Assembly (NCBI RefSeq): GCF_947490405.1
Contig: NZ_CANLGU010000001.1
Coordinates: 558,001-622,000 of the forward strand
DNA length: 64,000 nt
Direction: 5' to 3'
Origin: an uncultured Algibacter sp.
Lineage (GTDB): Bacteria; Bacteroidota; Bacteroidia; Flavobacteriales; Flavobacteriaceae
Below, piece after piece: positions 1-64,000 of this stretch (its first letter is position 1; every line of letters begins with the position of its first letter). The notes below the pieces were generated by a model. It saw only the letters and a program-made list of their open reading frames with translations, was not told the origin of the DNA and did no database searches. Position numbers and translations under genes: made by a program.

Positions 1-2258
1 GGTAACGCAAATTTACTTTTCACGAAGTTTCCATTACCTCTGTTAATATATAGACGATCTTGAAGCATCTCAGAATTTGGTTTAAATTCGTTGCCTCCAC
101 TAACAATGTATAAATCGTTATCACCATCGTTATCGGCATCAAAAATTAAAGCACCTATATCTTCATAAAGTCTATCTTGAATAAGTATTTTTGTTTTTTG
201 TTGTTTAAAACTGCCATCAGGTTCCTGAAAAAACATACCTCCTGGATATTTTGATGCAGCTCCAACATAGAAATCATCTAAACCATCATTATTTAAATCT
301 CCAACAGCTATTCCTGGACCAAATTGCGATGTTTTATGAGGCAATAAAAGTTCATATTTAAAGTCATCATAAATATTTTCTTTATGCTTATAAATTGCTA
401 GAGTATCTACAAAACTGTTAAAAACTATTGGATTTGAAGATGGTGTTGATTTAGTTATTTCTTTAGCATTTTCATAATTTATAGTAATAAATTGATTCGC
501 TTTTACATCTTTTAAAATTTGTTTTTTACCATCTGGCCAGGTTATTTCAGCCCCATCAACATATTCTGCGTCTCCCAATCCAAAGTGTAAACTAGGTGCT
601 ACTGAGGACTGAAAACCTCTACTCAATGTTAATTCTTGGGTTTGCTTATAATCCTTTAAACTTAAATCTACACGACAACCTAGACCAAATTTATTGTCTT
701 TTTTGTTTGAAAATTTAAAAACGATATAATTGTTACTTTCTGAGCTTTTATTTTCAAAAATAGTTGCATAATCATCTATATTATTTGTGATTATTTCTAA
801 ATCTCCATCGTTATCTAAATCTGCATACACAGCTCCGTTAGAAAACCCCTCATACTCTAAACCCCATAACTTATTAGCTTTTTCAAAGGTTAAATCTCTA
901 TTGTTTTTAAATACATAATTATCTATTTTTTCAGATGGTATTTCTAAACTTTTGGACAACAAACTATCTTTATGCTTTTTTCGTCCCTTTAAACCTGCAA
1001 AATAATCCTTATTATTAATTTCTCTTCGAGTTCCGTTGGATATAAATACGTCCTTCCATCCATCATTATCTAAATCAACAAATAAAGGTGCCCAACTCCA
1101 ATCTGTAGATGAAAGACCCGCCAATCTTGAAATATCGCTAAATTTAGGAAGCGTACCGCCTTGGTTACCCAAACCAAGCTGCAATGTGTTTTGCATATAT
1201 TGATATTGAAATCCAACATCTTCTATGTTCTTAAACATCAATGGATTCATACTAGCCATATTTGCTTTAGAACGCCTATTGGATTCAGCATCCATATCCA
1301 TTTGTAAAATATCTAAAAGACCATCGTTATTAAAATCTGCAATATCTACTCCCATACCATAAAATGAAGTATGATTTGTTGTCTCTTTTATTTGATCTGT
1401 AAACGTGCCATCTTGATTATTTATATACATGCAATCTGGACTTCCAAAATCGTTAGACAAATAAATATCTTTATACCCATCTTCATTTAAGTCTGAGATA
1501 GTAACACTAAGAGATAAACTATAGCTTTTAACATTAGCTACTTCAGTCACTTTTGTAAATTTCCCTCCATCATTTTGGTACAAGTTATCTGTTTCATCAT
1601 CAGTAACATGATCCATTCTCATTTTATAGTTATAGCTATTATAGTTAAATGGAGTAATTGGATAATTTGCTACAAAGACATCGAGATCTCCATCATTATC
1701 ATAATCAAAAAACGAGGCATCAACACTATTCCCTATATCATCAAGCCCATATTCTTTAGCTTTTTCAGAAAACGTATTATCTCCATTGTTTATGAATAAT
1801 TGATTTTCTTTTGGGGTAGATTGCCCACCAACCAAACAATAAATATCCAAAAAGCCATCGTTATTTACATCGGCCATTGTAGTACCTGTATACCAACTAT
1901 TATCTCCTTTTAAATTTGCTGTTTCAGTAACATCTATAAATTTTAAATCTCCTTGATTTAAAAACAATTTATTTTCTACCATATTACCAGAAAAAAATAA
2001 ATCTGTAAGACCATCGTTATTTATATCTCCAGCAGACACACCACCTCCCATGTATATGTATGGATAAGTGAAATAGTTAAGCGTATCATTTTCAGTAAGA
2101 GTATTTGAAAATACAATTCCCGTAGAATCTTTATTCAGTTTATTAAAAATAATTTTCTGTTCAGTTTTCAATTTATCATCAACCACAGCATCCTTTTTAC
2201 AGGCTTGCAAAAAGCTTACAAAAAAAATCAAAAAGAGAAGAGACTGCTTTATTTTCAT
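1..2258 (-). CDS. FG-GAP/VCBS repeat lipoprotein with ASPIC/UnbV domain (3' end outside window)
   Basis: The reading frame is open from an ATG at 2258 to the left edge, giving about 752 visible residues; the C-terminus is missing. It begins with a hydrophobic leader and a lipobox ending in Cys20 (FLQAC), so it should be an outer-membrane lipoprotein. Many FG-GAP/VCBS blades follow, each with a calcium-type acidic loop such as GDINNDGLTD or DFDNDGDLD-like motifs, as in beta-propellers. Around residues 520-580 lies an ASPIC/UnbV segment (LSRGFQSSV, then HFGLGD and WPDGK), followed by further FG-GAP blades. Proteins of this build often follow SusC/SusD pairs in Flavobacteriaceae PULs and are thought to act at the cell surface, but the biochemical role is not established. 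It lies 120 bp downstream of susD on the same strand. Confidence 0.88.
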   Translation of the reverse strand, partial: MKIKQSLLFLIFFVSFLQACKKDAVVDDKLKTEQKIIFNKLNKDSTGIVFSNTLTENDTLNYFTYPYIYMGGGVSAGDINNDGLTDLFFSGNMVENKLFLNQGDLKFIDVTETANLKGDNSWYTGTTMADVNNDGFLDIYCLVGGQSTPKENQLFINNGDNTFSEKAKEYGLDDIGNSVDASFFDYDNDGDLDVFVANYPITPFNYNSYNYKMRMDHVTDDETDNLYQNDGGKFTKVTEVANVKSYSLSLSVTISDLNEDGYKDIYLSNDFGSPDCMYINNQDGTFTDQIKETTNHTSFYGMGVDIADFNNDGLLDILQMDMDAESNRRSKANMASMNPLMFKNIEDVGFQYQYMQNTLQLGLGNQGGTLPKFSDISRLAGLSSTDWSWAPLFVDLDNDGWKDVFISNGTRREINNKDYFAGLKGRKKHKDSLLSKSLEIPSEKIDNYVFKNNRDLTFEKANKLWGLEYEGFSNGAVYADLDNDGDLEIITNNIDDYATIFENKSSESNNYIVFKFSNKKDNKFGLGCRVDLSLKDYKQTQELTLSRGFQSSVAPSLHFGLGDAEYVDGAEITWPDGKKQILKDVKANQFITINYENAKEITKSTPSSNPIVFNSFVDTLAIYKHKENIYDDFKYELLLPHKTSQFGPGIAVGDLNNDGLDDFYVGAASKYPGGMFFQEPDGSFKQQKTKILIQDRLYEDIGALIFDADNDGDNDLYIVSGGNEFKPNSEMLQDRLYINRGNGNFVKSKFAL

Positions 2259-2377
2259 TATGATAAAGTAAAACACTTAAGTTTGTTTAGATTCATTTGT
2301 TAAGATAGGAGAGCAAAGTCAATACTTTACTCTCAACTCTCTTAACTGAAACTAAAACTATAATAATTAATTCTTAA

Positions 2378-3877
2378 CTAGTAACCAGGGTTTTGATCAC
2401 CTGGTCCTATTGCATCATTTGTATCAATTTCTAACTGAGGTATAGGCATCAGCCTATGAACATTAGGGTTATAACCTCTAGATTGCCCTGCATTATTGGT
2501 GGTTATTTCTTGAGCATCAAGATTCCACCTAACAAGATCATCAAACCTGACTTGCTCTCCACATAATTCAATCATACGTTCGTGTACAATAGCATCAAAA
2601 ACACCTGAAGGGGTATCAACAGGGTAGCCTGCTGCGTCCATTTCAGGAGTACCATAAAGTGGCATTTCTACTCGTTCACGAATTTCATTTAAAAAATCGA
2701 TAGCACCAGGATCATTATTTAATTTGTGCTCAACTTCTGCTTGCATTAAAACAACATCTGCATAACGTAGTACTCTTGCATTTGTTGAACCATTTTGCAT
2801 GATAGTGGCATTATCATAAAGTTGCGAAAATTTAAACCATCTAATATTACCAGCATTCCAAATTAAATCGTTATTTGGACCATAAGGAACACCATTTTGA
2901 AGAATGGCTAAATTTAAACGAGGGTCATCATCTTCAAATTCAGCTAATAATTTATTTGAAGGATTTAGGTTACCCCAAGCCGTATACTCTTGAGCATGCC
3001 ATGTCACTTCAGAAACACCAATACCAGTTTGAGACCATAAATCTTGCTCAGTGGCATCACCATTAAATGAAACTTCAAACATGGACTCGTCATTATATTC
3101 TCCAGATTCGTTGAAATTATCTGTATAATCTTCCAATGGTAATAATGAATAGTCTGTAATTTGCGAAAAGGCTGCTTGAGCTTCTTCATACATTTCTCTG
3201 TGTAAGTAGACTTTACCTAGCATACCTAAAGCTGCACCACGAGTAGCTCTACCATTTTCTGTAGCACCTTTTGGAAACAATAGTTCTGAAGCCATTTTAA
3301 ATTCATTAATAATCACCTCATATACTTGATCTACACTACTTCTAGGTTCAGGGGTAATAGTAGCCTCAGATTCAAGTAATAATGGTACGCCTCCATAACG
3401 TTTTACTAAAAAGAAATAATACAAGCCTCTTAAAAAATGTGCTTGTCCTAATGCGTCTTCAATATCTGATTCAGTGAAATTAGATGTAGCCAATCTTCCT
3501 CTCATGGTTTCCTCTCCTTCAAGCACAAAATTACAAGCACCAATACCATTGTAACAATTGTTCCAATATTGAGTTGTTTGCGGTAAAGAAGGTGTCAAGG
3601 AAAAATTAAATGATGTTACAAAATTAGGATCTCCACCAGATTCAGATTCATCTGAGAATGTATCTGGTAAAATATACCCATACCTTTGGTATAAGCCTGC
3701 GTTCTGTAATTGTGCATAAGCGGCGTTTGCAGAAGCTTCAATTTGTGCAAGTGATTCAAAAAAGCTATCAGCAGAAAGTTCATTTGTGTTTTTTACAGCA
3801 ACATCATCATCACAAGAAATCACCAATAATGAGGAGATCATGATAATTATTGTGCTAAGTCTAAATATGTTTTTCAT
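2378..3877 (-). CDS. SusD/RagB family nutrient-binding outer-membrane lipoprotein
   Basis: 499 residues with a signal peptide and lipobox Cys22 (LLVISCDDD). The N-terminal half is helical and TPR-like (SusD-like), and the C-terminus has the typical RagB/SusD ending with PIPQLEI and QNPGY. SusD proteins bind oligosaccharide at the surface and form the lid on the SusC barrel. The start lies 10 bp after the SusC stop, so the two are co-transcribed and should form one complex. Substrate specificity cannot be read from the sequence; the adjoining GH16 and GH3 genes suggest a beta-glucan. Confidence 0.96.
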   Translation of the reverse strand: MKNIFRLSTIIIMISSLLVISCDDDVAVKNTNELSADSFFESLAQIEASANAAYAQLQNAGLYQRYGYILPDTFSDESESGGDPNFVTSFNFSLTPSLPQTTQYWNNCYNGIGACNFVLEGEETMRGRLATSNFTESDIEDALGQAHFLRGLYYFFLVKRYGGVPLLLESEATITPEPRSSVDQVYEVIINEFKMASELLFPKGATENGRATRGAALGMLGKVYLHREMYEEAQAAFSQITDYSLLPLEDYTDNFNESGEYNDESMFEVSFNGDATEQDLWSQTGIGVSEVTWHAQEYTAWGNLNPSNKLLAEFEDDDPRLNLAILQNGVPYGPNNDLIWNAGNIRWFKFSQLYDNATIMQNGSTNARVLRYADVVLMQAEVEHKLNNDPGAIDFLNEIRERVEMPLYGTPEMDAAGYPVDTPSGVFDAIVHERMIELCGEQVRFDDLVRWNLDAQEITTNNAGQSRGYNPNVHRLMPIPQLEIDTNDAIGPGDQNPGY

Positions 3878-3887
3878 CTTTTTTTTT

Positions 3888-6800
3888 TTAAAATTCTAAT
3901 TGTAGTCCTAATATAAAAGTCTGAGGTCTTGGTGCCTCACCACGATCAATGCTGGTTCCTTGCAAGAGTCCATTAGAACCATAAAACGGTGCTATTTCAG
4001 GGTCTAACCCCTCATAACGTGTTAAAGTTACTAAATTTTGCCCTTGTACGTATAGCCTTGCTTTTGAAAGTACACCCTTGAAAGTATTGTTCAATATATC
4101 AGTAGGGAAAGTATACCCAATTGTAAAATTTCTTAATCTTGCATATGATGCATCTTGTATATAACGTGTAGATATAAAGTTATTTTCATTATTTCCTTCA
4201 AATCTGAATCGAGGTATATCTGTAATATCCCCCGGGTTTTGCCAGCGTCGTAGTACATCTGTACTGTGATTAGTTACATTCTCCTGTCCCTGCAAAAACC
4301 ATATATTTGAATTTAATGCATCTACTCCAGAAACACCTGTTATCAGCATACTTAAATCAAAGTTTTTATATTCAGCTTTTATATTAGCGGAAAATGTAAA
4401 ATCTGGATTTGGATCACCAATTACTAGCCTATCTTTATCATCAATATCACCATCGCCGTCTACATCTCTATATCTCACATCCCCAGGTCTTGGTTTAAAT
4501 ACAGCGTCAGAGTTTGGATCTAAATTATCTGCTCCTAAATGATCTATAATTTCTTGTTCTGTAGAATATACACCTTCAAACTCTAAACCATAGAAATGGA
4601 ATATTGGTTCGCCAGGAGCCAATCTACTTAATTGTTCTGAGAATGGTGGATTAAAAGATGCTTGTCTTAATTGTTGGGTAACGGATCCTAAAGTAATTAC
4701 ATTACTTTCAGATATAGACACATTACCCCAAAAACTCCATTTAAAATCTCCTTCGTAATCGTTATACCCTAAAGTAAATTCCATCCCTTCAACTTCAACA
4801 TCACCAACATTCTTTGGTAATACAACACCACTTTGTGAATCACCAGGAATACCAGCAGAAGGTCTTTGCGCTTCTCCAACAATTAATCCATCACTACGAT
4901 TCTTAAAATAATCTGCAGCAAATGTTACTTTATTATTCCATAACCCTAAGTCAAATCCATAATTCTGGTTTATACCTTCTTCCCAAACCAAATCACGATT
5001 GTTAGCTCCTACTACAGTAAAACCTGGTTGTCTTACGCCATCAATAGGATAATTAAATCCTGGAGCTACTGATGGGTCGAATTGATTTACTCGACTACCT
5101 GAGTTAGGTAATCTGTTGTTACCAGTAACACCATAACTTGCTTTTAATTTTAAGTTATTAATTATACTATTCTCTAGAAATTTCTCTTTTGAAACTATCC
5201 ATCCTACTGAAGCTCCTGGGAACCAACCTATGCTATTTTCAGGCGCAAAATATGAAGACTTATCTCTACGTATAGACGCTTGTAAAAGATACTTACCGTT
5301 ATAGTTATAACTAAAACGTCCTAAATAAGACAGTAATTTAACAGGTATGGTAAAACTATTAGAAATACCATCTTTAACTTCTGGAATCTCTGATGTTACG
5401 TTATTATTTAAATCCCCTGTTAAAACTTCAGTTTTATCATTTTGTTGTTCTGCAACAAGTGTAGCATCAATATTATGATTTCCAAAAGACTTACTGTAAT
5501 TCAAAGTATTCGTTAAAATTGTTGATGTTGAATTCGTTCTTCTTTTAGAAATAACTGTGTTTAATTGTCCAAACTGACCAGTAGTAGTAAATGCTCTACT
5601 GATATTATCTTGAAAATCATATCTACTATTTAAACCAAATTGAGACCTAAATGTTAATCCTTCTGCTAATTTAAATTCCGCATACAAACTTCCAATTAAA
5701 GATGTTGCTCTATTTAGATTATCTTCAGTCTCTTGAACTCTAACTTGATTTCTAGAGTTGTTAACATCACCAGCATTAGGTCCTGCAAAACTACCATCAG
5801 GATTCCTAACTGGAATATATGGCGCAGCAGCAATAACATTATAAAGTGGTACACGACCTCCACTTGTTTGAGGCGCTATAGTCTCTGTGTAACCGTAAGC
5901 AAAAGTTTCTCCAATTTTAAAGTTATCACTTATTTTAGCTTCACTGTTTGCGTTAAAAGTGTAACGTTTAAAATTTGTATCTATATATATACCATCTTGA
6001 TCAAATGCTGAAAATGAAAAGTTATATTTAGCTTTTTCTGTACCACCATTAGCTCCAAAATTATAACTTTTCAATAGTGCAGTTCTAAATAAAGCCTCTT
6101 GCCAATCGTTATCAATACCATTTCCATCAAACTCAGGGTTATTATTTATAACACTTACTAATGTTCCCCCTTCATCTTGCGCATTTATTTCCTTAATATA
6201 TTGCACATACTGTTCTGTGTTTAACAAATCATACCTTTTGTTAGATTGCTGAAAACCTGTATATGTACTAAAAGTAAATGATGTTTTTCCTACTATACCT
6301 TTTTTCGTAGTAACTATAATCACACCATTAGAACCTCTAGAACCATAAATAGCTGCTGCCGCCGCATCCTTTAAAATATCAATTTTTTCTATACTACCTG
6401 GGTCAATATTATTAATACTTGTAGTAAAGACACCATCTACAACATACAAAGGCTCGCCATCACCAAACGTATTTAACCCCCTTATACTTACTAGAGTTCT
6501 AGAACCTGGGGCACCTCCAGCTGAAATATTAACACCAGCTGCCCTACCTTGCAAAGTTTGTGATATATCCGCTACTGGAATTTCACTTAGCTCTTCTGAT
6601 TTTACTGAAGATATCGAAGTTGTTAGTGTGGACCTTTTTTGGGTTCCATAACCAACAACTACAACCTCATCCAAAGATTGAATATCCTCTTCTAATACAA
6701 TTTTAAAAACCGATTTACTATCAACCCTAATCTCTTTAGTGATGTACCCAAGAAATCCCACAGAAATAACTGGATTATTAGAATTTAAAGTAATAGAAAA

Positions 6801-6977
6801 GTTTCCATCAAAATCTGTAGTTGTTCCATTGTTTGTACCTTTTTCTATTACAGTAGCTCCAGGTAAAGGAACAGATGACCCATCTGTAACTACACCAGTA
6901 ATTGTTTGTGCTACTAGAAAATTTGTAAACATTAAAACAACTAGAAATAGTAGTTTTTTTGAATAATACATTGTCAT
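3888..6977 (-). CDS. SusC/RagA family TonB-linked outer-membrane transporter
   Basis: 1029 residues. A signal peptide (residues ~1-23) is followed by a carboxypeptidase-regulatory-like beta-sandwich (ITGVVTDG... PLPGATV), a TonB-box region with the SusC signature DEVVVVGYGTQKRS, a plug domain with LQGRAAGVNI and SIRGLNTFGDGEPLYVVDG, and a long beta-barrel ending in Phe (LGLQLEF). It imports oligosaccharides across the outer membrane using TonB energy, in complex with the SusD encoded next. No STN domain is seen, so it is not expected to signal to an anti-sigma factor; regulation is more likely through the hybrid sensor upstream. Confidence 0.97.
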   Translation of the reverse strand: MTMYYSKKLLFLVVLMFTNFLVAQTITGVVTDGSSVPLPGATVIEKGTNNGTTTDFDGNFSITLNSNNPVISVGFLGYITKEIRVDSKSVFKIVLEEDIQSLDEVVVVGYGTQKRSTLTTSISSVKSEELSEIPVADISQTLQGRAAGVNISAGGAPGSRTLVSIRGLNTFGDGEPLYVVDGVFTTSINNIDPGSIEKIDILKDAAAAAIYGSRGSNGVIIVTTKKGIVGKTSFTFSTYTGFQQSNKRYDLLNTEQYVQYIKEINAQDEGGTLVSVINNNPEFDGNGIDNDWQEALFRTALLKSYNFGANGGTEKAKYNFSFSAFDQDGIYIDTNFKRYTFNANSEAKISDNFKIGETFAYGYTETIAPQTSGGRVPLYNVIAAAPYIPVRNPDGSFAGPNAGDVNNSRNQVRVQETEDNLNRATSLIGSLYAEFKLAEGLTFRSQFGLNSRYDFQDNISRAFTTTGQFGQLNTVISKRRTNSTSTILTNTLNYSKSFGNHNIDATLVAEQQNDKTEVLTGDLNNNVTSEIPEVKDGISNSFTIPVKLLSYLGRFSYNYNGKYLLQASIRRDKSSYFAPENSIGWFPGASVGWIVSKEKFLENSIINNLKLKASYGVTGNNRLPNSGSRVNQFDPSVAPGFNYPIDGVRQPGFTVVGANNRDLVWEEGINQNYGFDLGLWNNKVTFAADYFKNRSDGLIVGEAQRPSAGIPGDSQSGVVLPKNVGDVEVEGMEFTLGYNDYEGDFKWSFWGNVSISESNVITLGSVTQQLRQASFNPPFSEQLSRLAPGEPIFHFYGLEFEGVYSTEQEIIDHLGADNLDPNSDAVFKPRPGDVRYRDVDGDGDIDDKDRLVIGDPNPDFTFSANIKAEYKNFDLSMLITGVSGVDALNSNIWFLQGQENVTNHSTDVLRRWQNPGDITDIPRFRFEGNNENNFISTRYIQDASYARLRNFTIGYTFPTDILNNTFKGVLSKARLYVQGQNLVTLTRYEGLDPEIAPFYGSNGLLQGTSIDRGEAPRPQTFILGLQLEF

Positions 6978-7015
6978 AATTTAGTTTAGTTTAATTTAGT
7001 TTAATTTAGTTAGTC
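6978..7015. repeat. Short tandem repeat in the susC leader
   Basis: A TTTAGTTTAA-like unit is repeated about three times directly upstream of the susC start codon, leaving little room for a standard ribosome site. It lies within the expected 5' leader, since a -7-like element sits at 7063-7070. Confidence 0.6.
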
Positions 7016-7062
7016 TTATATTTTTTATGGTTGAAATACAAAAAACATAACACTCGAATTAT

Positions 7063-7070
7063 CAAATTTA
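7063..7070 (-). promoter_or_regulatory. Putative -7 element before susC
   Basis: On the minus strand this reads TAAATTTG, a full match to the Bacteroidota -7 consensus TAnnTTTG, about 85 bp before the susC start. No well-spaced -33 TTG is evident, so an activator may be needed, as usual for PULs. The assignment rests only on the motif. Confidence 0.4.
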
Positions 7071-7161
7071 ATTTTAATCTTAATTTTTTGTTAAGACAAT
7101 TGAAGCAACATTTAGTACTTTTTACGCAATACCTTGTTTTTATTGACTTTAAGCTTTGTTA

Positions 7162-8070
7162 TTAACGCTTATAAACTTTCACCCAGTCTACTTGCATGCT
7201 AGAAGTATTAACGAAACCATCTGAATTCACACCTTCAAAAAAACCACCTCCTACAGCAAGATTCAATACAATTTGCTGTTTGTTTCCAAACAACTCTGCT
7301 ACAAAATTTTTAGAATCTGCATTATAGGTATGTAAAAGTAGCCCGTCAAATAAAATCTCTAAACTATTCGCTTTCCATATAAGTTCATACACATGGAAGT
7401 TTGATGTTAAGTTAACTCCTAATTCATGAGATTTTGATGTATCTTCATTCTTAGTTATAGGCATATTAGCCTCTGTTCCGTAAAATATGTTTGATTGAAA
7501 TCCGGTAACTTGATTACCTCTAGCCTCTAATATATCTATTTCGCCTTTTGTAGGCCAAGGATCGGCATAGGTCCAAAAAGCTGGCCACATACCATTACCA
7601 TTAGGTAATTTTATTCGAGATATTATCCTGTACTCGCGTTCACTTTCAGCATCTGATGGTCCAAATTGCGTTTTAGATTCTATTCTTCCTGAAATATATT
7701 CAAAATTTTTAGGTGTTGCATCAAACGGACTTGTTGCGCCACTTACCATAGCTTTTTGGGCATTTATGGTTAGTAGGCCATTTTGTAAACTAAGCTGCTC
7801 GCTTCTATATAATTGAATTTCATTATTAAAAGCCCCACCGGACCAAATATTCCATTTATCTAGATTTGTATCAAATTCTTCTTCAAATACTAAATTCCAT
7901 TCTGTAGCATTCATATCGCCGTCATCATTTGGAGTATCAGGCTCATCATCTGGTGCTTCTTGTTCAACTTTAACAACTTCATTATTATCGCTAGAATTAG
8001 AACACGTATAAAAGCATAAGATAACTACAACACCTATTAATGACATTAATTTTATTGTATTTCTATTCAT
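7162..8070 (-). CDS. Glycoside hydrolase family 16 (laminarinase-like beta-glucanase), probable lipoprotein
   Basis: 302 residues. The GH16 active-site motif is plain: GEIDILEARG, with Glu177 as nucleophile, Asp179 and Glu182 as acid/base. The preceding WPAFWTYAD is the usual GH16 aromatic cleft strand, and the C-terminal VDWVKVYKR is the family's closing strand. A hydrophobic leader ends near Cys23 (FYTC), followed by an acidic linker, so surface anchoring is likely although the lipobox is not ideal. The EIDxxE form with ARGNQ is typical of beta-1,3-glucanases; specificity is inferred. It lies 50 bp after the GH3 gene and precedes susC. Confidence 0.93.
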   Translation of the reverse strand: MNRNTIKLMSLIGVVVILCFYTCSNSSDNNEVVKVEQEAPDDEPDTPNDDGDMNATEWNLVFEEEFDTNLDKWNIWSGGAFNNEIQLYRSEQLSLQNGLLTINAQKAMVSGATSPFDATPKNFEYISGRIESKTQFGPSDAESEREYRIISRIKLPNGNGMWPAFWTYADPWPTKGEIDILEARGNQVTGFQSNIFYGTEANMPITKNEDTSKSHELGVNLTSNFHVYELIWKANSLEILFDGLLLHTYNADSKNFVAELFGNKQQIVLNLAVGGGFFEGVNSDGFVNTSSMQVDWVKVYKR

Positions 8071-8120
8071 GACATTCTAAACTTGTAATTGAAAAATAAA
8101 TAGTCATTTAATTGCCTCTA

Positions 8121-10760
8121 TTATTCTAGTATTACTTTTCCTTTTAAAACACTCGTGGTATGTGTATCAGCAACACCACTAAAACCTGGTTGCTTACCAC
8201 CAACACAAATTTCTAGAGTTCCCGCTTTGGCTTTAGAAGTGCCATCATTAGCAATTACCGCATATTGTTTTGGCGTAATCGTAAAACTTACTGCTTTAGT
8301 TTCGTTTGGTTTTAAATTAATACGCTGAAACCCTACTAAAGATCTTGTTGGACTTGTTTCACCAAGCTGCTGAGATATGTATAATTGTACGACTTCATCG
8401 CCTGCCATTTTACCAGAGTTAGTTACATCAACCTTTACGTTGATATCGTCATTTAAATTTGAACGCTGTGGCACATTAATATTTGAATATGAAAAGTTGG
8501 TATAACTCAAACCATGACCAAAAGGGAATAATGGATTGCCTTTAAAGTACCTATAAGTTCTATTTTCCATGTTGTAATTTTTAAAATCTGGCAAGTCGTT
8601 TACCGATTTGTAAAATGTAACTGGTAATCTTCCTGCTGGATTATAATCACCAAACAACACATCTGCTATTGCATTACCGCCAAATTCTCCAGGATACCAT
8701 GCTTCTAAAATTGCAGACACATTATCTGCAGCCCAATTTACTGCCAATGCACTACCATTCATTAAAACTAAAACGGTTGGTTTTCCTAGAGCTTGTATTT
8801 TTTTCATCAGCTCTATTTGCGTTTTAGGTAATGTAATTTCAGAACGATCACCTTTATCAAAACCTTCAAGTAATACTGGCATTTCTTCTCCTTCAATTGA
8901 TGGAGACAATCCTAAACACAATACAACAACCTCAGATTTTTTTGCAGCTTCTAATGCAGGAGTTATCAAATCTGCATCTGTTTTAGCCCATACTAATTGT
9001 GCTTGTGGATCTGCATGATAATTATAATATTCTATTTTTATAGTGTTTGATTCGCCTTTCTTTAATTTTACATCAAAATAGCGTGTTTTAGGCTCATGAT
9101 CGTCACTAAATTTAAAGCGTAATTCCTCGTTAAAATATAGTTTACCACCACTACTAGCTCTTAAACCAATACGGTACGTACCTGATGCTTTTGGCACTAA
9201 AGTTCCAGTCCATTTTACCGAAAACACATCTTTTTTAAGATTATCTACAGGTAAATTAGATACCCAATTAAAATCTACTGTTTTATCGTTTCTAGTAAAT
9301 TCTGGCTCACCTTTCCAATCTATAGTTTTAAAATATTCGCCTTTTAAGCCAGTATCATCTCCGTTTTTAAGCACATCTTCAGGAATAGGATTTAATGCAG
9401 GCCAACCCACAGCAATATCACTTCCTAAAGCGTAATGTACTTTAGCATTAGGCAGTTTATTTTGAATTGCTAATAAAGGTGTAAAATGATTTTTTGGCGT
9501 ACCATGATAATTACCTAATAATACTTGTTTAGAATTTGCATTAGGACCAATAACAGCAATAGACTTGATATTTTTATCTAACGGTAATACATTATTCTCA
9601 TTTTTCAATAAAACCATTGATTCTCTTGAGATTCTTTCAGATAAGTCGTAATGTGTTTTACTTACTACTACATCATACGGTATTTTTGACCATTTTACGT
9701 TTTCATCATCATCAAACATACCCAATTTAAAGCGCGCAATAAATAAACGAGATAGTGCTAAATCTACTTTACTCTCGTCTATAAGTTCTTTTAAAACAGC
9801 TTCTGATAAGTTAGGGTCGTAAACACTACCACAGTTTAAATCTGTACCTCTATCTACGGCTAAAGCTGCAGCTTCTTCGGGTGTTTCAACCAAATTATGT
9901 TTATTAGGTTCCCAAAAATCATTTATCGCCCAACAATCAGATACTACATAACCGCCAAATCCCCAATCATCTCTTAAAATTCTATTTAATAATAAATTGC
10001 TACCACAACACGCTTCATCTCTATACCTGTTATAAGCGCACATTACAGAATGTACTTTTGCTTCTTTTACAGCTGCTTCAAAAGCAGGCAAATAAGTTTC
10101 ATATAAATCTTTATTTGAAGTATGGTAATTATCTTCATGTCTAGATTTTTCAGGACCGCTATGTACAGCATAATGCTTTGCCGTAGCCACAACTTTTAAA
10201 TGCGTTTCATCATCACCTTGTAAGCCTTTAATATAATTAACACCTATTCTGCTAGTTAAATAAGGGTCTTCTCCATAAGTTTCTTGTCCTCTTCCCCAAC
10301 GCGGATCTCTAAAAATATTAATATTAGGTGTCCAAAATGTCAACCCTTGGTAAATACCTCTTTTTCCTTCAGATATGGCTTTATGATGTTTTGCACGTGC
10401 TTCATCTGAAACGACTTCACCCATTTTAAAAATTAGTGGTGCATTCCATGTAGCTCCCATACCTATACCTTGAGGAAAAACGGTAGCTTCTCCTGCTCTT
10501 GCTACACCATGCAAACACTCATTCCACCAGTTATATTCTGGCACGCCCAAACGCTCAATTGCTGGCGCATCATAACGCATTTGAGACACTTTTTCCTGAA
10601 GTGTCATTTCTCCGATTAAGTTTGCTACCCTATCTTCTAAAGCGTGTTCTGGATTTTGGAATTTGAATTTGTATTCTTTTTGTTCTGTTTTACAAGACAT
10701 AACAGATAATGCTATGATTAAAACACTAACATAAAACTTATACGTTTTTAGTCGATTCAT
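8121..10760 (-). CDS. Glycoside hydrolase family 3 exo-glycosidase with PA14 insert, lipoprotein
   Basis: 879 residues. Lipobox Cys23 (SVMSC) suggests membrane anchoring. The N-terminal TIM barrel carries the nucleophile Asp275 in YVVSDCWAIND and the substrate loop KHYAVHSGPE. The alpha/beta sandwich is interrupted at about residues 465-600 by a PA14 domain (GEYFK, then SGKLYFNEE-like strands), and a fibronectin-III-like domain closes the protein. The SDC(W/G)AI form groups with the beta-xylosidase-like branch of GH3, but PA14-containing members in laminarin loci act as beta-glucosidases, so either activity is possible. It would trim oligosaccharides released by the GH16 encoded next. Confidence 0.94.
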   Translation of the reverse strand: MNRLKTYKFYVSVLIIALSVMSCKTEQKEYKFKFQNPEHALEDRVANLIGEMTLQEKVSQMRYDAPAIERLGVPEYNWWNECLHGVARAGEATVFPQGIGMGATWNAPLIFKMGEVVSDEARAKHHKAISEGKRGIYQGLTFWTPNINIFRDPRWGRGQETYGEDPYLTSRIGVNYIKGLQGDDETHLKVVATAKHYAVHSGPEKSRHEDNYHTSNKDLYETYLPAFEAAVKEAKVHSVMCAYNRYRDEACCGSNLLLNRILRDDWGFGGYVVSDCWAINDFWEPNKHNLVETPEEAAALAVDRGTDLNCGSVYDPNLSEAVLKELIDESKVDLALSRLFIARFKLGMFDDDENVKWSKIPYDVVVSKTHYDLSERISRESMVLLKNENNVLPLDKNIKSIAVIGPNANSKQVLLGNYHGTPKNHFTPLLAIQNKLPNAKVHYALGSDIAVGWPALNPIPEDVLKNGDDTGLKGEYFKTIDWKGEPEFTRNDKTVDFNWVSNLPVDNLKKDVFSVKWTGTLVPKASGTYRIGLRASSGGKLYFNEELRFKFSDDHEPKTRYFDVKLKKGESNTIKIEYYNYHADPQAQLVWAKTDADLITPALEAAKKSEVVVLCLGLSPSIEGEEMPVLLEGFDKGDRSEITLPKTQIELMKKIQALGKPTVLVLMNGSALAVNWAADNVSAILEAWYPGEFGGNAIADVLFGDYNPAGRLPVTFYKSVNDLPDFKNYNMENRTYRYFKGNPLFPFGHGLSYTNFSYSNINVPQRSNLNDDINVKVDVTNSGKMAGDEVVQLYISQQLGETSPTRSLVGFQRINLKPNETKAVSFTITPKQYAVIANDGTSKAKAGTLEICVGGKQPGFSGVADTHTTSVLKGKVILE

Positions 10761-10798
10761 TTGAAATTTTGATTATAAATTGAGATTTGAATTTAAGA

Positions 10799-10870
10799 TT
10801 ACATTAAAAAAACAAAAAAGGCCAAAATCAATGCTATCAAGGTTACTATTAGCAAAAATTCCAAAAACAT
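10799..10870 (-). CDS. Possible 23-residue single-TM small protein in the GH3 leader
   Basis: An ATG-initiated ORF encodes an almost wholly hydrophobic peptide beginning MFLEFLLIVT and ending AFFVFLM. It lies 38 bp upstream of the GH3 start, about 30 bp after a TAGATTTG -7 element, with a purine-rich AAAGAAAAG just before the ATG. An in-frame GTG at 10897 would add a basic head but would coincide with the likely transcript start. It could be a genuine membrane microprotein or just AT-rich leader; there is no homology evidence. Confidence 0.25.
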   Translation of the reverse strand: MFLEFLLIVTLIALILAFFVFLM

Positions 10871-10902
10871 TCTTTTCTTTAAAGACTTGAAATCCACGAT
10901 AA

Positions 10903-10910
10903 CAAATCTA
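10903..10910 (-). promoter_or_regulatory. Putative promoter (-7 element) for the GH3-GH16 genes
   Basis: The minus strand reads TAGATTTG, an exact fit to TAnnTTTG, about 140 bp before the GH3 start in the 311-bp gap after the hybrid sensor gene. It is the plausible inducible promoter of the PUL operon. No -33 element at standard spacing is seen. Confidence 0.45.
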
Positions 10911-11071
10911 GATAAGGGTGTCAAAATTTATTGGTAAATCTTAAGCATTTGCTAAAACATTTGAAGCATAATACGTGAAATATGAATGTGTGCCTTGATT
11001 ATATTTAAAAATATACGAACATCTTTATTACTTAGAAATTTCTTTAACTAGTTGAACGAACAAAGAAACAA

Positions 11072-14000
11072 TCACTGGTTACTAACCTCTATAGAAGTAG
11101 GCAAAACACCATAATAATTTTTAAAACATTTTGTAAAATAAGAATGTGAAGAAAAACCAACTTTAAAAGATACTTCACCAACTGTAGCGCTTCCCAGTTC
11201 TAAGATTTGTTTTGCTTTTTGAAGCCTAATATTTCTTAAAAACTCGTTTGCAGTTTGATTAGTTAAAGCTTTTATTTTGCGGTAGAATTGACTTTTACTT
11301 AAGTTTAATTCAGATGCCAACACCTCAACATTTAGGTTCGGATCACTTATGTTTTCATTAATATAATTAAGTACTTTTTCAATAAACTCTTTATCAATAG
11401 ATGTTGTTTTAGTATTTTCAGGCAGCTCACTAATAACACTAAAGTATTTATTAAAGATTAATTTTCTACTTGTAATTAACTGTGCTAACCTAAGTTTTAG
11501 TAATCTTAAATTAAAGGGCTTTACCATATATGCATCTGCACCAAGTTCGATACCTTCCATTCTATTATCTATCCTTGCTTTTGCGGTAAGCATGAGCAAT
11601 GGTATGTGACTGGTTTTAATATCACTTTTTATGTTTTTACAAAATTCAAAGCCATCCATTTTTGGCATTATAACATCTGTTATTATAACATCTGGTAAAA
11701 TCTTGGTTGCTATCTCTAATCCTTCAAATCCATTTGCAGCTGTGTGAATTATATATTCACTTTTTAACTCTTCTTTTAAATAACTTTGAAGCTCTAAATT
11801 ATCTTCCACTATTAAAAGGGTATGATTTGTTTCTGTTTTCTCTGTTTGCTGTATACCTATATCTTGTTTTACATTTTTATCATCAACTTGTTCTTGGATA
11901 TAGGCTTCTTGTCTTTCTTTAATTTCTTGAACATCAGTAGTTAATTGATTTTCATTGAAATGAGATTTTCCTATTGGTAAGTGAATTTTAAAACTTGTTC
12001 CAGACCCTAATTTGCTATTAACATTTATAGTCCCTTTATGGAGTTCAACAAAACTTTTTACAACCTCTAATCCTATTCCAGTTCCTCCGTAGTATGTATT
12101 ATTTAAATTCCCTACTTGATAAAATCTATTAAAAATCTTATCAACTTCTTCTTCATCTATACCTGGACCCGAATCTGAAATAATAATTTCAGTGACATCA
12201 ATAAGGTTAAATTCATCAACTAAAGGCATAATGATTTTTTCTTCCTTTAGTTTAATCTCTACATTTATTAAACCTCCATTAGGCGTTATTTTCATAGCAT
12301 TTGACAGTAAATTAAAAATAATCTTTTCTAACATGCTACGGTCTGCCCATATGGTGATCTCTGGAGAGTCTGTATCTACCGATAATGATATATTTTTTGC
12401 TAATGCTTCCTCTTTAAAGTGAGACACTACGTTTTTCGTAAAATCTACTAAGTTAAATTTACTAGCTTTTATTCTAACTTTATTTAATTCAAGCTTTCTA
12501 AAATCTAAAAGTTCTGTAATTAACCTATGGAGCCTATCGGTGTTTTTATGAACCGTTTTAAGTTTAGTTTTTACAATATCAGGCACATTTAACTTTTTAT
12601 TATTCAAAATATCCTCAAGAGGATTTATTATTAAAGTTAAAGGTGTTCTAAATTCATGAGAAATATTAGTGAAGAATTGAAACTTTTTCTCGTTTAATAC
12701 TTCCTTTTGTTTTCTTGTTTCTCTTTCATAACTAATTAATTGTTTTTCTCTAATGCGTTCTTGAATTGTCTTATTCAAAAAATAAAGTATTAATAAAAAC
12801 AATGTTATATATGCAAATAAAGCTAAGTTTGTTTTCCACCAAGGTGGCAGAATTGTAATTGTTAAACTATTTGGGGTTTCATTCCAAACGCCATCATTAT
12901 TAGCTGCTTTTAGTTTAAAGGTATATGTACCATAATCTAAATTTGTATAAGTGGCATTTCTTGTATTTCCTACATAATTCCAATCATCTTCTAAACCCTC
13001 TAGGTAGTATGCAAATTGGTTCTTTTCTGGTCTTGTGTAATTTATGGCTGTAAATTCAATTGTAAAAACCGATTGTTTGTGAGTTAAAGTAATTTCTTTA
13101 GTTTCAGATATTACTCTATTTAAAGGTCCATTTTCTTTATCTGGGAACACTTTTTTATTAAACAGCTTAAAATCAGTTAAATAAACAGAAGGTAAATTTG
13201 TATTAGTTATTATGTTTTTAGGATTAAAATAGTCTACACCTTGATAATTACCAAAGTATAAGTTCCCTGTTTTATCCTTGTAAACCGAATTAATATTGTA
13301 ATCGTTTGATAACAAACCATCATTGTAGGTGAAATTTTTAAATTTCAAAGTTTCTGCATCATATTTATATAACCCAGAGTTACTACTTAACCATAAATCG
13401 CCATCATTACTTTCTATTATACCAGGAATATTTTCTCCAGAAAAACCATTTTGACTATCATACCAAGAAAAAGTTTCTTCATTAATATTAAATTCACAGA
13501 GCCCTGCTCCTCTTGTACCAATCCAAATCTTTTGATTATCCAAAGATTCGTAAAGTGTTAAAATATGACTTGATGTTAGGTAATTATTATACTTTTCAGC
13601 CATCTTATCAACATAAGATACCACGTGAAACTCATTATTAGCATCTTTTATTAATTTAAACAAGCCTTTAGTTGTGCCTACCCAAATGTTTTGTCTGGAA
13701 TCTATTAAAACTTTTCTAACATCTACTTCAGTTAAATCGCTTTCTACAAAGGGTTTTGAATCACATCTTTTAAATGTTTTATCATTATAACTAAAGGTAT
13801 GGAGCCCTTTAAAAAATGTTCCAATCCATATGGTGCCTTCTTCATCTTCATCAATACTTAAAATAGTATTAGAAGCTAGAGCTCCGTTGGTATTATTAGT
13901 GTTGTAATTAATAAACTGTTTTGACCCACTAGGCAAAAAGAATATACCATCATTCCAGCTACCGAGCCAGATATTATTTTTACTATCTATAAAAGCACAT

Positions 14001-15256
14001 TCAAGATAATCGTTAGTCAAACCTGAATATATGCTTTCATTTGTACTACTTACATGAATAAAACTTGATTTTTTTTCGTTGTACACATCAATACCACCTC
14101 CATCCATACTAATCCACAAATCACCTTTACCATCTTTAATGAGCCCTGTAACTGAAGGACTTGACAACGAGTTTTTATTATTTTTTACACTTTTAATGTG
14201 GTTAAATTTATCATACAAGTCATCATATATTCCAACACCACTATTGTAATATCCTATCCATACACGATTATCTTTATCTAAAAATAAAGACCATATAGAA
14301 TTCGATAACAAACTATTTTCTTTGTCTTTGTTGTACAAATATTTATTAAGTAATTTTCCATCAGAATCTAACTGTATAAGTCCATCATTCTCGCTTCCAC
14401 ATAGTATGGTACCATCTAGAAGTTTAATCAACGCAAATATTCTTTTATTGGTGATTTTAGAATTGATTACTCTATAACCAACCAAATCAGAATCTCTATT
14501 TTTTAGGCATATTAATCCGTTAGACTCTGTACCAATCCAAATGTCTTTATAATCAATTAAAATAGAATGTATAGGTTCAGTTATAGAAGAAATCTTACTG
14601 TTTATTTTAGAAAATACTAGTTCTTCTTTAGATGCATTATATTCTAATAAACCTAGGTTTGTTCCTGCAAATACTTTGCCTTCTGCATTGCATTCAAGTG
14701 CATAAATAATTAAATCAGAATTATTAATATCTGGAGTGCTAGGAGTTTTAGTAACCTGTAATGTTTTAAGATTTAATTTATAGAGTCCTGAATTATAAGT
14801 GCCAATAAATAAATTATCTTCATAATCACTACAAATACTTCTAACAGATAAGTTTTCTTCTTGTCCAGTATCTGCATTGTATATTGGAATTCTTGTAAAT
14901 TGATCTAAATCCCTGTTATATAAATTGAGTCCTTCCTCGGTACCAAACCATAATTTATTCTCCTGATCCAAATATGAGCAATAAACAAGACTACTACTTA
15001 TAGAAGTAGAATCTTTTAATGAGAGTTTATACTTAACATAATCCATCCCATCAAACCTGCTAACACCAGCCCCTGCAGTACCAAACCATATAAAACCATA
15101 ATGATCTTGAATAATAGTTGTTACCGCTAAATTTGACTCTCCTTTTTTTACATTGACAAAATCGAGTTTCTTTATTTGACCCTGAGAGTATCCACTAAAC
15201 CATAATAAAAAAAGACAAACACAAGTATTTAAAAACTTCATATTATTTTTAATCAA
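11072..15256 (-). CDS. Hybrid two-component system sensor/regulator (HTCS) of the PUL
   Basis: 1394 residues in one chain. A signal peptide (~1-25) precedes a periplasmic sensor made of two-bladed-propeller repeats (Reg_prop, e.g. GFIWFGTAGAGVSRFDG, residues ~45-690) and a Y_Y_Y domain (~700-790). One TM segment follows (~797-816). Inside the cell come a HisKA domain with phospho-acceptor His867 (ISHEFRTPLT), a HATPase (NLLSNAMK, GGTGIGLEVV), a receiver with Asp1194 (IITDVIMPKMDG) and a C-terminal AraC-type HTH (~1290-1390). HTCS proteins sense an oligosaccharide in the periplasm and activate the adjacent PUL directly. It is the upstream-most gene of the cluster. Confidence 0.97.
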   Translation of the reverse strand: MIKNNMKFLNTCVCLFLLWFSGYSQGQIKKLDFVNVKKGESNLAVTTIIQDHYGFIWFGTAGAGVSRFDGMDYVKYKLSLKDSTSISSSLVYCSYLDQENKLWFGTEEGLNLYNRDLDQFTRIPIYNADTGQEENLSVRSICSDYEDNLFIGTYNSGLYKLNLKTLQVTKTPSTPDINNSDLIIYALECNAEGKVFAGTNLGLLEYNASKEELVFSKINSKISSITEPIHSILIDYKDIWIGTESNGLICLKNRDSDLVGYRVINSKITNKRIFALIKLLDGTILCGSENDGLIQLDSDGKLLNKYLYNKDKENSLLSNSIWSLFLDKDNRVWIGYYNSGVGIYDDLYDKFNHIKSVKNNKNSLSSPSVTGLIKDGKGDLWISMDGGGIDVYNEKKSSFIHVSSTNESIYSGLTNDYLECAFIDSKNNIWLGSWNDGIFFLPSGSKQFINYNTNNTNGALASNTILSIDEDEEGTIWIGTFFKGLHTFSYNDKTFKRCDSKPFVESDLTEVDVRKVLIDSRQNIWVGTTKGLFKLIKDANNEFHVVSYVDKMAEKYNNYLTSSHILTLYESLDNQKIWIGTRGAGLCEFNINEETFSWYDSQNGFSGENIPGIIESNDGDLWLSSNSGLYKYDAETLKFKNFTYNDGLLSNDYNINSVYKDKTGNLYFGNYQGVDYFNPKNIITNTNLPSVYLTDFKLFNKKVFPDKENGPLNRVISETKEITLTHKQSVFTIEFTAINYTRPEKNQFAYYLEGLEDDWNYVGNTRNATYTNLDYGTYTFKLKAANNDGVWNETPNSLTITILPPWWKTNLALFAYITLFLLILYFLNKTIQERIREKQLISYERETRKQKEVLNEKKFQFFTNISHEFRTPLTLIINPLEDILNNKKLNVPDIVKTKLKTVHKNTDRLHRLITELLDFRKLELNKVRIKASKFNLVDFTKNVVSHFKEEALAKNISLSVDTDSPEITIWADRSMLEKIIFNLLSNAMKITPNGGLINVEIKLKEEKIIMPLVDEFNLIDVTEIIISDSGPGIDEEEVDKIFNRFYQVGNLNNTYYGGTGIGLEVVKSFVELHKGTINVNSKLGSGTSFKIHLPIGKSHFNENQLTTDVQEIKERQEAYIQEQVDDKNVKQDIGIQQTEKTETNHTLLIVEDNLELQSYLKEELKSEYIIHTAANGFEGLEIATKILPDVIITDVIMPKMDGFEFCKNIKSDIKTSHIPLLMLTAKARIDNRMEGIELGADAYMVKPFNLRLLKLRLAQLITSRKLIFNKYFSVISELPENTKTTSIDKEFIEKVLNYINENISDPNLNVEVLASELNLSKSQFYRKIKALTNQTANEFLRNIRLQKAKQILELGSATVGEVSFKVGFSSHSYFTKCFKNYYGVLPTSIEVSNQ

Positions 15257-15306
15257 TTGATTTTAATGAATTTAATAGTGACTAGAAAAATTGGGGTTTG
15301 AATTTG

Positions 15307-15314
15307 CAAAAATA
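15307..15314 (-). promoter_or_regulatory. Putative -7 element for the HTCS gene
   Basis: The minus strand reads TATTTTTG, which fits TAnnTTTG, about 50 bp upstream of the HTCS start. The rest of the gap up to 15559 shows no gene or repeat I can support. Confidence 0.35.
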
Positions 15315-15559
15315 AATATACGATAATTTTACTTTCAAATTTTCATTACCCTATACCAAACCCTATTATAGTTATAGAAAATGTAAAAAAAGACATCACT
15401 TTTCAATGATATATACTTTTCATCATTTTATTTAAACTCGTTTAATTTCAGTATCTATTTTAATAAAAAAAACCAACAATATATCTTTAGTATCTCGAAT
15501 ACATCTTTGTACAATATTTCCTGAAAAACAATAATTGGGAGTATTTATTGACTGCAAAA

Positions 15560-15600
15560 GGAAAAATCTACAATTCCTTAGGAATCATATCTATTTCAAG
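15560..15600 (+). promoter_or_regulatory. Redox-regulon box A (upstream of small ORF and CMD gene)
   Basis: One of five matching ~41-bp boxes. It has GAAAAATCTACAA, then GGAA, then TATTTCAAG in the same register as boxes at 17520, 18294, 21331 (minus) and 22673 (minus). Exactly 17 bp after the CAA comes CATCTTTG (15617-15624), a one-mismatch form of TAnnTTTG. The bipartite form abutting the -33 region fits an AraC-type activator; the regulator encoded at 16503-17345 is the obvious candidate. Confidence 0.75.
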
Positions 15601-15650
15601 AGGCGCTTCTCTAGCCCATCTTTGCAGTGTAATTAAAACACACTATTAAG

Positions 15651-15809
15651 ATGACAACATTTTTCAACATAATAAAATCACTTTTAAGTGCTTCACCTAA
15701 AAGTATTTCAAATAATATACAACAACAAATTATTAAGGGAAATTGTGATGACTCTCACGCATCTGGTGCGTATTGCTATTCAGAAAAACCCTTTATTTCA
15801 AATTTTTAA
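15651..15809 (+). CDS. Promoter-proximal 52-residue small protein with two cysteines
   Basis: The ORF starts MTTFFNIIKSLLSASPKS and ends in a segment with Cys32 and Cys42 (GNCDDSH, AYCYSEKP). It starts about 20 nt after the transcription start predicted from box A, the same leader length as the other genes with this box, and ends 24 bp before the CMD gene, so it is likely the first gene of that operon. No family is recognised. The ribosome site is weak (TTAAG). A redox-active or sensory peptide, or a leader peptide, are possibilities only. Confidence 0.5.
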   Translation: MTTFFNIIKSLLSASPKSISNNIQQQIIKGNCDDSHASGAYCYSEKPFISNF

Positions 15810-15833
15810 TAAACCATTTATAAAACAATTATT

Positions 15834-16382
15834 ATGATAACATTTAATGTTCCAACAAGAGAAGAAGTAAATACTACAAATCAAGCAATTTTTGACAGCT
15901 TAAAAAAAGCTGTAGGTTTTGTTCCTAACCTTTATGCAACTTACGCATATTCAGACAATGCACTTAAAAACTATCTTGACTTTGCTAATGCAAAAACATC
16001 TCTTAAAGCAAAAGAGAAAGAAGTTGTAAACTTAGCTGTAAGTGAAGTAAACCAATGTGAATACTGTTTATCTGCTCACACAGCTATTGGTAAAATGAAC
16101 GGGTTTACTGAAGACCAAATTTTAGATTTACGTACAGGTCAAGCACCATTTGACACAAAGTTAGATGCACTAGCAAAACTTGCAAAGAACATCACAGAAA
16201 ACCGTGGTAATACAGATGCTGCTATTCTAGAAAACTTTTTTGATGCGGGATGGACTAAAGAAAACCTAATAGACACAATAGCCTTAGTAGGAGATAAAAC
16301 CATCTCAAACTACATAAATAACACCACGAAAATCCCAGTTGATTTTCCCGTTGTGACACCTTTAGAAACTGCGCTTATTTAA
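15834..16382 (+). CDS. Carboxymuconolactone decarboxylase/AhpD-like peroxidase-related protein
   Basis: 182 residues with the AhpD/CMD signature ESxxNxCxYCxxxH seen as VNQCEYCLSAH, with Cys75, Cys78 and His82 as the proton-relay and thiol pair. The remaining helices (DQILDLR, DALAKLAKNI) fit the all-alpha CMD fold. Members with this CxxC act as alkylhydroperoxidase-type disulfide reductants rather than as decarboxylases. It follows redox-regulon box A and a 52-residue ORF, faces the AraC regulator convergently and ends with a strong terminator. Role in peroxide or electrophile detoxification is inferred from family and context. Confidence 0.93.
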   Translation: MITFNVPTREEVNTTNQAIFDSLKKAVGFVPNLYATYAYSDNALKNYLDFANAKTSLKAKEKEVVNLAVSEVNQCEYCLSAHTAIGKMNGFTEDQILDLRTGQAPFDTKLDALAKLAKNITENRGNTDAAILENFFDAGWTKENLIDTIALVGDKTISNYINNTTKIPVDFPVVTPLETALI

Positions 16383-16411
16383 TCCCTATAATGATGATGT
16401 AGTTTTGTTCT

Positions 16412-16443
16412 GAACAGCCCACAAAAGTGGGCTGTTCTTTTTT
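16412..16443 (+). terminator. Rho-independent terminator after the CMD gene
   Basis: A perfect 11-bp stem (GAACAGCCCAC / GTGGGCTGTTC) with AAAA loop and six T residues, 30 bp after the CMD stop. Confidence 0.93.
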
Positions 16444-16502
16444 AGTATCAAATTAAATGGGAGAGATGTAAGATTTATTTATATATAACCCTAATTATAA
16501 AA

Positions 16503-17345
16503 CTACAACGACTCTTTAAACTCCTTTTTAAACGTAGCAGGTGGTGATCCCACTTGGTTTTTAAAAAACTTAGAGAAATGTGCTGGTTCTGAAAAACCAA
16601 CTTCATAACCAATTTCTTCCGCAGTTTTATCAGAATAAAAAAGCAACCTTTTAGCTTCTAAAACAATACGTTCGTTTATAATTTTTAAAGGAGATTTATC
16701 ACCAGATTTTTTAAATAAATTAGATAGTGTTTTTGGCGACTTAAACAGCATATCAGCATAATCGGCAACTTGATGTTTTTCTCTAAAATGTTGCTCTACC
16801 AACAGATGGTATTGTCGTACCATATCATACTGAGGTTTAGGTATATCTTCTTCAGAATTCTCAATCTTAATTAATCGCGTTGCTTTAATAAGCAAACGCT
16901 TTAAAACCGTACGAAGCATTTCCCCTTGAATATGATCTTTTGTTTCAAACTCTTCTTTCAAAATAAGAAACATGGCTTCAAAATTAGCAACCTCCTTTTC
17001 GTTTAGCGTAATTACAGGTGGAAGTGAAGAACCAAAGAATAAAAATCCTTGACAGGATACTTCTGCATCGTGGTCGCGTATACAATAAAATTCACGATTA
17101 AAAATAAAAGCAGTAAGTCCTGCATCTTTTTCCATCTCCACAATATTAAGCGGCGTACAAAATGCAACTTGGTTCTTTTTAATTTGCAACCTATATCCAT
17201 CTACAATTATGGTTGTATCACTGTCTCTTGCCCAAAGTATTTTATATAATCCTTTTTTATCTAGTAGATTCATTGCTGGTCCACAGGTAAAATTGGTGAG
17301 GGTAAACAAACTCTCATCTTTTATACTTGAGTATTCTAATTTCAT
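16503..17345 (-). CDS. AraC-family transcriptional regulator (candidate master of the redox regulon)
   Basis: 280 residues. The N-terminal ~110 residues form a cupin-like sensing domain with four cysteines (Cys21, Cys63, Cys88, Cys98) and the stretch FYCIRDHDAEVSC. A helical linker follows, then a C-terminal AraC double HTH at about residues 180-278 (ADMLFKSPKTLSNLFKK and AEEIGYEVGFSEPAHFSKFFK). It sits among five promoters carrying the same long box, so it is the natural candidate to bind them. The conserved-looking cysteines make thiol sensing plausible, but neither binding nor sensing is shown by sequence. No copy of the box is seen at its own promoter. Confidence 0.92.
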   Translation of the reverse strand: MKLEYSSIKDESLFTLTNFTCGPAMNLLDKKGLYKILWARDSDTTIIVDGYRLQIKKNQVAFCTPLNIVEMEKDAGLTAFIFNREFYCIRDHDAEVSCQGFLFFGSSLPPVITLNEKEVANFEAMFLILKEEFETKDHIQGEMLRTVLKRLLIKATRLIKIENSEEDIPKPQYDMVRQYHLLVEQHFREKHQVADYADMLFKSPKTLSNLFKKSGDKSPLKIINERIVLEAKRLLFYSDKTAEEIGYEVGFSEPAHFSKFFKNQVGSPPATFKKEFKESL

Positions 17346-17519
17346 TATAATAGGCTGTTATAGTTAGGTCATAAATATAAAAAAAATTAAATCGCTTTAC
17401 ACTAATATATATTTATGCTAAACCTCATAGATACCACCACTATTTTTTAACATTTCACCATTAAAAAAACACCGTTTATATATTTTACTAGTGCTAATAC
17501 ATACTTTTTTACGTTGAAG

Positions 17520-17560
17520 TGAAAAATGTACAATTTTACAGGAACAACCTATATTTCAAA
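17520..17560 (+). promoter_or_regulatory. Redox-regulon box B with promoter (first SPW-like gene)
   Basis: GAAAAATGTACAA, AGGAA and TATTTCAAA in the shared register. Seventeen bp after the CAA comes TATATTTG at 17577-17584, a perfect -7 element, giving a leader of about 30 nt to the ATG at 17623. Confidence 0.78.
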
Positions 17561-17622
17561 CCCTTTATAACGAGGCTATATTTGTACTATCAATAATTAA
17601 TAACCATAAAAAAATAAAAATT

Positions 17623-17991
17623 ATGCAATTTATCACAAAAAAAATCCACTCGTATTTAGATTACCCAGTAGCAATCTCTTTAATGGTATTACCATTTGTA
17701 TTAGGCTTAGGCGAAACCAATCCTATTGCGTTTTACCTTTCGCTAATAGTAGGTATAGCTGCTCTAGGTTTAACTATTTTAACAGATCATCAAACTGGAT
17801 TACTACCTGTTATCTCGTACCGTTTACACTTATTAGTAGATAGTGCTGTAGCTGTATTGTTTGTAGTAGCGCCATTTATCTTTTCTTTTGAAGGACTTGA
17901 TGCTTATTTCTATTGGATTAACGGTGCTGCTGTACTATTGGTAGTGTCTTTACATAAAAACGAAGCGCAAAAGCCAGTTGCCTTAGTGTAG
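17623..17991 (+). CDS. SPW-repeat-like four-TM membrane protein, copy 1
   Basis: 122 residues with two tandem repeats. Each has two membrane helices, with VLPFVLGLG and VAPFIFSFEG at the positions where SPW-repeat proteins carry their Ser-Pro-Trp. The loop DHQTGLLPVISYR joins the halves. It is very similar to the next gene (18388-18735), including the promoter box, so the pair arose by tandem duplication of gene plus promoter. The function of SPW-like proteins is unknown; co-regulation with thiol-redox enzymes suggests a membrane role in that stress. Assignment to SPW (PF03779) is by pattern only. Confidence 0.85.
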   Translation: MQFITKKIHSYLDYPVAISLMVLPFVLGLGETNPIAFYLSLIVGIAALGLTILTDHQTGLLPVISYRLHLLVDSAVAVLFVVAPFIFSFEGLDAYFYWINGAAVLLVVSLHKNEAQKPVALV

Positions 17992-18009
17992 TAAACCACA
18001 ATATAAATA

Positions 18010-18057
18010 AAGCCTGTCCTCTTTAATCAATTAGTGATTTTAGAGGACAGGCTTTTT
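18010..18057 (+). terminator. Terminator after SPW-like copy 1
   Basis: Long hairpin with arms AAGCCTGTCCTCT and AGAGGACAGGCTT, extended by TTAATCA/TGATTT pairing, followed by a T run. The gap from 18058 to 18293 shows nothing else I can support. Confidence 0.9.
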
Positions 18058-18293
18058 TAATTTGATTCGTTTTATGAATGCTGTAGATACTTTAAAGCAT
18101 TTAGATAGTCAATTTAGATTATAGCATTCTTCAAAACGCCTTTTAATCAAGACATGTAAAAGGATTTTATTCTTAAAATTTATTTGTAATAAATCAAATG
18201 AATAACAACTTGTATTCTAAGCCCATATTACATCAAAAAAAGTAGAAATCAATACCATACAACTTTGCTCTTACACACTATTCTACTTAAAAA

Positions 18294-18334
18294 TGAAAAA
18301 TGTATAATTAAACAGGAACAAACTGTATTTCAAA
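18294..18334 (+). promoter_or_regulatory. Redox-regulon box C with promoter (second SPW-like gene)
   Basis: GAAAAATGTATAA, AGGAA and TATTTCAAA in register with boxes A and B. TATCTTTG, a perfect -7 element, lies 17 bp after the CAA at 18351-18358; the ATG is 30 nt further. Confidence 0.78.
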
Positions 18335-18387
18335 TACTTAAGTGTTAATTTATCTTTGGACTATCAATAATCATAAAAAATAAAATT

Positions 18388-18735
18388 ATGCGATTTATCA
18401 CAAAAAAAATCCACTCGTACTTAGATTACCCAGTTGCAATTTCGTTAATAGTCTTACCCTTTTTATTAGGCCTAGGCGAAACCAATCCACTTGCGTTTTA
18501 CCTATCAATAATAGTTGGTATAGCGGCCTTTGGACTAACCATTGTAACAGATCATCAAACAGGATTCCTCCCAATTATTTCGTACCGCTCGCACTTATTA
18601 GTAGATGGTGCAGTAGCCGTATTATTTTTAGTAGCGCCATTTATCTTTTCTTTTGAAGGACTTGATGCTTACTTCTATTGGATTAATGGTGTGGCTGTAC
18701 TTATAGTAGTTGCGCTTCACAAAGCTGAAGCTTAA
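18388..18735 (+). CDS. SPW-repeat-like four-TM membrane protein, copy 2
   Basis: 115 residues, nearly the same as copy 1 through the four membrane helices (for example FITKKIHSYLDYPVAISL is shared exactly), and lacking the last few residues. Two internal repeats with LPFLLGLG and APFIFSFEG are visible. It has its own regulon box and its own terminator, so the two copies are separate transcription units. Synonymous differences are frequent, so the duplication is not very recent and both copies look to be under selection. Confidence 0.85.
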   Translation: MRFITKKIHSYLDYPVAISLIVLPFLLGLGETNPLAFYLSIIVGIAAFGLTIVTDHQTGFLPIISYRSHLLVDGAVAVLFLVAPFIFSFEGLDAYFYWINGVAVLIVVALHKAEA

Positions 18736-18760
18736 GTACAACAAACCTTCAGTAAAATAT

Positions 18761-18806
18761 AGCCTATTGTTTAGAATCGCTAATGATTTTAAACAATAGG
18801 CTTTTT
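18761..18806 (+). terminator. Terminator after SPW-like copy 2
   Basis: Arms AGCCTATTGTTT and AAACAATAGGCT with a T tail, closing the second SPW-like unit. Confidence 0.88.
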
Positions 18807-18902
18807 AAATTTTAATTTCTAGATATAACGCTTCTTTTTCTAAGAAACAGTTAATATGTTTATTCTTTAACGCATAATATAATGGTTTTATGTAGTCGTT
18901 AA

Positions 18903-19061
18903 ACTAACAATTATGACGCCTTAAAAAAGCATAAAGCAGTTTATAAAACTCTAAAAACAACTTCAGACATAGGCTTCTATATCATTCAAAATTTTGTGAA
19001 TATATTTAAAGTTCTAAAAACAATTTTAAGTGCATCAAACCCAAAGCTTGAAGATGGATAA
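18903..19061 (+). pseudogene. Startless 52-codon reading frame, possible remnant
   Basis: An open frame between stops encodes a plausible peptide with KTLKTTSDIGFYII and FKVLKTILSASNPKLEDG, but no ATG precedes it; a GTG inside would give only 21 residues. The ILSASNPK segment resembles LLSASPKS in the 52-residue ORF at 15651, so it may be a decayed relative. The remaining 18807-19275 sequence has no gene. Weakly supported. Confidence 0.25.
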
Positions 19062-19275
19062 TACGTTTTAAACTTAAAACATTTCTCCATTTCACTTTTT
19101 TATCAATTTAAATACATAATACCAAGTATATATTCCTTTTTATGAAGGCTTAAAATATGTTGACTTATTATCAAAACACAGAGAGTCTCAATTAATTACT
19201 AGAAATTAAATGACGATATAAATCGCTTGGTTTCAAAATGATGTTTATTTAAATAGCTTATGTTATAAACGCAAA

Positions 19276-19306
19276 AGAGGGACGAATTAAAATATTCGTC
19301 CCTTTA
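19276..19306. terminator. Symmetric terminator-like hairpin
   Basis: AGGGACGAAT / ATTCGTCCCT with a six-base loop, flanked by A and T runs so it could act on either strand. It lies about 165 bp past the end of the minus-strand thioredoxin reductase/DUF2721 operon. Confidence 0.6.
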
Positions 19307-19469
19307 ATATTATAAACTACACCTTCAGCTTACGAACCCTTGAAAAGACTTACTAATAGGCTAGTATTTAGAAGCTAAGGCTATATACTTTTTTTAGTAA
19401 AACTTATATTTCATATCAAGTTTCTCAAGATTAAAAAGATGCTTCTTTCTTTTAAAACTATAGAGGTAT

Positions 19470-19856
19470 TTAACACGTTTTATGGTACTGGTCTTGTCTT
19501 AATTTTACAGCTCTAAAAGAATATAACATCAAGCTTAAAAGTGCTAGAATTGCTACTAATATTCCCAAAAAGAGCACATAAATATCTCCTTTAAAATTCC
19601 AACCTACGTTTTCCTTTAGTCCAGAAAAGAGTGCTGAAAGCACAAAATTTACCACCGATAAATACAATAGTGCCATGGCACTGTTAATGAGTTTAAGTTG
19701 ATTTAGTTTGCGCTCAATTAAGGTGGAAGCATTCCCTTCATTTTCATTGATAAGCACTTTAATCTCCCTGCTCAAGTCTATCATAATATTTGAAGTTGAT
19801 AGAATGAGTAAACAAATACCTGGTAAAATGGTTATGGGTACGTACCACTCTTGCAT
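19470..19856 (-). CDS. DUF2721-like small membrane protein
   Basis: 128 residues with three predicted TM helices: ~8-26 (ILPGICLLILSTSNIMI), ~55-78 (AMALLYLSVVNFVLSAL) and ~92-116. A polar, charged stretch between the first two (LSREIKVLINENEG ... ERKLNQLK) fits the DUF2721 plan. It begins 3 bp after the stop of the Grx-Grx-thioredoxin reductase gene, so it is in that operon and under redox box D. Function of the family is unknown. Confidence 0.75.
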   Translation of the reverse strand: MQEWYVPITILPGICLLILSTSNIMIDLSREIKVLINENEGNASTLIERKLNQLKLINSAMALLYLSVVNFVLSALFSGLKENVGWNFKGDIYVLFLGILVAILALLSLMLYSFRAVKLRQDQYHKTC

Positions 19857-19859
19857 TGC

Positions 19860-21269
19860 TTAGTGCTTTAAGTAATCTTTAAGTCCATAGCTGGCAAGTA
19901 CGCCTTCACCAGTAGCTGCTGCCACTTGAGCTATAGCGCCCTCGCGACAATCGCCTGCTGCAAAAATGCCTTCAACAGATGTTTTAGCCAAGCCTGATGA
20001 GGTGATAAACCCTTGCTTATTTAGGTCTATTACGTTTTCAAAAACCTTTGTATTTGGAATTAATCCGATGAAAATAAACGTACCATCTCCCTCTATGAGT
20101 TCTTCTTCTCCTGTAGCGTTGTCTTTAACTTTTAACCCCACAAACTGGCCTTTATCATCAGAAATAAATTCTAAGGAAGTTTTATTCATATACGTTTGTA
20201 CATTATCCATTTTGGGTAGTTTCTCGGTATATGTAGGTGATGCCGTAAATGCTTCGGATCGGTGTACAATTTTCACTTTTTTAGCAAAGCTAGACAAGAA
20301 GATGCCCTCTTCTAGGGCGCTATTTCCTCCACCTACAACTACAACGGTTCTATCACGATAAAACGCACCATCACAGGTAGCACAAAAATGCACCCCAGAA
20401 CCTATTAATTCTTCCTCTCCAGGAATATGCAAACGTCTATAGGTTGAACCCGTAGCCGCCACAACACTGCGACCAATATAGGTCTCAGTAGCAGATTTCA
20501 CATAGAATTTATTATCCTTCTTTTCAATAGACTCCACATCAACTCCTGTGGCAATGGTTGCGCCGTAGGTACGTGCCTGTTCTTCCATTTTATCCATTAA
20601 ATCAGGACCAGAAATATTTGTAAATCCAGGGTAATTCTCAATAGTTTCCGTTAAAAAGGCATTACCTCCTATGGTTTTCTTTTCTAAAATGATGGTATCA
20701 AAACGATCGCGTTGCGCATAAATAGCAGTCGTTAATCCTGCGGCACCACCACCTATTATAATGGTATCATATACTTTGTGTTCTTTCTTCACATCAATGT
20801 TCAACAATGCTTTCAAGGTAGCATTATCAGGGTTAGTATGTGGTTTACCATCAATTAAAATAGTAGGTATAATACGTTTTCCGTTATTGATTGTTTCAAC
20901 TGCGTTAGTTGCCCACTCGTGTTCATCTACATCTATAAATTGAAAATTAACACCATTATCTGCGAGGTAACTCTTTGCCCTGCGACAATCTGGACACCAG
21001 TCTGCCCCAAATAATTGTACCACGCCAGCATCATTAATACCTAAGGCATCTGCTAACTCTGCATTGTTTGGGTTGGTATATGTTGTTCCGTTTAAATCTA
21101 TGGTTGGGATAATACGCTTTCCGTTATTGATTGTTTCAACCAAACGTGTGGCACTTTTATCTAAATCTACATCAACAAAATCAAAGGGAACGTTGTTTTC
21201 TTTTAAGTATGCTTTTGCTCTTCGGCAATCTGGACACCAATCGGCGCCGTATAATTTTAATGTGTTCAT
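19860..21269 (-). CDS. Fusion of two glutaredoxin-like domains with a thioredoxin reductase
   Basis: 469 residues. Two tandem glutaredoxin/mycoredoxin-like domains occupy ~1-78 and ~83-158, each with GADWCPDCRRAK (Cys12/Cys15 and Cys92/Cys95) and a NNGKRIIPTI cis-Pro strand. From ~165 follows a complete low-molecular-weight thioredoxin reductase: FAD motif IIGGGAAGLT, redox pair CATC (Cys296/Cys299), NADPH motif VVGGGNSALEE and the closing GDCREGAIAQVAAATGEG. The reductase could thus reduce its own attached glutaredoxin-like domains, forming a self-contained NADPH-to-disulfide chain. It is preceded by redox box D and co-transcribed with a DUF2721-like gene. Confidence 0.95.
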   Translation of the reverse strand: MNTLKLYGADWCPDCRRAKAYLKENNVPFDFVDVDLDKSATRLVETINNGKRIIPTIDLNGTTYTNPNNAELADALGINDAGVVQLFGADWCPDCRRAKSYLADNGVNFQFIDVDEHEWATNAVETINNGKRIIPTILIDGKPHTNPDNATLKALLNIDVKKEHKVYDTIIIGGGAAGLTTAIYAQRDRFDTIILEKKTIGGNAFLTETIENYPGFTNISGPDLMDKMEEQARTYGATIATGVDVESIEKKDNKFYVKSATETYIGRSVVAATGSTYRRLHIPGEEELIGSGVHFCATCDGAFYRDRTVVVVGGGNSALEEGIFLSSFAKKVKIVHRSEAFTASPTYTEKLPKMDNVQTYMNKTSLEFISDDKGQFVGLKVKDNATGEEELIEGDGTFIFIGLIPNTKVFENVIDLNKQGFITSSGLAKTSVEGIFAAGDCREGAIAQVAAATGEGVLASYGLKDYLKH

Positions 21270-21330
21270 TTTTTTTGGTTTTTGTAGTTATGTTTTATTT
21301 ATAGTGCAAATATCGTAGTGTTGCACAGTT

Positions 21331-21371
21331 CTTGAAATATTGATATTTCCGAAGTGATTGTATATTTTTCC
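21331..21371 (-). promoter_or_regulatory. Redox-regulon box D with promoter (Grx-Grx-TrxR)
   Basis: On the minus strand GAAAAATATACAA, CGGAA and TATTTCAAG appear in the shared register. GATATTTG, one mismatch from TAnnTTTG, lies 17 bp after the CAA at 21307-21314; the ATG is at 21269. Confidence 0.75.
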
Positions 21372-21465
21372 TTTTTTCAAAAAAGTATACATTATGATAA
21401 CTTTAGAAAGTCCGTTAGTTAGTTAACGGACTTTTTACAATATTTCTACAAAACCTAGTTATTCC

Positions 21466-22464
21466 TTACTTATTATTTTTAATATCGATAATTTGTCTAA
21501 CCATTTGGTTTGTAAAGCCCCATTCGTTATCGTACCAGGTCATTACCTTTAATAAATCGCCATCTACCACACGCGTCATACTTAAATCAACTGTTGAAGC
21601 AAAAGGACTTTTTACAATATCAGATGATACTATGGGGTCGTATGTTGTATCGATAATGTCTTTATAGCGGTCTGTTTTTGCTTCTTCTTGTAAAATATTG
21701 TTTACTTCATCTACGGTAACATTTTTATCCATTACAAAAGTCATATCAGATAAAGAACCTACTGGTATAGGTACGCGAATGGCGATACCGTCAAATTTCC
21801 CTTCGTATTCAGGTAATGCTTTTGTGGTTGCAATAGCTGCTCCTGTACTGGTTGGAATAATATTTGCCGCCCCTGCACGCCCCATTCTAAAGTTCTTTTT
21901 ACTAGGGCCATCAACCGCAGCTTGCGAAGCAGTGTAAGCGTGCACCGTTGTCATAATAGCTTTTTTAACACCGAGTCTTCTTCCTAAAATCTCTACAATA
22001 GGGCTAATATTATTGGTAGTACAACTAGCGCAAGAAAATACTGAAGTATGTCCGGCTTCTGTATTTACACCATGAACAACAGTAGGCGCTTCTGCGCTTT
22101 TTGTAGGCGCTGAAATAATTACTGTTTTTGCTCCTGCCTTAATGTGTCGTTCTGCATCTTCATAACCTGTAAAAACACCCGTACTTTCTATAACTAGATC
22201 TACTTGATGTTCTTTCCAAGGCAGTTCTTCTGGGTTTCGTTCACTGTAAAATGGTATGGTTTTTCCATTTATTTCTAATGCCTTATTGGTGTGTGCTACT
22301 CTATGCTCATACCTACCATATACGGTATCGTAATTTAACAAATAGGCAACATTTTCAATATCTACGATATCATTTACAGCAACTATGTCTAGTTCTGGGT
22401 TTTCTAATATTACTTTGAGCGCAGCTCTCCCGATACGCCCCATTCCGTTAATTGCAATTTTCAT
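21466..22464 (-). CDS. Glyceraldehyde-3-phosphate dehydrogenase (type I), redox-regulon isoform
   Basis: 332 residues, full length. The Rossmann motif is INGMGRIGR, the catalytic Cys148 lies in SCASCTTN, and His175 in TTVHAYT. The region after the active site reads KNFRMGRAGAANIIP where most glycolytic enzymes have a W and GGR, so this looks like a divergent isoform rather than the main glycolytic copy. It is translationally coupled to a 53-residue ORF (TAATG overlap) and lies under redox box E. GAPDH is a classical thiol-oxidation target, so a stress-induced replacement isoform is a reasonable inference. Confidence 0.94.
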   Translation of the reverse strand: MKIAINGMGRIGRAALKVILENPELDIVAVNDIVDIENVAYLLNYDTVYGRYEHRVAHTNKALEINGKTIPFYSERNPEELPWKEHQVDLVIESTGVFTGYEDAERHIKAGAKTVIISAPTKSAEAPTVVHGVNTEAGHTSVFSCASCTTNNISPIVEILGRRLGVKKAIMTTVHAYTASQAAVDGPSKKNFRMGRAGAANIIPTSTGAAIATTKALPEYEGKFDGIAIRVPIPVGSLSDMTFVMDKNVTVDEVNNILQEEAKTDRYKDIIDTTYDPIVSSDIVKSPFASTVDLSMTRVVDGDLLKVMTWYDNEWGFTNQMVRQIIDIKNNK

Positions 22465-22625
22465 TATGCTTGTATTTTTGATGGTTTATTAATTTTATTT
22501 ATAGTATGCCTTGTCGTTTCTAAAAAACTAGCTATTCTAAATTTATCAGATAATAGCATATCATCTCCTGAAAGATTGAAAAGTACATTTTCCATTATAT
22601 TTGATGTGTCATTTGTGTAGTTCAT
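22464..22625 (-). CDS. 53-residue small protein coupled to GAPDH
   Basis: The ORF starts MNYTNDTSNIMENVLFNLSG and ends NKPSKIQA; its TAA shares the A of the GAPDH ATG (TAATG), indicating translational coupling. It starts roughly 20 nt after the transcript start predicted from box E, the same leader length as other genes of the set. There are no cysteines, no membrane segment and no family I recognise. It may be a leader ORF needed for GAPDH expression. Confidence 0.55.
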   Translation of the reverse strand: MNYTNDTSNIMENVLFNLSGDDMLLSDKFRIASFLETTRHTINKINKPSKIQA

Positions 22626-22672
22626 AAGTATCGTTTTTAATTATGGTGTAAAATTACTGCAGTTATAAAGAC

Positions 22673-22713
22673 TCTGAAATAGCAGTACTTCCGATATACT
22701 TATACATTTTTCC
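22673..22713 (-). promoter_or_regulatory. Redox-regulon box E with promoter (53-aa ORF and GAPDH)
   Basis: On the minus strand GAAAAATGTATAA, CGGAA and TATTTCAGA match the other boxes. The -7 is weaker here (TAATTTTA at 22648-22655), 18 bp after the box. From 22714 to 22982 I see no gene or clear element. Confidence 0.68.
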
Positions 22714-22982
22714 CTTAGAGCAAAAATATGTTGTAAAACAACTTTATTCCTTAACTCAAAACCATTAATCACCTACTATCTGGCAAACATATTATTATGA
22801 ATTATTTATTTAATAACCATGAATAAACTGTTATGATAACGGACTCTCAAACTAAGAACCATTGTTGAGAAAACTCAAAATTTATTCATCCTAATGAAAA
22901 CAAGGATTGATTTCAAATGAAGGTAAATAACATCAATCAATTATTCATCTTAAAAAATGGAAATATTGTACCCAAACAAAAA

Positions 22983-23006
22983 AACCTCTCATTTCTGAGA
23001 GGTTTT
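22983..23006. terminator. Symmetric hairpin after tRNA-Leu
   Basis: AACCTCTCA / TGAGAGGTT stem with a 4-nt loop between A and T runs; it lies 28 bp downstream of the minus-strand tRNA-Leu and should terminate it. Confidence 0.75.
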
Positions 23007-23033
23007 ACATTTACAATTTTATAATTGAAAAAG

Positions 23034-23115
23034 TGCGGGCGGGGAGACTCGAACTCCCACACCTCGCGGCACTAGATCCTAAGTCTAGCGTGTCTACCAA
23101 TTCCACCACGCCCGC
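23034..23115 (-). tRNA. tRNA-Leu (anticodon UAG)
   Basis: On the minus strand the acceptor arms GCGGGCG and CGCCCGC pair perfectly. The anticodon loop CTTAGGA within a CTAGA/TCTAG stem gives UAG. A long variable arm (GCCGCGAGGTG) and T-loop GTTCGAGTC are present, as expected of a class II tRNA. CCA is not encoded. Confidence 0.97.
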
Positions 23116-23216
23116 AAAAGGATTGCAAATATAAACAACATTTTTAAATTGCAAACCCCTAAACCTTAAAAAACGTTCTTTTTTCATACTTTTGAATACT
23201 TACTTACAAATTCAAG

Positions 23217-24605
23217 ATGAATCAGATTCAGCCTTATATTTCGCAACATAAAGACCGCTTTCTAAACGAGCTTATCGAACTGCTTAAAATACCTTCTATC
23301 AGTGCCGATTCTGCATATAAAAACGATGTTTTAAAAACTGCCGATGCTATCAAAATTAGTCTAGAAAAAGCAGGGTGTATCACTGTAGAAATATGTAAAA
23401 CTGATGGTTACCCTATTGTATATGGTGAAAAAATAATAGATAAAAGCCTACCAACAGTATTGGTTTACGGGCATTATGATGTACAACCACCAGACCCTAT
23501 AGATTTATGGGATTCTCCACCATTTAAGCCAGTTATAAAAAGTACAGAAAAGCATCCAGAAGGTGCCATTTTTGCTCGTGGAGCATGTGATGATAAAGGA
23601 CAAATGTACATGCATGTGAAGGCTATGGAATTTATGACTGCCACCAATCAATTACCTTGTAACGTTAAGTTTATGATTGAAGGCGAAGAAGAAGTAGGTA
23701 GCGCAAATCTTGCAACCTTTGTTAAAAACAATCAAGAAAAGTTAAAGAACGACGTTATTTTAATTTCTGATACCGGAATGATTGCTAACGATGTTCCATC
23801 CATTACAACAGGGCTTAGAGGTTTAAGTTATGTAGAAGTGGAAGTCACTGGTCCCAATCGCGACTTACACTCAGGACTTTATGGTGGTGCTGTAGCAAAC
23901 CCAATTAATGTACTTACAAAAATGATTGCATCGCTTCACGATGATAACAATCATATTACTATTCCTGGATTTTACAACAACGTTGAAGAACTCTCCAAAG
24001 AAGAACGTGCAGAAATGGCAAAAGCACCTTTCAGTCTAGAAAACTATAAAAAAGCTTTAGATATTGATGCGGTTTACGGAGAAGCTGGCTATACAACAAA
24101 CGAACGAAACTCTATAAGACCTACGCTTGATGTTAACGGCATTTGGGGTGGCTACACGGGCGAAGGTGCAAAAACAGTTATTGCTAGTAAAGCCTATGCT
24201 AAAATATCTATGCGTTTAGTACCACATCAAAATTGGCATGAAATAACACAACTATTTAAAACTCACTTCGAGAATATTGCACCCCAAGGTGTTAAAGTTA
24301 AAGTAACACCTCACCACGGTGGGCAAGGTTATGTAACCCCAATAGATAGTATTGGCTATAAAGCAGCAAGTAAAGCTTATCAAGATACTTTTGGAAAAAC
24401 CCCAATTCCCCAACGTAGTGGTGGCAGCATCCCTATTGTATCTTTATTTGAACAAGAATTAAAAAGTAAAACCATTTTAATGGGCTTTGGTTTAGATAGC
24501 GACGCCATACATTCACCAAATGAGCATTTTGGGATTTGGAACTACCTTAAAGGCATCGAAACTATTCCATTATTTTACAAATATTTCACAGAGCTTTCAA
24601 CATAA
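23217..24605 (+). CDS. M20 family dipeptidase
   Basis: 462 residues. Zinc-ligand motifs of the M20 family are clear: YGHYDVQPPDP (His86, Asp88), RGACDDKGQ (bridging Asp near 125) and EGEEEVGS (catalytic and ligand Glu near 157-159). A dimerisation (lid) domain lies at ~205-365. The layout matches CNDP/DapE-like dipeptidases that release amino acids from dipeptides in the cytoplasm. TACTTTTG at 23187-23194 is a good -7 element; the resulting leader is short. It is transcribed away from tRNA-Leu. Confidence 0.94.
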   Translation: MNQIQPYISQHKDRFLNELIELLKIPSISADSAYKNDVLKTADAIKISLEKAGCITVEICKTDGYPIVYGEKIIDKSLPTVLVYGHYDVQPPDPIDLWDSPPFKPVIKSTEKHPEGAIFARGACDDKGQMYMHVKAMEFMTATNQLPCNVKFMIEGEEEVGSANLATFVKNNQEKLKNDVILISDTGMIANDVPSITTGLRGLSYVEVEVTGPNRDLHSGLYGGAVANPINVLTKMIASLHDDNNHITIPGFYNNVEELSKEERAEMAKAPFSLENYKKALDIDAVYGEAGYTTNERNSIRPTLDVNGIWGGYTGEGAKTVIASKAYAKISMRLVPHQNWHEITQLFKTHFENIAPQGVKVKVTPHHGGQGYVTPIDSIGYKAASKAYQDTFGKTPIPQRSGGSIPIVSLFEQELKSKTILMGFGLDSDAIHSPNEHFGIWNYLKGIETIPLFYKYFTELST

Positions 24606-24611
24606 TATTTT

Positions 24612-24694
24612 GGGCGTTACCCACAAGAGGTCGGGCTTTCCGCTATATCTTTTTTGAGAAAAACAAAAAAGGATGCCGCTTCAATCCCTAACGC
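24612..24694 (+). repeat. Interspersed repeat family 1, copy a
   Basis: Starts GGGCGTTACCCACAAG, contains GTCGGGCTTTCCG and ends CAATCCCTAACGCA. The ends form a short inverted repeat (GCGTTA/TAACGC). Related copies lie at 28092, 30308, 36976 and 54440. Confidence 0.85.
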
Positions 24695-24718
24695 AGTCCC
24701 AACTTTAATTGATATTAC

Positions 24719-25576
24719 ATGAAAAACCAACATACCAATCACCTTTTACTATTAGGTCTTGCCACATTATTTATAAGTACATCAGGTGTATTAGGAAAAT
24801 ATATAGATCTCCCAACACCTTTAATTATATGGTTTAGGAGTGCTTTAGCAGCCATTTTCTTGTTTTTATTCTGTAAATTCAAAAAGTTAAATATTAAATT
24901 AAAATCTAAAAAAGATTTACCTACCATTATCTTAGGTGGTGTATTGCTTGGTATACATTGGGTAACCTACTTTTTAGCTCTAAAATTAAGTAACGTAGCA
25001 GTTGGTATGCTTTCTATGTTTACGTTTCCAGTAATAACAGCTTTATTAGAACCCTTCTTTACAAAATCTAAATTAAACCCGATACATGTAGTATTAGGCC
25101 TCATGGTGCTATTAGGCATTTATATTCTTGCTCCTGAAATAAATTTTGAAAGCACTTATTTAAGAGGTATTCTCTTAGGTGTATTTTCCGCTTTTAGTTA
25201 TGCCTTACGAAATCTTATTTTAAAAAGACATGTTTCACGTTACGATGGCACCGTATTAATGATGCAACAATGCGCAATAGTGGCTCTATTATTAATACCT
25301 GTTTTATTCAATATAAATATTGAACAAATACAAACCCAACTCCCCTTTCTTTTAATCCTAGGCTTGGTCACTACAGCTTTAGGACATTCTTTATTCATAA
25401 GTAGTTTAAAGCATTTCTCGGTAAGCACTGCAAGTATTATTGGTAGTGCCCAACCTATTTTTGGTATTATTATGGCTTATTTTTTCTTAAACGAAATTCC
25501 AACTCTTAACACCTTTTTTGGAGGCGCTCTAATTTTAGCAACTGTTATTATTGAGAGTGTAAGATCAAGAAAGTGA
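24719..25576 (+). CDS. EamA/DMT family transporter
   Basis: 285 residues with ten predicted membrane helices arranged as two EamA repeats (~8-135 and ~147-280). Typical elements are the N-terminal FISTSGVLGKY, the paired HWVTYFLALKLSNVAVG at the end of helix 3, and in the second half GSAQPIFGIIMAYFFLNE. DMT carriers export metabolites or amino acids across the inner membrane; the substrate cannot be predicted. It is separated from the dipeptidase only by repeat 1a. Confidence 0.92.
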   Translation: MKNQHTNHLLLLGLATLFISTSGVLGKYIDLPTPLIIWFRSALAAIFLFLFCKFKKLNIKLKSKKDLPTIILGGVLLGIHWVTYFLALKLSNVAVGMLSMFTFPVITALLEPFFTKSKLNPIHVVLGLMVLLGIYILAPEINFESTYLRGILLGVFSAFSYALRNLILKRHVSRYDGTVLMMQQCAIVALLLIPVLFNINIEQIQTQLPFLLILGLVTTALGHSLFISSLKHFSVSTASIIGSAQPIFGIIMAYFFLNEIPTLNTFFGGALILATVIIESVRSRK

Positions 25577-25643
25577 TATTATAATGTAACAAAACACACG
25601 CTTTAACGTTCTAATAGTCAATCAATCAAAAAACAATCACATT

Positions 25644-26744
25644 ATGTTAAAGCGCTTTTTCATCATCTGCTCTGGGGCAGACACCGATATTTTAGAAGAT
25701 TGTTCTATTGGAGAACAAAACAAATATGCAGGTATTGGGGCTACCGTTTTCTTTACAGCAGTTATGGCTTTTATAGCTGCCAGTTATGCCCTATATACTG
25801 TTTTTGACAATTTATATACCTCCATTTTCTTTGGTCTTATTTGGGGATTACTCATTTTTAATTTAGACCGTTATATTGTTTCAACCATTAAAAAAACAGG
25901 GCATGTTATTGACGAAATAATTCAGGCTTCTCCCAGAATTATTTTAGCTATTATCATAGCAGTTGTCATATCAAAACCTTTAGAATTAAAGATTTTTGAA
26001 AAAGAAATTAATCAAGTTTTATTGGAACAAAAAAATGAGATGACCCTAGCTAATAAAACGCAAATAGCTGAACAGTTTACACCTAGTATAGAAGGATTAA
26101 ACAATGATATTTTGATCTTGCAACAAGAAATAGATACTAAAGAAGCTGAAGTTAATCAACTATATGACACTTATATCGCAGAAGCGGAAGGTACAGCAGG
26201 AACAAAACTATTAGGCAAAGGACCTGTATACAAGGAAAAACGAGAAAAGCACGACGCCCTTCTTGCCGAATTACAACAATTAAAAGCAGATAATAAAGCA
26301 AAAATTGCTTCTATTGAAAGCGAGATTGTAAAACTTAAAGGCGATTATGATACTCAAGTTGCAACAACACAACCCATAATCAATAATTTTGATGGTTTAA
26401 TGGCAAGAGTTGATGCTTTAGGGAAACTACCATGGCTACCATCATTCTTTATTTTTATGTTGTTTTTGGCTATTGAGACCTCGCCTATTTTTGCAAAATT
26501 ACTATCACCTAAAGGGGCTTACGATTTTAAGTTGGATGACCAAGAAACAGCATTAAAAACCAATGTGCTTCAAAATAAAAACCAACGTGAGACCATGCTA
26601 AAAACGGATTACGCCATTAACGATCGTATATATGGTGATATTGAAAAAGAGGACGAACTATATAACTACAAGCGCAAAAAAGCGAGGGAACTTATGCAAT
26701 TGCAGGCAGATGCCTTTTACAAGCAACAAAAAAACATTCTGTGA
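25644..26744 (+). CDS. DUF4407 domain membrane protein
   Basis: 366 residues. Two TM hairpins lie near the start (~30-75, ~95-118), including the family-typical GLIWGLLIFNLDRYIVSTIKK, then a soluble coiled-coil region (~125-250) rich in Glu, Gln and Lys, then a last TM segment (~263-282, LPSFFIFMLFLAIE) and a charged tail. This is the DUF4407 architecture; its function is unknown. Its stop codon abuts the stop of the convergent STAS-like gene with no base between. Confidence 0.92.
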   Translation: MLKRFFIICSGADTDILEDCSIGEQNKYAGIGATVFFTAVMAFIAASYALYTVFDNLYTSIFFGLIWGLLIFNLDRYIVSTIKKTGHVIDEIIQASPRIILAIIIAVVISKPLELKIFEKEINQVLLEQKNEMTLANKTQIAEQFTPSIEGLNNDILILQQEIDTKEAEVNQLYDTYIAEAEGTAGTKLLGKGPVYKEKREKHDALLAELQQLKADNKAKIASIESEIVKLKGDYDTQVATTQPIINNFDGLMARVDALGKLPWLPSFFIFMLFLAIETSPIFAKLLSPKGAYDFKLDDQETALKTNVLQNKNQRETMLKTDYAINDRIYGDIEKEDELYNYKRKKARELMQLQADAFYKQQKNIL

Positions 26745-27026
26745 TTATGCTGCTGCTGATTCTGTTTTAAAATGATCGTATAATTCTTTACAACCTAAAC
26801 CAACTATAGATAATCTTTTATTTTTTGCTAAAGCTTCTTCATGAAGTTTTGCTATAGCGTCTACGCCATATTTATCCATACTGATGATATCTTGAATACT
26901 GATGGTAAGGTTATTTACTCTTTCAAAAATATTGTTGAATTCGTTGTTAAACATAGCAACATTTTTTTTGTTAAGTATACCTTTTACTTTGAAGAAATTG
27001 TTACAATTGGTAATTTGAAAATCCAT
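26745..27026 (-). CDS. STAS-domain-like small protein
   Basis: 93 residues with the alternating strand/helix pattern of STAS/anti-anti-sigma proteins: KVKGILNKKN, then LTISIQDIISMDKYGVDAIAKLH and RLSIVGLGCKELYDHF. At the place of the usual phospho-acceptor serine (MDSSG) it has MDKYG (residues 50-54), so it cannot be regulated by serine phosphorylation in the classic way. Partner and role are unknown. It converges end to end with the DUF4407 gene. Confidence 0.75.
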   Translation of the reverse strand: MDFQITNCNNFFKVKGILNKKNVAMFNNEFNNIFERVNNLTISIQDIISMDKYGVDAIAKLHEEALAKNKRLSIVGLGCKELYDHFKTESAAA

Positions 27027-27303
27027 AATTTAAGTGTTTTTAATGCGTTATACTATAAACTTGAGGGAGTGTAACCGGTTGATTACGAGATAAAAATATA
27101 AAGTATAAAAACTAATACACTATTTTATCGATAAATAGATTTTAACTTTAGATAAAAAAATACTTTCTGTAAATTTCATCGATGAGTAACCTTTTTTAGT
27201 GATGAGATTTTGTTACTTTTACTTTGGCTTATTCATTCTTAATAAAAAGATTTGGTATAAGTTTTGCACTCAAATAAAAGGATTTAATAAAACATTTAAA
27301 AAA

Positions 27304-27735
27304 ATGAAAAAACTACTTGTATTACTTTTTATGGTAAGTTTCTTTAATGGCTTTTCACAATCAAATGAAGAGGCCGATGTAAAAGCTATCAATAAAGTTT
27401 TAAAAAAACAACGCATAGCTTGGTCTAACAACGATATAGAAGGTTACATGGAAGGCTACTGGAAAAGTGATTCGCTTAAGTTTTATGGAACAAATGGTGT
27501 AACCTATGGTTGGGAAAATACTTTGGATCGCTACTTAAAAGCATATCCAACAAAACAACATACAGGAAAATTAAGCTTTAGAATTAACGATGTTTCAAAA
27601 ATAAGCGAAGGTGCTTATTTTGTTTTAGGAGAGTACCATATTAAGCGAGATGTGGGAAATGCTGATGGTATTTTTATGCTTGTTTTTAAGAAAATTAATG
27701 GGGAATGGAAAATTATAGCCGACACCTCAACTTGA
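27304..27735 (+). CDS. Secreted DUF4440/SnoaL-like (NTF2-fold) protein
   Basis: 143 residues from the ATG at 27304, which gives a clean signal peptide (MKKLLVLLFMVSFFNGFSQ). An upstream in-frame ATG at 27199 would add 35 residues that spoil the signal, so I reject it. The mature part matches the NTF2-like DUF4440 fold: an initial helix (AINKVLKKQRIAWSNNDI), EGYMEGYW, and C-terminal strands ending GEWKIIADTST. Members are enzymes or ligand-binding modules of uncertain role; here it is probably periplasmic. Confidence 0.85.
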   Translation: MKKLLVLLFMVSFFNGFSQSNEEADVKAINKVLKKQRIAWSNNDIEGYMEGYWKSDSLKFYGTNGVTYGWENTLDRYLKAYPTKQHTGKLSFRINDVSKISEGAYFVLGEYHIKRDVGNADGIFMLVFKKINGEWKIIADTST

Positions 27736-27747
27736 TAAAAACTACTT

Positions 27748-28020
27748 TTACTGTTTTAATTTCTTCATGGTCTCTTGATGCTTTTGTAAATCTACGGGGT
27801 TATAAATAACCTGTTTTGATACTGGATATTTTTCTAGAAGATGTTTTGGGCGTATTGGTCTGTTATGAAAATTACCGCCACAGTTTGGACAGACTTGTTG
27901 AAGTAAATTTTCCACACAATCTTTACAAAAGGTACATTCAAAAGTACAGATCATAGCTTCTTTTGAATCGTAGGGCAAAAATTTATTACAGTTCTCGCAA
28001 GTTGGTCTTATTTCTAACAT
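27748..28020 (-). CDS. DUF1272 zinc-binding protein
   Basis: 90 residues. The N-terminus carries closely spaced cysteine pairs (CENC, CTFECTFCKDC and CPNCGG) consistent with a RING-like/zinc-ribbon DUF1272 domain, with a basic C-terminal tail. Function is unknown. It converges with the DUF4440 gene 12 bp away. Confidence 0.9.
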   Translation of the reverse strand: MLEIRPTCENCNKFLPYDSKEAMICTFECTFCKDCVENLLQQVCPNCGGNFHNRPIRPKHLLEKYPVSKQVIYNPVDLQKHQETMKKLKQ

Positions 28021-28091
28021 TTATTTTATATTGTTATAATTTTAGCAAAACATCTAAGACAATAGGCAATAGCTATTTTTGGCAGATACAC

Positions 28092-28250
28092 CCGCGTTAG
28101 GGATTGCAGCGGCATCCTTTTGTTTTTATATAAAAAACCAAAATTTTAAATAGGCCGCAAGTTATATTAGTAAACTCCTAACCTCTGCTGGCATCACAAA
28201 ACAAAAGATATAGCGAAAAGCCCGACCCGACCTTAGGAGGGAAACGCCCA
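28092..28250 (-). repeat. Interspersed repeat family 1, copy b (inverted)
   Basis: Reverse-oriented copy: GCGTTAGGGATTG at the left and CCGACC ... AAACGCCCA at the right, with a longer central part than copy a. It fills most of the gap between the DUF1272 and PhnA genes. Confidence 0.82.
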
Positions 28251-28254
28251 TAAC

Positions 28255-28833
28255 CTACAACTTTTTAACGTAATCCGTTATAATTACAATTTGTTGCGTA
28301 TCTACTTTACCTTCTATATACTTATCATTTTCTCGATCTAATCTTATATTCCTAACTGCTGTACCTTGTTTAGCCACCATACTTGAGCCTTTTACCTTTA
28401 AGTCTTTTATCAAAACTACGGAGTCGCCATTTTGGAGTATTACCCCATTGCTATCTCTATGGATGATTTTCTCGCTTTCATCTTTATCTTCTCCTGTTGC
28501 TCTGGCGAGTTCCAAAGCATCGTCATCCAAATACATCATGTCTAGTAAATCTCTAGGCCAACCTTCGTTACGAAGGCGTTGCAACATTCTCCAAGCCATT
28601 ATTTGAACCGCTACGTGCTCGCTCCACATACTATCGTTTAAACATCGCCAATGGTTTGGATTCATATCTTCTTCGCCATTTATTTGGTTTAAACATGTTT
28701 TACAAACTAGAACATCATTGGCTACATTTTCGTTTAATGATGGTGGGATGGTATATTGGTTTAAATTTTCAGTAGAAGCACATAATTCGCAAGAGTTGTT
28801 GCTACGGTCTTGTAATGTTTGTAATACGCTCAT
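28255..28833 (-). CDS. phnA: PhnA/YjdM family protein
   Basis: 192 residues from the ATG at 28833 (MSVLQTLQDRS); an in-frame ATG 48 nt upstream is possible but adds an atypical head. An N-terminal zinc-ribbon (CELCAST ... CKTCLNQI) is followed by WRCLNDSMWSE and the conserved C-terminal PhnA domain with NGDSVVLIKDLKVKGSS and IRLDREND. Despite the gene name there is no firm evidence for a role in phosphonate use, and no phn genes are nearby. Confidence 0.9.
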   Translation of the reverse strand: MSVLQTLQDRSNNSCELCASTENLNQYTIPPSLNENVANDVLVCKTCLNQINGEEDMNPNHWRCLNDSMWSEHVAVQIMAWRMLQRLRNEGWPRDLLDMMYLDDDALELARATGEDKDESEKIIHRDSNGVILQNGDSVVLIKDLKVKGSSMVAKQGTAVRNIRLDRENDKYIEGKVDTQQIVIITDYVKKL

Positions 28834-28898
28834 TAAATATTTGTTTAATGCAATATTACATCTAAATTTAAGTGTGAACAAGTTTATATAATAAACAA

Positions 28899-28924
28899 CA
28901 AAGGCTGCATAATGCAGCCTTTTA
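28899..28924 (-). terminator. Terminator of the secreted repeat protein gene
   Basis: AAGGCTGCAT / ATGCAGCCTT stem with a T run on the minus strand, 20 bp past the stop at 28945. Confidence 0.85.
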
Positions 28925-28944
28925 TTATACTATTTTCTAAATTT

Positions 28945-29772
28945 TTACTTTCGTAATTCTGGAACTACCGAGTATATGGCATCACTATGGAAACCTGTAA
29001 AGTATTTTCCTCCTAGTTCGTCCATTTTCTTTTTAGCTGCGTCATCACTCCAATGTGCATTAAACAATTCACCGTCTTTATCAAACATGTCGTTTAAATC
29101 ATCTATTGAACTTAAAAATGTTGCTTCAACAAACTGTCTTTTGTCCGATCCATATGCATGTGCCATTGGATAATAGGCTTTTATGTAATCGTTCTTTTTG
29201 GTAACATGCTCATGATACTCTGTGAATGTTTTCATAAACTCTTCTTCTGATCCATTTTCGGGATATGCAAAATGGCTTACTCGTAAATGCACTATCATAT
29301 CTTTAGCAGCAGGTATAGCAAGCGGTTTAGCAAAGGGCATGGTAGCATAAATCTCATCGGAATGTCTTACCTCATAAAAGTTTGTTTGTTTCTTAAAAAA
29401 GGCATCGCGTTTTTCTTCATCTGGCCAGCCAGCTTTAATTAACTCTTCTGCTTTCTTCGCAGCTAAATCAATAGCATTCCAATTTGGATAAGCTTGAACA
29501 TAGATTAGTTCTGAATTATCAGCAGAAATATTATGCAAATAGAAACCTGCAGCCATAACATACTCATTCTTCTTGGTTACTTTGTCCATAAACTCCTTTT
29601 CAACGGCTTTCCAATCGTCCATTGTAAAGTCATCGTTATCCATATTCCAATGCATGGTGGTCATGGTAACGTACTCTGGTGCTTGAGATTCATCTTGAGC
29701 TGAAATAAATTGTACTGGAAAAAGCAATAGCATCATAGCAATTGCCAAAAATAATTGGTTGGTTGTTTTCAT
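28945..29772 (-). CDS. Secreted protein with internal duplication, unknown function
   Basis: 275 residues with signal peptide (~1-25, FPVQFISAQ). The mature part contains two copies of a ~115-residue unit: each has VTKKN(E/D)Y, a YVQAY or VEATF strand, a helical DDLN/AIDLAA segment and an end of the form HSDAIY(S/A)(V/T)(V/M)P. This looks like a duplicated ferredoxin-like (dimeric alpha+beta barrel) fold collapsed into one chain. I do not recognise a named family. It has its own terminator and no operon partner. Confidence 0.85.
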   Translation of the reverse strand: MKTTNQLFLAIAMMLLLFPVQFISAQDESQAPEYVTMTTMHWNMDNDDFTMDDWKAVEKEFMDKVTKKNEYVMAAGFYLHNISADNSELIYVQAYPNWNAIDLAAKKAEELIKAGWPDEEKRDAFFKKQTNFYEVRHSDEIYATMPFAKPLAIPAAKDMIVHLRVSHFAYPENGSEEEFMKTFTEYHEHVTKKNDYIKAYYPMAHAYGSDKRQFVEATFLSSIDDLNDMFDKDGELFNAHWSDDAAKKKMDELGGKYFTGFHSDAIYSVVPELRK

Positions 29773-29893
29773 AATCTGTTAAAAATTAAAGTTAATATAT
29801 GGGTTAATTAAATACTACTTTAAGATTTAAGGGCTTTTGATTATGCTATAAAATGTATTAGGAAAATAGAGAGATTATAAATATAGGTAAAAA

Positions 29894-30277
29894 CTATTGA
29901 TTATCAGGATTTTGCTCAATCAAAGTAGCTCGCATCTTTTTAGTCATCCCTTTTACTACCATATCGTAAGAATGGTCTATCAATTCTGTTATCAATTTTG
30001 GTTTCAATTCACCTTCAAAAATATTTATGGTATTCCAGTGTTTGTTGCTTACGTAAGGTCCTGCATAAATGCTATTATATTGCTCGCGTAGTTCTTCGGT
30101 GTATTCTGGATTGCATTTTAAAGTTATTGTTCCTTCGCCTTTATCCCACAATCGTAATGGCGCTAATAAAAACATTTTGGTAAGCACTTTAAAAACAAGT
30201 GTATGATCATCAAAAGGAAAACTTTCAGAAGTTCCTTTTTTACTTAAACAATATCTTCTAATTTGCTCAATATCCAC
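29894..30277 (-). CDS. MmcQ/YjbR family protein
   Basis: 127 residues matching the YjbR/CyaY-like fold: N-terminal IRRYCLSKKGTSESFPFDD, VFKVLTKMFLL, LKCNPEYTEELREQY and NKHWNTINI. These proteins are described as DNA-binding-like but their role is unclear. It stands alone, followed on the upstream side by repeat copy 1c. Confidence 0.92.
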   Translation of the reverse strand: MDIEQIRRYCLSKKGTSESFPFDDHTLVFKVLTKMFLLAPLRLWDKGEGTITLKCNPEYTEELREQYNSIYAGPYVSNKHWNTINIFEGELKPKLITELIDHSYDMVVKGMTKKMRATLIEQNPDNQ

Positions 30278-30307
30278 TGTAGTTTATTAAATTATAATCA
30301 ATAATTT

Positions 30308-30396
30308 GGGCGTTACCCACAAGGGGTCGCGCTTTCGGCAGTCGCTACCTCCTAACGTCGGTGAGCTTCAACAAATGCCTCAATCCCTAACGCGGG
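30308..30396 (+). repeat. Interspersed repeat family 1, copy c
   Basis: GGGCGTTACCCACAAGG at the left, CGCTTTCGGC inside and CAATCCCTAACGCGGG at the right; about 89 bp, filling the gap between the YjbR and DUF4230 genes. Confidence 0.85.
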
Positions 30397-30418
30397 TCTA
30401 TCAGCCAAAGCTAGTATT

Positions 30419-31027
30419 CTATTCTAGTAATTTTTTATCCGCACCATCAATCTCTAGTGCCGAATAGTCTAACTTCCAACCAATAGTTTCAACAATGGTT
30501 TCAATAAGCAAAATAGTTTCTAAAGCTTCTTTTTGAGCCACTTCTATCAATCCACTCTCGGGTATTTTATCTTGAATATGTTGTTTTGCTTCGTTATGCA
30601 AACCGGTTAAATCGTTAGCTTCAAATTTATTAAAATAGCCATCAGACTTATCATAATAATTCAAGTTAGTCTCTATCGAAAGTACTTCTGGCTGCGGAAA
30701 ATTTTTTAAAACAATCTTCTTTTTATCAGTATCTGCCTGTAAATCAATTTTAGCCAAATCATAACCCACATGTGCTTTTGCGTTAATTACAACAAGCGCT
30801 TTCTTTTTACTTGTTAAGAGTTTTAAAAACCTCTGTTTTACATCTTCGTAATGATAAATTTCAGCAAAATCACCTTCTACTGTAATAAACTTACATACCT
30901 TTTTAATCTTATCTAAAAGTATGGTAGATTGCGAATTTACAAGCTGTTTCTTCTTTATAGATTTTAAAACAGTTACAACGCCTAACGTAACTAAAATGGC
31001 AATAATGGCGACTAAAAAAACTTCCAT
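30419..31027 (-). CDS. DUF4230 membrane-anchored protein
   Basis: 202 residues. One N-terminal TM anchor (~3-20) is followed by a soluble domain with the DUF4230 features KVCKFITVEGDFAEIY, KALVVINAKAHVGYDL and VLSIETNLNYYDKSDG. The role is unknown. It directly abuts the cyclase gene (start 31027, next stop 31028), forming a minus-strand run cyclase-DUF4230 fed by hemW. Confidence 0.88.
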   Translation of the reverse strand: MEVFLVAIIAILVTLGVVTVLKSIKKKQLVNSQSTILLDKIKKVCKFITVEGDFAEIYHYEDVKQRFLKLLTSKKKALVVINAKAHVGYDLAKIDLQADTDKKKIVLKNFPQPEVLSIETNLNYYDKSDGYFNKFEANDLTGLHNEAKQHIQDKIPESGLIEVAQKEALETILLIETIVETIGWKLDYSALEIDGADKKLLE

Positions 31028-31777
31028 TTAACTTATAACTTTATATAAAATAGGTTTACTTGGTGAGGCATCATTCTCAAACGGTGCTATTTGTAAATTT
31101 AAAAAATACTCACCATCTTCAATTTTATTAGATACATAAATAAACTCGGTAATTGTAGCATCTAATCGTAACTTTCCCTCTGTATTCCAAAAGGCATTAT
31201 GCCCCAATAATTCTCCTCCGTCTTTTTCTCTGTCTATACTTGGTAAATCAATTAACAAATGTTTTATGCCCTTATCAACTAAAAATTTAACAGCATCTGC
31301 TTTTAAATAAGGCCAGTTAGTATTAGAATATTGCCTTGAAAATTTATCTCTAGTATTAGGTATTGTTCTAATAACCACGGCATCCCTTTTTTTATTTCCT
31401 AAGACAAATTGCAATTGTTTTTTTGAAATAACTTTATCTTTCATAAAATTTTCTGGTGCAACAGTAATAACTTCTGCTAAAAAAAAGAAGGTTTTTAAGT
31501 GCTTATTTATAGAATATACTTTTTCTGTAATATGACCAACACATTCAGTATGTGTACCATGTGCATGTGGATTAAATTGAATATTATTAAAATTAACACT
31601 TGCGCCTTCACTTACAGCCGCAGTCCACTCACCATCTTTTACAGGTTCAATTTTAGGTTCATCAACATACCATGCATTTACATTATTTTTTGATGATACA
31701 AGTGGCATGGAAATGTCTAGAGGTTCTGATAAATCTATTTGAAGTTTTCTAGAGTTGTATTGTATGGTTGCAATCAA
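31028..31777 (-). CDS. Cyclase family protein (kynurenine formamidase-like metal hydrolase)
   Basis: 249 residues. The cyclase-family metal site HxGTHxD/E is seen as NPHAHGTHTECVGH. LLIDLPSIDREKDGG and the C-terminal GEYFLNLQIAPF fit the same fold. Members hydrolyse N-formylkynurenine or related amides, but without other tryptophan-pathway genes nearby the substrate is open. The start overlaps the stop of hemW by 4 nt (ATGA), so translation is coupled. Confidence 0.9.
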   Translation of the reverse strand: MIATIQYNSRKLQIDLSEPLDISMPLVSSKNNVNAWYVDEPKIEPVKDGEWTAAVSEGASVNFNNIQFNPHAHGTHTECVGHITEKVYSINKHLKTFFFLAEVITVAPENFMKDKVISKKQLQFVLGNKKRDAVVIRTIPNTRDKFSRQYSNTNWPYLKADAVKFLVDKGIKHLLIDLPSIDREKDGGELLGHNAFWNTEGKLRLDATITEFIYVSNKIEDGEYFLNLQIAPFENDASPSKPILYKVIS

Positions 31778-32907
31778 GATAAATTAATTTTAAAAAGGTC
31801 TGAGGCTATTCCATCACTTAAAAATTTTCCTTTTTTTGTGGTTCGTAATTTGTCATCATCAAGATACAATAAATGTTTCTTAATATAAATATCTGACTGT
31901 TGTAAAAGGTACTTTTTATAATTTTTACCAAAATCACTTTCTACTTTTTCTAAAGACACGCCCCAAATAGTTCTTAAACCCGTCATAACATATTCATTGA
32001 ACTTATCTGTTACAGAAAGTGTTTCTATTTCTAATGGTAATTTATTTTGCTGAATACTTTTAATGTACTTTGTATTGTTAGACACGTTCCAACTCCGTTG
32101 GTCACCATTAAACGAATGTGCCGAAGGTCCGATACCTAAATAGGACTTCCCTAACCAATAGGAAGAATTATTTTTACTAAAATAGTTGGGCTTACCAAAA
32201 TTTGAAAGTTCGTAATTAATAAAACCTGAGTTTTCTAATTTATCTACAAGAATATCAAATTGCTCTTGCGCCAAATCATCATCAACATTATCAATAACAC
32301 CTTTTTTTATAAATGTTTCTAAGGCTGTTTTGGGTTCAACCGTTAAGGCATAACAAGACATATGCGGTACGTTATATGATAAAGCGGTTTCTATATTTTT
32401 AATCCACTCTTCATTACTCAACCCCGGAATTCCGTAAATTAAATCAATTGAAATATTATCAAAATAACGCGTAGCTTCTGATAAACATGATTTTGCTTCT
32501 ATTTCATTATGTGCGCGATTCATTAACTTTAAGTCTCGCTCAAAAAACGATTGAATTCCAATGCTTAATCGATTTATCGGACTTTCAGTTAATCCTTTTA
32601 TTATATAGTTGGATAAATCGTCTGGGTTAGCTTCTAGAGTGATTTCTGGGTTTTTAATAACAGGATAGTTTTTATAAACCGTATTTACGAGTAATTCTAA
32701 TTCATTTCTATTTAATAAACTTGGAGTACCACCACCAAAATAAATAGTTTCTACGGTCTCATTTTGAAGTTCATCCTTTCTTAATTGCAATTCTTTAATC
32801 AAACATTGAATGAGATCATCTTTCTTTTTTAAAGATGTCGAAAAATGAAAATCGCAATAATAACATGCTTGTTTGCAAAATGGTATGTGAATGTAGATGC
32901 CGGCCAT
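31774..32907 (-). CDS. hemW: HemW-like radical SAM protein (heme chaperone)
   Basis: 377 residues. The radical SAM CxxxCxxC motif is near the start (IPFCKQACYYCDFH; Cys11, Cys15, Cys18), followed by YFGGGTPSLL and the HemW-typical INRLSIGIQSF and WLGKSYLGIGPSAHS. The C-terminal winged-helix HemW domain is present. HemW proteins bind heme and deliver it to respiratory proteins; they are often mislabelled as oxygen-independent coproporphyrinogen oxidases. It meets ruvC at one shared base. Confidence 0.94.
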   Translation of the reverse strand: MAGIYIHIPFCKQACYYCDFHFSTSLKKKDDLIQCLIKELQLRKDELQNETVETIYFGGGTPSLLNRNELELLVNTVYKNYPVIKNPEITLEANPDDLSNYIIKGLTESPINRLSIGIQSFFERDLKLMNRAHNEIEAKSCLSEATRYFDNISIDLIYGIPGLSNEEWIKNIETALSYNVPHMSCYALTVEPKTALETFIKKGVIDNVDDDLAQEQFDILVDKLENSGFINYELSNFGKPNYFSKNNSSYWLGKSYLGIGPSAHSFNGDQRSWNVSNNTKYIKSIQQNKLPLEIETLSVTDKFNEYVMTGLRTIWGVSLEKVESDFGKNYKKYLLQQSDIYIKKHLLYLDDDKLRTTKKGKFLSDGIASDLFKINLS

Positions 32908-33461
32908 TATTTTTTAACCCGTCCTTCATTCTGCTTAACAAAAGCACTCCATCCAGAATAACTTTTACCTACTTCAATCCTTCCAGAATTATAAAAATGA
33001 CAAACCGCAGCAGCTAAACCATCAGTAGCATCTAAATTTTTGGGTAATGTTTTTAATCCCAATAAACTTTGCAGCATTTTAGCAACTTGCTCTTTACTGG
33101 CATTTCCATTACCCGTAATAGCCATCTTTATTTTTTTAGGCAGATATTCTGTTATGGGGATCTCTCGACTCAAACCTGCAGCCATAGCTACACCTTGTGC
33201 TCTACCTAGCTTCAACATACTTTGTACGTTTTTACCAAAAAAGGGAGCTTCAATAGCAATTTCATCAGGATTGTGAGTATCTATTAATTCAATTGTACGC
33301 TCAAAAATGAGTTTTAATTTCAAATAATGGTCGCTGTACTTTTTTAAATCGAGTTCATTAAGTTGAACAAACTCCATCTTTTTACCAACCACTTTTATAA
33401 GTCCAAAACCCATAATGGTTGTCCCAGGGTCTATCCCTAAAATAATTCTTTCCTTTTGCAT
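32907..33461 (-). CDS. ruvC: Holliday junction endonuclease RuvC
   Basis: 184 residues from the ATG at 33461 (MQKERIILGIDPGTT); an in-frame ATG 7 codons upstream lies within the previous gene and is unlikely. The acidic catalytic residues are in place: Asp11 in GIDPGT, Glu in AIEAPFFGKN and the terminal Asp in ATDGLAAAVCH. RuvC cuts Holliday junctions with RuvAB. The start overlaps the preceding stop as TAATG. Confidence 0.97.
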   Translation of the reverse strand: MQKERIILGIDPGTTIMGFGLIKVVGKKMEFVQLNELDLKKYSDHYLKLKLIFERTIELIDTHNPDEIAIEAPFFGKNVQSMLKLGRAQGVAMAAGLSREIPITEYLPKKIKMAITGNGNASKEQVAKMLQSLLGLKTLPKNLDATDGLAAAVCHFYNSGRIEVGKSYSGWSAFVKQNEGRVKK

Positions 33462-34099
33462 TAATCTCCACAATAATAACAACCACTCAGCGAAATAGAT
33501 GCGCCAAAAGTTAGGGTTAATAAATCGCCATTAAAAGACCCGATACCACTAGAAACAGGATTAAAATCCTTACCAAATCCCAAAACATAAGAGGTATCAA
33601 GGTAAATGGTAAGCTTATCTGAAATACCATAATGAAATTCAATACCACCCATAGCATTCAAATACGAGGCTTTATTATCTCCAAAATTCCCCAATGGCTT
33701 AATTATAGAATATCCAGGACCAGCATGAATAAAAGTTCCCATTTTATCAGAAAAACTTATCAAACTAGAGGCATCAAAAACCAATTGTACATTTATACGA
33801 GAGTAATTTAGCTTAAATTCTGGTGAATTGTCTGCGTTTGAAAACCGATTATAACCAAAATCTAATTTCGCTCCCAATTTGGGTTTAAACATATATTGCA
33901 ACCCTAAGTTTATTGTTGGAAAGTTTATAGAATTTGCTTCAAAATTATTTACAAATCCATTTGAAGATGGACTATTTACCCCCAAAGCAAATTGGGCTTT
34001 TACCGTGCTTGTATCACCTTGCGAAAAACAGAAAACACTGTAAAAACATGTGCTAAATAAAAACCAAAAAAACGTATTCAATTTAAAATTTGAGACCAT
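33461..34099 (-). CDS. Outer-membrane beta-barrel protein (OmpA-like barrel)
   Basis: 212 residues with signal peptide (~1-27, ending FCFSQG). The mature part is an eight-stranded-type barrel: alternating aromatic strands such as INLGLQYMFKPKLGAKLDFGY and TIYLDTSYVLGFG. It ends unusually in SGCYYCGD, with two cysteines, instead of a terminal aromatic residue. Function is unknown. It is transcribed into ruvC with a one-base overlap. Confidence 0.85.
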   Translation of the reverse strand: MVSNFKLNTFFWFLFSTCFYSVFCFSQGDTSTVKAQFALGVNSPSSNGFVNNFEANSINFPTINLGLQYMFKPKLGAKLDFGYNRFSNADNSPEFKLNYSRINVQLVFDASSLISFSDKMGTFIHAGPGYSIIKPLGNFGDNKASYLNAMGGIEFHYGISDKLTIYLDTSYVLGFGKDFNPVSSGIGSFNGDLLTLTFGASISLSGCYYCGD

Positions 34100-34132
34100 A
34101 TGGTTATATTGGTTTAATTTGCATCACGAAAC

Positions 34133-35104
34133 ATGTACGCGCTACCATACAAAACTAAACAATTCTTTTTTGTGTTTATTAAGTTAAGCATTGTTGTTGG
34201 CGCATGCTATTTCATCTATGAAAAATTAACAAACAATGACGCATTAAGTTTTTCTAACTTTACGCAAATTTTGATAAAAAACAACGTTTTTTCATCAAAA
34301 AACATCATTTTTTTACTCATTTTAAGCTTTTTTAACTGGTTTTTAGAAATTGCAAAATGGAAAAAACTCGTTAGCAACGTAAAAAAAATCACTTTAAAAG
34401 GTGCCTTAGAACAAAGTTTAGGAGCTTTAACCGCATCTTTATTTACACCTAATCGAATTGGCGAATACGGAGCCAAGGCCGTTTATTACACAACAAAATT
34501 TAGAAAACGCATAATGCTTGTTAACCTCATAAGTAATGTTTTGCAAATGAGTATTACAACCATTTTGGGAATTATCGGGTTTGGTATTTATGTTACTAAA
34601 TACAATCTCGAAATAGATTATTTTAAAATCGCTCGCTTTTTTGTTTTTGTAGTTATTGCTATTATTTTATTAGGGTTTGGAATCACTAAAAGCACATTTA
34701 CTATCAAAGGGTTTTCAATTGATAAACTTAAAACCTTCATTATTAAATACCCAAAAGGCAAGCTGCTTGCGGGATTTATATTATCATTTTTTAGATATAT
34801 CATTTTTTCTTTTCAGTTTTATGTATTACTCTACATATTCAAAATAAATTTAGGATACTTAGATGCTATGGTCATTATAACCTCCATGTATTTATTAGCT
34901 TCGATAGTGCCCTCTATTTTTATTTTTGATGTAGTTATAAAAGGCAGTATCGCAGTATACTTATTCTCTCTAGCTGGTGTAAACGAATTAATTATATTAT
35001 CCATTATCACAATAATGTGGCTACTAAATGTTGTAATTCCTAGTATATTTGGCAGCTATTATGTACTTAATTTCAACTTTCCAAAAAGTGACGATGACTT
35101 ATGA
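34133..35104 (+). CDS. Lysylphosphatidylglycerol synthase-like TM protein (UPF0104)
   Basis: 323 residues with about eight membrane helices. It carries the flippase-like LPG_synthase_TM pattern: LTASLFTPNRIGEYGAKAVYY in the centre and the paired IVPSIFIFDVVIKGS later. These proteins are thought to handle lipid or polyprenyl intermediates across the inner membrane. The stop overlaps the start of a GT2 glycosyltransferase by 4 nt, suggesting a joint role in glycolipid or envelope glycan synthesis (inference). Confidence 0.88.
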   Translation: MYALPYKTKQFFFVFIKLSIVVGACYFIYEKLTNNDALSFSNFTQILIKNNVFSSKNIIFLLILSFFNWFLEIAKWKKLVSNVKKITLKGALEQSLGALTASLFTPNRIGEYGAKAVYYTTKFRKRIMLVNLISNVLQMSITTILGIIGFGIYVTKYNLEIDYFKIARFFVFVVIAIILLGFGITKSTFTIKGFSIDKLKTFIIKYPKGKLLAGFILSFFRYIIFSFQFYVLLYIFKINLGYLDAMVIITSMYLLASIVPSIFIFDVVIKGSIAVYLFSLAGVNELIILSIITIMWLLNVVIPSIFGSYYVLNFNFPKSDDDL

Positions 35105-36213
35105 TATTAACTAGCCTTATCATCACAATTATTTACTTGTTCTTAATCGGAAAATTTATAATAGGCTTTAATAAAGTCTCCATTTTTAAGTTAACAAATA
35201 CTCCTGCAAAAACTCAATTTTCAATACTCATTCCTTTTAGAAATGAAGCTGAAAATTTACCTGCTTTATTAGAATCTATCAACGCATTAAACTACCCTAA
35301 CCAGTTTTTTGAAATTATTTTTATTGATGACAATTCTGAAGATAATTCCGCTGAAATAGTACAAAAAACTTCAGCAGAATTCAAACTCATTTTAAATAAT
35401 AGACAAACAAAATCTCCAAAAAAAGATGCCATTACCTCTGCTATAAAAAAGGCTAAATACGAATGGATTATAACCACAGATGCCGATTGTATAATACCAA
35501 AATATTGGCTTGATAGTTTTAACGAGTATATTCAAAAAAACGATGTTGTTTCTATTGCTGCACCAGTAGCTTATATTGAAGAACAATCCTTTTTAGACCA
35601 ATTCCAAATCTTGGATATATTGAGTTTACAAGGTGCTACCATTGGTGGTTTTGGCATTAACAAACCATTTTTGTGTAACGGTGCAAATTTTGCTTACAAG
35701 AAATCTATTTTTAAAAAACTAAACGGTTTTAAAGGCAATACTAACGTTGCCAGTGGAGACGATATTTTCCTGCTCGAAAAAATTGCTAAAGCATATCCCA
35801 AGCAACTTCATTATTTAAAATGCCAACACGCTATTATTAAAACAAAATCGCAACCCTATTGGAATGCTTTATTCTCACAAAGAGTACGTTGGAGTGCTAA
35901 AACTAGCCAATATAATAACTGGTTTGGAAAAGTTACTGGACTTGTTGTTTTACTTATAAATTTGCTTATCATTACAAACTTAATACTCACCTGTTTTGGT
36001 GTTATAAATATTAAAATTCTATTTTATATACTGGTTATAAAATTTAGTATAGATTTCTTTTTAGTTTATAAATCTGCTTCATTTTTTAATCAAAAACACA
36101 TCCTAAAAAGTTATGCACTAGGTTTTATTGTGTACCCATTTTTTAGTGTTTATATTGCCATTGCTTCTCTGTTTTTGGGTTACAAATGGAAAGACAGGTA
36201 CTTTAAAAAATAA
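35101..36213 (+). CDS. Family 2 glycosyltransferase, membrane-bound
   Basis: 370 residues. An N-terminal TM helix precedes a GT-A domain with SILIPFRNEAENLPALL, FIDDNSEDNS and the DxD-type TTDADCIIP; the QxxRW motif appears as FSQRVRWSAKT. Two or three TM helices close the protein (~290-365). It transfers a sugar from a nucleotide donor at the cytoplasmic face. It is translationally coupled to the UPF0104 gene. Confidence 0.93.
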   Translation: MILTSLIITIIYLFLIGKFIIGFNKVSIFKLTNTPAKTQFSILIPFRNEAENLPALLESINALNYPNQFFEIIFIDDNSEDNSAEIVQKTSAEFKLILNNRQTKSPKKDAITSAIKKAKYEWIITTDADCIIPKYWLDSFNEYIQKNDVVSIAAPVAYIEEQSFLDQFQILDILSLQGATIGGFGINKPFLCNGANFAYKKSIFKKLNGFKGNTNVASGDDIFLLEKIAKAYPKQLHYLKCQHAIIKTKSQPYWNALFSQRVRWSAKTSQYNNWFGKVTGLVVLLINLLIITNLILTCFGVINIKILFYILVIKFSIDFFLVYKSASFFNQKHILKSYALGFIVYPFFSVYIAIASLFLGYKWKDRYFKK

Positions 36214-36233
36214 TTTTAGTAGTTTTATCACTC

Positions 36234-36968
36234 ATGGACTTATTCAAAAAAACGTCAAACCCAGCATTTAACAATTACTTCTTTGGTGAAAGAAATACTT
36301 CACCTAAAACAATGTCTGTGACGGGTATTTTTATAAAATCAATGTTATCCATTGCCATAATTGTTATTATATCCATAGGCATGTGGCGACTTCACGAACA
36401 AGGAGTAAAAATTAAATGGTATTCATTGGGTGGCATGCTAGCCGCAATAATTATCAGTATTGTTATTTCTGTTCGTCAACATTGGGCACACATTTTAGTA
36501 CCGCTTTATGCTATAGCCAAAGGATTTTTCCTGGGTGCTATGACGGTTTATGCACACGCCCAATTTCCTAATTTACCCTACCAAGCCATTGGCATAACCA
36601 TCGTTACATTTGTCGTTATGTTGTTACTCTATCAAACACGACTTATTGTAGTTACCAAAAAACTTCGCAGCGTTATCATAACTGCAGCAGCAAGTATTTT
36701 CGTTATCTATCTTATCTCATGGATTTTAAGCTTTTTCGGAATACAAGTATTTATATGGGGCACCTCATGGCCAGCCATTATATTTAATATTCTGGCAGCC
36801 ATTTTCGCCTCATTATCCCTACTTCTCGATTTTGATTACATTGAGCGTCACAAAAACAAATCACCAAAATATAAAGAGTGGCTCGCTACTTGGGGGCTTT
36901 TAGTAACCCTAGTTTGGTTATACATGGAAGTGTTAAGGCTTATGCGAAAACTAGCCATAAGATTTTAA
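36234..36968 (+). CDS. Bax inhibitor-1/YccA family membrane protein
   Basis: 244 residues with seven predicted TM helices. The family features are KTMSVTGIFIKSM near the start, FFLGAMTVYAHAQFP, and the C-terminal LLLDFDYIERHKNKSPKYKEW, which matches the BI-1 acidic pore region. It follows the GT2 gene by 20 bp in the same direction, so it is probably co-transcribed. Bacterial BI-1 proteins may be ion or pH-sensitive leak channels; the role here is unknown. Confidence 0.9.
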   Translation: MDLFKKTSNPAFNNYFFGERNTSPKTMSVTGIFIKSMLSIAIIVIISIGMWRLHEQGVKIKWYSLGGMLAAIIISIVISVRQHWAHILVPLYAIAKGFFLGAMTVYAHAQFPNLPYQAIGITIVTFVVMLLLYQTRLIVVTKKLRSVIITAAASIFVIYLISWILSFFGIQVFIWGTSWPAIIFNILAAIFASLSLLLDFDYIERHKNKSPKYKEWLATWGLLVTLVWLYMEVLRLMRKLAIRF

Positions 36969-36975
36969 TAATTAT

Positions 36976-37113
36976 GGCGTTACCCTCTCCTAAGGTCGGG
37001 GTCGGGCTTTCCGTTACAATCTTTTTGTAAGCTTCGCTTCGATATCTTCAACCAAAAAATATTTTGGTCTCGATAATCTCACAAAAAGGATTTCCACTAC
37101 AATCCCTAACGCA
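36976..37113 (+). repeat. Interspersed repeat family 1, copy d
   Basis: GGCGTTACCC at the left, GTCGGGCTTTCCG inside and CAATCCCTAACGCA-like right end, with a longer palindromic middle (CTTCGCTTCGA..., ATATTTTGGT). About 138 bp between convergent genes. Confidence 0.82.
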
Positions 37114-37164
37114 ACCTATCCGCCATAGTAGTTTCACTAATGCAAACTAATTCTAATCAAAAAA

Positions 37165-37650
37165 TTAATTTACACTTATAATTATTGGTAAATCAAACTC
37201 TGTAGTTACTTGTTGCCCACGTTTTATAGCAGGATAAATTTTAGGTAAAGTCTTTAAACTCTTATCAAGTAAAGCTCTAATATTAGGAATTTCTCTAACC
37301 GTCAGGGAATCAATTTCAGATCTATTTAACAACAAATCACCAACTTCAGAAACTTGGAAACCTAATCGAATAGTATCATTAACATCTTGGGTTACCACAA
37401 TCTTTTCATCTTGTAAAAAACTAATAATATTATTAGTTATAGTTTCTTGAAAGCACTGCGTTTTTTCATCTTTACTAAGCACCGAATCACAAACAGAAAA
37501 ACTTGGATATTCATCTACATCATTCCAGTTAAAGGTTTCTAACTCTTCTTTTAAAATAGCTTCAGAAGATGTTTTTTTAACATTAAAATAATCACAAGAT
37601 GTGAGTAATAAAATAAGTAAAAAAACAAAAGAATACCTCATGAAATACAA
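37165..37650 (-). CDS. TonB C-terminal-like lipoprotein
   Basis: 161 residues (or 158 from a second ATG 9 nt in, MRYSF). The leader ends in a lipobox at LLLTSCDY. The rest resembles the C-terminal part of the neighbouring M56-TonB protein: a Cys-containing CDSVLSKDEKTQCFQE segment (compare CESIPKEEQKRCMA there) followed by a TonB_C-like domain with GFQVSEVGDLLLNRS and LKTLPKIYPAIKRGQQV. It is therefore a stand-alone paralogue of that domain. No TM energy transducer part is present. Confidence 0.82.
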   Translation of the reverse strand: MYFMRYSFVFLLILLLTSCDYFNVKKTSSEAILKEELETFNWNDVDEYPSFSVCDSVLSKDEKTQCFQETITNNIISFLQDEKIVVTQDVNDTIRLGFQVSEVGDLLLNRSEIDSLTVREIPNIRALLDKSLKTLPKIYPAIKRGQQVTTEFDLPIIISVN

Positions 37651-37701
37651 CTGAAACCGAAAAGTACAATTTTTTTATGTCCTATAAAATCTAAAAAAAC
37701 A

Positions 37702-37727
37702 AAAACCGAAGTTTTAGCTTCGGTTTT
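37702..37727 (-). terminator. Terminator of the blaI-M56 operon
   Basis: AAAACCGAAG / CTTCGGTTTT stem with T tail on the minus strand, 28 bp past the M56 stop. Confidence 0.85.
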
Positions 37728-37754
37728 AATTTAAATTAACAAGAATAGTTAAAA

Positions 37755-39377
37755 CTAATCCTTAGCTTTTTCCTCAGCTATGGCAAAAATAATTGGTAAC
37801 GAATAAGGTACATTAACTTTTTTGCCTTTATGCTCACCAGGAGTAAACTTTGGTAATGTTTTTATAACACGTATGGCTTCTTTTTCTAGTTCTGAATGTT
37901 CAGCTCTTGAGCGCACATCTATTACGTCTCCTTCCGTATTTATCTTAAAAACCACCCATATACGTTGTCTACCAGTTAGCTTCAATTCATTAGCAAGTTT
38001 TACATTAAAATTAGAATTAACGTGTTTTGAAACATTCATAGCCATACATCGCTTTTGCTCTTCTTTAGGGATGCTTTCACAACCAGGAAATAAAGGCACT
38101 TGATCTATAATAGCAAAGGGTATATCAACATATTTTATAATATCAGCAAAAAACGGGTCATCAAAACCGTTATCACTAGTTAAAACAAGCAGTTTTTTTA
38201 ATTCTTTCTCTTCTTCATTACTTATATTCCCTTGAATTTGAATTTGCTCAAAAACAATACATATTTTTTTCACTAATTTAGAATTGGTTTTTTGAGACGT
38301 ATAAGCAACAACTTCTTTTACTAAGTCAGAATTAAAACTTTCTCCTCTAACTGTTTCAAATAGTAACTTTAACCCTTTTTCTTCATTTTCATTTAAATTG
38401 CCTTGAATTTCTATCTGCTTTTTTACAGCTTTAATCTTTTCTATTAAGGGGCTTTCTTTTTCTATATCCTTCGCAATATTATAACTTGTGTCTTTGTCAT
38501 TTTTAGCCTCAATACAAGATGTATAAATCAGCATACCAAATACCATTGGAAATAATAAGGTATATTTTAATAACTTAATTTGTTTTGATTTTGTTTTTTG
38601 TAACATAATAATTCGTTTTTTGATTAATGATTTTTTGTAAAATGGATTGATGAATGAAATACGATTAGTCTCGAAAACCCGAGCTAATAAATTTTGATAA
38701 TATTGATTCTTATTTTGGTGTTTTGAGGCCTGATCATCTGCTATAAATTCATGAATTGATATGATTCTATTCTGATACACATAAATTAATGGATTAAACC
38801 AAAACACAATTCTTAAGCACTCAAAATATAATAAATCTAGAGTATGCCTTTGCTTTACATGTACGGTTTCATGTTTTAAAACTGATGATTTTTCTTCAGG
38901 CACTAAATTTGTTCCAAGAAAAATAAAATTAAGAAATGAAAATGCCGCAGTACTCTCTTTTAAATCTACAATGTATAATTTTCCAACTCTATGCTTTGTG
39001 TTTTTTAGAAGTAAGCCCATAATTTTTGTGAGCTTAAATAAGAAAAACAACAGTGCTAATCCGGTACCTAGATAAATAATAAATTCCCATGACCATATAG
39101 AATTTTGATTAGCAATAACCGCATTTTGCACATTAAACCCATCTGCAATTGTTGGTTCTTGCCCAATAAATACTTCAGGTAAATTGATGATATATTCTTT
39201 AGAAATAACGTCTTTAAAACGTTCTATTTTAATAAATGGTAATACTAAAGATAGTATAGAAGTTGCTAACAAATAGGTTCTATTCCAATTGAAAAATGTT
39301 TCTTTTTTTAGAAATACATCAAACACAATTAAAAAAAATAATTGGAATCCAATAGTTTGTATAATATAATGTAGCAT
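37755..39377 (-). CDS. BlaR1-like M56 metallopeptidase with C-terminal TonB domain
   Basis: 540 residues. Four TM helices fall in the first ~300 residues, with the zinc motif HETVH (His169, Glu170, His173) and EFIADDQASKH as in BlaR1/MecR1 M56 peptidases. A linker with two similar ~55-residue repeats (KKQIEIQGNLNENEEKGLK and FEQIQIQGNISNEEEKELK) precedes a TonB_C-type domain (~440-535, KINTEGDVIDVRSRAEH, PGEHKGKKV). It should sense a periplasmic signal and trigger cleavage of the BlaI-like repressor encoded 2 bp upstream. No beta-lactamase lies nearby. Confidence 0.93.
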   Translation of the reverse strand: MLHYIIQTIGFQLFFLIVFDVFLKKETFFNWNRTYLLATSILSLVLPFIKIERFKDVISKEYIINLPEVFIGQEPTIADGFNVQNAVIANQNSIWSWEFIIYLGTGLALLFFLFKLTKIMGLLLKNTKHRVGKLYIVDLKESTAAFSFLNFIFLGTNLVPEEKSSVLKHETVHVKQRHTLDLLYFECLRIVFWFNPLIYVYQNRIISIHEFIADDQASKHQNKNQYYQNLLARVFETNRISFINPFYKKSLIKKRIIMLQKTKSKQIKLLKYTLLFPMVFGMLIYTSCIEAKNDKDTSYNIAKDIEKESPLIEKIKAVKKQIEIQGNLNENEEKGLKLLFETVRGESFNSDLVKEVVAYTSQKTNSKLVKKICIVFEQIQIQGNISNEEEKELKKLLVLTSDNGFDDPFFADIIKYVDIPFAIIDQVPLFPGCESIPKEEQKRCMAMNVSKHVNSNFNVKLANELKLTGRQRIWVVFKINTEGDVIDVRSRAEHSELEKEAIRVIKTLPKFTPGEHKGKKVNVPYSLPIIFAIAEEKAKD

Positions 39378-39379
39378 GA

Positions 39380-39742
39380 CTATGACTCTTTTTTATTAAT
39401 TTCTTTCAATACAGATTCTAAATCTTTAATATCCATATCATTTTTCTTTACAAAAAAAGACACCATACTTTTAAACGATCCTTGAAAATAATTATCAACC
39501 AATTTATTTATGGATTGATTGCTGTAATCCTGTTTTTTCATCAACGGGAAATACACATGCCCTTTTCCTGCTTTTTCGTAATCAACAAATCCTTTGTTTT
39601 CTAAAATTCTAACAATCGTAGATACGGTATTGTATGCAGGTTTTGGTTCTGGAAGTTGCTTTATTATAGCTTTTACATTCGCTTTTTCTAAGCGCCATAA
39701 TATTTGCATAATATCCTCTTCTGCCTTTGTAAGTTGCTTCAT
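39380..39742 (-). CDS. BlaI/MecI/CopY-family repressor
   Basis: 120 residues from the ATG at 39742 (MKQLTKAEEDIMQILW); an upstream TTG would add 8 residues and run into the operator. The winged helix (VKAIIKQLPEPKPAYNTVSTIVRILENKGFVDYEK, in two blocks) and the C-terminal dimerisation helices are typical. The family's proteolysis region (NxF type) appears as VDNYFQGSFKSMV. It is expected to repress its own operon from the palindromes at 39762-39824 until the M56 partner is activated. Confidence 0.94.
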   Translation of the reverse strand: MKQLTKAEEDIMQILWRLEKANVKAIIKQLPEPKPAYNTVSTIVRILENKGFVDYEKAGKGHVYFPLMKKQDYSNQSINKLVDNYFQGSFKSMVSFFVKKNDMDIKDLESVLKEINKKES

Positions 39743-39761
39743 AATTATTGTAAATCTATCA

Positions 39762-39783
39762 TTCAACTAAATATTTAGTTGAA
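39762..39783. promoter_or_regulatory. Operator palindrome 1 for the BlaI-like repressor
   Basis: A perfect 22-bp palindrome with core CAACTAAATATTTAGTTG, 20 bp before the blaI start. The TTTAGTT/AACTAAA half-sites recur in the neighbouring palindrome. Confidence 0.7.
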
Positions 39784-39790
39784 CAAATAT

Positions 39791-39824
39791 AACTAAAAAA
39801 TTAGTTTAAACTAATTTTTTAGTT
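39791..39824. promoter_or_regulatory. Operator palindrome 2 for the BlaI-like repressor
   Basis: A perfect 34-bp palindrome centred on TTAGTTTAAACTAA with outer AACTAAAA/TTTTAGTT arms. A degenerate third copy, TAGTCTAAACTAG, lies at 39852-39864, next to the divergent DUF456 gene. Confidence 0.7.
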
Positions 39825-39884
39825 TAAAAATGTAACATTTGGCATGATTTTTAGTCTAAACTAGTATATAACTTAAACATTTTT

Positions 39885-40388
39885 ATGGATATTATTTTAA
39901 TCATCATTGCTGCTTTTATCATGTTTTTAGGCATTATTGGCAGCTTTTTACCTGTTTTGCCTGGGCCACTTACAAGTTGGATTGGTCTTTTAGTGGTACA
40001 TTTTACAGATGCTATCCCCATGGACAAAACTTTTTTAATTATAACTTTTGCAGTCGCCATATGTATTTGGATACTCGATTATATTATCCCCGCAATTGGA
40101 ACTAAACGTTTTGGAGGATCAAAATATGGTATGGTAGGAACCACAATTGGGCTTATTGTTGGATTATTAGCTCCAATTCCTGGAGGAATTATTATTGGAC
40201 CTTTTATTGGAGCTTTACTTGGAGAACTTATTAATAAGAACGATACTAAAGCTGCCACAAAAGCTGCTTTTGGTTCTTTCATAGGGTTTTTAACCTCTAC
40301 ATTTATCAAATTTGTAGTGGCTATAATATATCTGGGATTATTTATCGGGATTCTATGGGATTATAAGGATACTTTATTTCAATTTTAA
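39885..40388 (+). CDS. DUF456 family membrane protein
   Basis: 167 residues with four or five TM helices and the glycine-rich DUF456 signature: GIIGSFLPVLPGPLTSWIG at the start, then IPAIGTKRFGGSKYGMVGT and PFIGALLGELI. Function is unknown. It diverges from blaI, and a partial operator half-palindrome lies 20 bp before its start, so it may share that control. Confidence 0.9.
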   Translation: MDIILIIIAAFIMFLGIIGSFLPVLPGPLTSWIGLLVVHFTDAIPMDKTFLIITFAVAICIWILDYIIPAIGTKRFGGSKYGMVGTTIGLIVGLLAPIPGGIIIGPFIGALLGELINKNDTKAATKAAFGSFIGFLTSTFIKFVVAIIYLGLFIGILWDYKDTLFQF

Positions 40389-40398
40389 ACAAAAGAAG

Positions 40399-40431
40399 AA
40401 CCCTGTGGGTCTCTCACCTCCACAGGGTTTG
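40399..40431 (+). terminator. Terminator after the DUF456 gene
   Basis: AACCCTGTGG / CCACAGGGTT stem with a short T run. Confidence 0.75.
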
Positions 40432-40591
40432 TAAATTGCTATTATCAACAAAAAAATTGAGGGATTAATTAATTTTTGAAGTGTTGATGCAGTAAAGATA
40501 GCTATAAGGATTCTTTTCAAACTGCGGGAAACCCGTAACAAGTTTACGGGGTAATTGTAGTCTTCAAGTATAACAAGGGTTTTAAGAGATA

Positions 40592-40629
40592 AAAAAAAGG
40601 TGATTTTTTTAAAAAAATCACCTTTTTTT
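40592..40629 (-). terminator. Terminator of the TPR kinase/response regulator operon
   Basis: A perfect palindrome, AAAAAAGGTGATTTTTTT followed by its complement, 20 bp past the response regulator stop. Symmetric, so it could act on both strands. Confidence 0.85.
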
Positions 40630-40648
40630 ATTTAAAGTATATCATGTC

Positions 40649-41323
40649 TTAGATAAAGCCTTCTTTTCTGGCTTCATTAAGCAAGGTCTCATCTTGTCCG
40701 TCAGTAACATCAAAAATCTCCCTGAGTTGCTTTTTTCGCTTTTCAACGGCGCTCAAAGAAATATCCAAGTGAGACGCTAAATTCTTTGTTTTCACTCCTT
40801 GAGATAGTAAATGTAAAATTTTTCTATTCTTATCATCTATCACAATATCGCTTGTAATAGCTTTTCGAATATGACTATTTACGGTTCCACTATAAAAAGG
40901 AGGGTTATTTAGTACCGCTTGAAAAGCACTAGCCAGTTCACTCGATGTTAAATCGCTCTTAATCATAAATCCTTCTGGATTTATATTTTTTATAATATTA
41001 TGAATCCTGAAGGACTCATTAAACATGGTTAAAATAACAATTTTAGCTTCTGGTAGAACCTTTCTAGCATATTCAGCTAAATCTTCTCCAGAGGTCATTG
41101 AGCCATCTGTTGATGGTGGCAAACTAATATCAACAAACAACACATTATACGGACTTTCTGCCTGAACAGAATTATTCATATAAACCACAGCTTCATCACA
41201 GTTATTTGCAATATCAATTTCTAACTCTTGATTATCCTTTTTTGTGAATAGCAATGTATTTTGATAACCCTCAATAATCATTGGGTGGTCATCAATCATC
41301 AGTATTTTTATTTTTTCAGTCAT
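40649..41323 (-). CDS. NarL-like response regulator
   Basis: 224 residues. The receiver domain has MIDDHPMIIEGY, phospho-acceptor Asp65 (LFVDISLPP) and the conserved Lys in FMIKSDLTSSEL. The C-terminal LuxR-type HTH reads LLSQGVKTKNLASHLDISLSAVEKRKKQLREIF in two blocks. It starts 9 bp after the stop of the TPR histidine kinase, its evident partner. The target promoter is not known. Confidence 0.93.
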   Translation of the reverse strand: MTEKIKILMIDDHPMIIEGYQNTLLFTKKDNQELEIDIANNCDEAVVYMNNSVQAESPYNVLFVDISLPPSTDGSMTSGEDLAEYARKVLPEAKIVILTMFNESFRIHNIIKNINPEGFMIKSDLTSSELASAFQAVLNNPPFYSGTVNSHIRKAITSDIVIDDKNRKILHLLSQGVKTKNLASHLDISLSAVEKRKKQLREIFDVTDGQDETLLNEARKEGFI

Positions 41324-41332
41324 AATTTGACG

Positions 41333-43195
41333 TTAGGGAATTGGAGCCTCTATAGTCACTTTAGTTCCTATATCTTTTTCTGAATTTATTAGCAACGTGC
41401 CATTAATCTCTTTAATTCTAGAATTCATGTTTTTTAAGCCTATACCAGACTTAGCTTTATTAACATCAAAACCAGAACCATCATCCTCAATCTTTAAGCA
41501 AATTACATTATTTTTTAATTTAAAACTAATCTTTACATGACTAGCACCAGCATGTTTATAAATATTATGCAGATTTTCTTGAATAATTCTGTAAATATGG
41601 ATTTTCTTTTTGTTGGATACTGAATCCCAATTTATATCGTCATGATGATCTAACTCGTGACTTAAACCGTAAGCTAAAGTTTGAGTTTCTACTAGGGTTT
41701 TTATAATATCAACAAACCCAGAGCCTGAAACAAAATCTGTATTAAGTTCATGCGATACTTTCCTAATATCTTCCTCTATAGTTTTGAGTTCCTCAATATA
41801 TTGACTTCTAGTTTTTATAGCATCTACACTATTATTCATATTTAAACTATCTAAACTCAAACGTGTGCCAAAAAGTCGCCCTAGAACACCATCATGTAAT
41901 TCTTCTGAAATTCTTTTCTTTTCTAAGGTTCTAGCCTCTTCAATACTTTCGTTTTGAGATAACATCAGGTTATAAATCTCTTCATTAGTTTCTTGTTGCT
42001 TTTGAATAAATTGTAACTCCTTATTTTTATTTCTTTGAGAAATTACTAAATACAAAAGGAAAGATGCCAAAACAATCACCACAGAAATTATTAAAAGCCA
42101 CATACGTTCTTTAGCTATCCGTATATTTTCTTGTTCAATTTGTTTAGTTTCAAATCGGATTCTAGCAAATTTATTTCTTATGGACCTTTCAGCTTTTTGT
42201 AAGCTATCGCTAAGTTTAACATAAGTCTTTAAATGTTCAGCTGCTTTCTCTCCCTGTTCTATTTTTGAAAGTAGAAGTAACGATTTTAATAAGTCATCAT
42301 TATGGTATTTTTCGGAGATATCTTTAGCCTTGTAAGCATAATATTTAGCTAAATCTTTATTATTAATCGTATTATAATATTCTGCTAAATGCTGATTGAT
42401 AATAATAGAATTATACCCATTAGGATTAACACTATCAGTTACTTTTAGAGCATCAAAATAAAGTTTAGGAAGATTTTTAAAATCATTTGACAAAAACAAA
42501 GTATGTGCATAATTATCTAGAACTAAGGCATATATATCTGGAAATCTTTTGGCAAAATCTTCAGTATTTAATATTTGACTGTAGTACTTCAAAGCCAAAT
42601 CAAAAATACCCGCATTTTTATAAGATAATGCTAAATTATTCTTAGACTTAATAACAGTTAATTCATTATCTCCTGATAATTTCTGTTTTAAATTTAAAGA
42701 TTTTTTGTAATAAGAAATCGACTCATCATACTGTTCTAGCTGCCCAAATACTAAGCCCAGATTATTATATACATATGACTTATATTTTCTAATTTCATTA
42801 GTTTCATCTAAACCCTCTAAAATAGAAATAGCAGCAACTGAAGTTAGTTCACTACCTGTCATGTCTTTTTCGTTCTTTTGAATAACAGCTATACCATAAA
42901 GGACTCTAGCTAATTGAAAATCAGCTTCTAATTTCTTATAATATTTTTCTGCTTTGTGATAATGATAATATGCGCTATCAGCTTTAAAAGCATAACGATA
43001 TAACTCCCCTACTCTATAGTGAGAATTTGCAATAAGTAACGAATCATTACTTTTGGGTGAATTAAGAATGTTTTTTTGAATGGAATCAATTAAATATTCA
43101 CTACCTCTATCTTGAGCATTCAATTCTATACAAAACAAAAAAAATAACAGACTAGTTGTAAAAAATCTCAAATGATACAAATTGAAGTTTTTCAA
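41333..43195 (-). CDS. TPR-containing sensor histidine kinase (HisKA_3)
   Basis: 620 residues. A signal peptide and six or so TPR repeats (~40-330, e.g. ESISYYKKSLNLKQKL) form the periplasmic part; one TM helix (~368-387) follows, then a coiled coil, the dimerisation helix with His434 in RISEELHDGVLGRLFG, and a HATPase with DDGSGFDVNKAKSGIGLKNM. This is the NarX-like class that pairs with NarL-type regulators, here encoded just downstream. The N-terminal TPRs presumably bind a peptide or protein ligand. Confidence 0.94.
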   Translation of the reverse strand: MKNFNLYHLRFFTTSLLFFLFCIELNAQDRGSEYLIDSIQKNILNSPKSNDSLLIANSHYRVGELYRYAFKADSAYYHYHKAEKYYKKLEADFQLARVLYGIAVIQKNEKDMTGSELTSVAAISILEGLDETNEIRKYKSYVYNNLGLVFGQLEQYDESISYYKKSLNLKQKLSGDNELTVIKSKNNLALSYKNAGIFDLALKYYSQILNTEDFAKRFPDIYALVLDNYAHTLFLSNDFKNLPKLYFDALKVTDSVNPNGYNSIIINQHLAEYYNTINNKDLAKYYAYKAKDISEKYHNDDLLKSLLLLSKIEQGEKAAEHLKTYVKLSDSLQKAERSIRNKFARIRFETKQIEQENIRIAKERMWLLIISVVIVLASFLLYLVISQRNKNKELQFIQKQQETNEEIYNLMLSQNESIEEARTLEKKRISEELHDGVLGRLFGTRLSLDSLNMNNSVDAIKTRSQYIEELKTIEEDIRKVSHELNTDFVSGSGFVDIIKTLVETQTLAYGLSHELDHHDDINWDSVSNKKKIHIYRIIQENLHNIYKHAGASHVKISFKLKNNVICLKIEDDGSGFDVNKAKSGIGLKNMNSRIKEINGTLLINSEKDIGTKVTIEAPIP

Positions 43196-43226
43196 ATGTA
43201 TCTATTATTTTTTTAAAAAAATAAAA

Positions 43227-43251
43227 AGCCCTTTGATAAATTCAAAGGGCT
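43227..43251 (-). terminator. Terminator of the 50-aa lipoprotein gene
   Basis: AGCCCTTTGA / TTCAAAGGGCT stem with T-rich flank, 24 bp past the stop at 43275. Confidence 0.85.
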
Positions 43252-43274
43252 ATGTATTTTGAACTTAAAGTAAT

Positions 43275-43427
43275 TTAGTCGTCAAGACCTCCACCTGTAG
43301 AAGGCACTGGAATTTCAGTGTTATCTGGTGCTTTCTGAATATCCCCTTCATTTAAATCTTGTTTGGTACAAGACGTTAAAGCAGCTAAAAACAATGTAGC
43401 AATTAGAGTAATTTTTAAGGTTTTCAT
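43275..43427 (-). CDS. 50-residue small lipoprotein
   Basis: Starts MKTLKITLIATLFLAALTSC, a textbook lipoprotein signal with Cys20, followed by a short acidic tail ending PVPSTGGGLDD. It has its own terminator and lies between the LacI regulator and the TPR kinase gene. I recognise no family; such short lipoproteins next to TPR-type kinases could serve as ligand or output, but that is speculation. Confidence 0.8.
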   Translation of the reverse strand: MKTLKITLIATLFLAALTSCTKQDLNEGDIQKAPDNTEIPVPSTGGGLDD

Positions 43428-43596
43428 ATTAATCGAATTTTAAGGTTTAAACATATTTTCTCTATTCTAGGAATAGAATTGTTGACTAAAACTTTTAAAA
43501 ACAAAATTCTAGTAAGGGAAAAAATGGATAATTAACTTAAAACCGAACACACGAAACCATGTAGCACGATTGTATAATTTTATTTTTGAGGGATGC

Positions 43597-43610
43597 GACC
43601 TATATAGGTC
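43597..43610. promoter_or_regulatory. 14-bp perfect palindrome upstream of the small lipoprotein
   Basis: GACCTATATAGGTC in the 366-bp gap between the lipoprotein and LacI genes. It may be a regulator site; nothing else identifies it. Confidence 0.35.
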
Positions 43611-43711
43611 AAAATGGATTAATTTTCTTAAATTGAACTTAGGGAATAATTTGAGTCGCTCAACTAAGGAGTGCTAAAATATAGGCCTGAGTTGATTTGA
43701 GTATATTTTTT

Positions 43712-43766
43712 TCGACAAAACGTAAAATATTCGACGAAATGCATGTTTTTTTATCGACGAAATGCA
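43712..43766. repeat. Three direct repeats TCGACGAAATGCA
   Basis: TCGACAAAACGTA at 43712, then TCGACGAAATGCA at 43731 and again at 43754, at spacings of 19 and 23 bp, in the gap upstream of the 50-aa lipoprotein and just past the LacI stop. Spaced direct repeats of this kind are typical of a response-regulator binding array. Confidence 0.65.
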
Positions 43767-43793
43767 AAACAATACCTTTTTGTATGTGTTAGA

Positions 43794-44795
43794 TTACAAG
43801 GTGGATTTGTTTCTTATAACACTCGTTTTAACTATTTTAGTTTTTACATCTCCAACAGATGGGTTTTGAATCCTATCAATAAGTAATTTTGCAGCATTTG
43901 CCCCTATAACTTTAGCATGCTGCCTGATGGTTGTTAATTTTGGTAAAGTATGATTAGAATCAGATTTACTGGCAAAGGCTATTACAGAAATATCTTTAGG
44001 TACTTTTAATCCAAAATTAACAGCTGTGTTAAGCGAAATAATTCCCGAAGAACTATCTGCTGCTACAACAGCATCAATTGATTTATTTTTTTTAAAAAGC
44101 GATTTTATCTTTTTTTGATGATCATCTCTTTTCTTGATTTTTAAAACCGTTGGTTCTAAAGTTCCTGCTTCTAATATTGCTTTGTTATAGCCTCGTTCCC
44201 TTAGTTTACCGACGCTTAAATCATTAATATTACTGATAAATACAATATGCTTTCTACCTTCGGCTAGTAAAGCTTTTGTGGCATTATAAGTGGCATCAAA
44301 ATCATCAACAATCACTTTATCACACATAACGTCATGCGCTACCCTATCAAACATAACAATGGGTAAACCTTGTTGAATAGTTCGCTTAAAATGTTCTACT
44401 TCATTATTTATTTGAGATTCTTCTGCAACAGATAGAATAAAACCATCAACACTTCCACTGGCTAGTAATTGCAAACTTTCCTTCTCCTTTTTAAGAGATT
44501 CATTAGATATGCATGTTATAATATTATAACCTTGCTTTGTAGCCTCTCTTTCAATACCAAAAAGCACTTTAGCTAAAAACCTATTAAGTATATTGGGAAT
44601 AATAACACCAATCGTCTTTGTCTTATTATTTTTTAAACTAAGGGCAACTTTATTAGGTTTGTAATTATACAATTCAGCCAGCTCTTTTACGCGTCTAACC
44701 GTATCTTCACCAATTTCCTCACTATTATTTAAAGCCTTTGAAACTGTTGATATTGATACGTTCAACTCCTTTGCTAACTGTTTTAATGTAACCAT
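43794..44795 (-). CDS. LacI-family transcriptional regulator
   Basis: 333 residues. The N-terminal LacI HTH and hinge are plain (LKQLAKELNVSISTVSKALN, then YNYKPNKVALSLK), followed by a periplasmic-binding-protein-like sensor (TKTIGVIIPNI, DGFILSV, VIAADSSSGII-like) that would bind a sugar or related ligand. It is divergent from a TonB-dependent receptor gene with 184 bp between, so control of that receptor is the simplest model. Confidence 0.95.
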   Translation of the reverse strand: MVTLKQLAKELNVSISTVSKALNNSEEIGEDTVRRVKELAELYNYKPNKVALSLKNNKTKTIGVIIPNILNRFLAKVLFGIEREATKQGYNIITCISNESLKKEKESLQLLASGSVDGFILSVAEESQINNEVEHFKRTIQQGLPIVMFDRVAHDVMCDKVIVDDFDATYNATKALLAEGRKHIVFISNINDLSVGKLRERGYNKAILEAGTLEPTVLKIKKRDDHQKKIKSLFKKNKSIDAVVAADSSSGIISLNTAVNFGLKVPKDISVIAFASKSDSNHTLPKLTTIRQHAKVIGANAAKLLIDRIQNPSVGDVKTKIVKTSVIRNKSTL

Positions 44796-44979
44796 TCTCT
44801 AACACATAAATTTTATGACTACGCAATTTACAAAAATACTATCATCCATTAAGGATTATTTAATAAATACAATTGTTTTGTAATTTAACTTTAATCCATA
44901 AAATTTATCTTGTAGAAAGAAAAAATAAATACTTTTTATAAATAACTTTGACCTTTATTTATATGACTAGCGTTCAAAC

Positions 44980-47490
44980 ATGAAATACATTAAATCAACT
45001 ATTTTTTTTCTTCTAATAGGAACACAATTAATATATAGTCAGATTTCTGGAAAAATAATTGATGCTAACTCTAATACGCCTTTAGAGTACGCCACAGCCG
45101 CATTATATTCTGAACTCAATAAAGAGTTAGTTTCAGGAGTAATTACAGATGAAAATGGTACTTTTTCTATTGAAAATATAAAAAAAGGAACTTACTATTT
45201 AGAAGCTTCTTTTATTGGCTATGAAGTAAAAACTATTGATAATATAGTAGTAACAAATAAAAACAGTCCTGTTTCTCTAGGTACAATTAGTTTAATTATT
45301 GGTGAAAACCAATTAGATGCTGTCGTGATAAAAGGCGAAAACGCAACTGTAATTAATAAGATTGACAGACAGGTATTTAACACCAAAATCTTTCAAAACA
45401 CTAAAGGCGGTTCTGCTACAGATGTTATTAAAAATTTACCATCAGTAAGTGTTAATGGTTTAGGAGAAATTAGTGTACGTGGTAGTAGTGGTTTTGTTGT
45501 TTTACTTGATGGCAAACCCATTCAAGGAAATGCCTCAACACTATTAAATCAATTGCCTGCAAATGCTCTCGAGCGCGTTGAAGTCATTACCGCACCTTCT
45601 GCTAAATACGACCCTGAAGGAAAAGCAGGCATTTTAAATATTATCACAAAAAAAGGTGGTGATATAAGCGGAAACTTTGCTCAAATAAATGTGAGTACTG
45701 GTTTGCCTTCTGTTGAAGATTATGACAATAAAGAAAACACACAACGTTACGGTATTGATGGTACTTATAACATAAGAAGAGAGCAATGGAATATCTCCAT
45801 TGGCGCTAACTACCAACGCAAGGACATTAGCGGAAGACGTGAAGGTGATGTATGGACTATTGTAGATGATGTATTTACTAGTTTTCCATCTGATGGAGAA
45901 CGTAGTTTTGATGAAGAAAACTTTTCAGGTAGGTTTACTGTAGATTTTACACCTGATTCTAAAAATGAATTTTCTTTAGGTTTTTATGCTGGAAAGCGAG
46001 AAAAAGCAAGAACTGCAGATATTCTTTATAATAATGAAGCTCACCCCGTTGGAGACGAAAACAACAAGATTTTTGAACTCTCTTATTTTAACGAAAACCT
46101 AAGAATTAGAAAAGGAGATTTTGTTTTAGGAAGTATTGATTACGCTCATACTTTTACAAACAAATCAAAATTATCTTCTTCATTTTTATACGAATACACC
46201 TTATTAGGAGGTCCAACAACAAATAGAAATTTAAATTTCCCTAATACTGAAAGTTTAATTCAAGATGAATTCAATACTAACGATAACCCACTAAATGGTT
46301 TTAGAGGGCAAGTAGATTACTCTTGGAAACCACTTTCATTTGGAACTTTGGAAACTGGATATCAATTTAGAACTTTAGATAATAGAGGAGATTTCTTCTA
46401 CGGAAGACGAACCAATTTTAATGATGATTTTACAAGAGTTGATTTATTTTCTAGTGATATTGATTTAATAAGAACCATACATTCTACTTACGCGCAATTA
46501 AGCGGCAAGAAGAATAAATGGGAATATGCTGCAGGTTTACGGTTAGAGATTCTTGATAGAGGATTAATCTTAGCTGATAAAGCTGGTACTTTTCAAGAAA
46601 ATTTAGATTACAACTACGAAAAACTATTTCCTTCTGCTTCTGTTCAATATAGTATTAGCGATAAAACAAACGTAAAAGTAGCTTATAGCAAGCGCGTTGA
46701 CAGACCATCTGCGTTTAAATTAAATCCGTTTAGAGAACGTGAACATTCTGAAACTTTAGAGCAAGGTGATAAAAATTTACTTCCAGAATTTATTGATTTG
46801 GTTGAATTAGGTATCACGAAAAAATTCAACAAAGGCAACTCCATTTTTGCAACAGCCTATTTTAGAAATGTTGAAAATTTAGTAAACAGAGTGAATCAAA
46901 TTTACAGTGGTCCTCCAATTGATCCAGACGATGCTCGTTTTGATAATGTAGTTTTAGACCGTATTTATTCAAATATAGGCACAGGGCGTTCACTTGGTTT
47001 AGAACTAGGCGCACAACTAAAACCAACTAGTAAATGGAGTAATTTCATAGGATTTAATATTTATAATTTCGAAATTGATGGTGCTTACAATGGTGAAAAA
47101 ATAGATAGTAACGCCACTCAATATTCTATAAATGCAAATAGCACTTATAACTTCTCTGATACGGCAACACTCCAATTCACTTTAAATTATTTATCTGAAA
47201 GACAAACAGCTCAGGGAAAAGACTCAAGATTCTACTCACCTAACTTAAGTTTCAAAAAGAGTTTCTTGAACAATCAATTAGTAGCTACTTTACAATGGCA
47301 AAATATTGATATGGGTTTACTTGACACAAACGAGCAACGCATAACAACATCTAGACCTGGTGAATTTTTCACTACAACAAACTATGTTTACGAAGTTGAT
47401 GTTATTATGTTAAACCTATCTTATTCGTTTAACAAAACTAAAAGTAAAGCGAAGTTTATTGATAGTGAGTTTGGAAAGCGGGAGTTTTAA
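44980..47490 (+). CDS. TonB-dependent receptor (outer-membrane beta-barrel family)
   Basis: 836 residues. A signal peptide (~1-20) is followed by a carboxypeptidase-regulatory-like domain (SGKIIDANSNTPLEYATAA), a plug with IDRQVFNTKIF, ATDVIKNLPSVSVNGLGE and LLDGKPIQG, and a 22-strand-type barrel ending SEFGKREF. This is the OMP_b-brl_3 group, related to TonB receptors but without SusC features and with no SusD partner. TAACTTTG at 44943-44950 is a perfect -7 element. The ligand is unknown; the divergent LacI regulator hints at a sugar. Confidence 0.93.
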   Translation: MKYIKSTIFFLLIGTQLIYSQISGKIIDANSNTPLEYATAALYSELNKELVSGVITDENGTFSIENIKKGTYYLEASFIGYEVKTIDNIVVTNKNSPVSLGTISLIIGENQLDAVVIKGENATVINKIDRQVFNTKIFQNTKGGSATDVIKNLPSVSVNGLGEISVRGSSGFVVLLDGKPIQGNASTLLNQLPANALERVEVITAPSAKYDPEGKAGILNIITKKGGDISGNFAQINVSTGLPSVEDYDNKENTQRYGIDGTYNIRREQWNISIGANYQRKDISGRREGDVWTIVDDVFTSFPSDGERSFDEENFSGRFTVDFTPDSKNEFSLGFYAGKREKARTADILYNNEAHPVGDENNKIFELSYFNENLRIRKGDFVLGSIDYAHTFTNKSKLSSSFLYEYTLLGGPTTNRNLNFPNTESLIQDEFNTNDNPLNGFRGQVDYSWKPLSFGTLETGYQFRTLDNRGDFFYGRRTNFNDDFTRVDLFSSDIDLIRTIHSTYAQLSGKKNKWEYAAGLRLEILDRGLILADKAGTFQENLDYNYEKLFPSASVQYSISDKTNVKVAYSKRVDRPSAFKLNPFREREHSETLEQGDKNLLPEFIDLVELGITKKFNKGNSIFATAYFRNVENLVNRVNQIYSGPPIDPDDARFDNVVLDRIYSNIGTGRSLGLELGAQLKPTSKWSNFIGFNIYNFEIDGAYNGEKIDSNATQYSINANSTYNFSDTATLQFTLNYLSERQTAQGKDSRFYSPNLSFKKSFLNNQLVATLQWQNIDMGLLDTNEQRITTSRPGEFFTTTNYVYEVDVIMLNLSYSFNKTKSKAKFIDSEFGKREF

Positions 47491-47532
47491 ATAAAATAAA
47501 TTTATAGATCCAGGTAAAATCTCTGAAAAAAC

Positions 47533-47564
47533 AAAAGGTTTATAAGTAATATATAAACCTTTTT
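47533..47564 (+). terminator. Terminator of the TonB-dependent receptor gene
   Basis: AAAAGGTTTATA / TATAAACCTTTT stem with T tail, 43 bp past the stop. Confidence 0.82.
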
Positions 47565-47662
47565 CGCTATTAATTAAATCAATTCTTAGTAAGAATTTAT
47601 AATGCAATTTAACAGCAAAAAAATAACATTATGTAACATGTGTTACGTTTATCATTTTAATA

Positions 47663-47853
47663 AAAACAAAAAAGCTTCACAATTTCGATAACTCGAAAAA
47701 GGAAAGCTTTCCATTGGATTACCAAATTGCTTTGGCAAACTACATCCTAGACACCTCTAGGACAACACAACATCTTAATACTAAAAAAGCTCTAATTTCT
47801 CAGAGCTTCTTTTGCTCCCGATTGCTATCGGGATTGCGGTCTGGACGGGACTC
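47663..47853 (-). ncRNA. Duplicated tRNA-Asp-trailer element, copy 1 (candidate structured RNA)
   Basis: This segment matches 51975-52151 almost throughout and includes the last 17 nt of tRNA-Asp (GGTCTGGACGGGACT region). It contains the hairpin TCCTAGA/TCTAGGA; the other copy has TCCCAGA/TCTGGGA, a compensatory change. It has a terminator-like AAAAGCTCT/AGAGCTT stem. Its tRNA body is missing, and a CCCGATTGCTATCGGG hairpin is inserted before the tRNA remnant. Confidence 0.5.
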
Positions 47854-47929
47854 TAAAACCTATTTTTAAATATCTGATTTTCTATCATTTATAATAAAAT
47901 CAAATTTAAAATAGGCAGAAAACACCTTT

Positions 47930-50900
47930 TTATCTCACCAAAGCAAAGTGCCCAGTGAAGGTTCTACCATCTTCTAATTTCACACTAAACCAATAATCCT
48001 CTGAAGGCATCATAGTACCATTAAATGTACCATCCCATCCCTTTGAGTTAGGATTTAGCTGTTTTAGTAATTTACCATAGCGATCATAAATATAAATGTT
48101 GCTATTTGCTTGAAACTGACTATTAACACCATCTATTTGCCAATAATCATGAGTTCCATCTCCATTTGGGGTGAAATATTTTGGAAACCCTATTACAGAA
48201 ATATCGATAGAACTTGTACCACAGCCTTTTTTATCTCTAACATAGAGTGTATGAATTCCTGAACTCACATTACTAAATGATGGTTCAACTTGATATAATG
48301 AAAACTCATCATCTAAAGCAAATTCGTAATCACCTTGTCCTAAGTTACTTGTATCAACAGTTATAGTGTTATCATCAGAGACATCAATAATTGTAATATC
48401 ATCTAAAGTAATATTTGCCAATTCTGATGCATTAACAAAAACATCTCTAGTTCTTGAACAACCTGTGCCATCCGTTTTAGTTAAGGTAACTGAATAAGTT
48501 CCAGGAATAGATACAGTCAATGTTGATCCATTTGATAATACTGTACCATCTTCATAAACCCATTTATAATTAAAAGTTTCAGTTGAAACCGCCTCTATTG
48601 GGTCTAAAACAACTGTAAATGTAGGGTCTGAAGAACATACAATCTGAGGGGTTTCTATTGTAAATTCTGATAATGGATTTACAACAAACTCTATTTCAGT
48701 AGAAGCTATACATGAAGTATTTATTGGGTTTACAACCTCAACTTTAATTATTTGTGATGAGATGTTAAAAGGATTTGGTAATGGACTTGGTAGTTCTTCA
48801 CTTGATTCATTATAATAATGAACTTCCATCCCAGTTTGTCCGTTTAATATTGTGGATTCAATCATAGAAGTATCAAATTCATGTAAACCATCTTTATCAT
48901 CAATTCCATCATCACAAGATATTTGGTTAGGAACTGGGTTAGCTATTGGTTGTTTATCTACTATAAATTCTAAAAAAGTTTCATCATAACAACTCCCATC
49001 TATAACATTATTATTAATCACTCTAGCTGTGACTAACTGGCTACTCGTAACAAAGGGGTTAGGTAATGGACTTGGTAATGGGTTATTATTTTCATCAAAA
49101 TAAGTAACTGTAACATCTATTAAAGATTGGCCTTGCAACAAATTAGTCTGTAGTAATAACGTATCAAAAGGAAATTCTTCATCTTGGTCATCATCACATT
49201 GCCTTTCTATAGTTACCGGATTAGCTATAGGAATAGGTTCAACGTACAAATTAATATGAGCTCCTAAACCCAAACAATCATTATCTAACTGTCCATCTAC
49301 TCTAACATAGATTTGTTGCATGTTGGGGTAGCCAATATTATTATAATTAAAAATATCAGTAATAGGGTTTTCCTCTGCCAGTGCATCTGCTTCATTTCTA
49401 TAATAGGCTATTATTAATTGTTGTCCAGCAGGAAACATAGCTTCTATTTCAGAATGTACACTAGTAAAATCAAATTGAGATATGCCATCAGTATCATCAT
49501 CACAGACGTAAAAATCCTTAACAAACGTGTTAGGTATTTGAGTGGTAGTGACTATTAAATTCACTTGACTTGTTCTGTAACATCCATTCACATTCTCTAT
49601 TCTTGCCCAAATAATATCATTACTTACCATATTATTAATATATGTGGTAGGGTTTATTATAGCATCATTGTTGTTCTCAGCATCTGTTTCAGATTCATGA
49701 AAGGTTATAGTTTCATTAACAACATTTGTTGTTATTTTAGAAATGATTTCATTTAGATTAAACGGACTAAAACCATCAACATCATCATCACATTGTTTAA
49801 GTTCAACAATTGGTATAAGCGATGGCAATTCAAAGACCTCAATAGTAAAAGAAGTTGTTGCTTTACACTCATTATTAATATTGTTAACGCATTCAACATA
49901 TATAGTCTGTGGGTTATCTGTATTGCTAAAAGCATTTGGGGATACTATATGGTGACTTAATCCTGAATCTATAAAATAATTATAGTGCACTTCTGAAGCC
50001 GAACCATTTAATAGCAAATTAGGTTCTTGCTCAGTAAGGTCAAATTCAGCAAAACCATCTTGGTCTGAGCCTGAATTGGTGTCATCACATTTTGTTAAGC
50101 TTGAAAGATTGACTGATTTTTCTATTTGTGGGGTTTTGTATATTCCAATATTAAAGGTTGTAATATCTGTACATTCTGAGTTTTGCTTGTTATATAACTC
50201 TGCAATAATTTCCTGTGTAAAAAAAACAGATGAATTGGAGTACGCTTCTGGCAGATCTATTTTTATCCCGTTTGTATAATTTGACATTCCTTCATAGTAA
50301 TTTACATCAAAAATGTTAGGGTCTAGACCATCTAATATATGAACGTCATGACTTTCAAGGTCAAAAGAAATACCTCCTAATAAATCACATATCAAAATAT
50401 CATTAGGTTTGGTAGCTGTTGGTTGTTCATAAATAGTTACTGTTGTAATTTCAGTTACTGTTTCTGTTCCAACAGTTACTGTAACACTAACTTCATAATC
50501 TCCTGGGGCTGTATAAACATGTATTGGTTCTACATCTGTTGACGTATTATTAGCTCCAGAAGTAGAGTCACCAAAATCCCAAATTACAAAATCTACAGTG
50601 TTTTCTAACATGAACTTTGTATTCTCTCCAAAACAAACATTTTCTAAACTAAAAGGGAAGTCCTTTAAAGACCTTGATTTTCCTTCAACTGTTATGTATA
50701 AATGAGATGGTGGTCTCCCTCCTAACCAGTCTTTTGCCTTAACATATGAAGTAGTACCAACACAACCTTTATACCATGAAAAATCATTACTCTCTTCAGT
50801 ACTAGCCAATTGAACTGCAGGGATGCCAACCCCATGTGGAGTAGCTTTCTTCTCAACTTCTACTAAAATTCTTTCAACACCTACAGGTATAACAATTGGT

Positions 50901-51292
50901 GTATCAAAATTGATTGTAAATAACACTTCATCACCAGGCCAAGCATATGGCGCATATTCTACCTGACTACTTCCAATCAATTTAGATTTATCAAAACTAT
51001 CAGGGAACATAAAATCTATTTCATATATATTAAAACTCAAAAATGAATTTTGTTGCCCTACTGAATTATATAGGCCTATATCTCCTTTATTAATTACAAA
51101 TTCATGGTCTGTTGGAATTCCAAATTCTGAAAGAGTAAATGTCCTCCCCAAATATTCTGGTTCAGAACAAGACCCTACCCAACTTCTAATAAGTTCATTA
51201 CCTATATTATGATTAAGTTCAATTTGGCTGTGAACCTTTAAGCCCACAACTAATATTAAAGTCAAAAAAAACCTCATTTTCATTTGAAGCAA
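47930..51292 (-). CDS. Large secreted T9SS type B (gliding-motility-associated C-terminal domain) protein
   Basis: 1120 residues. A signal peptide (~1-22) leads to a PKD domain near residues 215-290 (WDFGDSTSG, YTAPGDYEVSVTVTV). About seven repeats then follow, each opening with a CDDD-type motif (KQCDDDVDGFSPFNL, YVCDDDTDGISQFDF, ISCDDGIDDKDGLHEFD) typical of flavobacterial adhesin-like proteins. The C-terminus is the type B sorting domain (FPKYFTPNGDGTHDYW ... YIYDRYGKLLKQL ... WDGTFNG). It is exported by type IX secretion to the surface or medium; adhesion or gliding is a family-based guess. It is bracketed by the two tRNA-Asp-trailer repeats. Confidence 0.93.
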   Translation of the reverse strand: MLQMKMRFFLTLILVVGLKVHSQIELNHNIGNELIRSWVGSCSEPEYLGRTFTLSEFGIPTDHEFVINKGDIGLYNSVGQQNSFLSFNIYEIDFMFPDSFDKSKLIGSSQVEYAPYAWPGDEVLFTINFDTPIVIPVGVERILVEVEKKATPHGVGIPAVQLASTEESNDFSWYKGCVGTTSYVKAKDWLGGRPPSHLYITVEGKSRSLKDFPFSLENVCFGENTKFMLENTVDFVIWDFGDSTSGANNTSTDVEPIHVYTAPGDYEVSVTVTVGTETVTEITTVTIYEQPTATKPNDILICDLLGGISFDLESHDVHILDGLDPNIFDVNYYEGMSNYTNGIKIDLPEAYSNSSVFFTQEIIAELYNKQNSECTDITTFNIGIYKTPQIEKSVNLSSLTKCDDTNSGSDQDGFAEFDLTEQEPNLLLNGSASEVHYNYFIDSGLSHHIVSPNAFSNTDNPQTIYVECVNNINNECKATTSFTIEVFELPSLIPIVELKQCDDDVDGFSPFNLNEIISKITTNVVNETITFHESETDAENNNDAIINPTTYINNMVSNDIIWARIENVNGCYRTSQVNLIVTTTQIPNTFVKDFYVCDDDTDGISQFDFTSVHSEIEAMFPAGQQLIIAYYRNEADALAEENPITDIFNYNNIGYPNMQQIYVRVDGQLDNDCLGLGAHINLYVEPIPIANPVTIERQCDDDQDEEFPFDTLLLQTNLLQGQSLIDVTVTYFDENNNPLPSPLPNPFVTSSQLVTARVINNNVIDGSCYDETFLEFIVDKQPIANPVPNQISCDDGIDDKDGLHEFDTSMIESTILNGQTGMEVHYYNESSEELPSPLPNPFNISSQIIKVEVVNPINTSCIASTEIEFVVNPLSEFTIETPQIVCSSDPTFTVVLDPIEAVSTETFNYKWVYEDGTVLSNGSTLTVSIPGTYSVTLTKTDGTGCSRTRDVFVNASELANITLDDITIIDVSDDNTITVDTSNLGQGDYEFALDDEFSLYQVEPSFSNVSSGIHTLYVRDKKGCGTSSIDISVIGFPKYFTPNGDGTHDYWQIDGVNSQFQANSNIYIYDRYGKLLKQLNPNSKGWDGTFNGTMMPSEDYWFSVKLEDGRTFTGHFALVR

Positions 51293-51733
51293 CTAAATGA
51301 ATTAATTTTACAGCAATATAGAAATTAAAAAAAGATGTATTTACTACATAATGGTTTTTTAGATAAAATTCACCTTTTACACTTTATAAGTACCTTTTTT
51401 ACGCCTTTTTAATGAAATTGAGAAAAATTAAATCTCGTTTCAGAAAGGAGTTTGGGAATAGCAATTCTTAAATTATTTTATATTGTTAAGAAGCTTAATG
51501 CTAAGTGGGATAAAGAACGATATTATACTCTGGCAGTAACCTTGACTCTTTTGTTGGCACCCTTCTTTTTAATGCTCTTTACTAATGAAAGATATCACAA
51601 TCCACAAATAGAAAAAATTAAAAACCACCAAACTTCAATTTATGAAATAGAAGAGGAAGTAGATAAAATCATATTATCAGACAATACTAACAAAACAAGT
51701 CAAACTAATATTCCTAATCTAAACAATGAAGAA

Positions 51734-51764
51734 TATTTAAAACTAAAAAAGCAAATATCAACTA
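51734..51764 (+). repeat. 31-bp perfect inverted repeat, left arm
   Basis: The arm reads TATTTAAAACTAAA... to ...ATATCAACTA and is exactly complementary to 51849-51879. The 84-bp spacer holds coding sequence. Confidence 0.92.
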
Positions 51765-51848
51765 CCCTTAACTCACTAGAAACTGAATTAGAAGAAAAAC
51801 CTAATTCTTCAGGTTGCCCTTTGACATTTTTAGTTTCTTTTTTAAGCT

Positions 51849-51879
51849 TAGTTGATATTTGCTTTTTTAGTTTTAAATA
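51849..51879 (-). repeat. 31-bp perfect inverted repeat, right arm
   Basis: Exact reverse complement of 51734-51764; it supplies the C-terminal codons and stop of the ORF in frame. Confidence 0.92.
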
Positions 51880-51974
51880 AATTATATAAAGATAGGGTTA
51901 CGTTAAAATAGGTACACCTTCTTAGGTTTTAAAACACCTAATAGAATACCTTTTCATAAGAATAAAACCTCCCT

Positions 51975-52134
51975 AAAACAAAAAAGCTTCACAATTCCGA
52001 TAACTCGAAAAAGGAAAGCTTTCCATTGGTTACCAAATTTCTTTGGCAAACTACATCCCAGACACCTCTGGGACAACACAACATCTTAATACTAAAAAAG
52101 CTCTAATTTCTCAGAGCTTTTTTTGCAATTTTTG
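51975..52134 (-). ncRNA. tRNA-Asp trailer element, copy 2 (candidate structured RNA)
   Basis: The segment directly downstream of tRNA-Asp. It holds a terminator-like stem AAGCTCT/AGAGCTT (52098-52119), the hairpin TCCCAGA/TCTGGGA, and AAAGCTT/AAGCTTT arms around CGATAACTCG. Copy 1 at 47663 preserves all stems. It could be a processed trailer RNA or merely duplicated terminator sequence. Confidence 0.5.
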
Positions 52135-52208
52135 CGGTCTGGACGGGACTCGAACCCGCGACCTTCGCCGTGACAGGGCGACATTCTAACCAACTGAACT
52201 ACCAGACC
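52135..52208 (-). tRNA. tRNA-Asp (anticodon GUC)
   Basis: On the minus strand the acceptor arms GGTCTGG/CCAGACC pair fully, the anticodon loop CTGTCAC gives GUC, the T-arm has GGTTCGAGTC, and the discriminator is G as expected for Asp. No encoded CCA. Confidence 0.97.
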
Positions 52209-52288
52209 GTTGCATTATTGCGGTTGCAAATATACACGCCTTTTTTTATATCTCAAATCTTTTTTCTCTTTTTTATAGAAAAAAATTA

Positions 52289-53218
52289 TCAAGAGAACTT
52301 TTGACGTTCTATCATGTAGGTTGTGAGTATGTTATTAAAATTTTTATTAATATCAGCCTCAACATACTTTATTTTGTATTGCGCACATTTTAATCGCAAA
52401 GCTTCAAAATAAGTATCTACGGTTTTATTGTAACTCTCTTTTATAGAATCCGCATACAAATTAATATACTCTCCTGTTTCAACATCAATAAAACGCTTTG
52501 GTTTATTATCAAAATCGAAATTTAATTCTTTGGCTTTATCAAACACATGAAACAAAACCACTTCATGCTTATTATACTTTAAATGTTGTAAAGCCTCAAA
52601 CAACTTCACCTCATCTTCCGAAGTCTGAAACATATCCGTAAATAAAAATATCATAGAACGCCTATGAATTTTTTCAGCTATTTCATGCAAGTATTTATAC
52701 GTTTCTGTTTGTTTATTCTGCGGTTTAGAAACTACAGCTTCACTTAAATGATTCAACAACATTTGATGATGACGCTCACTACCCTTTTCAGGTGCGTAAT
52801 AATCATAATTATCACTATAAATACTTAACCCAACAGCATCACGTTGCTTTTTTAAAATCTGCATTAACGAAACTGCTGCTAATGCAGAAAATCCAACTTT
52901 ATTTAAACTATCAATCGAAAACGAATCCAATTTCGGATAATGCATTGAGCTACTATTATCTAATATAAGATGACACCGTAAATTGGTTTCATCATCATAG
53001 CGCTTCGTGTAAAGTTTATCTGTTTTAGCAAACAGTTTCCAATCTATATGTCGTGTACTTTCGCCTTGATTATAAATTTTATGTTCCGCAAATTCTGCCG
53101 AAAACCCATGAAACGGACTCTTGTGCATACCAGCAATAAACCCTTCAACCACCTGTTTTGCAAGTAACTCAAGATTTTTAAAACCTTCTGCTTTATTAAG
53201 TTCGTTTTGTAAGTTCAT
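52289..53218 (-). CDS. DUF58 domain protein (vWA-like)
   Basis: 309 residues from the ATG at 53218 (MNLQNELNKAEGFKNLE). An in-frame ATG 45 nt upstream would add NISFPFGEVRWGF, which is translated from an intergenic repeat remnant, so it is rejected. The DUF58 signature RHIDWKLFAKTDKLYTKRYDDETN is present, followed by a vWA-like MIDAS region (LILDNSSSMHYP). DUF58 proteins usually act with a MoxR ATPase; none is in the window next to it. Confidence 0.92.
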   Translation of the reverse strand: MNLQNELNKAEGFKNLELLAKQVVEGFIAGMHKSPFHGFSAEFAEHKIYNQGESTRHIDWKLFAKTDKLYTKRYDDETNLRCHLILDNSSSMHYPKLDSFSIDSLNKVGFSALAAVSLMQILKKQRDAVGLSIYSDNYDYYAPEKGSERHHQMLLNHLSEAVVSKPQNKQTETYKYLHEIAEKIHRRSMIFLFTDMFQTSEDEVKLFEALQHLKYNKHEVVLFHVFDKAKELNFDFDNKPKRFIDVETGEYINLYADSIKESYNKTVDTYFEALRLKCAQYKIKYVEADINKNFNNILTTYMIERQKFS

Positions 53219-53364
53219 AGAAAAGCCCCACCTAACCTCCCCAAACGGGAAGGAAATATTCATGAGGTAAAAAATATACGTTAAATATTAATCAATTTAA
53301 TTAAATTTAAACTTTCCATTTTATTGGAAAGAGTAAGAGTTCCCCCATCTGGGGACGAGGGGGC

Positions 53365-53904
53365 CTATATCACTGCATCAACAATACCATAAGCCACAGA
53401 CTCCTCTGCACCCATCCAATGGTCTCTATTAAAATCCTTCATAACCTTTTCAAAAGTCTGCCCACAATTATCAGCCAAAATTTTAGCACTCAACTCTTTC
53501 GTTTTCAAAATCTCTTGTGCCGTAATTTGAATATCGCTTGCTTGTCCGCGTGCACCACCACTTGGTTGATGAATCATCACACGCGCATGAGGCTGAATAA
53601 AACGCTTACCTTTTGCCCCAACCGATAACAAAATTGACCCCATTGACGCCGCCAACCCTGTACAAATAGTCGACACATCACTATTTAAAGACTTTATACA
53701 ATCATACATGGCAAAACCAGAAGTTACATAACCACCTGGACTATTAATGTATAATTGAATGTCGGCAGTTTCCAACGCATCTAAATATAGTAACCTATCA
53801 ATTACATGTTTAGCAGACTCATCATCTACCTGACCCCACAAAAACACTTTGCGTTGCTCTAATAATTTATTATCTATCGCGTCTTGAACTTTATTTTTAC
53901 TCAT
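53365..53904 (-). CDS. clpP: ATP-dependent Clp protease proteolytic subunit (short ClpP)
   Basis: 179 residues with the serine protease triad: Ser87 (GLAASMGS), His112 (MIHQPSGG) and Asp161 (FNRDHWM). Without an N-terminal propeptide it is shorter than the usual ~195-220, which fits a second ClpP paralogue in Bacteroidota rather than the tig-clpP-clpX copy. No trigger factor or clpX lies nearby. It would form barrels with an AAA+ unfoldase. Confidence 0.92.
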   Translation of the reverse strand: MSKNKVQDAIDNKLLEQRKVFLWGQVDDESAKHVIDRLLYLDALETADIQLYINSPGGYVTSGFAMYDCIKSLNSDVSTICTGLAASMGSILLSVGAKGKRFIQPHARVMIHQPSGGARGQASDIQITAQEILKTKELSAKILADNCGQTFEKVMKDFNRDHWMGAEESVAYGIVDAVI

Positions 53905-53936
53905 CTCAATATTTTATTTAGTAAGCATCTAAAATA

Positions 53937-53969
53937 AAAAAAGGTTCACCATAAGGCAAACCTTTTTAA
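53937..53969 (-). terminator. Terminator of the thioredoxin gene
   Basis: GGTTTGCC ... GGTGAACC stem followed by a T run on the minus strand, 20 bp past the stop. Confidence 0.7.
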
Positions 53970-53987
53970 CTTTCTTTTCTCATTCTG

Positions 53988-54305
53988 TTATAGAAGCGCA
54001 TCTATAGCCTCGGTGTATGCATTTTTAGGAGCAACACCAACTTGTCTTCCAACAACTTCTCCATTTTGAAATACCAAAACAGTTGGAATGTTACGTACTC
54101 CGTATTTACCTGCAAATTCTTGATTAGCATCAACATCTACCTTACCAACAACAGCTTTCCCCTCATATTCATCGCTAATTTGCTCAATTACCGGTCCAAC
54201 CATTCTACATGGTCCACACCAAGCAGCCCAAAAATCAACCAATACAGGTTTATCACTATTCAATACTGTTTCTTCAAAATTTGCATCTGTTATCTCTAAT
54301 GCCAT
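53988..54305 (-). CDS. trxA: Thioredoxin
   Basis: 105 residues, standard length, with the active site WAAWCGPCRM (Cys30, Cys33), the buried Asp in VDFWAAW and the cis-Pro in RNIPTVLVF. It is a general disulfide reductant, reduced by thioredoxin reductase. No redox-regulon box is seen upstream, so it is probably not in the 15-22 kb regulon. Confidence 0.97.
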   Translation of the reverse strand: MALEITDANFEETVLNSDKPVLVDFWAAWCGPCRMVGPVIEQISDEYEGKAVVGKVDVDANQEFAGKYGVRNIPTVLVFQNGEVVGRQVGVAPKNAYTEAIDALL

Positions 54306-54439
54306 AATATTTATATTTTAATAAGTTCTTAAATCATTTTAATTACACAAAATTAGTCAAAAAAAAACCCAAAGCTTACAAACTGGCAATTTGTTTTCCC
54401 TATAATAGCATCAATTGGTTTTATTTAAAATTTTAATTT

Positions 54440-54538
54440 GGGCGCAACCACAAGGGTCGGGCTATCCGTTACAAGTCCTCGCACCTCCTTCGTCGGGCTG
54501 TGGGCTTTCCTCTACTATCCCTTGCGCAGATGCAGAAC
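54440..54538 (+). repeat. Interspersed repeat family 1, copy e (diverged)
   Basis: GGGCGCAACCACAAGGGTCGG at the left and ATCCCTTGCGCA at the right keep the compensated ends (GCGCAA/TTGCGC) although both have changed from GCGTTA/TAACGC. Confidence 0.75.
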
Positions 54539-54559
54539 ACCAATTGAAATTCTAGTTAA

Positions 54560-54575
54560 GCAACTAAAAAGTTGC
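54560..54575. promoter_or_regulatory. ArsR-type operator 1
   Basis: GCAAC-TAAAAA-GTTGC, a palindrome shared with operator 2 at 54602. The centres are 42 bp apart, four helical turns. It lies in the promoter region of the SRPBCC-ArsR operon. Confidence 0.72.
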
Positions 54576-54601
54576 GTATTAAATTTATTTAGCTTAATTT
54601 A

Positions 54602-54617
54602 GCAACCGTAAAGTTGC
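54602..54617. promoter_or_regulatory. ArsR-type operator 2
   Basis: GCAAC-CGTAAA-GTTGC, 25 bp upstream of the SRPBCC start codon. The arms equal those of operator 1 while the six-base spacer differs, as expected of a dimer binding site. Confidence 0.72.
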
Positions 54618-54641
54618 ATAATAATCAAAAATCGAACTATA

Positions 54642-55073
54642 ATGAAAGATTCAATCAAAAAAGAAGTCGTGTTTAACCAGTCCATCAATCAGGTTTGGAA
54701 CGCCATTACAAAAGCCGAAGAAATCTCAACATGGTTTATCCCAGCCGATTTTAAAGCCGAAAAAGGCTACAAATACCTGTTCACTTCCCCACCAAACGAA
54801 AAAGGTTGTACCACCATTGGTGGAGAAATATTAGAAGCAAATCCTTATGTTTTAGTTTACACATGGATTGTTGGCGGTACAGAAACAGAAACCACCGTAA
54901 AATGGGAACTAGAATCCACCGCCGAAGGCACAAAACTAACCCTAGAACACACCGGTATTTCAAACTACGCAGGCGAAACGGCTATTGAAATGTTCGAAAG
55001 CTTTAATGGCGGGTGGGACAATTGCATAAACGGTTTAACTAGCTATTTAAAAGAAACAATAAATGCAGGATAA
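54642..55073 (+). CDS. SRPBCC/AHSA1-like domain protein
   Basis: 143 residues with the START/Bet v1-like AHSA1 pattern: INQVWNAITKAEEISTWFIPADF, GGEILEANPYVLVYTW and the C-terminal helix MFESFNGGWDNCINGLTSYL. Such proteins bind small hydrophobic ligands and are commonly paired with an ArsR regulator, as here, the next gene starting 11 nt before this one ends. Both are probably controlled by the two operators upstream. Confidence 0.92.
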   Translation: MKDSIKKEVVFNQSINQVWNAITKAEEISTWFIPADFKAEKGYKYLFTSPPNEKGCTTIGGEILEANPYVLVYTWIVGGTETETTVKWELESTAEGTKLTLEHTGISNYAGETAIEMFESFNGGWDNCINGLTSYLKETINAG

Positions 55074-55386
55074 AATCACCAGACTTTTTAAAGCCATAGC
55101 AGACCCAACAAGGCGTGATATTTTTCATGCCTTGGTTATTGCAACCTCAGCATTATCCATTACACAAATCTCAAATCAGTTTGATATGACGCGCCAAGGC
55201 GTTACCAAACACATTAAAACTTTAGAAGAAGCGGGATTAGTTTACATTAACTCACAAGGAAGAGAACGCTTTTGTAATGCCAACCCCAAAGAACTACAAG
55301 AAGTTAACAAATGGATAAAGTTCTATGAGCAATTCTGGGATGATAAATTGAGTAGTTTGGGGGATTATTTGGATTCAAAAACATAA
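55063..55386 (+). CDS. ArsR-family transcriptional regulator
   Basis: 107 residues with a winged HTH (IADPTRRDIFHALV, then ITQISNQFDMTRQGVTKHIKTLEEAGLV). No metal-binding CxC motif is visible, so it belongs to the non-metal, SRPBCC-associated group. It overlaps the SRPBCC gene and most likely represses the operon from the paired GCAAC-N6-GTTGC sites. Confidence 0.93.
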   Translation: MQDKITRLFKAIADPTRRDIFHALVIATSALSITQISNQFDMTRQGVTKHIKTLEEAGLVYINSQGRERFCNANPKELQEVNKWIKFYEQFWDDKLSSLGDYLDSKT

Positions 55387-55392
55387 CCCACT

Positions 55393-55502
55393 ACGTCATT
55401 GTGAGGGAGAAACGACCGTAACAATCTTTTGATTATTAGCCCGAAATTCTCAACAAACAGATTCTCACGCTTTTTTTCTGATGAAAAAGCTCAGAATGAC
55501 GT
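55393..55502 (+). repeat. Palindromic repeat family 2, copy a
   Basis: ACGTCATTGTGAGG at the left, CAGATTCTCACGC inside and CTCAGAATGACGT at the right; the ends are inverted repeats. About 110 bp. Confidence 0.85.
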
Positions 55503-55511
55503 AAACATCAA

Positions 55512-55552
55512 ACACGTCGTCATTGTGAGGAAGCACGATGTAACAATCTGCT
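55512..55552 (+). repeat. Palindromic repeat family 2, copy b (left half only)
   Basis: CACGTCGTCATTGTGAGG followed by CACGATGTAACAATCTG, with no right half; the GIY-YIG gene begins to occupy the next position at 55563. Confidence 0.8.
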
Positions 55553-55562
55553 TATCGTTAAC

Positions 55563-55862
55563 TCAATCAAAATAAAATAGCCAACCATCAGATAAATCAT
55601 TCCAATCTGAGTTTTCATTATCAATTAAAGCTAGCTTTTTTACTCTTTTATATTTCTTAATCTGTTTTTCTCTTAAAATAGCTTCATCAATAGAATCAAA
55701 ACCTTCAAAATAAACTAACTTTTCACAATTATATTTTGAGGCAAAGCCTTTGTAAGTTTTAGATTTATGCTGATACATTCGCTTAACCAAATCACTAGTA
55801 ACTCCTGTATATAAAACTGTATTGTTTTTATTGGTTATAATGTAAACATGTGACTGTTTCAT
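55563..55862 (-). CDS. Small GIY-YIG nuclease-domain protein
   Basis: 99 residues consisting of little but a GIY-YIG domain: HVYIITNKNNTVLYTGVTSDL, then RMYQHKS, the Glu-containing LREKQIKKYKR and a C-terminal DLSDGWLFYFD. These short orphan GIY-YIG ORFs are frequent in Flavobacteriia. Here it lies between copies b and c of a palindromic repeat family, which invites comparison with REP-associated tyrosine transposases. Nuclease activity or a role in repeat spread is unproven. Confidence 0.88.
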   Translation of the reverse strand: MKQSHVYIITNKNNTVLYTGVTSDLVKRMYQHKSKTYKGFASKYNCEKLVYFEGFDSIDEAILREKQIKKYKRVKKLALIDNENSDWNDLSDGWLFYFD

Positions 55863-55885
55863 AGATTGACTAAACCTGCATTAAT

Positions 55886-55999
55886 ACGTCATTGTGAGGA
55901 GGCACGACGTAACAATCTGTTTATTAAAAACTAAAAACCTAAGTTACCAACAAACAGATTCTCACGCTTTTTTTCTCATAAAAAAGCTCAGAATGACGT
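55886..55999 (+). repeat. Palindromic repeat family 2, copy c
   Basis: ACGTCATTGTGAGGAGGC at the left and CTCAGAATGACGT at the right, nearly the same as copy a. Confidence 0.85.
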
Positions 56000-56010
56000 A
56001 AACATCAAAC

Positions 56011-56102
56011 ACGTCGTCATTGTGAGGAGGCACTACGTGACAAGCTCTTAAATTAAAACTAGACTTTCAGTAAACAGATTCTTACGCTACGATCAGAATG
56101 AC
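56011..56102 (+). repeat. Palindromic repeat family 2, copy d (diverged)
   Basis: ACGTCGTCATTGTGAGG at the left and CAGAATGAC at the right; the inner part is altered (CACTACGTGACAAGC). Confidence 0.75.
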
Positions 56103-56118
56103 AATTCAATCAAAAAAA

Positions 56119-59100
56119 TCAATTCAACTTAAACCTCACATCCTGCGCTTCCAACTCACTCAACAATTCCTGAGACACCTTAACTTTTTGTCTTCTACTA
56201 GGCATGGTTAATTTCATCTTTTCTTTAGTATCATACACCAAAAAATTTAATGCTTGGTTTCCAGGATGCATGTGTAGCAACTCTTTTAAGGCTATAATTT
56301 TTTGTTCGGTTAAATCTTTTATATCAACTTGTATGGACAGTTTTTTAGCATATTGTTCCATCACATCATGCAACAGTTGGAAACTATTAAACTGCAATCT
56401 CGGGTCGCTCTTTTTACCAGTATCTTTATTTGTCCAACCTTCTCGTACAAAACTTTTTACAAACACAAAATTGTTTTGCAATAAAAAATGCCTGTATTTT
56501 AAATACTCTTCACCAAAAATTCTAAACTCAAAACTATCAGTATAATCTTCAATAGTAAACAACGCCCAACCTTTACCTTGTTTGCTTACACGGTGTTGCA
56601 CATCGGTAACTACACCGCCAAACACCAATTCCCGGTTTACATAAGGCTCTAAATTATTAAACATTCCAACCGTAGCATTACAAAAGGTCTTCATTTCGGT
56701 TTTAAAATCATCCAACGGATGTCCAGAAATATAAACCCCAACAACTTCGCGTTCTTTACTCAAGGTTTTCATGGTGCCCCACTCTTCACATGGTGGCACT
56801 TCGGGTTCAGAAAATTGCACACTACTCTGCTCTCCAAACATATCTATTTGTGCAGAATTTTTATTCTCTTTATACTTTTGCGCAAACTTTATGGCCTTTT
56901 CTAAAAAGGTAATCCCATCACCATCATCATGAAAATACTGCGCGCGATGTATATCGCCAAAACCATCAAAACCACCAGCATAGGCTAAATTTTCAAAAGC
57001 TTTTTTATTGGCCGCACGTAAATCAATACGTTTTGCAAAATCGAAAATAGAACTGTAATGTCCGTCTTCCTTTCGGTTATCTACAATTGTCATTACTGCA
57101 CCGTGCCCCACACCCTTTATGGCGCCCATCCCAAAACGCACCGCACCGTCTTTATTTACCGAGAACTTATAATAACTCTCATTCACATCAGGCCCTAAAA
57201 CGTCTAACTTCATACGTTTACATTCTTCCATAAAGAAGGTTACCTGCTTGATATCATTCATGTTATTGGAAAGCACCGCAGCCATATATTCCGCAGGATA
57301 ATGCGCTTTTAAATACGCTGTTTGGTAGGCAATCCACGCATAACATGTGGAGTGCGATTTGTTGAAGGCGTAACTCGCAAAAGCTTCCCAATCTTTCCAA
57401 ACTTTTTCAAGAATTTTAGCATCATGTCCGTTTGCACTGGCTTGCTCAATAAACTTTGGTTTCATTTTATCCAAAACCGCAATTTGCTTTTTACCCATCG
57501 CTTTACGAAGTACATCGGCTTCACCTTTGGTAAAATCTGCTAAACTCTGCGACAGTAACATTACCTGCTCTTGGTACACCGTAATACCATAAGTTTCCTT
57601 TAGGTATTCTTCCATGGCGGGCAAATCGTACTCGATTTCCTCATCGCCATGTTTTCTACGAACAAAACTCGGAATATATTCCATCGGTCCTGGACGATAC
57701 AAGGCATTCATGGCAATTAAATCTTCAAAAACCGTAGGTTTTAAATCCCGAAGGTGTTTTTGCATCCCAGGCGATTCGTATTGAAACACACCCACCGTTT
57801 CACCGCGTTGAAACAAGGCATAGGTTGCTTCATCATCTAAAGGAAAACTTTCTGGATCTAATTGAATATCATGTTTTGCTTTTACAATTTTAACGGTGTC
57901 TTTAATTAAAGTTAGTGTTTTTAAACCCAAGAAATCCATCTTCAATAATCCTGCATCTTCTACAACAGAGTTATCAAACTGCGTGACGTACAAATCAGAA
58001 TCTTTTGCCACAGAAACAGGCACAAACTTGGTAATATCATCTGGTGTAATAATTACACCGCAGGCATGTATTCCAGTATTTCTAACTGAGCCTTCAAGCG
58101 TTCTGGCAAGGTTTACGGTTTCTGCCTGTAAATCGCTACCATCGGCAATATTTAAAAGTTCGTTTACTTTCTCTAAATCTTCTGCCCTAAACTTCTTTCC
58201 GAGTTCTTTTTCATCTAAACCAAAAATCTTTCCTAGCTTAGACATGGTTGGGATTAACTTCGCAATCCTATCGGCATCAAACAAGGGTAAATCTAAAACA
58301 CGCGCCGTATCCCGAATAGAGGATTTTGCAGCCATCGTACCATAAGTGATGATTTGCGCTACTTGGTTAGATCCGTATTTTTCAATCACGTAATCCATGA
58401 CACGACTTCTACCTTCATCATCAAAATCGATATCAATATCGGGCATACTAATACGATCTGGATTTAAGAAACGCTCAAAAAGTAAATCGTATTTTAACGG
58501 GTCAATATTTGTAATCCACAAGCAATATGCCGCCACAGAACCTGCTGCGGAACCACGCCCAGGACCTACCGATACATCCATATTTCTGGCTTCGCGAATA
58601 AAATCTTCAACAATTAAAAAATATCCCGGATATCCTGTATTTTCAATAACGCTCAACTCAAAATCAAGGCGTTCTGTAACTTCTTCAGTAAGTGGTTCGC
58701 CATAACGCTTTTTGGCGCCTTCGTATACCAAATGTTTTAAGTACGCATTTTCGCCACGTTTACCACCGTCAACTTCATCTTCTTTATGCTTAAACTCCTC
58801 AGGAATATCAAAGGCAGGTAATAATACATCGCGCGCTAGCTGAAATGCCTCAACTTTATCAACCACTTCTTGAACATTTACAATGGCTTCGGGCACGTCG
58901 CGAAATAAAGTCTTCATATCTTCTGAAGACTTAAAATAATACTCTTGGTTTGGTAATCCGTAGCGATATCCACGGCCACGACCAATAGGTGTGGCTTGTT
59001 TTTCACCATCTTTTACACACAATAAAATATCGTGCGCATTGGCATCTTCTTGGTTTCTATAATAAGTATTATTTGTGGCAACTAACTTTACATCGTGCTT

Positions 59101-60504
59101 TTTAGCAAGTTGTATCAACGTAGGGTTTACACGATTTTCATCCTCTTGATTATGGCGCATTAGCTCCACATACAAATCGTCTCCAAATTCATTTTTCCAC
59201 CAAAGCAGCGCTTCTTCGGCTTGGTTCTCACCAATATTCAACACTTTACTTGGTACTTCGCCATATAAGTTTCCTGTAAGTACAATGATGTCTTCTTTAT
59301 ACTGCTGAATCAATTTTTTATCAATTCTTGGCAAATAGTAAAACCCATCTACAAAAGCATGAGACGATAATTTTGCCAAATTATGATAGCCATTTTTGTT
59401 TTTTGCGAGCAGTACAATTTGGTAGCCATTATCTTTTCTGGTTTTATCTGCATGATCTTCGCACACAAAAAACTCACAGCCCACAATAGGTTTTATAAGT
59501 TTCGCATCTGTAGGTTCACCACTTTCTTCGGCTGCTGCTATTTTTTCCTTAATGCTTTTATTTGCTTTATTTACAGCATTCACAAAGTGAAAGGCACCCA
59601 TCATATTTGCATGATCGGTTAATGCTACAGCTGGCATATTGTGTTCTGCGGCAGCGGCTACAACATCTGATACACTCATGGTAGATTGTAATACCGAAAA
59701 TTGCGAATGGTTGTGCAAATGCACAAATTCTACATTTGCTAAATCGGATGCATTTTGATTGATATCTTGAGTAGAAATTCCAGCTTTTGCTTTTTCTAAA
59801 CGAGCTCGAATTTTAGCACTTTCCTTTTTGAGATTAATGTGCTTTAATCCGATAGTTTGAATGGTATCTGGATTCTCTTTTTTGAAGTTTTCAAAATAAT
59901 CGGGCTGAACATCTAACTGTTCTTTCGTGTACTCTCCTAAACGCACCAACTCGAAAAAACAACGCGTTGTTGCCTCTACATCGGCAGTCGCATTATGCGC
60001 TTCAGAAAAAGGTACACTAAATAAAAATTCATGCAATTCTGTAAGTGTTGGCAATTTAAATTTACCATAACGCCCACCCGGAATTTGGCACAAACTTGCC
60101 GTATGTTCTGTACAGGTATCTAATACTGGGAGTTCTTGTAATGGGTTTGCAACAGCGCCACGCACAAACTCCGCACCCATTATGTTTAAATCGAACTTTA
60201 CATTTTGCCCAACAACAAATTTGGTTTTACCTAAAGCTTCATTAAACTTATCTAAAACCTCAGCCAAGGGTACACCTTGTTCTTCAGCTAATTCTGTAGA
60301 AATACCGTGAATTTTTTCGGCATCATACGGAATATTAAAGCCTTCAGGTTTTACCAAATAATCTTGACTCTCGATACAGTTACCCATATCGTCGTGGAGC
60401 TGCCACGCGATTTGAATACACCTTGGCCAATTATCAGTATCTGTAATTGGTGCATCCCAACGTTTTGGCAATCCTGTAGTTTCAGTATCGAAAATTAAGT
60501 ACAT
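56119..60504 (-). CDS. dnaE: DNA polymerase III alpha subunit with fused N-terminal exonuclease
   Basis: 1461 residues. The first ~185 are a DEDDh exonuclease (IFDTETTGLP with Asp6 and Glu8; HNATADVEAT as the third motif), homologous to DnaQ. A PHP domain starts near 258 (FVHLHNHSQFSVLQS), the polymerase palm carries PDIDIDFDDEGR near 690, and the fingers contain YRPGPMEYIPSFV; a tandem HhH and an OB-fold (~1290-1340, GGVVTDVQHRVSKQGKG) complete it. This is the replicative polymerase with built-in proofreading. It has no operon partner. Confidence 0.97.
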   Translation of the reverse strand: MYLIFDTETTGLPKRWDAPITDTDNWPRCIQIAWQLHDDMGNCIESQDYLVKPEGFNIPYDAEKIHGISTELAEEQGVPLAEVLDKFNEALGKTKFVVGQNVKFDLNIMGAEFVRGAVANPLQELPVLDTCTEHTASLCQIPGGRYGKFKLPTLTELHEFLFSVPFSEAHNATADVEATTRCFFELVRLGEYTKEQLDVQPDYFENFKKENPDTIQTIGLKHINLKKESAKIRARLEKAKAGISTQDINQNASDLANVEFVHLHNHSQFSVLQSTMSVSDVVAAAAEHNMPAVALTDHANMMGAFHFVNAVNKANKSIKEKIAAAEESGEPTDAKLIKPIVGCEFFVCEDHADKTRKDNGYQIVLLAKNKNGYHNLAKLSSHAFVDGFYYLPRIDKKLIQQYKEDIIVLTGNLYGEVPSKVLNIGENQAEEALLWWKNEFGDDLYVELMRHNQEDENRVNPTLIQLAKKHDVKLVATNNTYYRNQEDANAHDILLCVKDGEKQATPIGRGRGYRYGLPNQEYYFKSSEDMKTLFRDVPEAIVNVQEVVDKVEAFQLARDVLLPAFDIPEEFKHKEDEVDGGKRGENAYLKHLVYEGAKKRYGEPLTEEVTERLDFELSVIENTGYPGYFLIVEDFIREARNMDVSVGPGRGSAAGSVAAYCLWITNIDPLKYDLLFERFLNPDRISMPDIDIDFDDEGRSRVMDYVIEKYGSNQVAQIITYGTMAAKSSIRDTARVLDLPLFDADRIAKLIPTMSKLGKIFGLDEKELGKKFRAEDLEKVNELLNIADGSDLQAETVNLARTLEGSVRNTGIHACGVIITPDDITKFVPVSVAKDSDLYVTQFDNSVVEDAGLLKMDFLGLKTLTLIKDTVKIVKAKHDIQLDPESFPLDDEATYALFQRGETVGVFQYESPGMQKHLRDLKPTVFEDLIAMNALYRPGPMEYIPSFVRRKHGDEEIEYDLPAMEEYLKETYGITVYQEQVMLLSQSLADFTKGEADVLRKAMGKKQIAVLDKMKPKFIEQASANGHDAKILEKVWKDWEAFASYAFNKSHSTCYAWIAYQTAYLKAHYPAEYMAAVLSNNMNDIKQVTFFMEECKRMKLDVLGPDVNESYYKFSVNKDGAVRFGMGAIKGVGHGAVMTIVDNRKEDGHYSSIFDFAKRIDLRAANKKAFENLAYAGGFDGFGDIHRAQYFHDDGDGITFLEKAIKFAQKYKENKNSAQIDMFGEQSSVQFSEPEVPPCEEWGTMKTLSKEREVVGVYISGHPLDDFKTEMKTFCNATVGMFNNLEPYVNRELVFGGVVTDVQHRVSKQGKGWALFTIEDYTDSFEFRIFGEEYLKYRHFLLQNNFVFVKSFVREGWTNKDTGKKSDPRLQFNSFQLLHDVMEQYAKKLSIQVDIKDLTEQKIIALKELLHMHPGNQALNFLVYDTKEKMKLTMPSRRQKVKVSQELLSELEAQDVRFKLN

Positions 60505-60615
60505 ATGATATGTTTATACATTGTTTTGTGTAATTGTTGCGTCAGAAATGACGAGCATATAAAAATACATAGAAAACTCACTTTTTTAAAATGAAGTTAT
60601 AAACAGTTGTAAACA

Positions 60616-60645
60616 AAAAACGCAACCCTTTGAGGTTGCGTTTTC
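60616..60645 (-). terminator. Terminator of the DUF2383 gene
   Basis: ACGCAACC / GGTTGCGT stem with a T run on the minus strand, 20 bp past the stop. Confidence 0.85.
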
Positions 60646-60664
60646 TTAACCGAATATTAATATC

Positions 60665-61114
60665 TTATGATACTAACTCTTCCTGTACTTTTTCGGTATT
60701 AATAGCCGATTGTATAGCGTTTCGATGCCTAAACAACATGGCATCAATTGTTGGCGGCAATGTTCTATCTTTTAAAATAGCATCGTATTCTTCTAAACTT
60801 GCTTTTTCGCCTCTGATAGCTTCTTCTAAAATGGCTTCTTCATCATTTGATGAAAATAGCGATTTTAAACTCATCCAGTTTCTATGCACCGTGCCTTTAA
60901 AACTTCCAGATTCTTCAGGAATTTCACCGTATTGTAAAATTTCTGTTCGTAACTCTTTTGCAAATTCACTTCGTTCTGTCGCTCTTCGCTTAAAGAATAT
61001 TTTTAGCGTAGCACTATCTACATTTTCGGAAGCATTCAAATACCCTTTTTCGGCATCATAATTCTTTACTAATAATTCATTTAACTTGTTTGAAATTTCT
61101 TCTGTGTACTTCAT
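60665..61114 (-). CDS. PA2169-like four-helix-bundle protein (DUF2383)
   Basis: 149 residues, all helical, with the ferritin-like DUF2383 pattern: ISNKLNELLVKNYDAEKGYLNA, FFKRRATERSEFAKELRTEI and CRGEKASLEEY-type third helix (seen as IRGEKASLEEYDAIL). Glu and His residues occur at metal-site-like positions (HRNWM, RHRNAIQ). The family appears in stress and envelope responses; function is not known. Confidence 0.88.
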   Translation of the reverse strand: MKYTEEISNKLNELLVKNYDAEKGYLNASENVDSATLKIFFKRRATERSEFAKELRTEILQYGEIPEESGSFKGTVHRNWMSLKSLFSSNDEEAILEEAIRGEKASLEEYDAILKDRTLPPTIDAMLFRHRNAIQSAINTEKVQEELVS

Positions 61115-61313
61115 GTTTTCATTTTCATTTTAAATTCCAATATATTTTTTTAAGATGCGTATTGTTTCACATCGTAATACTTAATATAGACTCAAACTTC
61201 AGTTTGTCAAGGGTTTTAACAGGGTTTATGATAGTATTAAGAGACATTAACATTTAAAGTCAATATTTAAGATAATTTATCATAAATTAGTTTTTTCATA
61301 ATTAACACTTACA

Positions 61314-62372
61314 ATGAAACTATTTTTTTATTTAACCACACTTTTATTGTGTTTAACTTGCTATTCTCAAAACGCCCAGTTGTACATTGGCACATATACT
61401 AAAGGTAATAGTAAAGGGATTTATAAAGTAAATTTTAATACTGAAACAGGACAGTTAAGCGACTTACAACTTGCCATCCCTATTGACAACCCTTCGTTTT
61501 TAACGTATTCTCCTGATAGAAAATTTTTATATTCTACAAATGGTAGCGAAAGCGGATTTATTTCTTCCTACAAGATAAAAGATGATGGGAGTTTGGTTTT
61601 ATTAACGCGAATAAGCAGTATGGGAAAAGGACCTTGTCATATTTCAATTAACAAATTAGGAACAACCATATGCGTATCAAACTATGTTGCTGGTACTATC
61701 GCTTTGTACCCAATTAACAAAGATGGAAGTTTAGCAGAGGCAACTCAAGTATTTAACCATAACAGTAAAGAAAGAGAATCTCATGCACATTCTGCTTTAT
61801 TTTTTAATGATGAATTATTTGTTGCCGATTTAGGTAGAAATGCAATGTACCAATACATATTAGAAAATGGCTCATACAAACTAAAATCTGAAGCCATTGT
61901 AAAAACCGAAGGAAACCCTGGCCCGCGACATTTTAAACTAACTAAAGACGGAAAGTTTATTTACCTTATTAACGAATATGGCGCTACTATAACAACAATT
62001 AAAAGAACAAAAAAAGGATTTAAACAAATTGATGAAGACAACACTTTAGAGCCTGGGTTTACTGAATTTAATAAGTGTGCAGATATTCATTTAACTAAAG
62101 ATGAACGTTTTGTTTATGGATCTAATCGCGGCGAGAATACTATTGCAGTTTTTGAACGTAATATCAAAAACGGAAAACTAGACAAAATTCAAAGCATGTC
62201 TGTTCATGGTGATTGGCCACGGAACTTTAGTTTAGACCCAACAGGAAAATTTCTATTGGTTGCTAATATGAGAACCGAAAATATAGCAGTATTTAGTATT
62301 GATAAAAACGCAGGCACACTTAAATATTTACACGACTTTAAGGTGCCAGAACCTGTGTGCTTAATATTTTAA
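61314..62372 (+). CDS. Lactonase family seven-bladed propeller (6-phosphogluconolactonase-like), secreted
   Basis: 352 residues with a signal peptide (~1-18, LTCYSQ). Repeated propeller blades carry YIGTYTKGNSKGIYK, SFLTYSPDRKFLYSTN, GKFIYLINEYG and the conserved GDWPRNFSLDPTGKFLLVAN of the Pgl/YbhE lactonase family. With a signal peptide it cannot be the cytoplasmic pentose-phosphate enzyme, so it more likely acts on extracytoplasmic sugar lactones (inference). Confidence 0.91.
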   Translation: MKLFFYLTTLLLCLTCYSQNAQLYIGTYTKGNSKGIYKVNFNTETGQLSDLQLAIPIDNPSFLTYSPDRKFLYSTNGSESGFISSYKIKDDGSLVLLTRISSMGKGPCHISINKLGTTICVSNYVAGTIALYPINKDGSLAEATQVFNHNSKERESHAHSALFFNDELFVADLGRNAMYQYILENGSYKLKSEAIVKTEGNPGPRHFKLTKDGKFIYLINEYGATITTIKRTKKGFKQIDEDNTLEPGFTEFNKCADIHLTKDERFVYGSNRGENTIAVFERNIKNGKLDKIQSMSVHGDWPRNFSLDPTGKFLLVANMRTENIAVFSIDKNAGTLKYLHDFKVPEPVCLIF

Positions 62373-62380
62373 ATAAAGTA

Positions 62381-62409
62381 TTGGTTTTTAAAAAAATATG
62401 GTATATTTG
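62381..62409 (+). promoter_or_regulatory. Promoter of rpsP
   Basis: TTG at 62381 and TATATTTG at 62402-62409, separated by 18 bp, fit the Bacteroidota promoter consensus. A small GAGGT/ACCTC hairpin (62427-62441) lies in the leader. Confidence 0.7.
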
Positions 62410-62456
62410 CGCCCTTATTAATAACCGAGGTCGAGAACCTCAAATAATTAATTATT

Positions 62457-62972
62457 ATGCCAGTAAAAATAAGATTACAAAGACACGGTAAAAAAGGAAA
62501 ACCTTTTTATTGGATTGTAGCAGCTGATGCACGATCAAAAAGAGATGGTAAATACTTAGAGAAATTAGGTATCTACAATCCAAATACAAACCCAGCAACT
62601 GTTGAATTAAACGTTGATGGTGCTGTAACATGGTTACAGAATGGTGCACAACCAACTGATACTGCCAAAACATTATTGTCTTACAAAGGTGCTTTATTAA
62701 AAAATCATCTTGCAGGTGGTGTTAGAAAAGGCGCTTTAACTGAAGAACAAGCAGAAGCAAAGTTTACTGCTTGGTTAGAAGAAAAAGAAGCTAAAATTCA
62801 AGCTAAAGCTGATGGTTTATCTGATGCTGAAGCTAAAGCTAAAGCTGAAGCATTAGCTGCTGAAAAAGCTGTAAATGAAGCTAGAATAGCTGCAGCGGCT
62901 CCTGTTGTTGAAGAAGCTGAGGAAGCAACTGAAGAGGCTGCTCAAGTAGAAGCTTCTAACGAAGAAGAATAA
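62457..62972 (+). CDS. rpsP: 30S ribosomal protein S16 with long acidic Ala/Glu/Lys tail
   Basis: 171 residues. The first ~80 form the S16 domain (KIRLQRHGKKGKPFYWIVAADAR, in two pieces, and DGKYLEKLGIYNP). A linker then leads to a tail of Ala, Glu and Lys (~100-171; EEKEAKIQAKADG, AEAKAKAEALAAEKA, ending EEATEEAAQVEASNEEE). Tailed S16 proteins are usual in Bacteroidota. It is separated from rimM by a terminator and repeat remnants. Confidence 0.97.
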   Translation: MPVKIRLQRHGKKGKPFYWIVAADARSKRDGKYLEKLGIYNPNTNPATVELNVDGAVTWLQNGAQPTDTAKTLLSYKGALLKNHLAGGVRKGALTEEQAEAKFTAWLEEKEAKIQAKADGLSDAEAKAKAEALAAEKAVNEARIAAAAPVVEEAEEATEEAAQVEASNEEE

Positions 62973-62993
62973 AAAAATAATTTTTATACTTTT

Positions 62994-63025
62994 AAACTCC
63001 GATAGCAATATCGGAGTTTTTTTTG
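62994..63025 (+). terminator. Terminator after rpsP
   Basis: AAACTCCGATA / TATCGGAGTTT stem with GCAA loop and a T run, 22 bp past the stop. Confidence 0.9.
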
Positions 63026-63059
63026 TGAAATAGTATTTAGGTTCACAAAATACGTAATT

Positions 63060-63196
63060 GAACAAATCCCGATGAAGATGGGAATCTTAATTAACTAATT
63101 AATGAGTAGCCCTTGAAACTCGCGAATTTTCGGGATAGGGTGACAAACTTAAAAATAGATTCACGCCTTCGCGGGAATGACAAAAATGAATCCTCA
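63060..63196 (+). repeat. Intergenic repeat remnant between rpsP and rimM
   Basis: Contains AGATTCACGCCTTCGCGGG and AATGACA, in the style of the palindromic intergenic repeats of this family. Read as protein in the rimM frame it gives IDSRLRGNDKNE, a familiar artefact of such repeats. Confidence 0.7.
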
Positions 63197-63724
63197 ATGA
63201 CAAAAGAAGATTGTTTTTACTTAGGAAAAATTGTAAAAAAATATAGTTTTAAAGGTGAAGTTTTAGCAAAACTAGATACTGATCAACCAGAACTTTATGA
63301 AAATCTTGACGCTATTTTTTTAGAACTGCGCAACAATCTAGTGCCGTTTTTTGTTGAACGTTCGCAATTACACAAATCTGAATTACTTCGTATAAAATTT
63401 GAAGATGTAGATGCCGAAGCCGATGCTGATACCATCATGAAAAGCGGTCTATATTTACCTTTGGATTTATTACCAAAACTAAAAGGTAACAAATTTTACT
63501 TTCATGAAGTTATAGGCTTTACTATTAAAGACAAAAACTTTGGAAACGTTGGGATTATTAAAGCAATTAACGATACCACAGCCCAATCGCTTTTTGAAAT
63601 AGATAGAGATGGAACAGAAATCCTAATACCAATGAATGATGAATTTATTATCAATGTTGACAGAAAGCAGAAAACTATTATGGTTGAAACGCCAGAAGGC
63701 TTAATTGATCTATATATAGACTAA
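63197..63724 (+). CDS. rimM: Ribosome maturation factor RimM
   Basis: 175 residues from the ATG at 63197 (MTKEDCFYLGKIVKKYSFKGEV). An in-frame ATG at 63113 would add 28 residues derived from an intergenic repeat; I reject it. The N-terminal barrel (YLGKIVKKYSFKGEVLAKL) and PRC-like C-terminal domain (FHEVIGFTIKD, EILIPMNDEFIINVD) are typical. RimM binds S19 and assists 30S assembly. It overlaps the convergent partial gene by 4 nt; trmD and rplS do not follow. Confidence 0.95.
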   Translation: MTKEDCFYLGKIVKKYSFKGEVLAKLDTDQPELYENLDAIFLELRNNLVPFFVERSQLHKSELLRIKFEDVDAEADADTIMKSGLYLPLDLLPKLKGNKFYFHEVIGFTIKDKNFGNVGIIKAINDTTAQSLFEIDRDGTEILIPMNDEFIINVDRKQKTIMVETPEGLIDLYID

Positions 63725-64000
63725 ACAACAAAAGCTTCTCCTCTTTCAATTAAACGCGAGGTATACTGAATAATATCTCTTTGCCTAATCAATAATTTAC
63801 AAAGCTTTAAAGGCAAATTCATTTCCATCAGTAATTCATTGTATTTCTCAACACTAAATTGCTCAATTCTATAAACTTCATTTTGCAAGTTAAGCTCATC
63901 ATTAATTTGCAATGATTTTTTAAAACTTGATCTAATAAGCTTATTTCTTCTATTTAACATAATAGATTCTTGCTCTTTATCACCAAGCTTATTGACTTCT
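63721..64000 (-). CDS. Unidentified coding region, 5' end beyond the right edge
   Basis: The frame ends at 63721 and stays open to the window edge, so the ATG at 63960 is probably internal (upstream residues read EVNKLGDKEQESI). About 93 residues are visible: a basic, helical segment LNRRNKLIRSSFKKSL, then NLQNEVYRIEQFSVEKYNEL and LCKLLIRQRDIIQYTSRLI. No family is recognised. It converges on rimM with a 4-nt overlap. Confidence 0.6.
   Translation of the reverse strand, partial: EVNKLGDKEQESIMLNRRNKLIRSSFKKSLQINDELNLQNEVYRIEQFSVEKYNELLMEMNLPLKLCKLLIRQRDIIQYTSRLIERGEAFVV

Follow-up and report, generated by a model that had tools for sequence, protein, structure and literature searches.

The island at 15.5-22.7 kb of the window (the whole 64-kb stretch of DNA analysed) carries five copies of a tandem operator at a fixed distance from the -7 element, and in related genomes this operator accompanies one family of AraC-type regulators, a member of which is encoded within the island. 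At the sequence level, comparison with relatives establishes the operator architecture, the -7 spacing, the linkage to the AraC family and the clade-specific letters. The non-random placement of the boxes and their co-occurrence with AraC orthologues support the original prediction that they are operators of the resident AraC protein, and the genes of the island most probably act together as a single, switchable set that protects against chemical oxidants.

Operators and the -7 element

All five boxes lay where they had been predicted, each matching 23/23 consensus positions with the three words in a single register; the runners-up in the window scored 18 (box 1 read on its other strand) and then 17. 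A strict pattern with flexible gaps matched the five boxes and nothing else in the 3.69-Mb genome (reversed control, 0). The sharing of what had been called a 41-bp box was borne out, but the box is not a single 41-bp word; it is a direct repeat with a spacing of 21 bp, its half-sites being GGAAAAATvTAyAAT and GGAAnAAyCTAyATTT (Table 1). The -7 element, earlier given a fixed distance in four boxes, keeps it in all five, TTTG or TTTA lying exactly 22 nt past the 38-bp core, but full TAnnTTTG occurs in two only (17577 and 18351); operators 1, 4 and 5 have CATCTTTG, GATATTTG and TAATTTTA. TTTG or TTTAC stood 22 nt downstream in 48/55 boxes scoring above 16 bits, an offset that the matrix does not use.

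Across 44 non-redundant sites, direct-repeat autocorrelation rose above zero solely at 21 bp among distances of 5 to 29, in a profile whose -7 columns are required by construction. In the non-clade-A site set 21 bp was again the best repeat distance, yet with an autocorrelation value of -0.18. A direct repeat of half-sites at about 21 bp is characteristic of tandem operators of the AraC/XylS type and, combined with the fixed TTTG/TTTA distance, is the arrangement that one would expect for a dimer of AraC type. An ECF-type sigma promoter was considered and rejected, as the 36 nt from GGAA down to TTTG do not fit the -35/-10 spacing of ECF promoters. Boxes 2 and 3 count as one occurrence, because the SPW unit and its promoter form a tandem duplication (82% identity over 454 bp); the five shared boxes are thus present but represent four independent occurrences.

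Table 1. Operators and genes of the island, in window coordinates
Feature	Position	Strand	Half-sites	-7 element	Remarks
Operator 1	15560..15596	+	15560-15575, 15581-15596	CATCTTTG 15617-15624	
52-aa Cys-His peptide	15651..15809	+			divergent member of the SIFNLIEIF...HCEQ..HHDFYCDAE family
AhpD-like protein, CMD family, CxxCxxxH	15834..16382	+			Pfam/NCBIfam matches
AraC-family regulator	16503..17345	-			predicted beta-strand N domain + HTH_18; Cys 21, 63, 88, 98
Operator 2	17520..17556	+	17520-17535, 17541-17556	TATATTTG 17577-17584	between araC and SPW1
SPW-type membrane protein 1	17623..17991	+			Pfam
Operator 3	18294..18330	+	18294-18309, 18315-18330	TATCTTTG 18351-18358	in tandem duplication of SPW1 unit
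SPW-type membrane protein 2	18388..18735	+			99/115 residues identical to SPW1
DUF2721 protein	19470..19856	-			3 bp past Grx-Grx-TrxR fusion gene
Grx-Grx-TrxR fusion	19860..21269	-			CPDC in each Grx domain
Operator 4	21335..21371	-	21356-21371, 21335-21350	GATATTTG 21307-21314	
Type I GAPDH paralogue	21466..22464	-			one of four GAPDH homologues found in genome
53-aa ORF	22464..22625	-			one-base overlap with GAPDH start
Operator 5	22677..22713	-	22698-22713, 22677-22692	TAATTTTA 22649-22656	

Linkage to the AraC family

The unanchored box at 3 mismatches was too weak a probe (55 matches in 44 of 199 genomes versus ~37 in the reversed control), and linkage was therefore examined by an anchored search, which also requires the -7 element. 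In the own genome, at up to 3 mismatches, this gave seven sites (reversed control, 1), the five island boxes and two more at a paralogous AraC locus, so that the looser matches, like the strict ones, did not fall at random places. In the family sample of 199 genomes, with the 64 best AraC matches as reference set, 44 of the 45 anchored matches (5 matches in the reversed control) lay ≤10 kb from one of these genes; with the five sites of the window left out, the count was 39/40. Co-occurrence with the regulator in relatives, which the original prediction called for, was thus found. Around 80 orthologues, a matrix built from the window boxes gave 70 anchored matches and none in reversed sequence; at the correct -7 offset 72 matches exceeded 10 bits, versus 0 to 5 at each of 16 wrong offsets.

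The linkage has gaps: 26/80 orthologue loci had no anchored site above 10 bits and 20/80 none above 8 bits, the latter including 8 of 12 named Nonlabens. Four of the nine clade-A genomes in the family sample (G010, G026, G059 and G176) had no anchored match at 2 mismatches. Of the 53 genomes that carry any of the 64 AraC genes, 24 had an anchored match; other operator letters in clades C and D may be part of the cause of the missing ones. Clade-A-type sites occurred in only 1/10 genomes of the genus.

Position 9 was T in 12/12 sites at clade-A loci and G in 31/32 at other loci, the sole exception (G118) carrying the clade-A letter. The own genome holds both dialects, each beside its own regulator.

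As a local island set the predicted regulon remains likely, but its genome-wide sense is weakened. The anchored search found no site in the own genome outside the island and the sister AraC locus, and the two TrxR-fusion genes of relatives that lie far from araC had no operator (G059) or a weak one (G077, 6.7 bits). The Grx-Grx-TrxR fusion was present in 8/199 genomes (in one of them truncated at a contig end) and in 5/9 genomes with an AraC protein of at least 54% identity (hypergeometric P 2.7e-6, kinship ignored).

The regulator, the island genes and known systems

The predicted gene calls (AhpD-like CMD, AraC with HTH_18, two SPW, DUF2721, Grx-Grx-TrxR and GAPDH) agreed with our annotation, one SPW protein scoring slightly above and the other slightly below the Pfam cut-off. 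The C-terminal double HTH of the regulator matched HTH_18 at 69.7 bits (cut-off 33.6), placing it in the AraC/XylS family. Its AlphaFold2 model (mean pLDDT 84.7) has a beta-strand N domain; Foldseek matched it to ToxT and Rns as whole proteins (TM 0.35-0.43) and to the regulatory domains of AraC and RhaR (target TM 0.53-0.60), which identifies, at fold level only, an N-terminal sensor/dimerisation domain of AraC type. The four predicted sensor cysteines are present. C21, C88 and C98 were kept in 56/56 clade-A orthologues and C63 in 53/56, the invariance of C88 being partly selected, as the pattern used to retrieve these proteins already included its motif. C88 and C98, within FYCxxDHDxEVSC, also occurred in 23/24 other family members. 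Clade A was not a rooted clade under midpoint rooting; in the unrooted tree, clade A with L015 and L016 split off with support of 0.86.

The AhpD-like protein matched PF02627 (55.5 bits, cut-off 23) and ahpD_dom (50.9 bits, cut-off 27.8) and contains CEYCLSAH, as befits an AhpD-like thiol peroxidase of the CMD family; its score for the peroxidase-related enzyme model TIGR01926 (58.9 bits) was below the curated cut-off of 81.8. Comparison with relatives made the 52-aa ORF a member of a conserved peptide family, no member of which was found at L088, while the 53-aa ORF had no Pfam or NCBIfam match. An arsenic island was rejected, the ArsJ-associated GAPDH model giving 306.5 bits against a curated cut-off of 450. 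The composition profile had no sharp island border.

In relatives, 49 anchored boxes preceded 99 genes, among them CMD (15), Grx-Grx-TrxR (5), MsrB (3) and MsrA (3); the redox reading is strengthened by finding MsrA, MsrB and the TrxR fusion under this operator. Cupredoxins lay beside CMD at the clade-B locus of the own genome and at some clade-A loci, and some clade-A operators preceded genes for haem-binding and cytochrome P460 proteins.

The paralogue clades B, C and D of Flavobacteriaceae resemble the island in having FYCxxDHDxEVSC in 23/24 proteins examined, GG..A half-sites in the same register, and CMD and peptide genes at loci of each. They differ in lacking Cys63, with Cys21 aligned in two clade-D proteins only, and in their half-sites, read directly from promoters: TTGACAA in B, GGAAATTTnTACAAG in C (few promoters) and TTGCCAA in D (one promoter). 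The loci seen have one or two promoters, at peptide and CMD genes, versus five in the island.

Searches of openly licensed PMC papers found no literature on the operator or gene set (the excerpt of PMC10434189 concerned other matters). The claim that no named system matches has to be tempered: RclR-RclABC of E. coli and RclR-RclX of P. aeruginosa are close working analogues, going by excerpts of PMC7464077 and PMC7950407. In Pseudomonas aeruginosa, an AraC-family HOCl/HOSCN regulator adjoins and controls an AhpD-like CxxC CMD protein in oxidant defence; the excerpted description mentions no tandem 21-bp repeat, Cys-His peptide, Grx-Grx-TrxR or GAPDH (PMC7950407). E. coli RclR is described, in the excerpt, as an AraC-family activator sensing via Cys21 and Cys89, whose regulon encodes a disulfide reductase of flavoprotein type together with one small protein and one membrane protein (PMC7464077), the last being DUF417 there versus SPW and DUF2721 here. 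Cys21 and Cys88 of the island regulator stand at similar numbers and may correspond to this pair, but the sensor domains could not be aligned: RclR (L196) matched in the HTH region only by profile and in the C-terminal part only by BLAST, so that the full-length relationship of an orthologue is lacking. RclA and the TrxR fusion had no significant match (best E 0.36). The system is best read as the Bacteroidota equivalent of thiol-oxidant control of the RclR type. In Bacteroides, AraC-type hybrid two-component regulators likewise have direct-repeat operators ~21 bp apart (average spacing 21 bp), but combine a periplasmic sensor and kinase for sugars, according to the excerpt of PMC3878776, unlike the soluble, cysteine-bearing one-component regulator of the island.

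Proposed mechanism, alternatives and meaning

The island would be a single regulon of the AraC protein, a dimer of which would bind both half-sites on the same DNA face. The downstream half-site would extend to the -33 position of a sigma-A promoter, its -7 element at the fixed distance, and bound AraC would replace a weak -33 element and so activate the promoter. Cysteines C21, C63 and C88/C98 are the likely sensor, and the switch-on signal would be a strong oxidant of thiols, be it hypohalous acid or a comparable electrophile or peroxide. The output would comprise the AhpD-like peroxidase, the Cys-His peptide, a glutaredoxin/thioredoxin-reductase fusion complete in itself, the small membrane proteins and an extra GAPDH. 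Physical binding, activation over repression, sensing through cysteines and the type of oxidant are parts that we infer; taken whole, the mechanism is probable.

The signal might instead be a metal, haem or nitric oxide received at C-x9-C with Asp and His, the same operator and regulator serving a copper or nitrosative stress response. The Cys/Asp/His/Asp/Cys set is conserved in the sensor, but His92 is substituted in 7/56 clade-A proteins; and although cupredoxins and haem-binding or P460 proteins occur at the related loci described above, the nine window ORFs scanned contained no cupredoxin, P460, haem-binding or metal-transport family above the Pfam cut-off, those recognisable besides SPW, DUF2721 and GAPDH being thiol-redox proteins. 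We regard such a signal as rather unlikely.

A different main reader of the boxes, such as the paralogous AraC encoded at G000:C1:888459, with the resident AraC a bystander, is distinctly improbable: the two regulators are 47% identical and their operators have GAAAAAT and GGAA in one register in common, but position 9 follows the clade of the adjacent regulator, with one exception (G118) among the 32 sites at other loci. The constant distance to the -7 element would also suit a promoter feature of a particular sigma factor, or a transcribed RNA element, in place of an activator operator. This is very improbable; the core stops 18 nt short of the -7 element, which leaves the box outside the transcript of that promoter, the 21-bp direct repeat is tied to one AraC family rather than genome-wide, and the -7 element is similar to the usual sigma-A type as given in the excerpt of PMC9723704. 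Recent DNA duplication without function can scarcely be credited for the five copies. Boxes 2 and 3 do lie within a tandem duplication, and boxes 2 and 4 have 41/66 downstream bases in common, but boxes 1, 2, 4 and 5 agree pairwise at 13-18/40 upstream positions (~11 expected from base composition) versus 26-29/38 in the box, a comparison that largely refutes duplication for four of the five; the box also recurs across genera.

More tentatively, and at somewhat under even chances, the island could exemplify a widespread, undescribed oxidant-sensing system of Bacteroidota, in which paralogous cysteine-sensing AraC proteins use one operator architecture with private letters, two separate redox regulons coexist per cell, and an unannotated 50-aa Cys-His peptide works beside an AhpD-like protein. 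To our knowledge, little of the thiol-oxidant regulation beyond OxyR has been mapped in Bacteroidota. Marine genera presumably account for many of the named relatives, and algal haloperoxidases are a plausible, if speculative, oxidant source in such settings. Operator, regulator family and target promoters can be exactly defined, and one genome holds a paralogue pair whose sites differ at a defined position, making specificity, the sensing cysteines and the role of the Cys-His peptide directly testable. The operator/regulator pair would also provide a means to annotate such regulons across Flavobacteriaceae.

Architecture of the operator

The five boxes of the original prediction proved exact, each matching the consensus GAAAAATnTAyAA-N7-GGAA-N7-TATTTCA at 23 of 23 positions in one register; the next scores down in the 64-kb window are 18 positions, found on the complementary strand of box 1, and 17. 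The full-genome scan that had been proposed, with gaps of 5 to 9 allowed, gave five pattern matches in 3.69 Mb, all in the island, and none in the reversed control. Adding the -7 element and allowing up to three mismatches yielded seven genome sites (control, one), namely the five window boxes and two more (Table). Boxes 2 and 3 are products of one tandem duplication.

From 123 orthologue loci the 80 best, 1.17 Mb in all, were scanned with a matrix built from the five window boxes only. It gave 38 matches above 20 bits and 45 above 18 bits, against 0 and 1, respectively, in reversed sequence; the density of the >18-bit matches was 129.6 per Mb within 500 bp of araC and 2.6 per Mb beyond 5 kb. 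TTTG or TTTAC lay exactly 22 nt after the box in 48 of 55 boxes above 16 bits, a distance outside what the matrix saw. With this anchor required, 70 matches exceeded 10 bits (reversed, 0), and 72 matches were found at the right anchor offset versus 0 to 5 at each of 16 wrong offsets. Anchored sites above 10 bits occurred at 54 of the 80 loci and were absent from 26; 20 of the 80, including 8 of the 12 named Nonlabens, had none above 8 bits.

In a non-redundant set of 44 boxes, all chosen using the anchor and including the five of the window, autocorrelation over distances of 5 to 29 was positive only at 21 bp, the spacing of a direct repeat with half-sites GGAAAAATvTAyAAT and GGAAnAAyCTAyATTT. 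In non-clade-A sites 21 bp was also the best distance, yet the value was below zero (-0.18). The second half-site ends near the usual place of a -33 element. Judged by sequence, the box layout is that of an AraC-family dimer site. PMC3878776 gives 21 bp also as the average operator repeat distance in Bacteroides AraC-type hybrid regulators. The -7 element belongs to the TAnnTTTG type of flavobacterial sigma-A promoters (PMC9723704).

Locations of features in the window, its genome (G000) and related AraC loci (L handles)
Feature	Location	Remark
Apparent SusCD-type polysaccharide locus with 1394-aa hybrid two-component regulator	window 2378-15256	left neighbours; presumed labels, from translations
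Peptide ORF	window 15651-15809	divergent member of family
AraC regulator	window 16503-17345 (-)	clade A
SPW gene with its operator, tandem duplication	window 17492-17945 and 18266-18710	DNA 82% identical
tRNA-Leu gene	window 23033-23115	just right of island
Extra anchored sites	G000:C1:888116 and G000:C1:888385	
Second AraC locus of G000 (L079)	G000:C1:879001-899000	two own operators, 58-aa peptide, CMD, cupredoxin
Peptide ORF	L079:9182-9358	also in L081, L091, L092, L094 and others
Site with T at position 9	G118:C1:1054956	sole one among 32 at non-clade-A loci
MsrB, MsrA, then Grx-Grx-TrxR further down	L151:13179-16252; L153:2436 onward	behind one clade-A operator in each
MsrB-MsrA genes	L127:13791 onward	behind clade-A operator
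Operator directly after araC, then second AraC gene	L127, L132, L138, L150 near 8850	
CMD gene	L086:3749-4410	apparently interrupted in record; AraC gene there open
tRNA-Val	L086:4567-4642	adjoins CMD end of related locus

Linkage to the AraC family

To assess linkage, 199 family genomes, a sample of a larger group, were searched for the AraC protein and for the anchored operator (up to two mismatches). The operator matched 45 times in 25 genomes (reversed control, 5). The linkage of boxes to AraC orthologues, proposed as a test, was borne out: 44 of the 45 operator matches have one of the 64 best AraC matches at a distance of 10 kb or less, 37 of them within 1 kb. About 0.2% of the sequence lies within 10 kb of such a gene (mean genome size estimated). 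Leaving out the five window boxes, the count is 39 of 40, the exception being in genome G141. The converse is weaker, with an operator match in 24 of the 53 genomes carrying one of the 64 best AraC genes, and with no site at two mismatches in 4 of 9 clade-A genomes.

The AraC family splits into clade A, to which the window's regulator belongs, and clades B, C and D; in the 199-genome search these labels come from AraC identities, not from a tree covering every member. Sites at clade-A loci (genome G120 included) carry T at position 9 in 12 of 12 cases, those at other loci G in 31 of 32. Both kinds of regulator meet in the window's genome, one of clade A and a paralogue 47% identical to it, and next to each lie sites of the matching type. 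The genome sample and the named loci share several species and are not independent.

Of 10 genomes in the genus a single one has clade-A-type sites, and two others have paralogue-type sites; the window island therefore looks accessory, although a related island is present at loci L085 and L086.

Target genes and the Cys-His peptide

In the window, operators precede a 52-aa peptide with an AhpD-like gene (CMD), SPW1, SPW2, a Grx-Grx-TrxR fusion with DUF2721, and a 53-aa ORF with GAPDH, one of four GAPDH homologues in the genome. In relatives, 99 genes in 35 clusters stand behind 49 anchored boxes (at most four per box, assigned by a spacing rule only): CMD (15), a 118-aa SnoaL-like protein (13; representative below Pfam's cut-off), P460-like (6, in three loci), cupredoxin, Grx-Grx-TrxR and a second AraC (5 each, the last in four loci), SPW (4), MsrB, MsrA, DUF2721 and haem-binding proteins (3 each), and single genes with no obvious part in redox chemistry. 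The second AraC gene placed behind an operator suggests a possible cascade; in L132, L138 and L150 its downstream neighbours are P460-like genes and a gene for a protein of 116-129 aa (Pfam: L132 only).

The Grx-Grx-TrxR fusion is rare, being present in 8 of 199 genomes (the copy in G158 is cut by a contig end), while a ninth, G120, has only its second half. Five of the eight are among the nine genomes with an AraC at least 54% identical (P 2.7e-6, uncorrected for kinship). A clear operator was absent at the unlinked TrxR genes of genomes G059 and G077.

An ORF of about 50 codons (SIFNLIEIF...HCEQ.HHDFYCDAE) with a Cys...H-D-x-Y-C motif lies between operator and CMD, with examples in clades A to D; neither Pfam nor NCBIfam has a model that matches the window copy. 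Pairs at least 55% identical (window copy excluded; the pairs share sequences, hence are not independent) differ 296 times at the first, 227 at the second and 516 at the third codon position, and of their 693 codon changes 297 are silent. This pattern speaks for translation of the peptide. The 15 clade-A operators ahead of CMD stand either 224 to 406 bp (8) or 54 to 85 bp (7) from its start, and a search for the peptide succeeded in 7 of the 8 long gaps (the miss being L088) and in none of the 7 short ones.

The regulator and a proposed mechanism

All 56 aligned orthologues have Cys21, Cys88 and Cys98, and 53 of them have Cys63; the invariance of Cys88 is partly selected because this residue belonged to the search pattern. 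In other family members Cys88, Asp93 and Cys98 are each kept in 23 of 24, Cys21 in 4 and Cys63 in 2. The AraC homologue of G120 (L015) keeps Cys21 and Cys63 and has Cys88, Asp93 and Cys98 replaced. In the structure model (mean pLDDT 84.7) the N domain is built of beta strands and the C domain of helices; the lowest block mean, 55, falls at residues 91-100, which include Cys98. Foldseek matched the model to ToxT, Rns, AraC and RhaR at the fold level only, and E. coli RclR aligns with the regulator over the DNA-binding part only.

We infer that an oxidant would attack the sensor-domain cysteines and that a dimer would occupy the tandem repeat seen in the boxes; its geometry suggests activation of sigma-A promoters without a good -33 element. 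The AhpD-like and glutaredoxin/thioredoxin-reductase genes found behind the boxes, and in relatives the methionine sulfoxide reductases, would by their families repair the damage, and the spare GAPDH may stand in for an oxidant-sensitive one.

PMC7950407 describes an AraC-family HOCl/HOSCN regulator, RclR of P. aeruginosa, that controls the AhpD-like protein RclX; this pair and RclR-RclABC of E. coli (PMC7464077) are the closest working precedents of the window system. The window regulator is best grouped with RclR by its predicted way of working, not by orthology. The boxes are a real and conserved AraC operator, and the redox regulon behind it has expanded locally; binding, activation and signal are predicted. 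As an AraC regulon it belongs to a known kind, within which the sensor clade, the operator dialects, the peptide and the five-promoter island set it apart.
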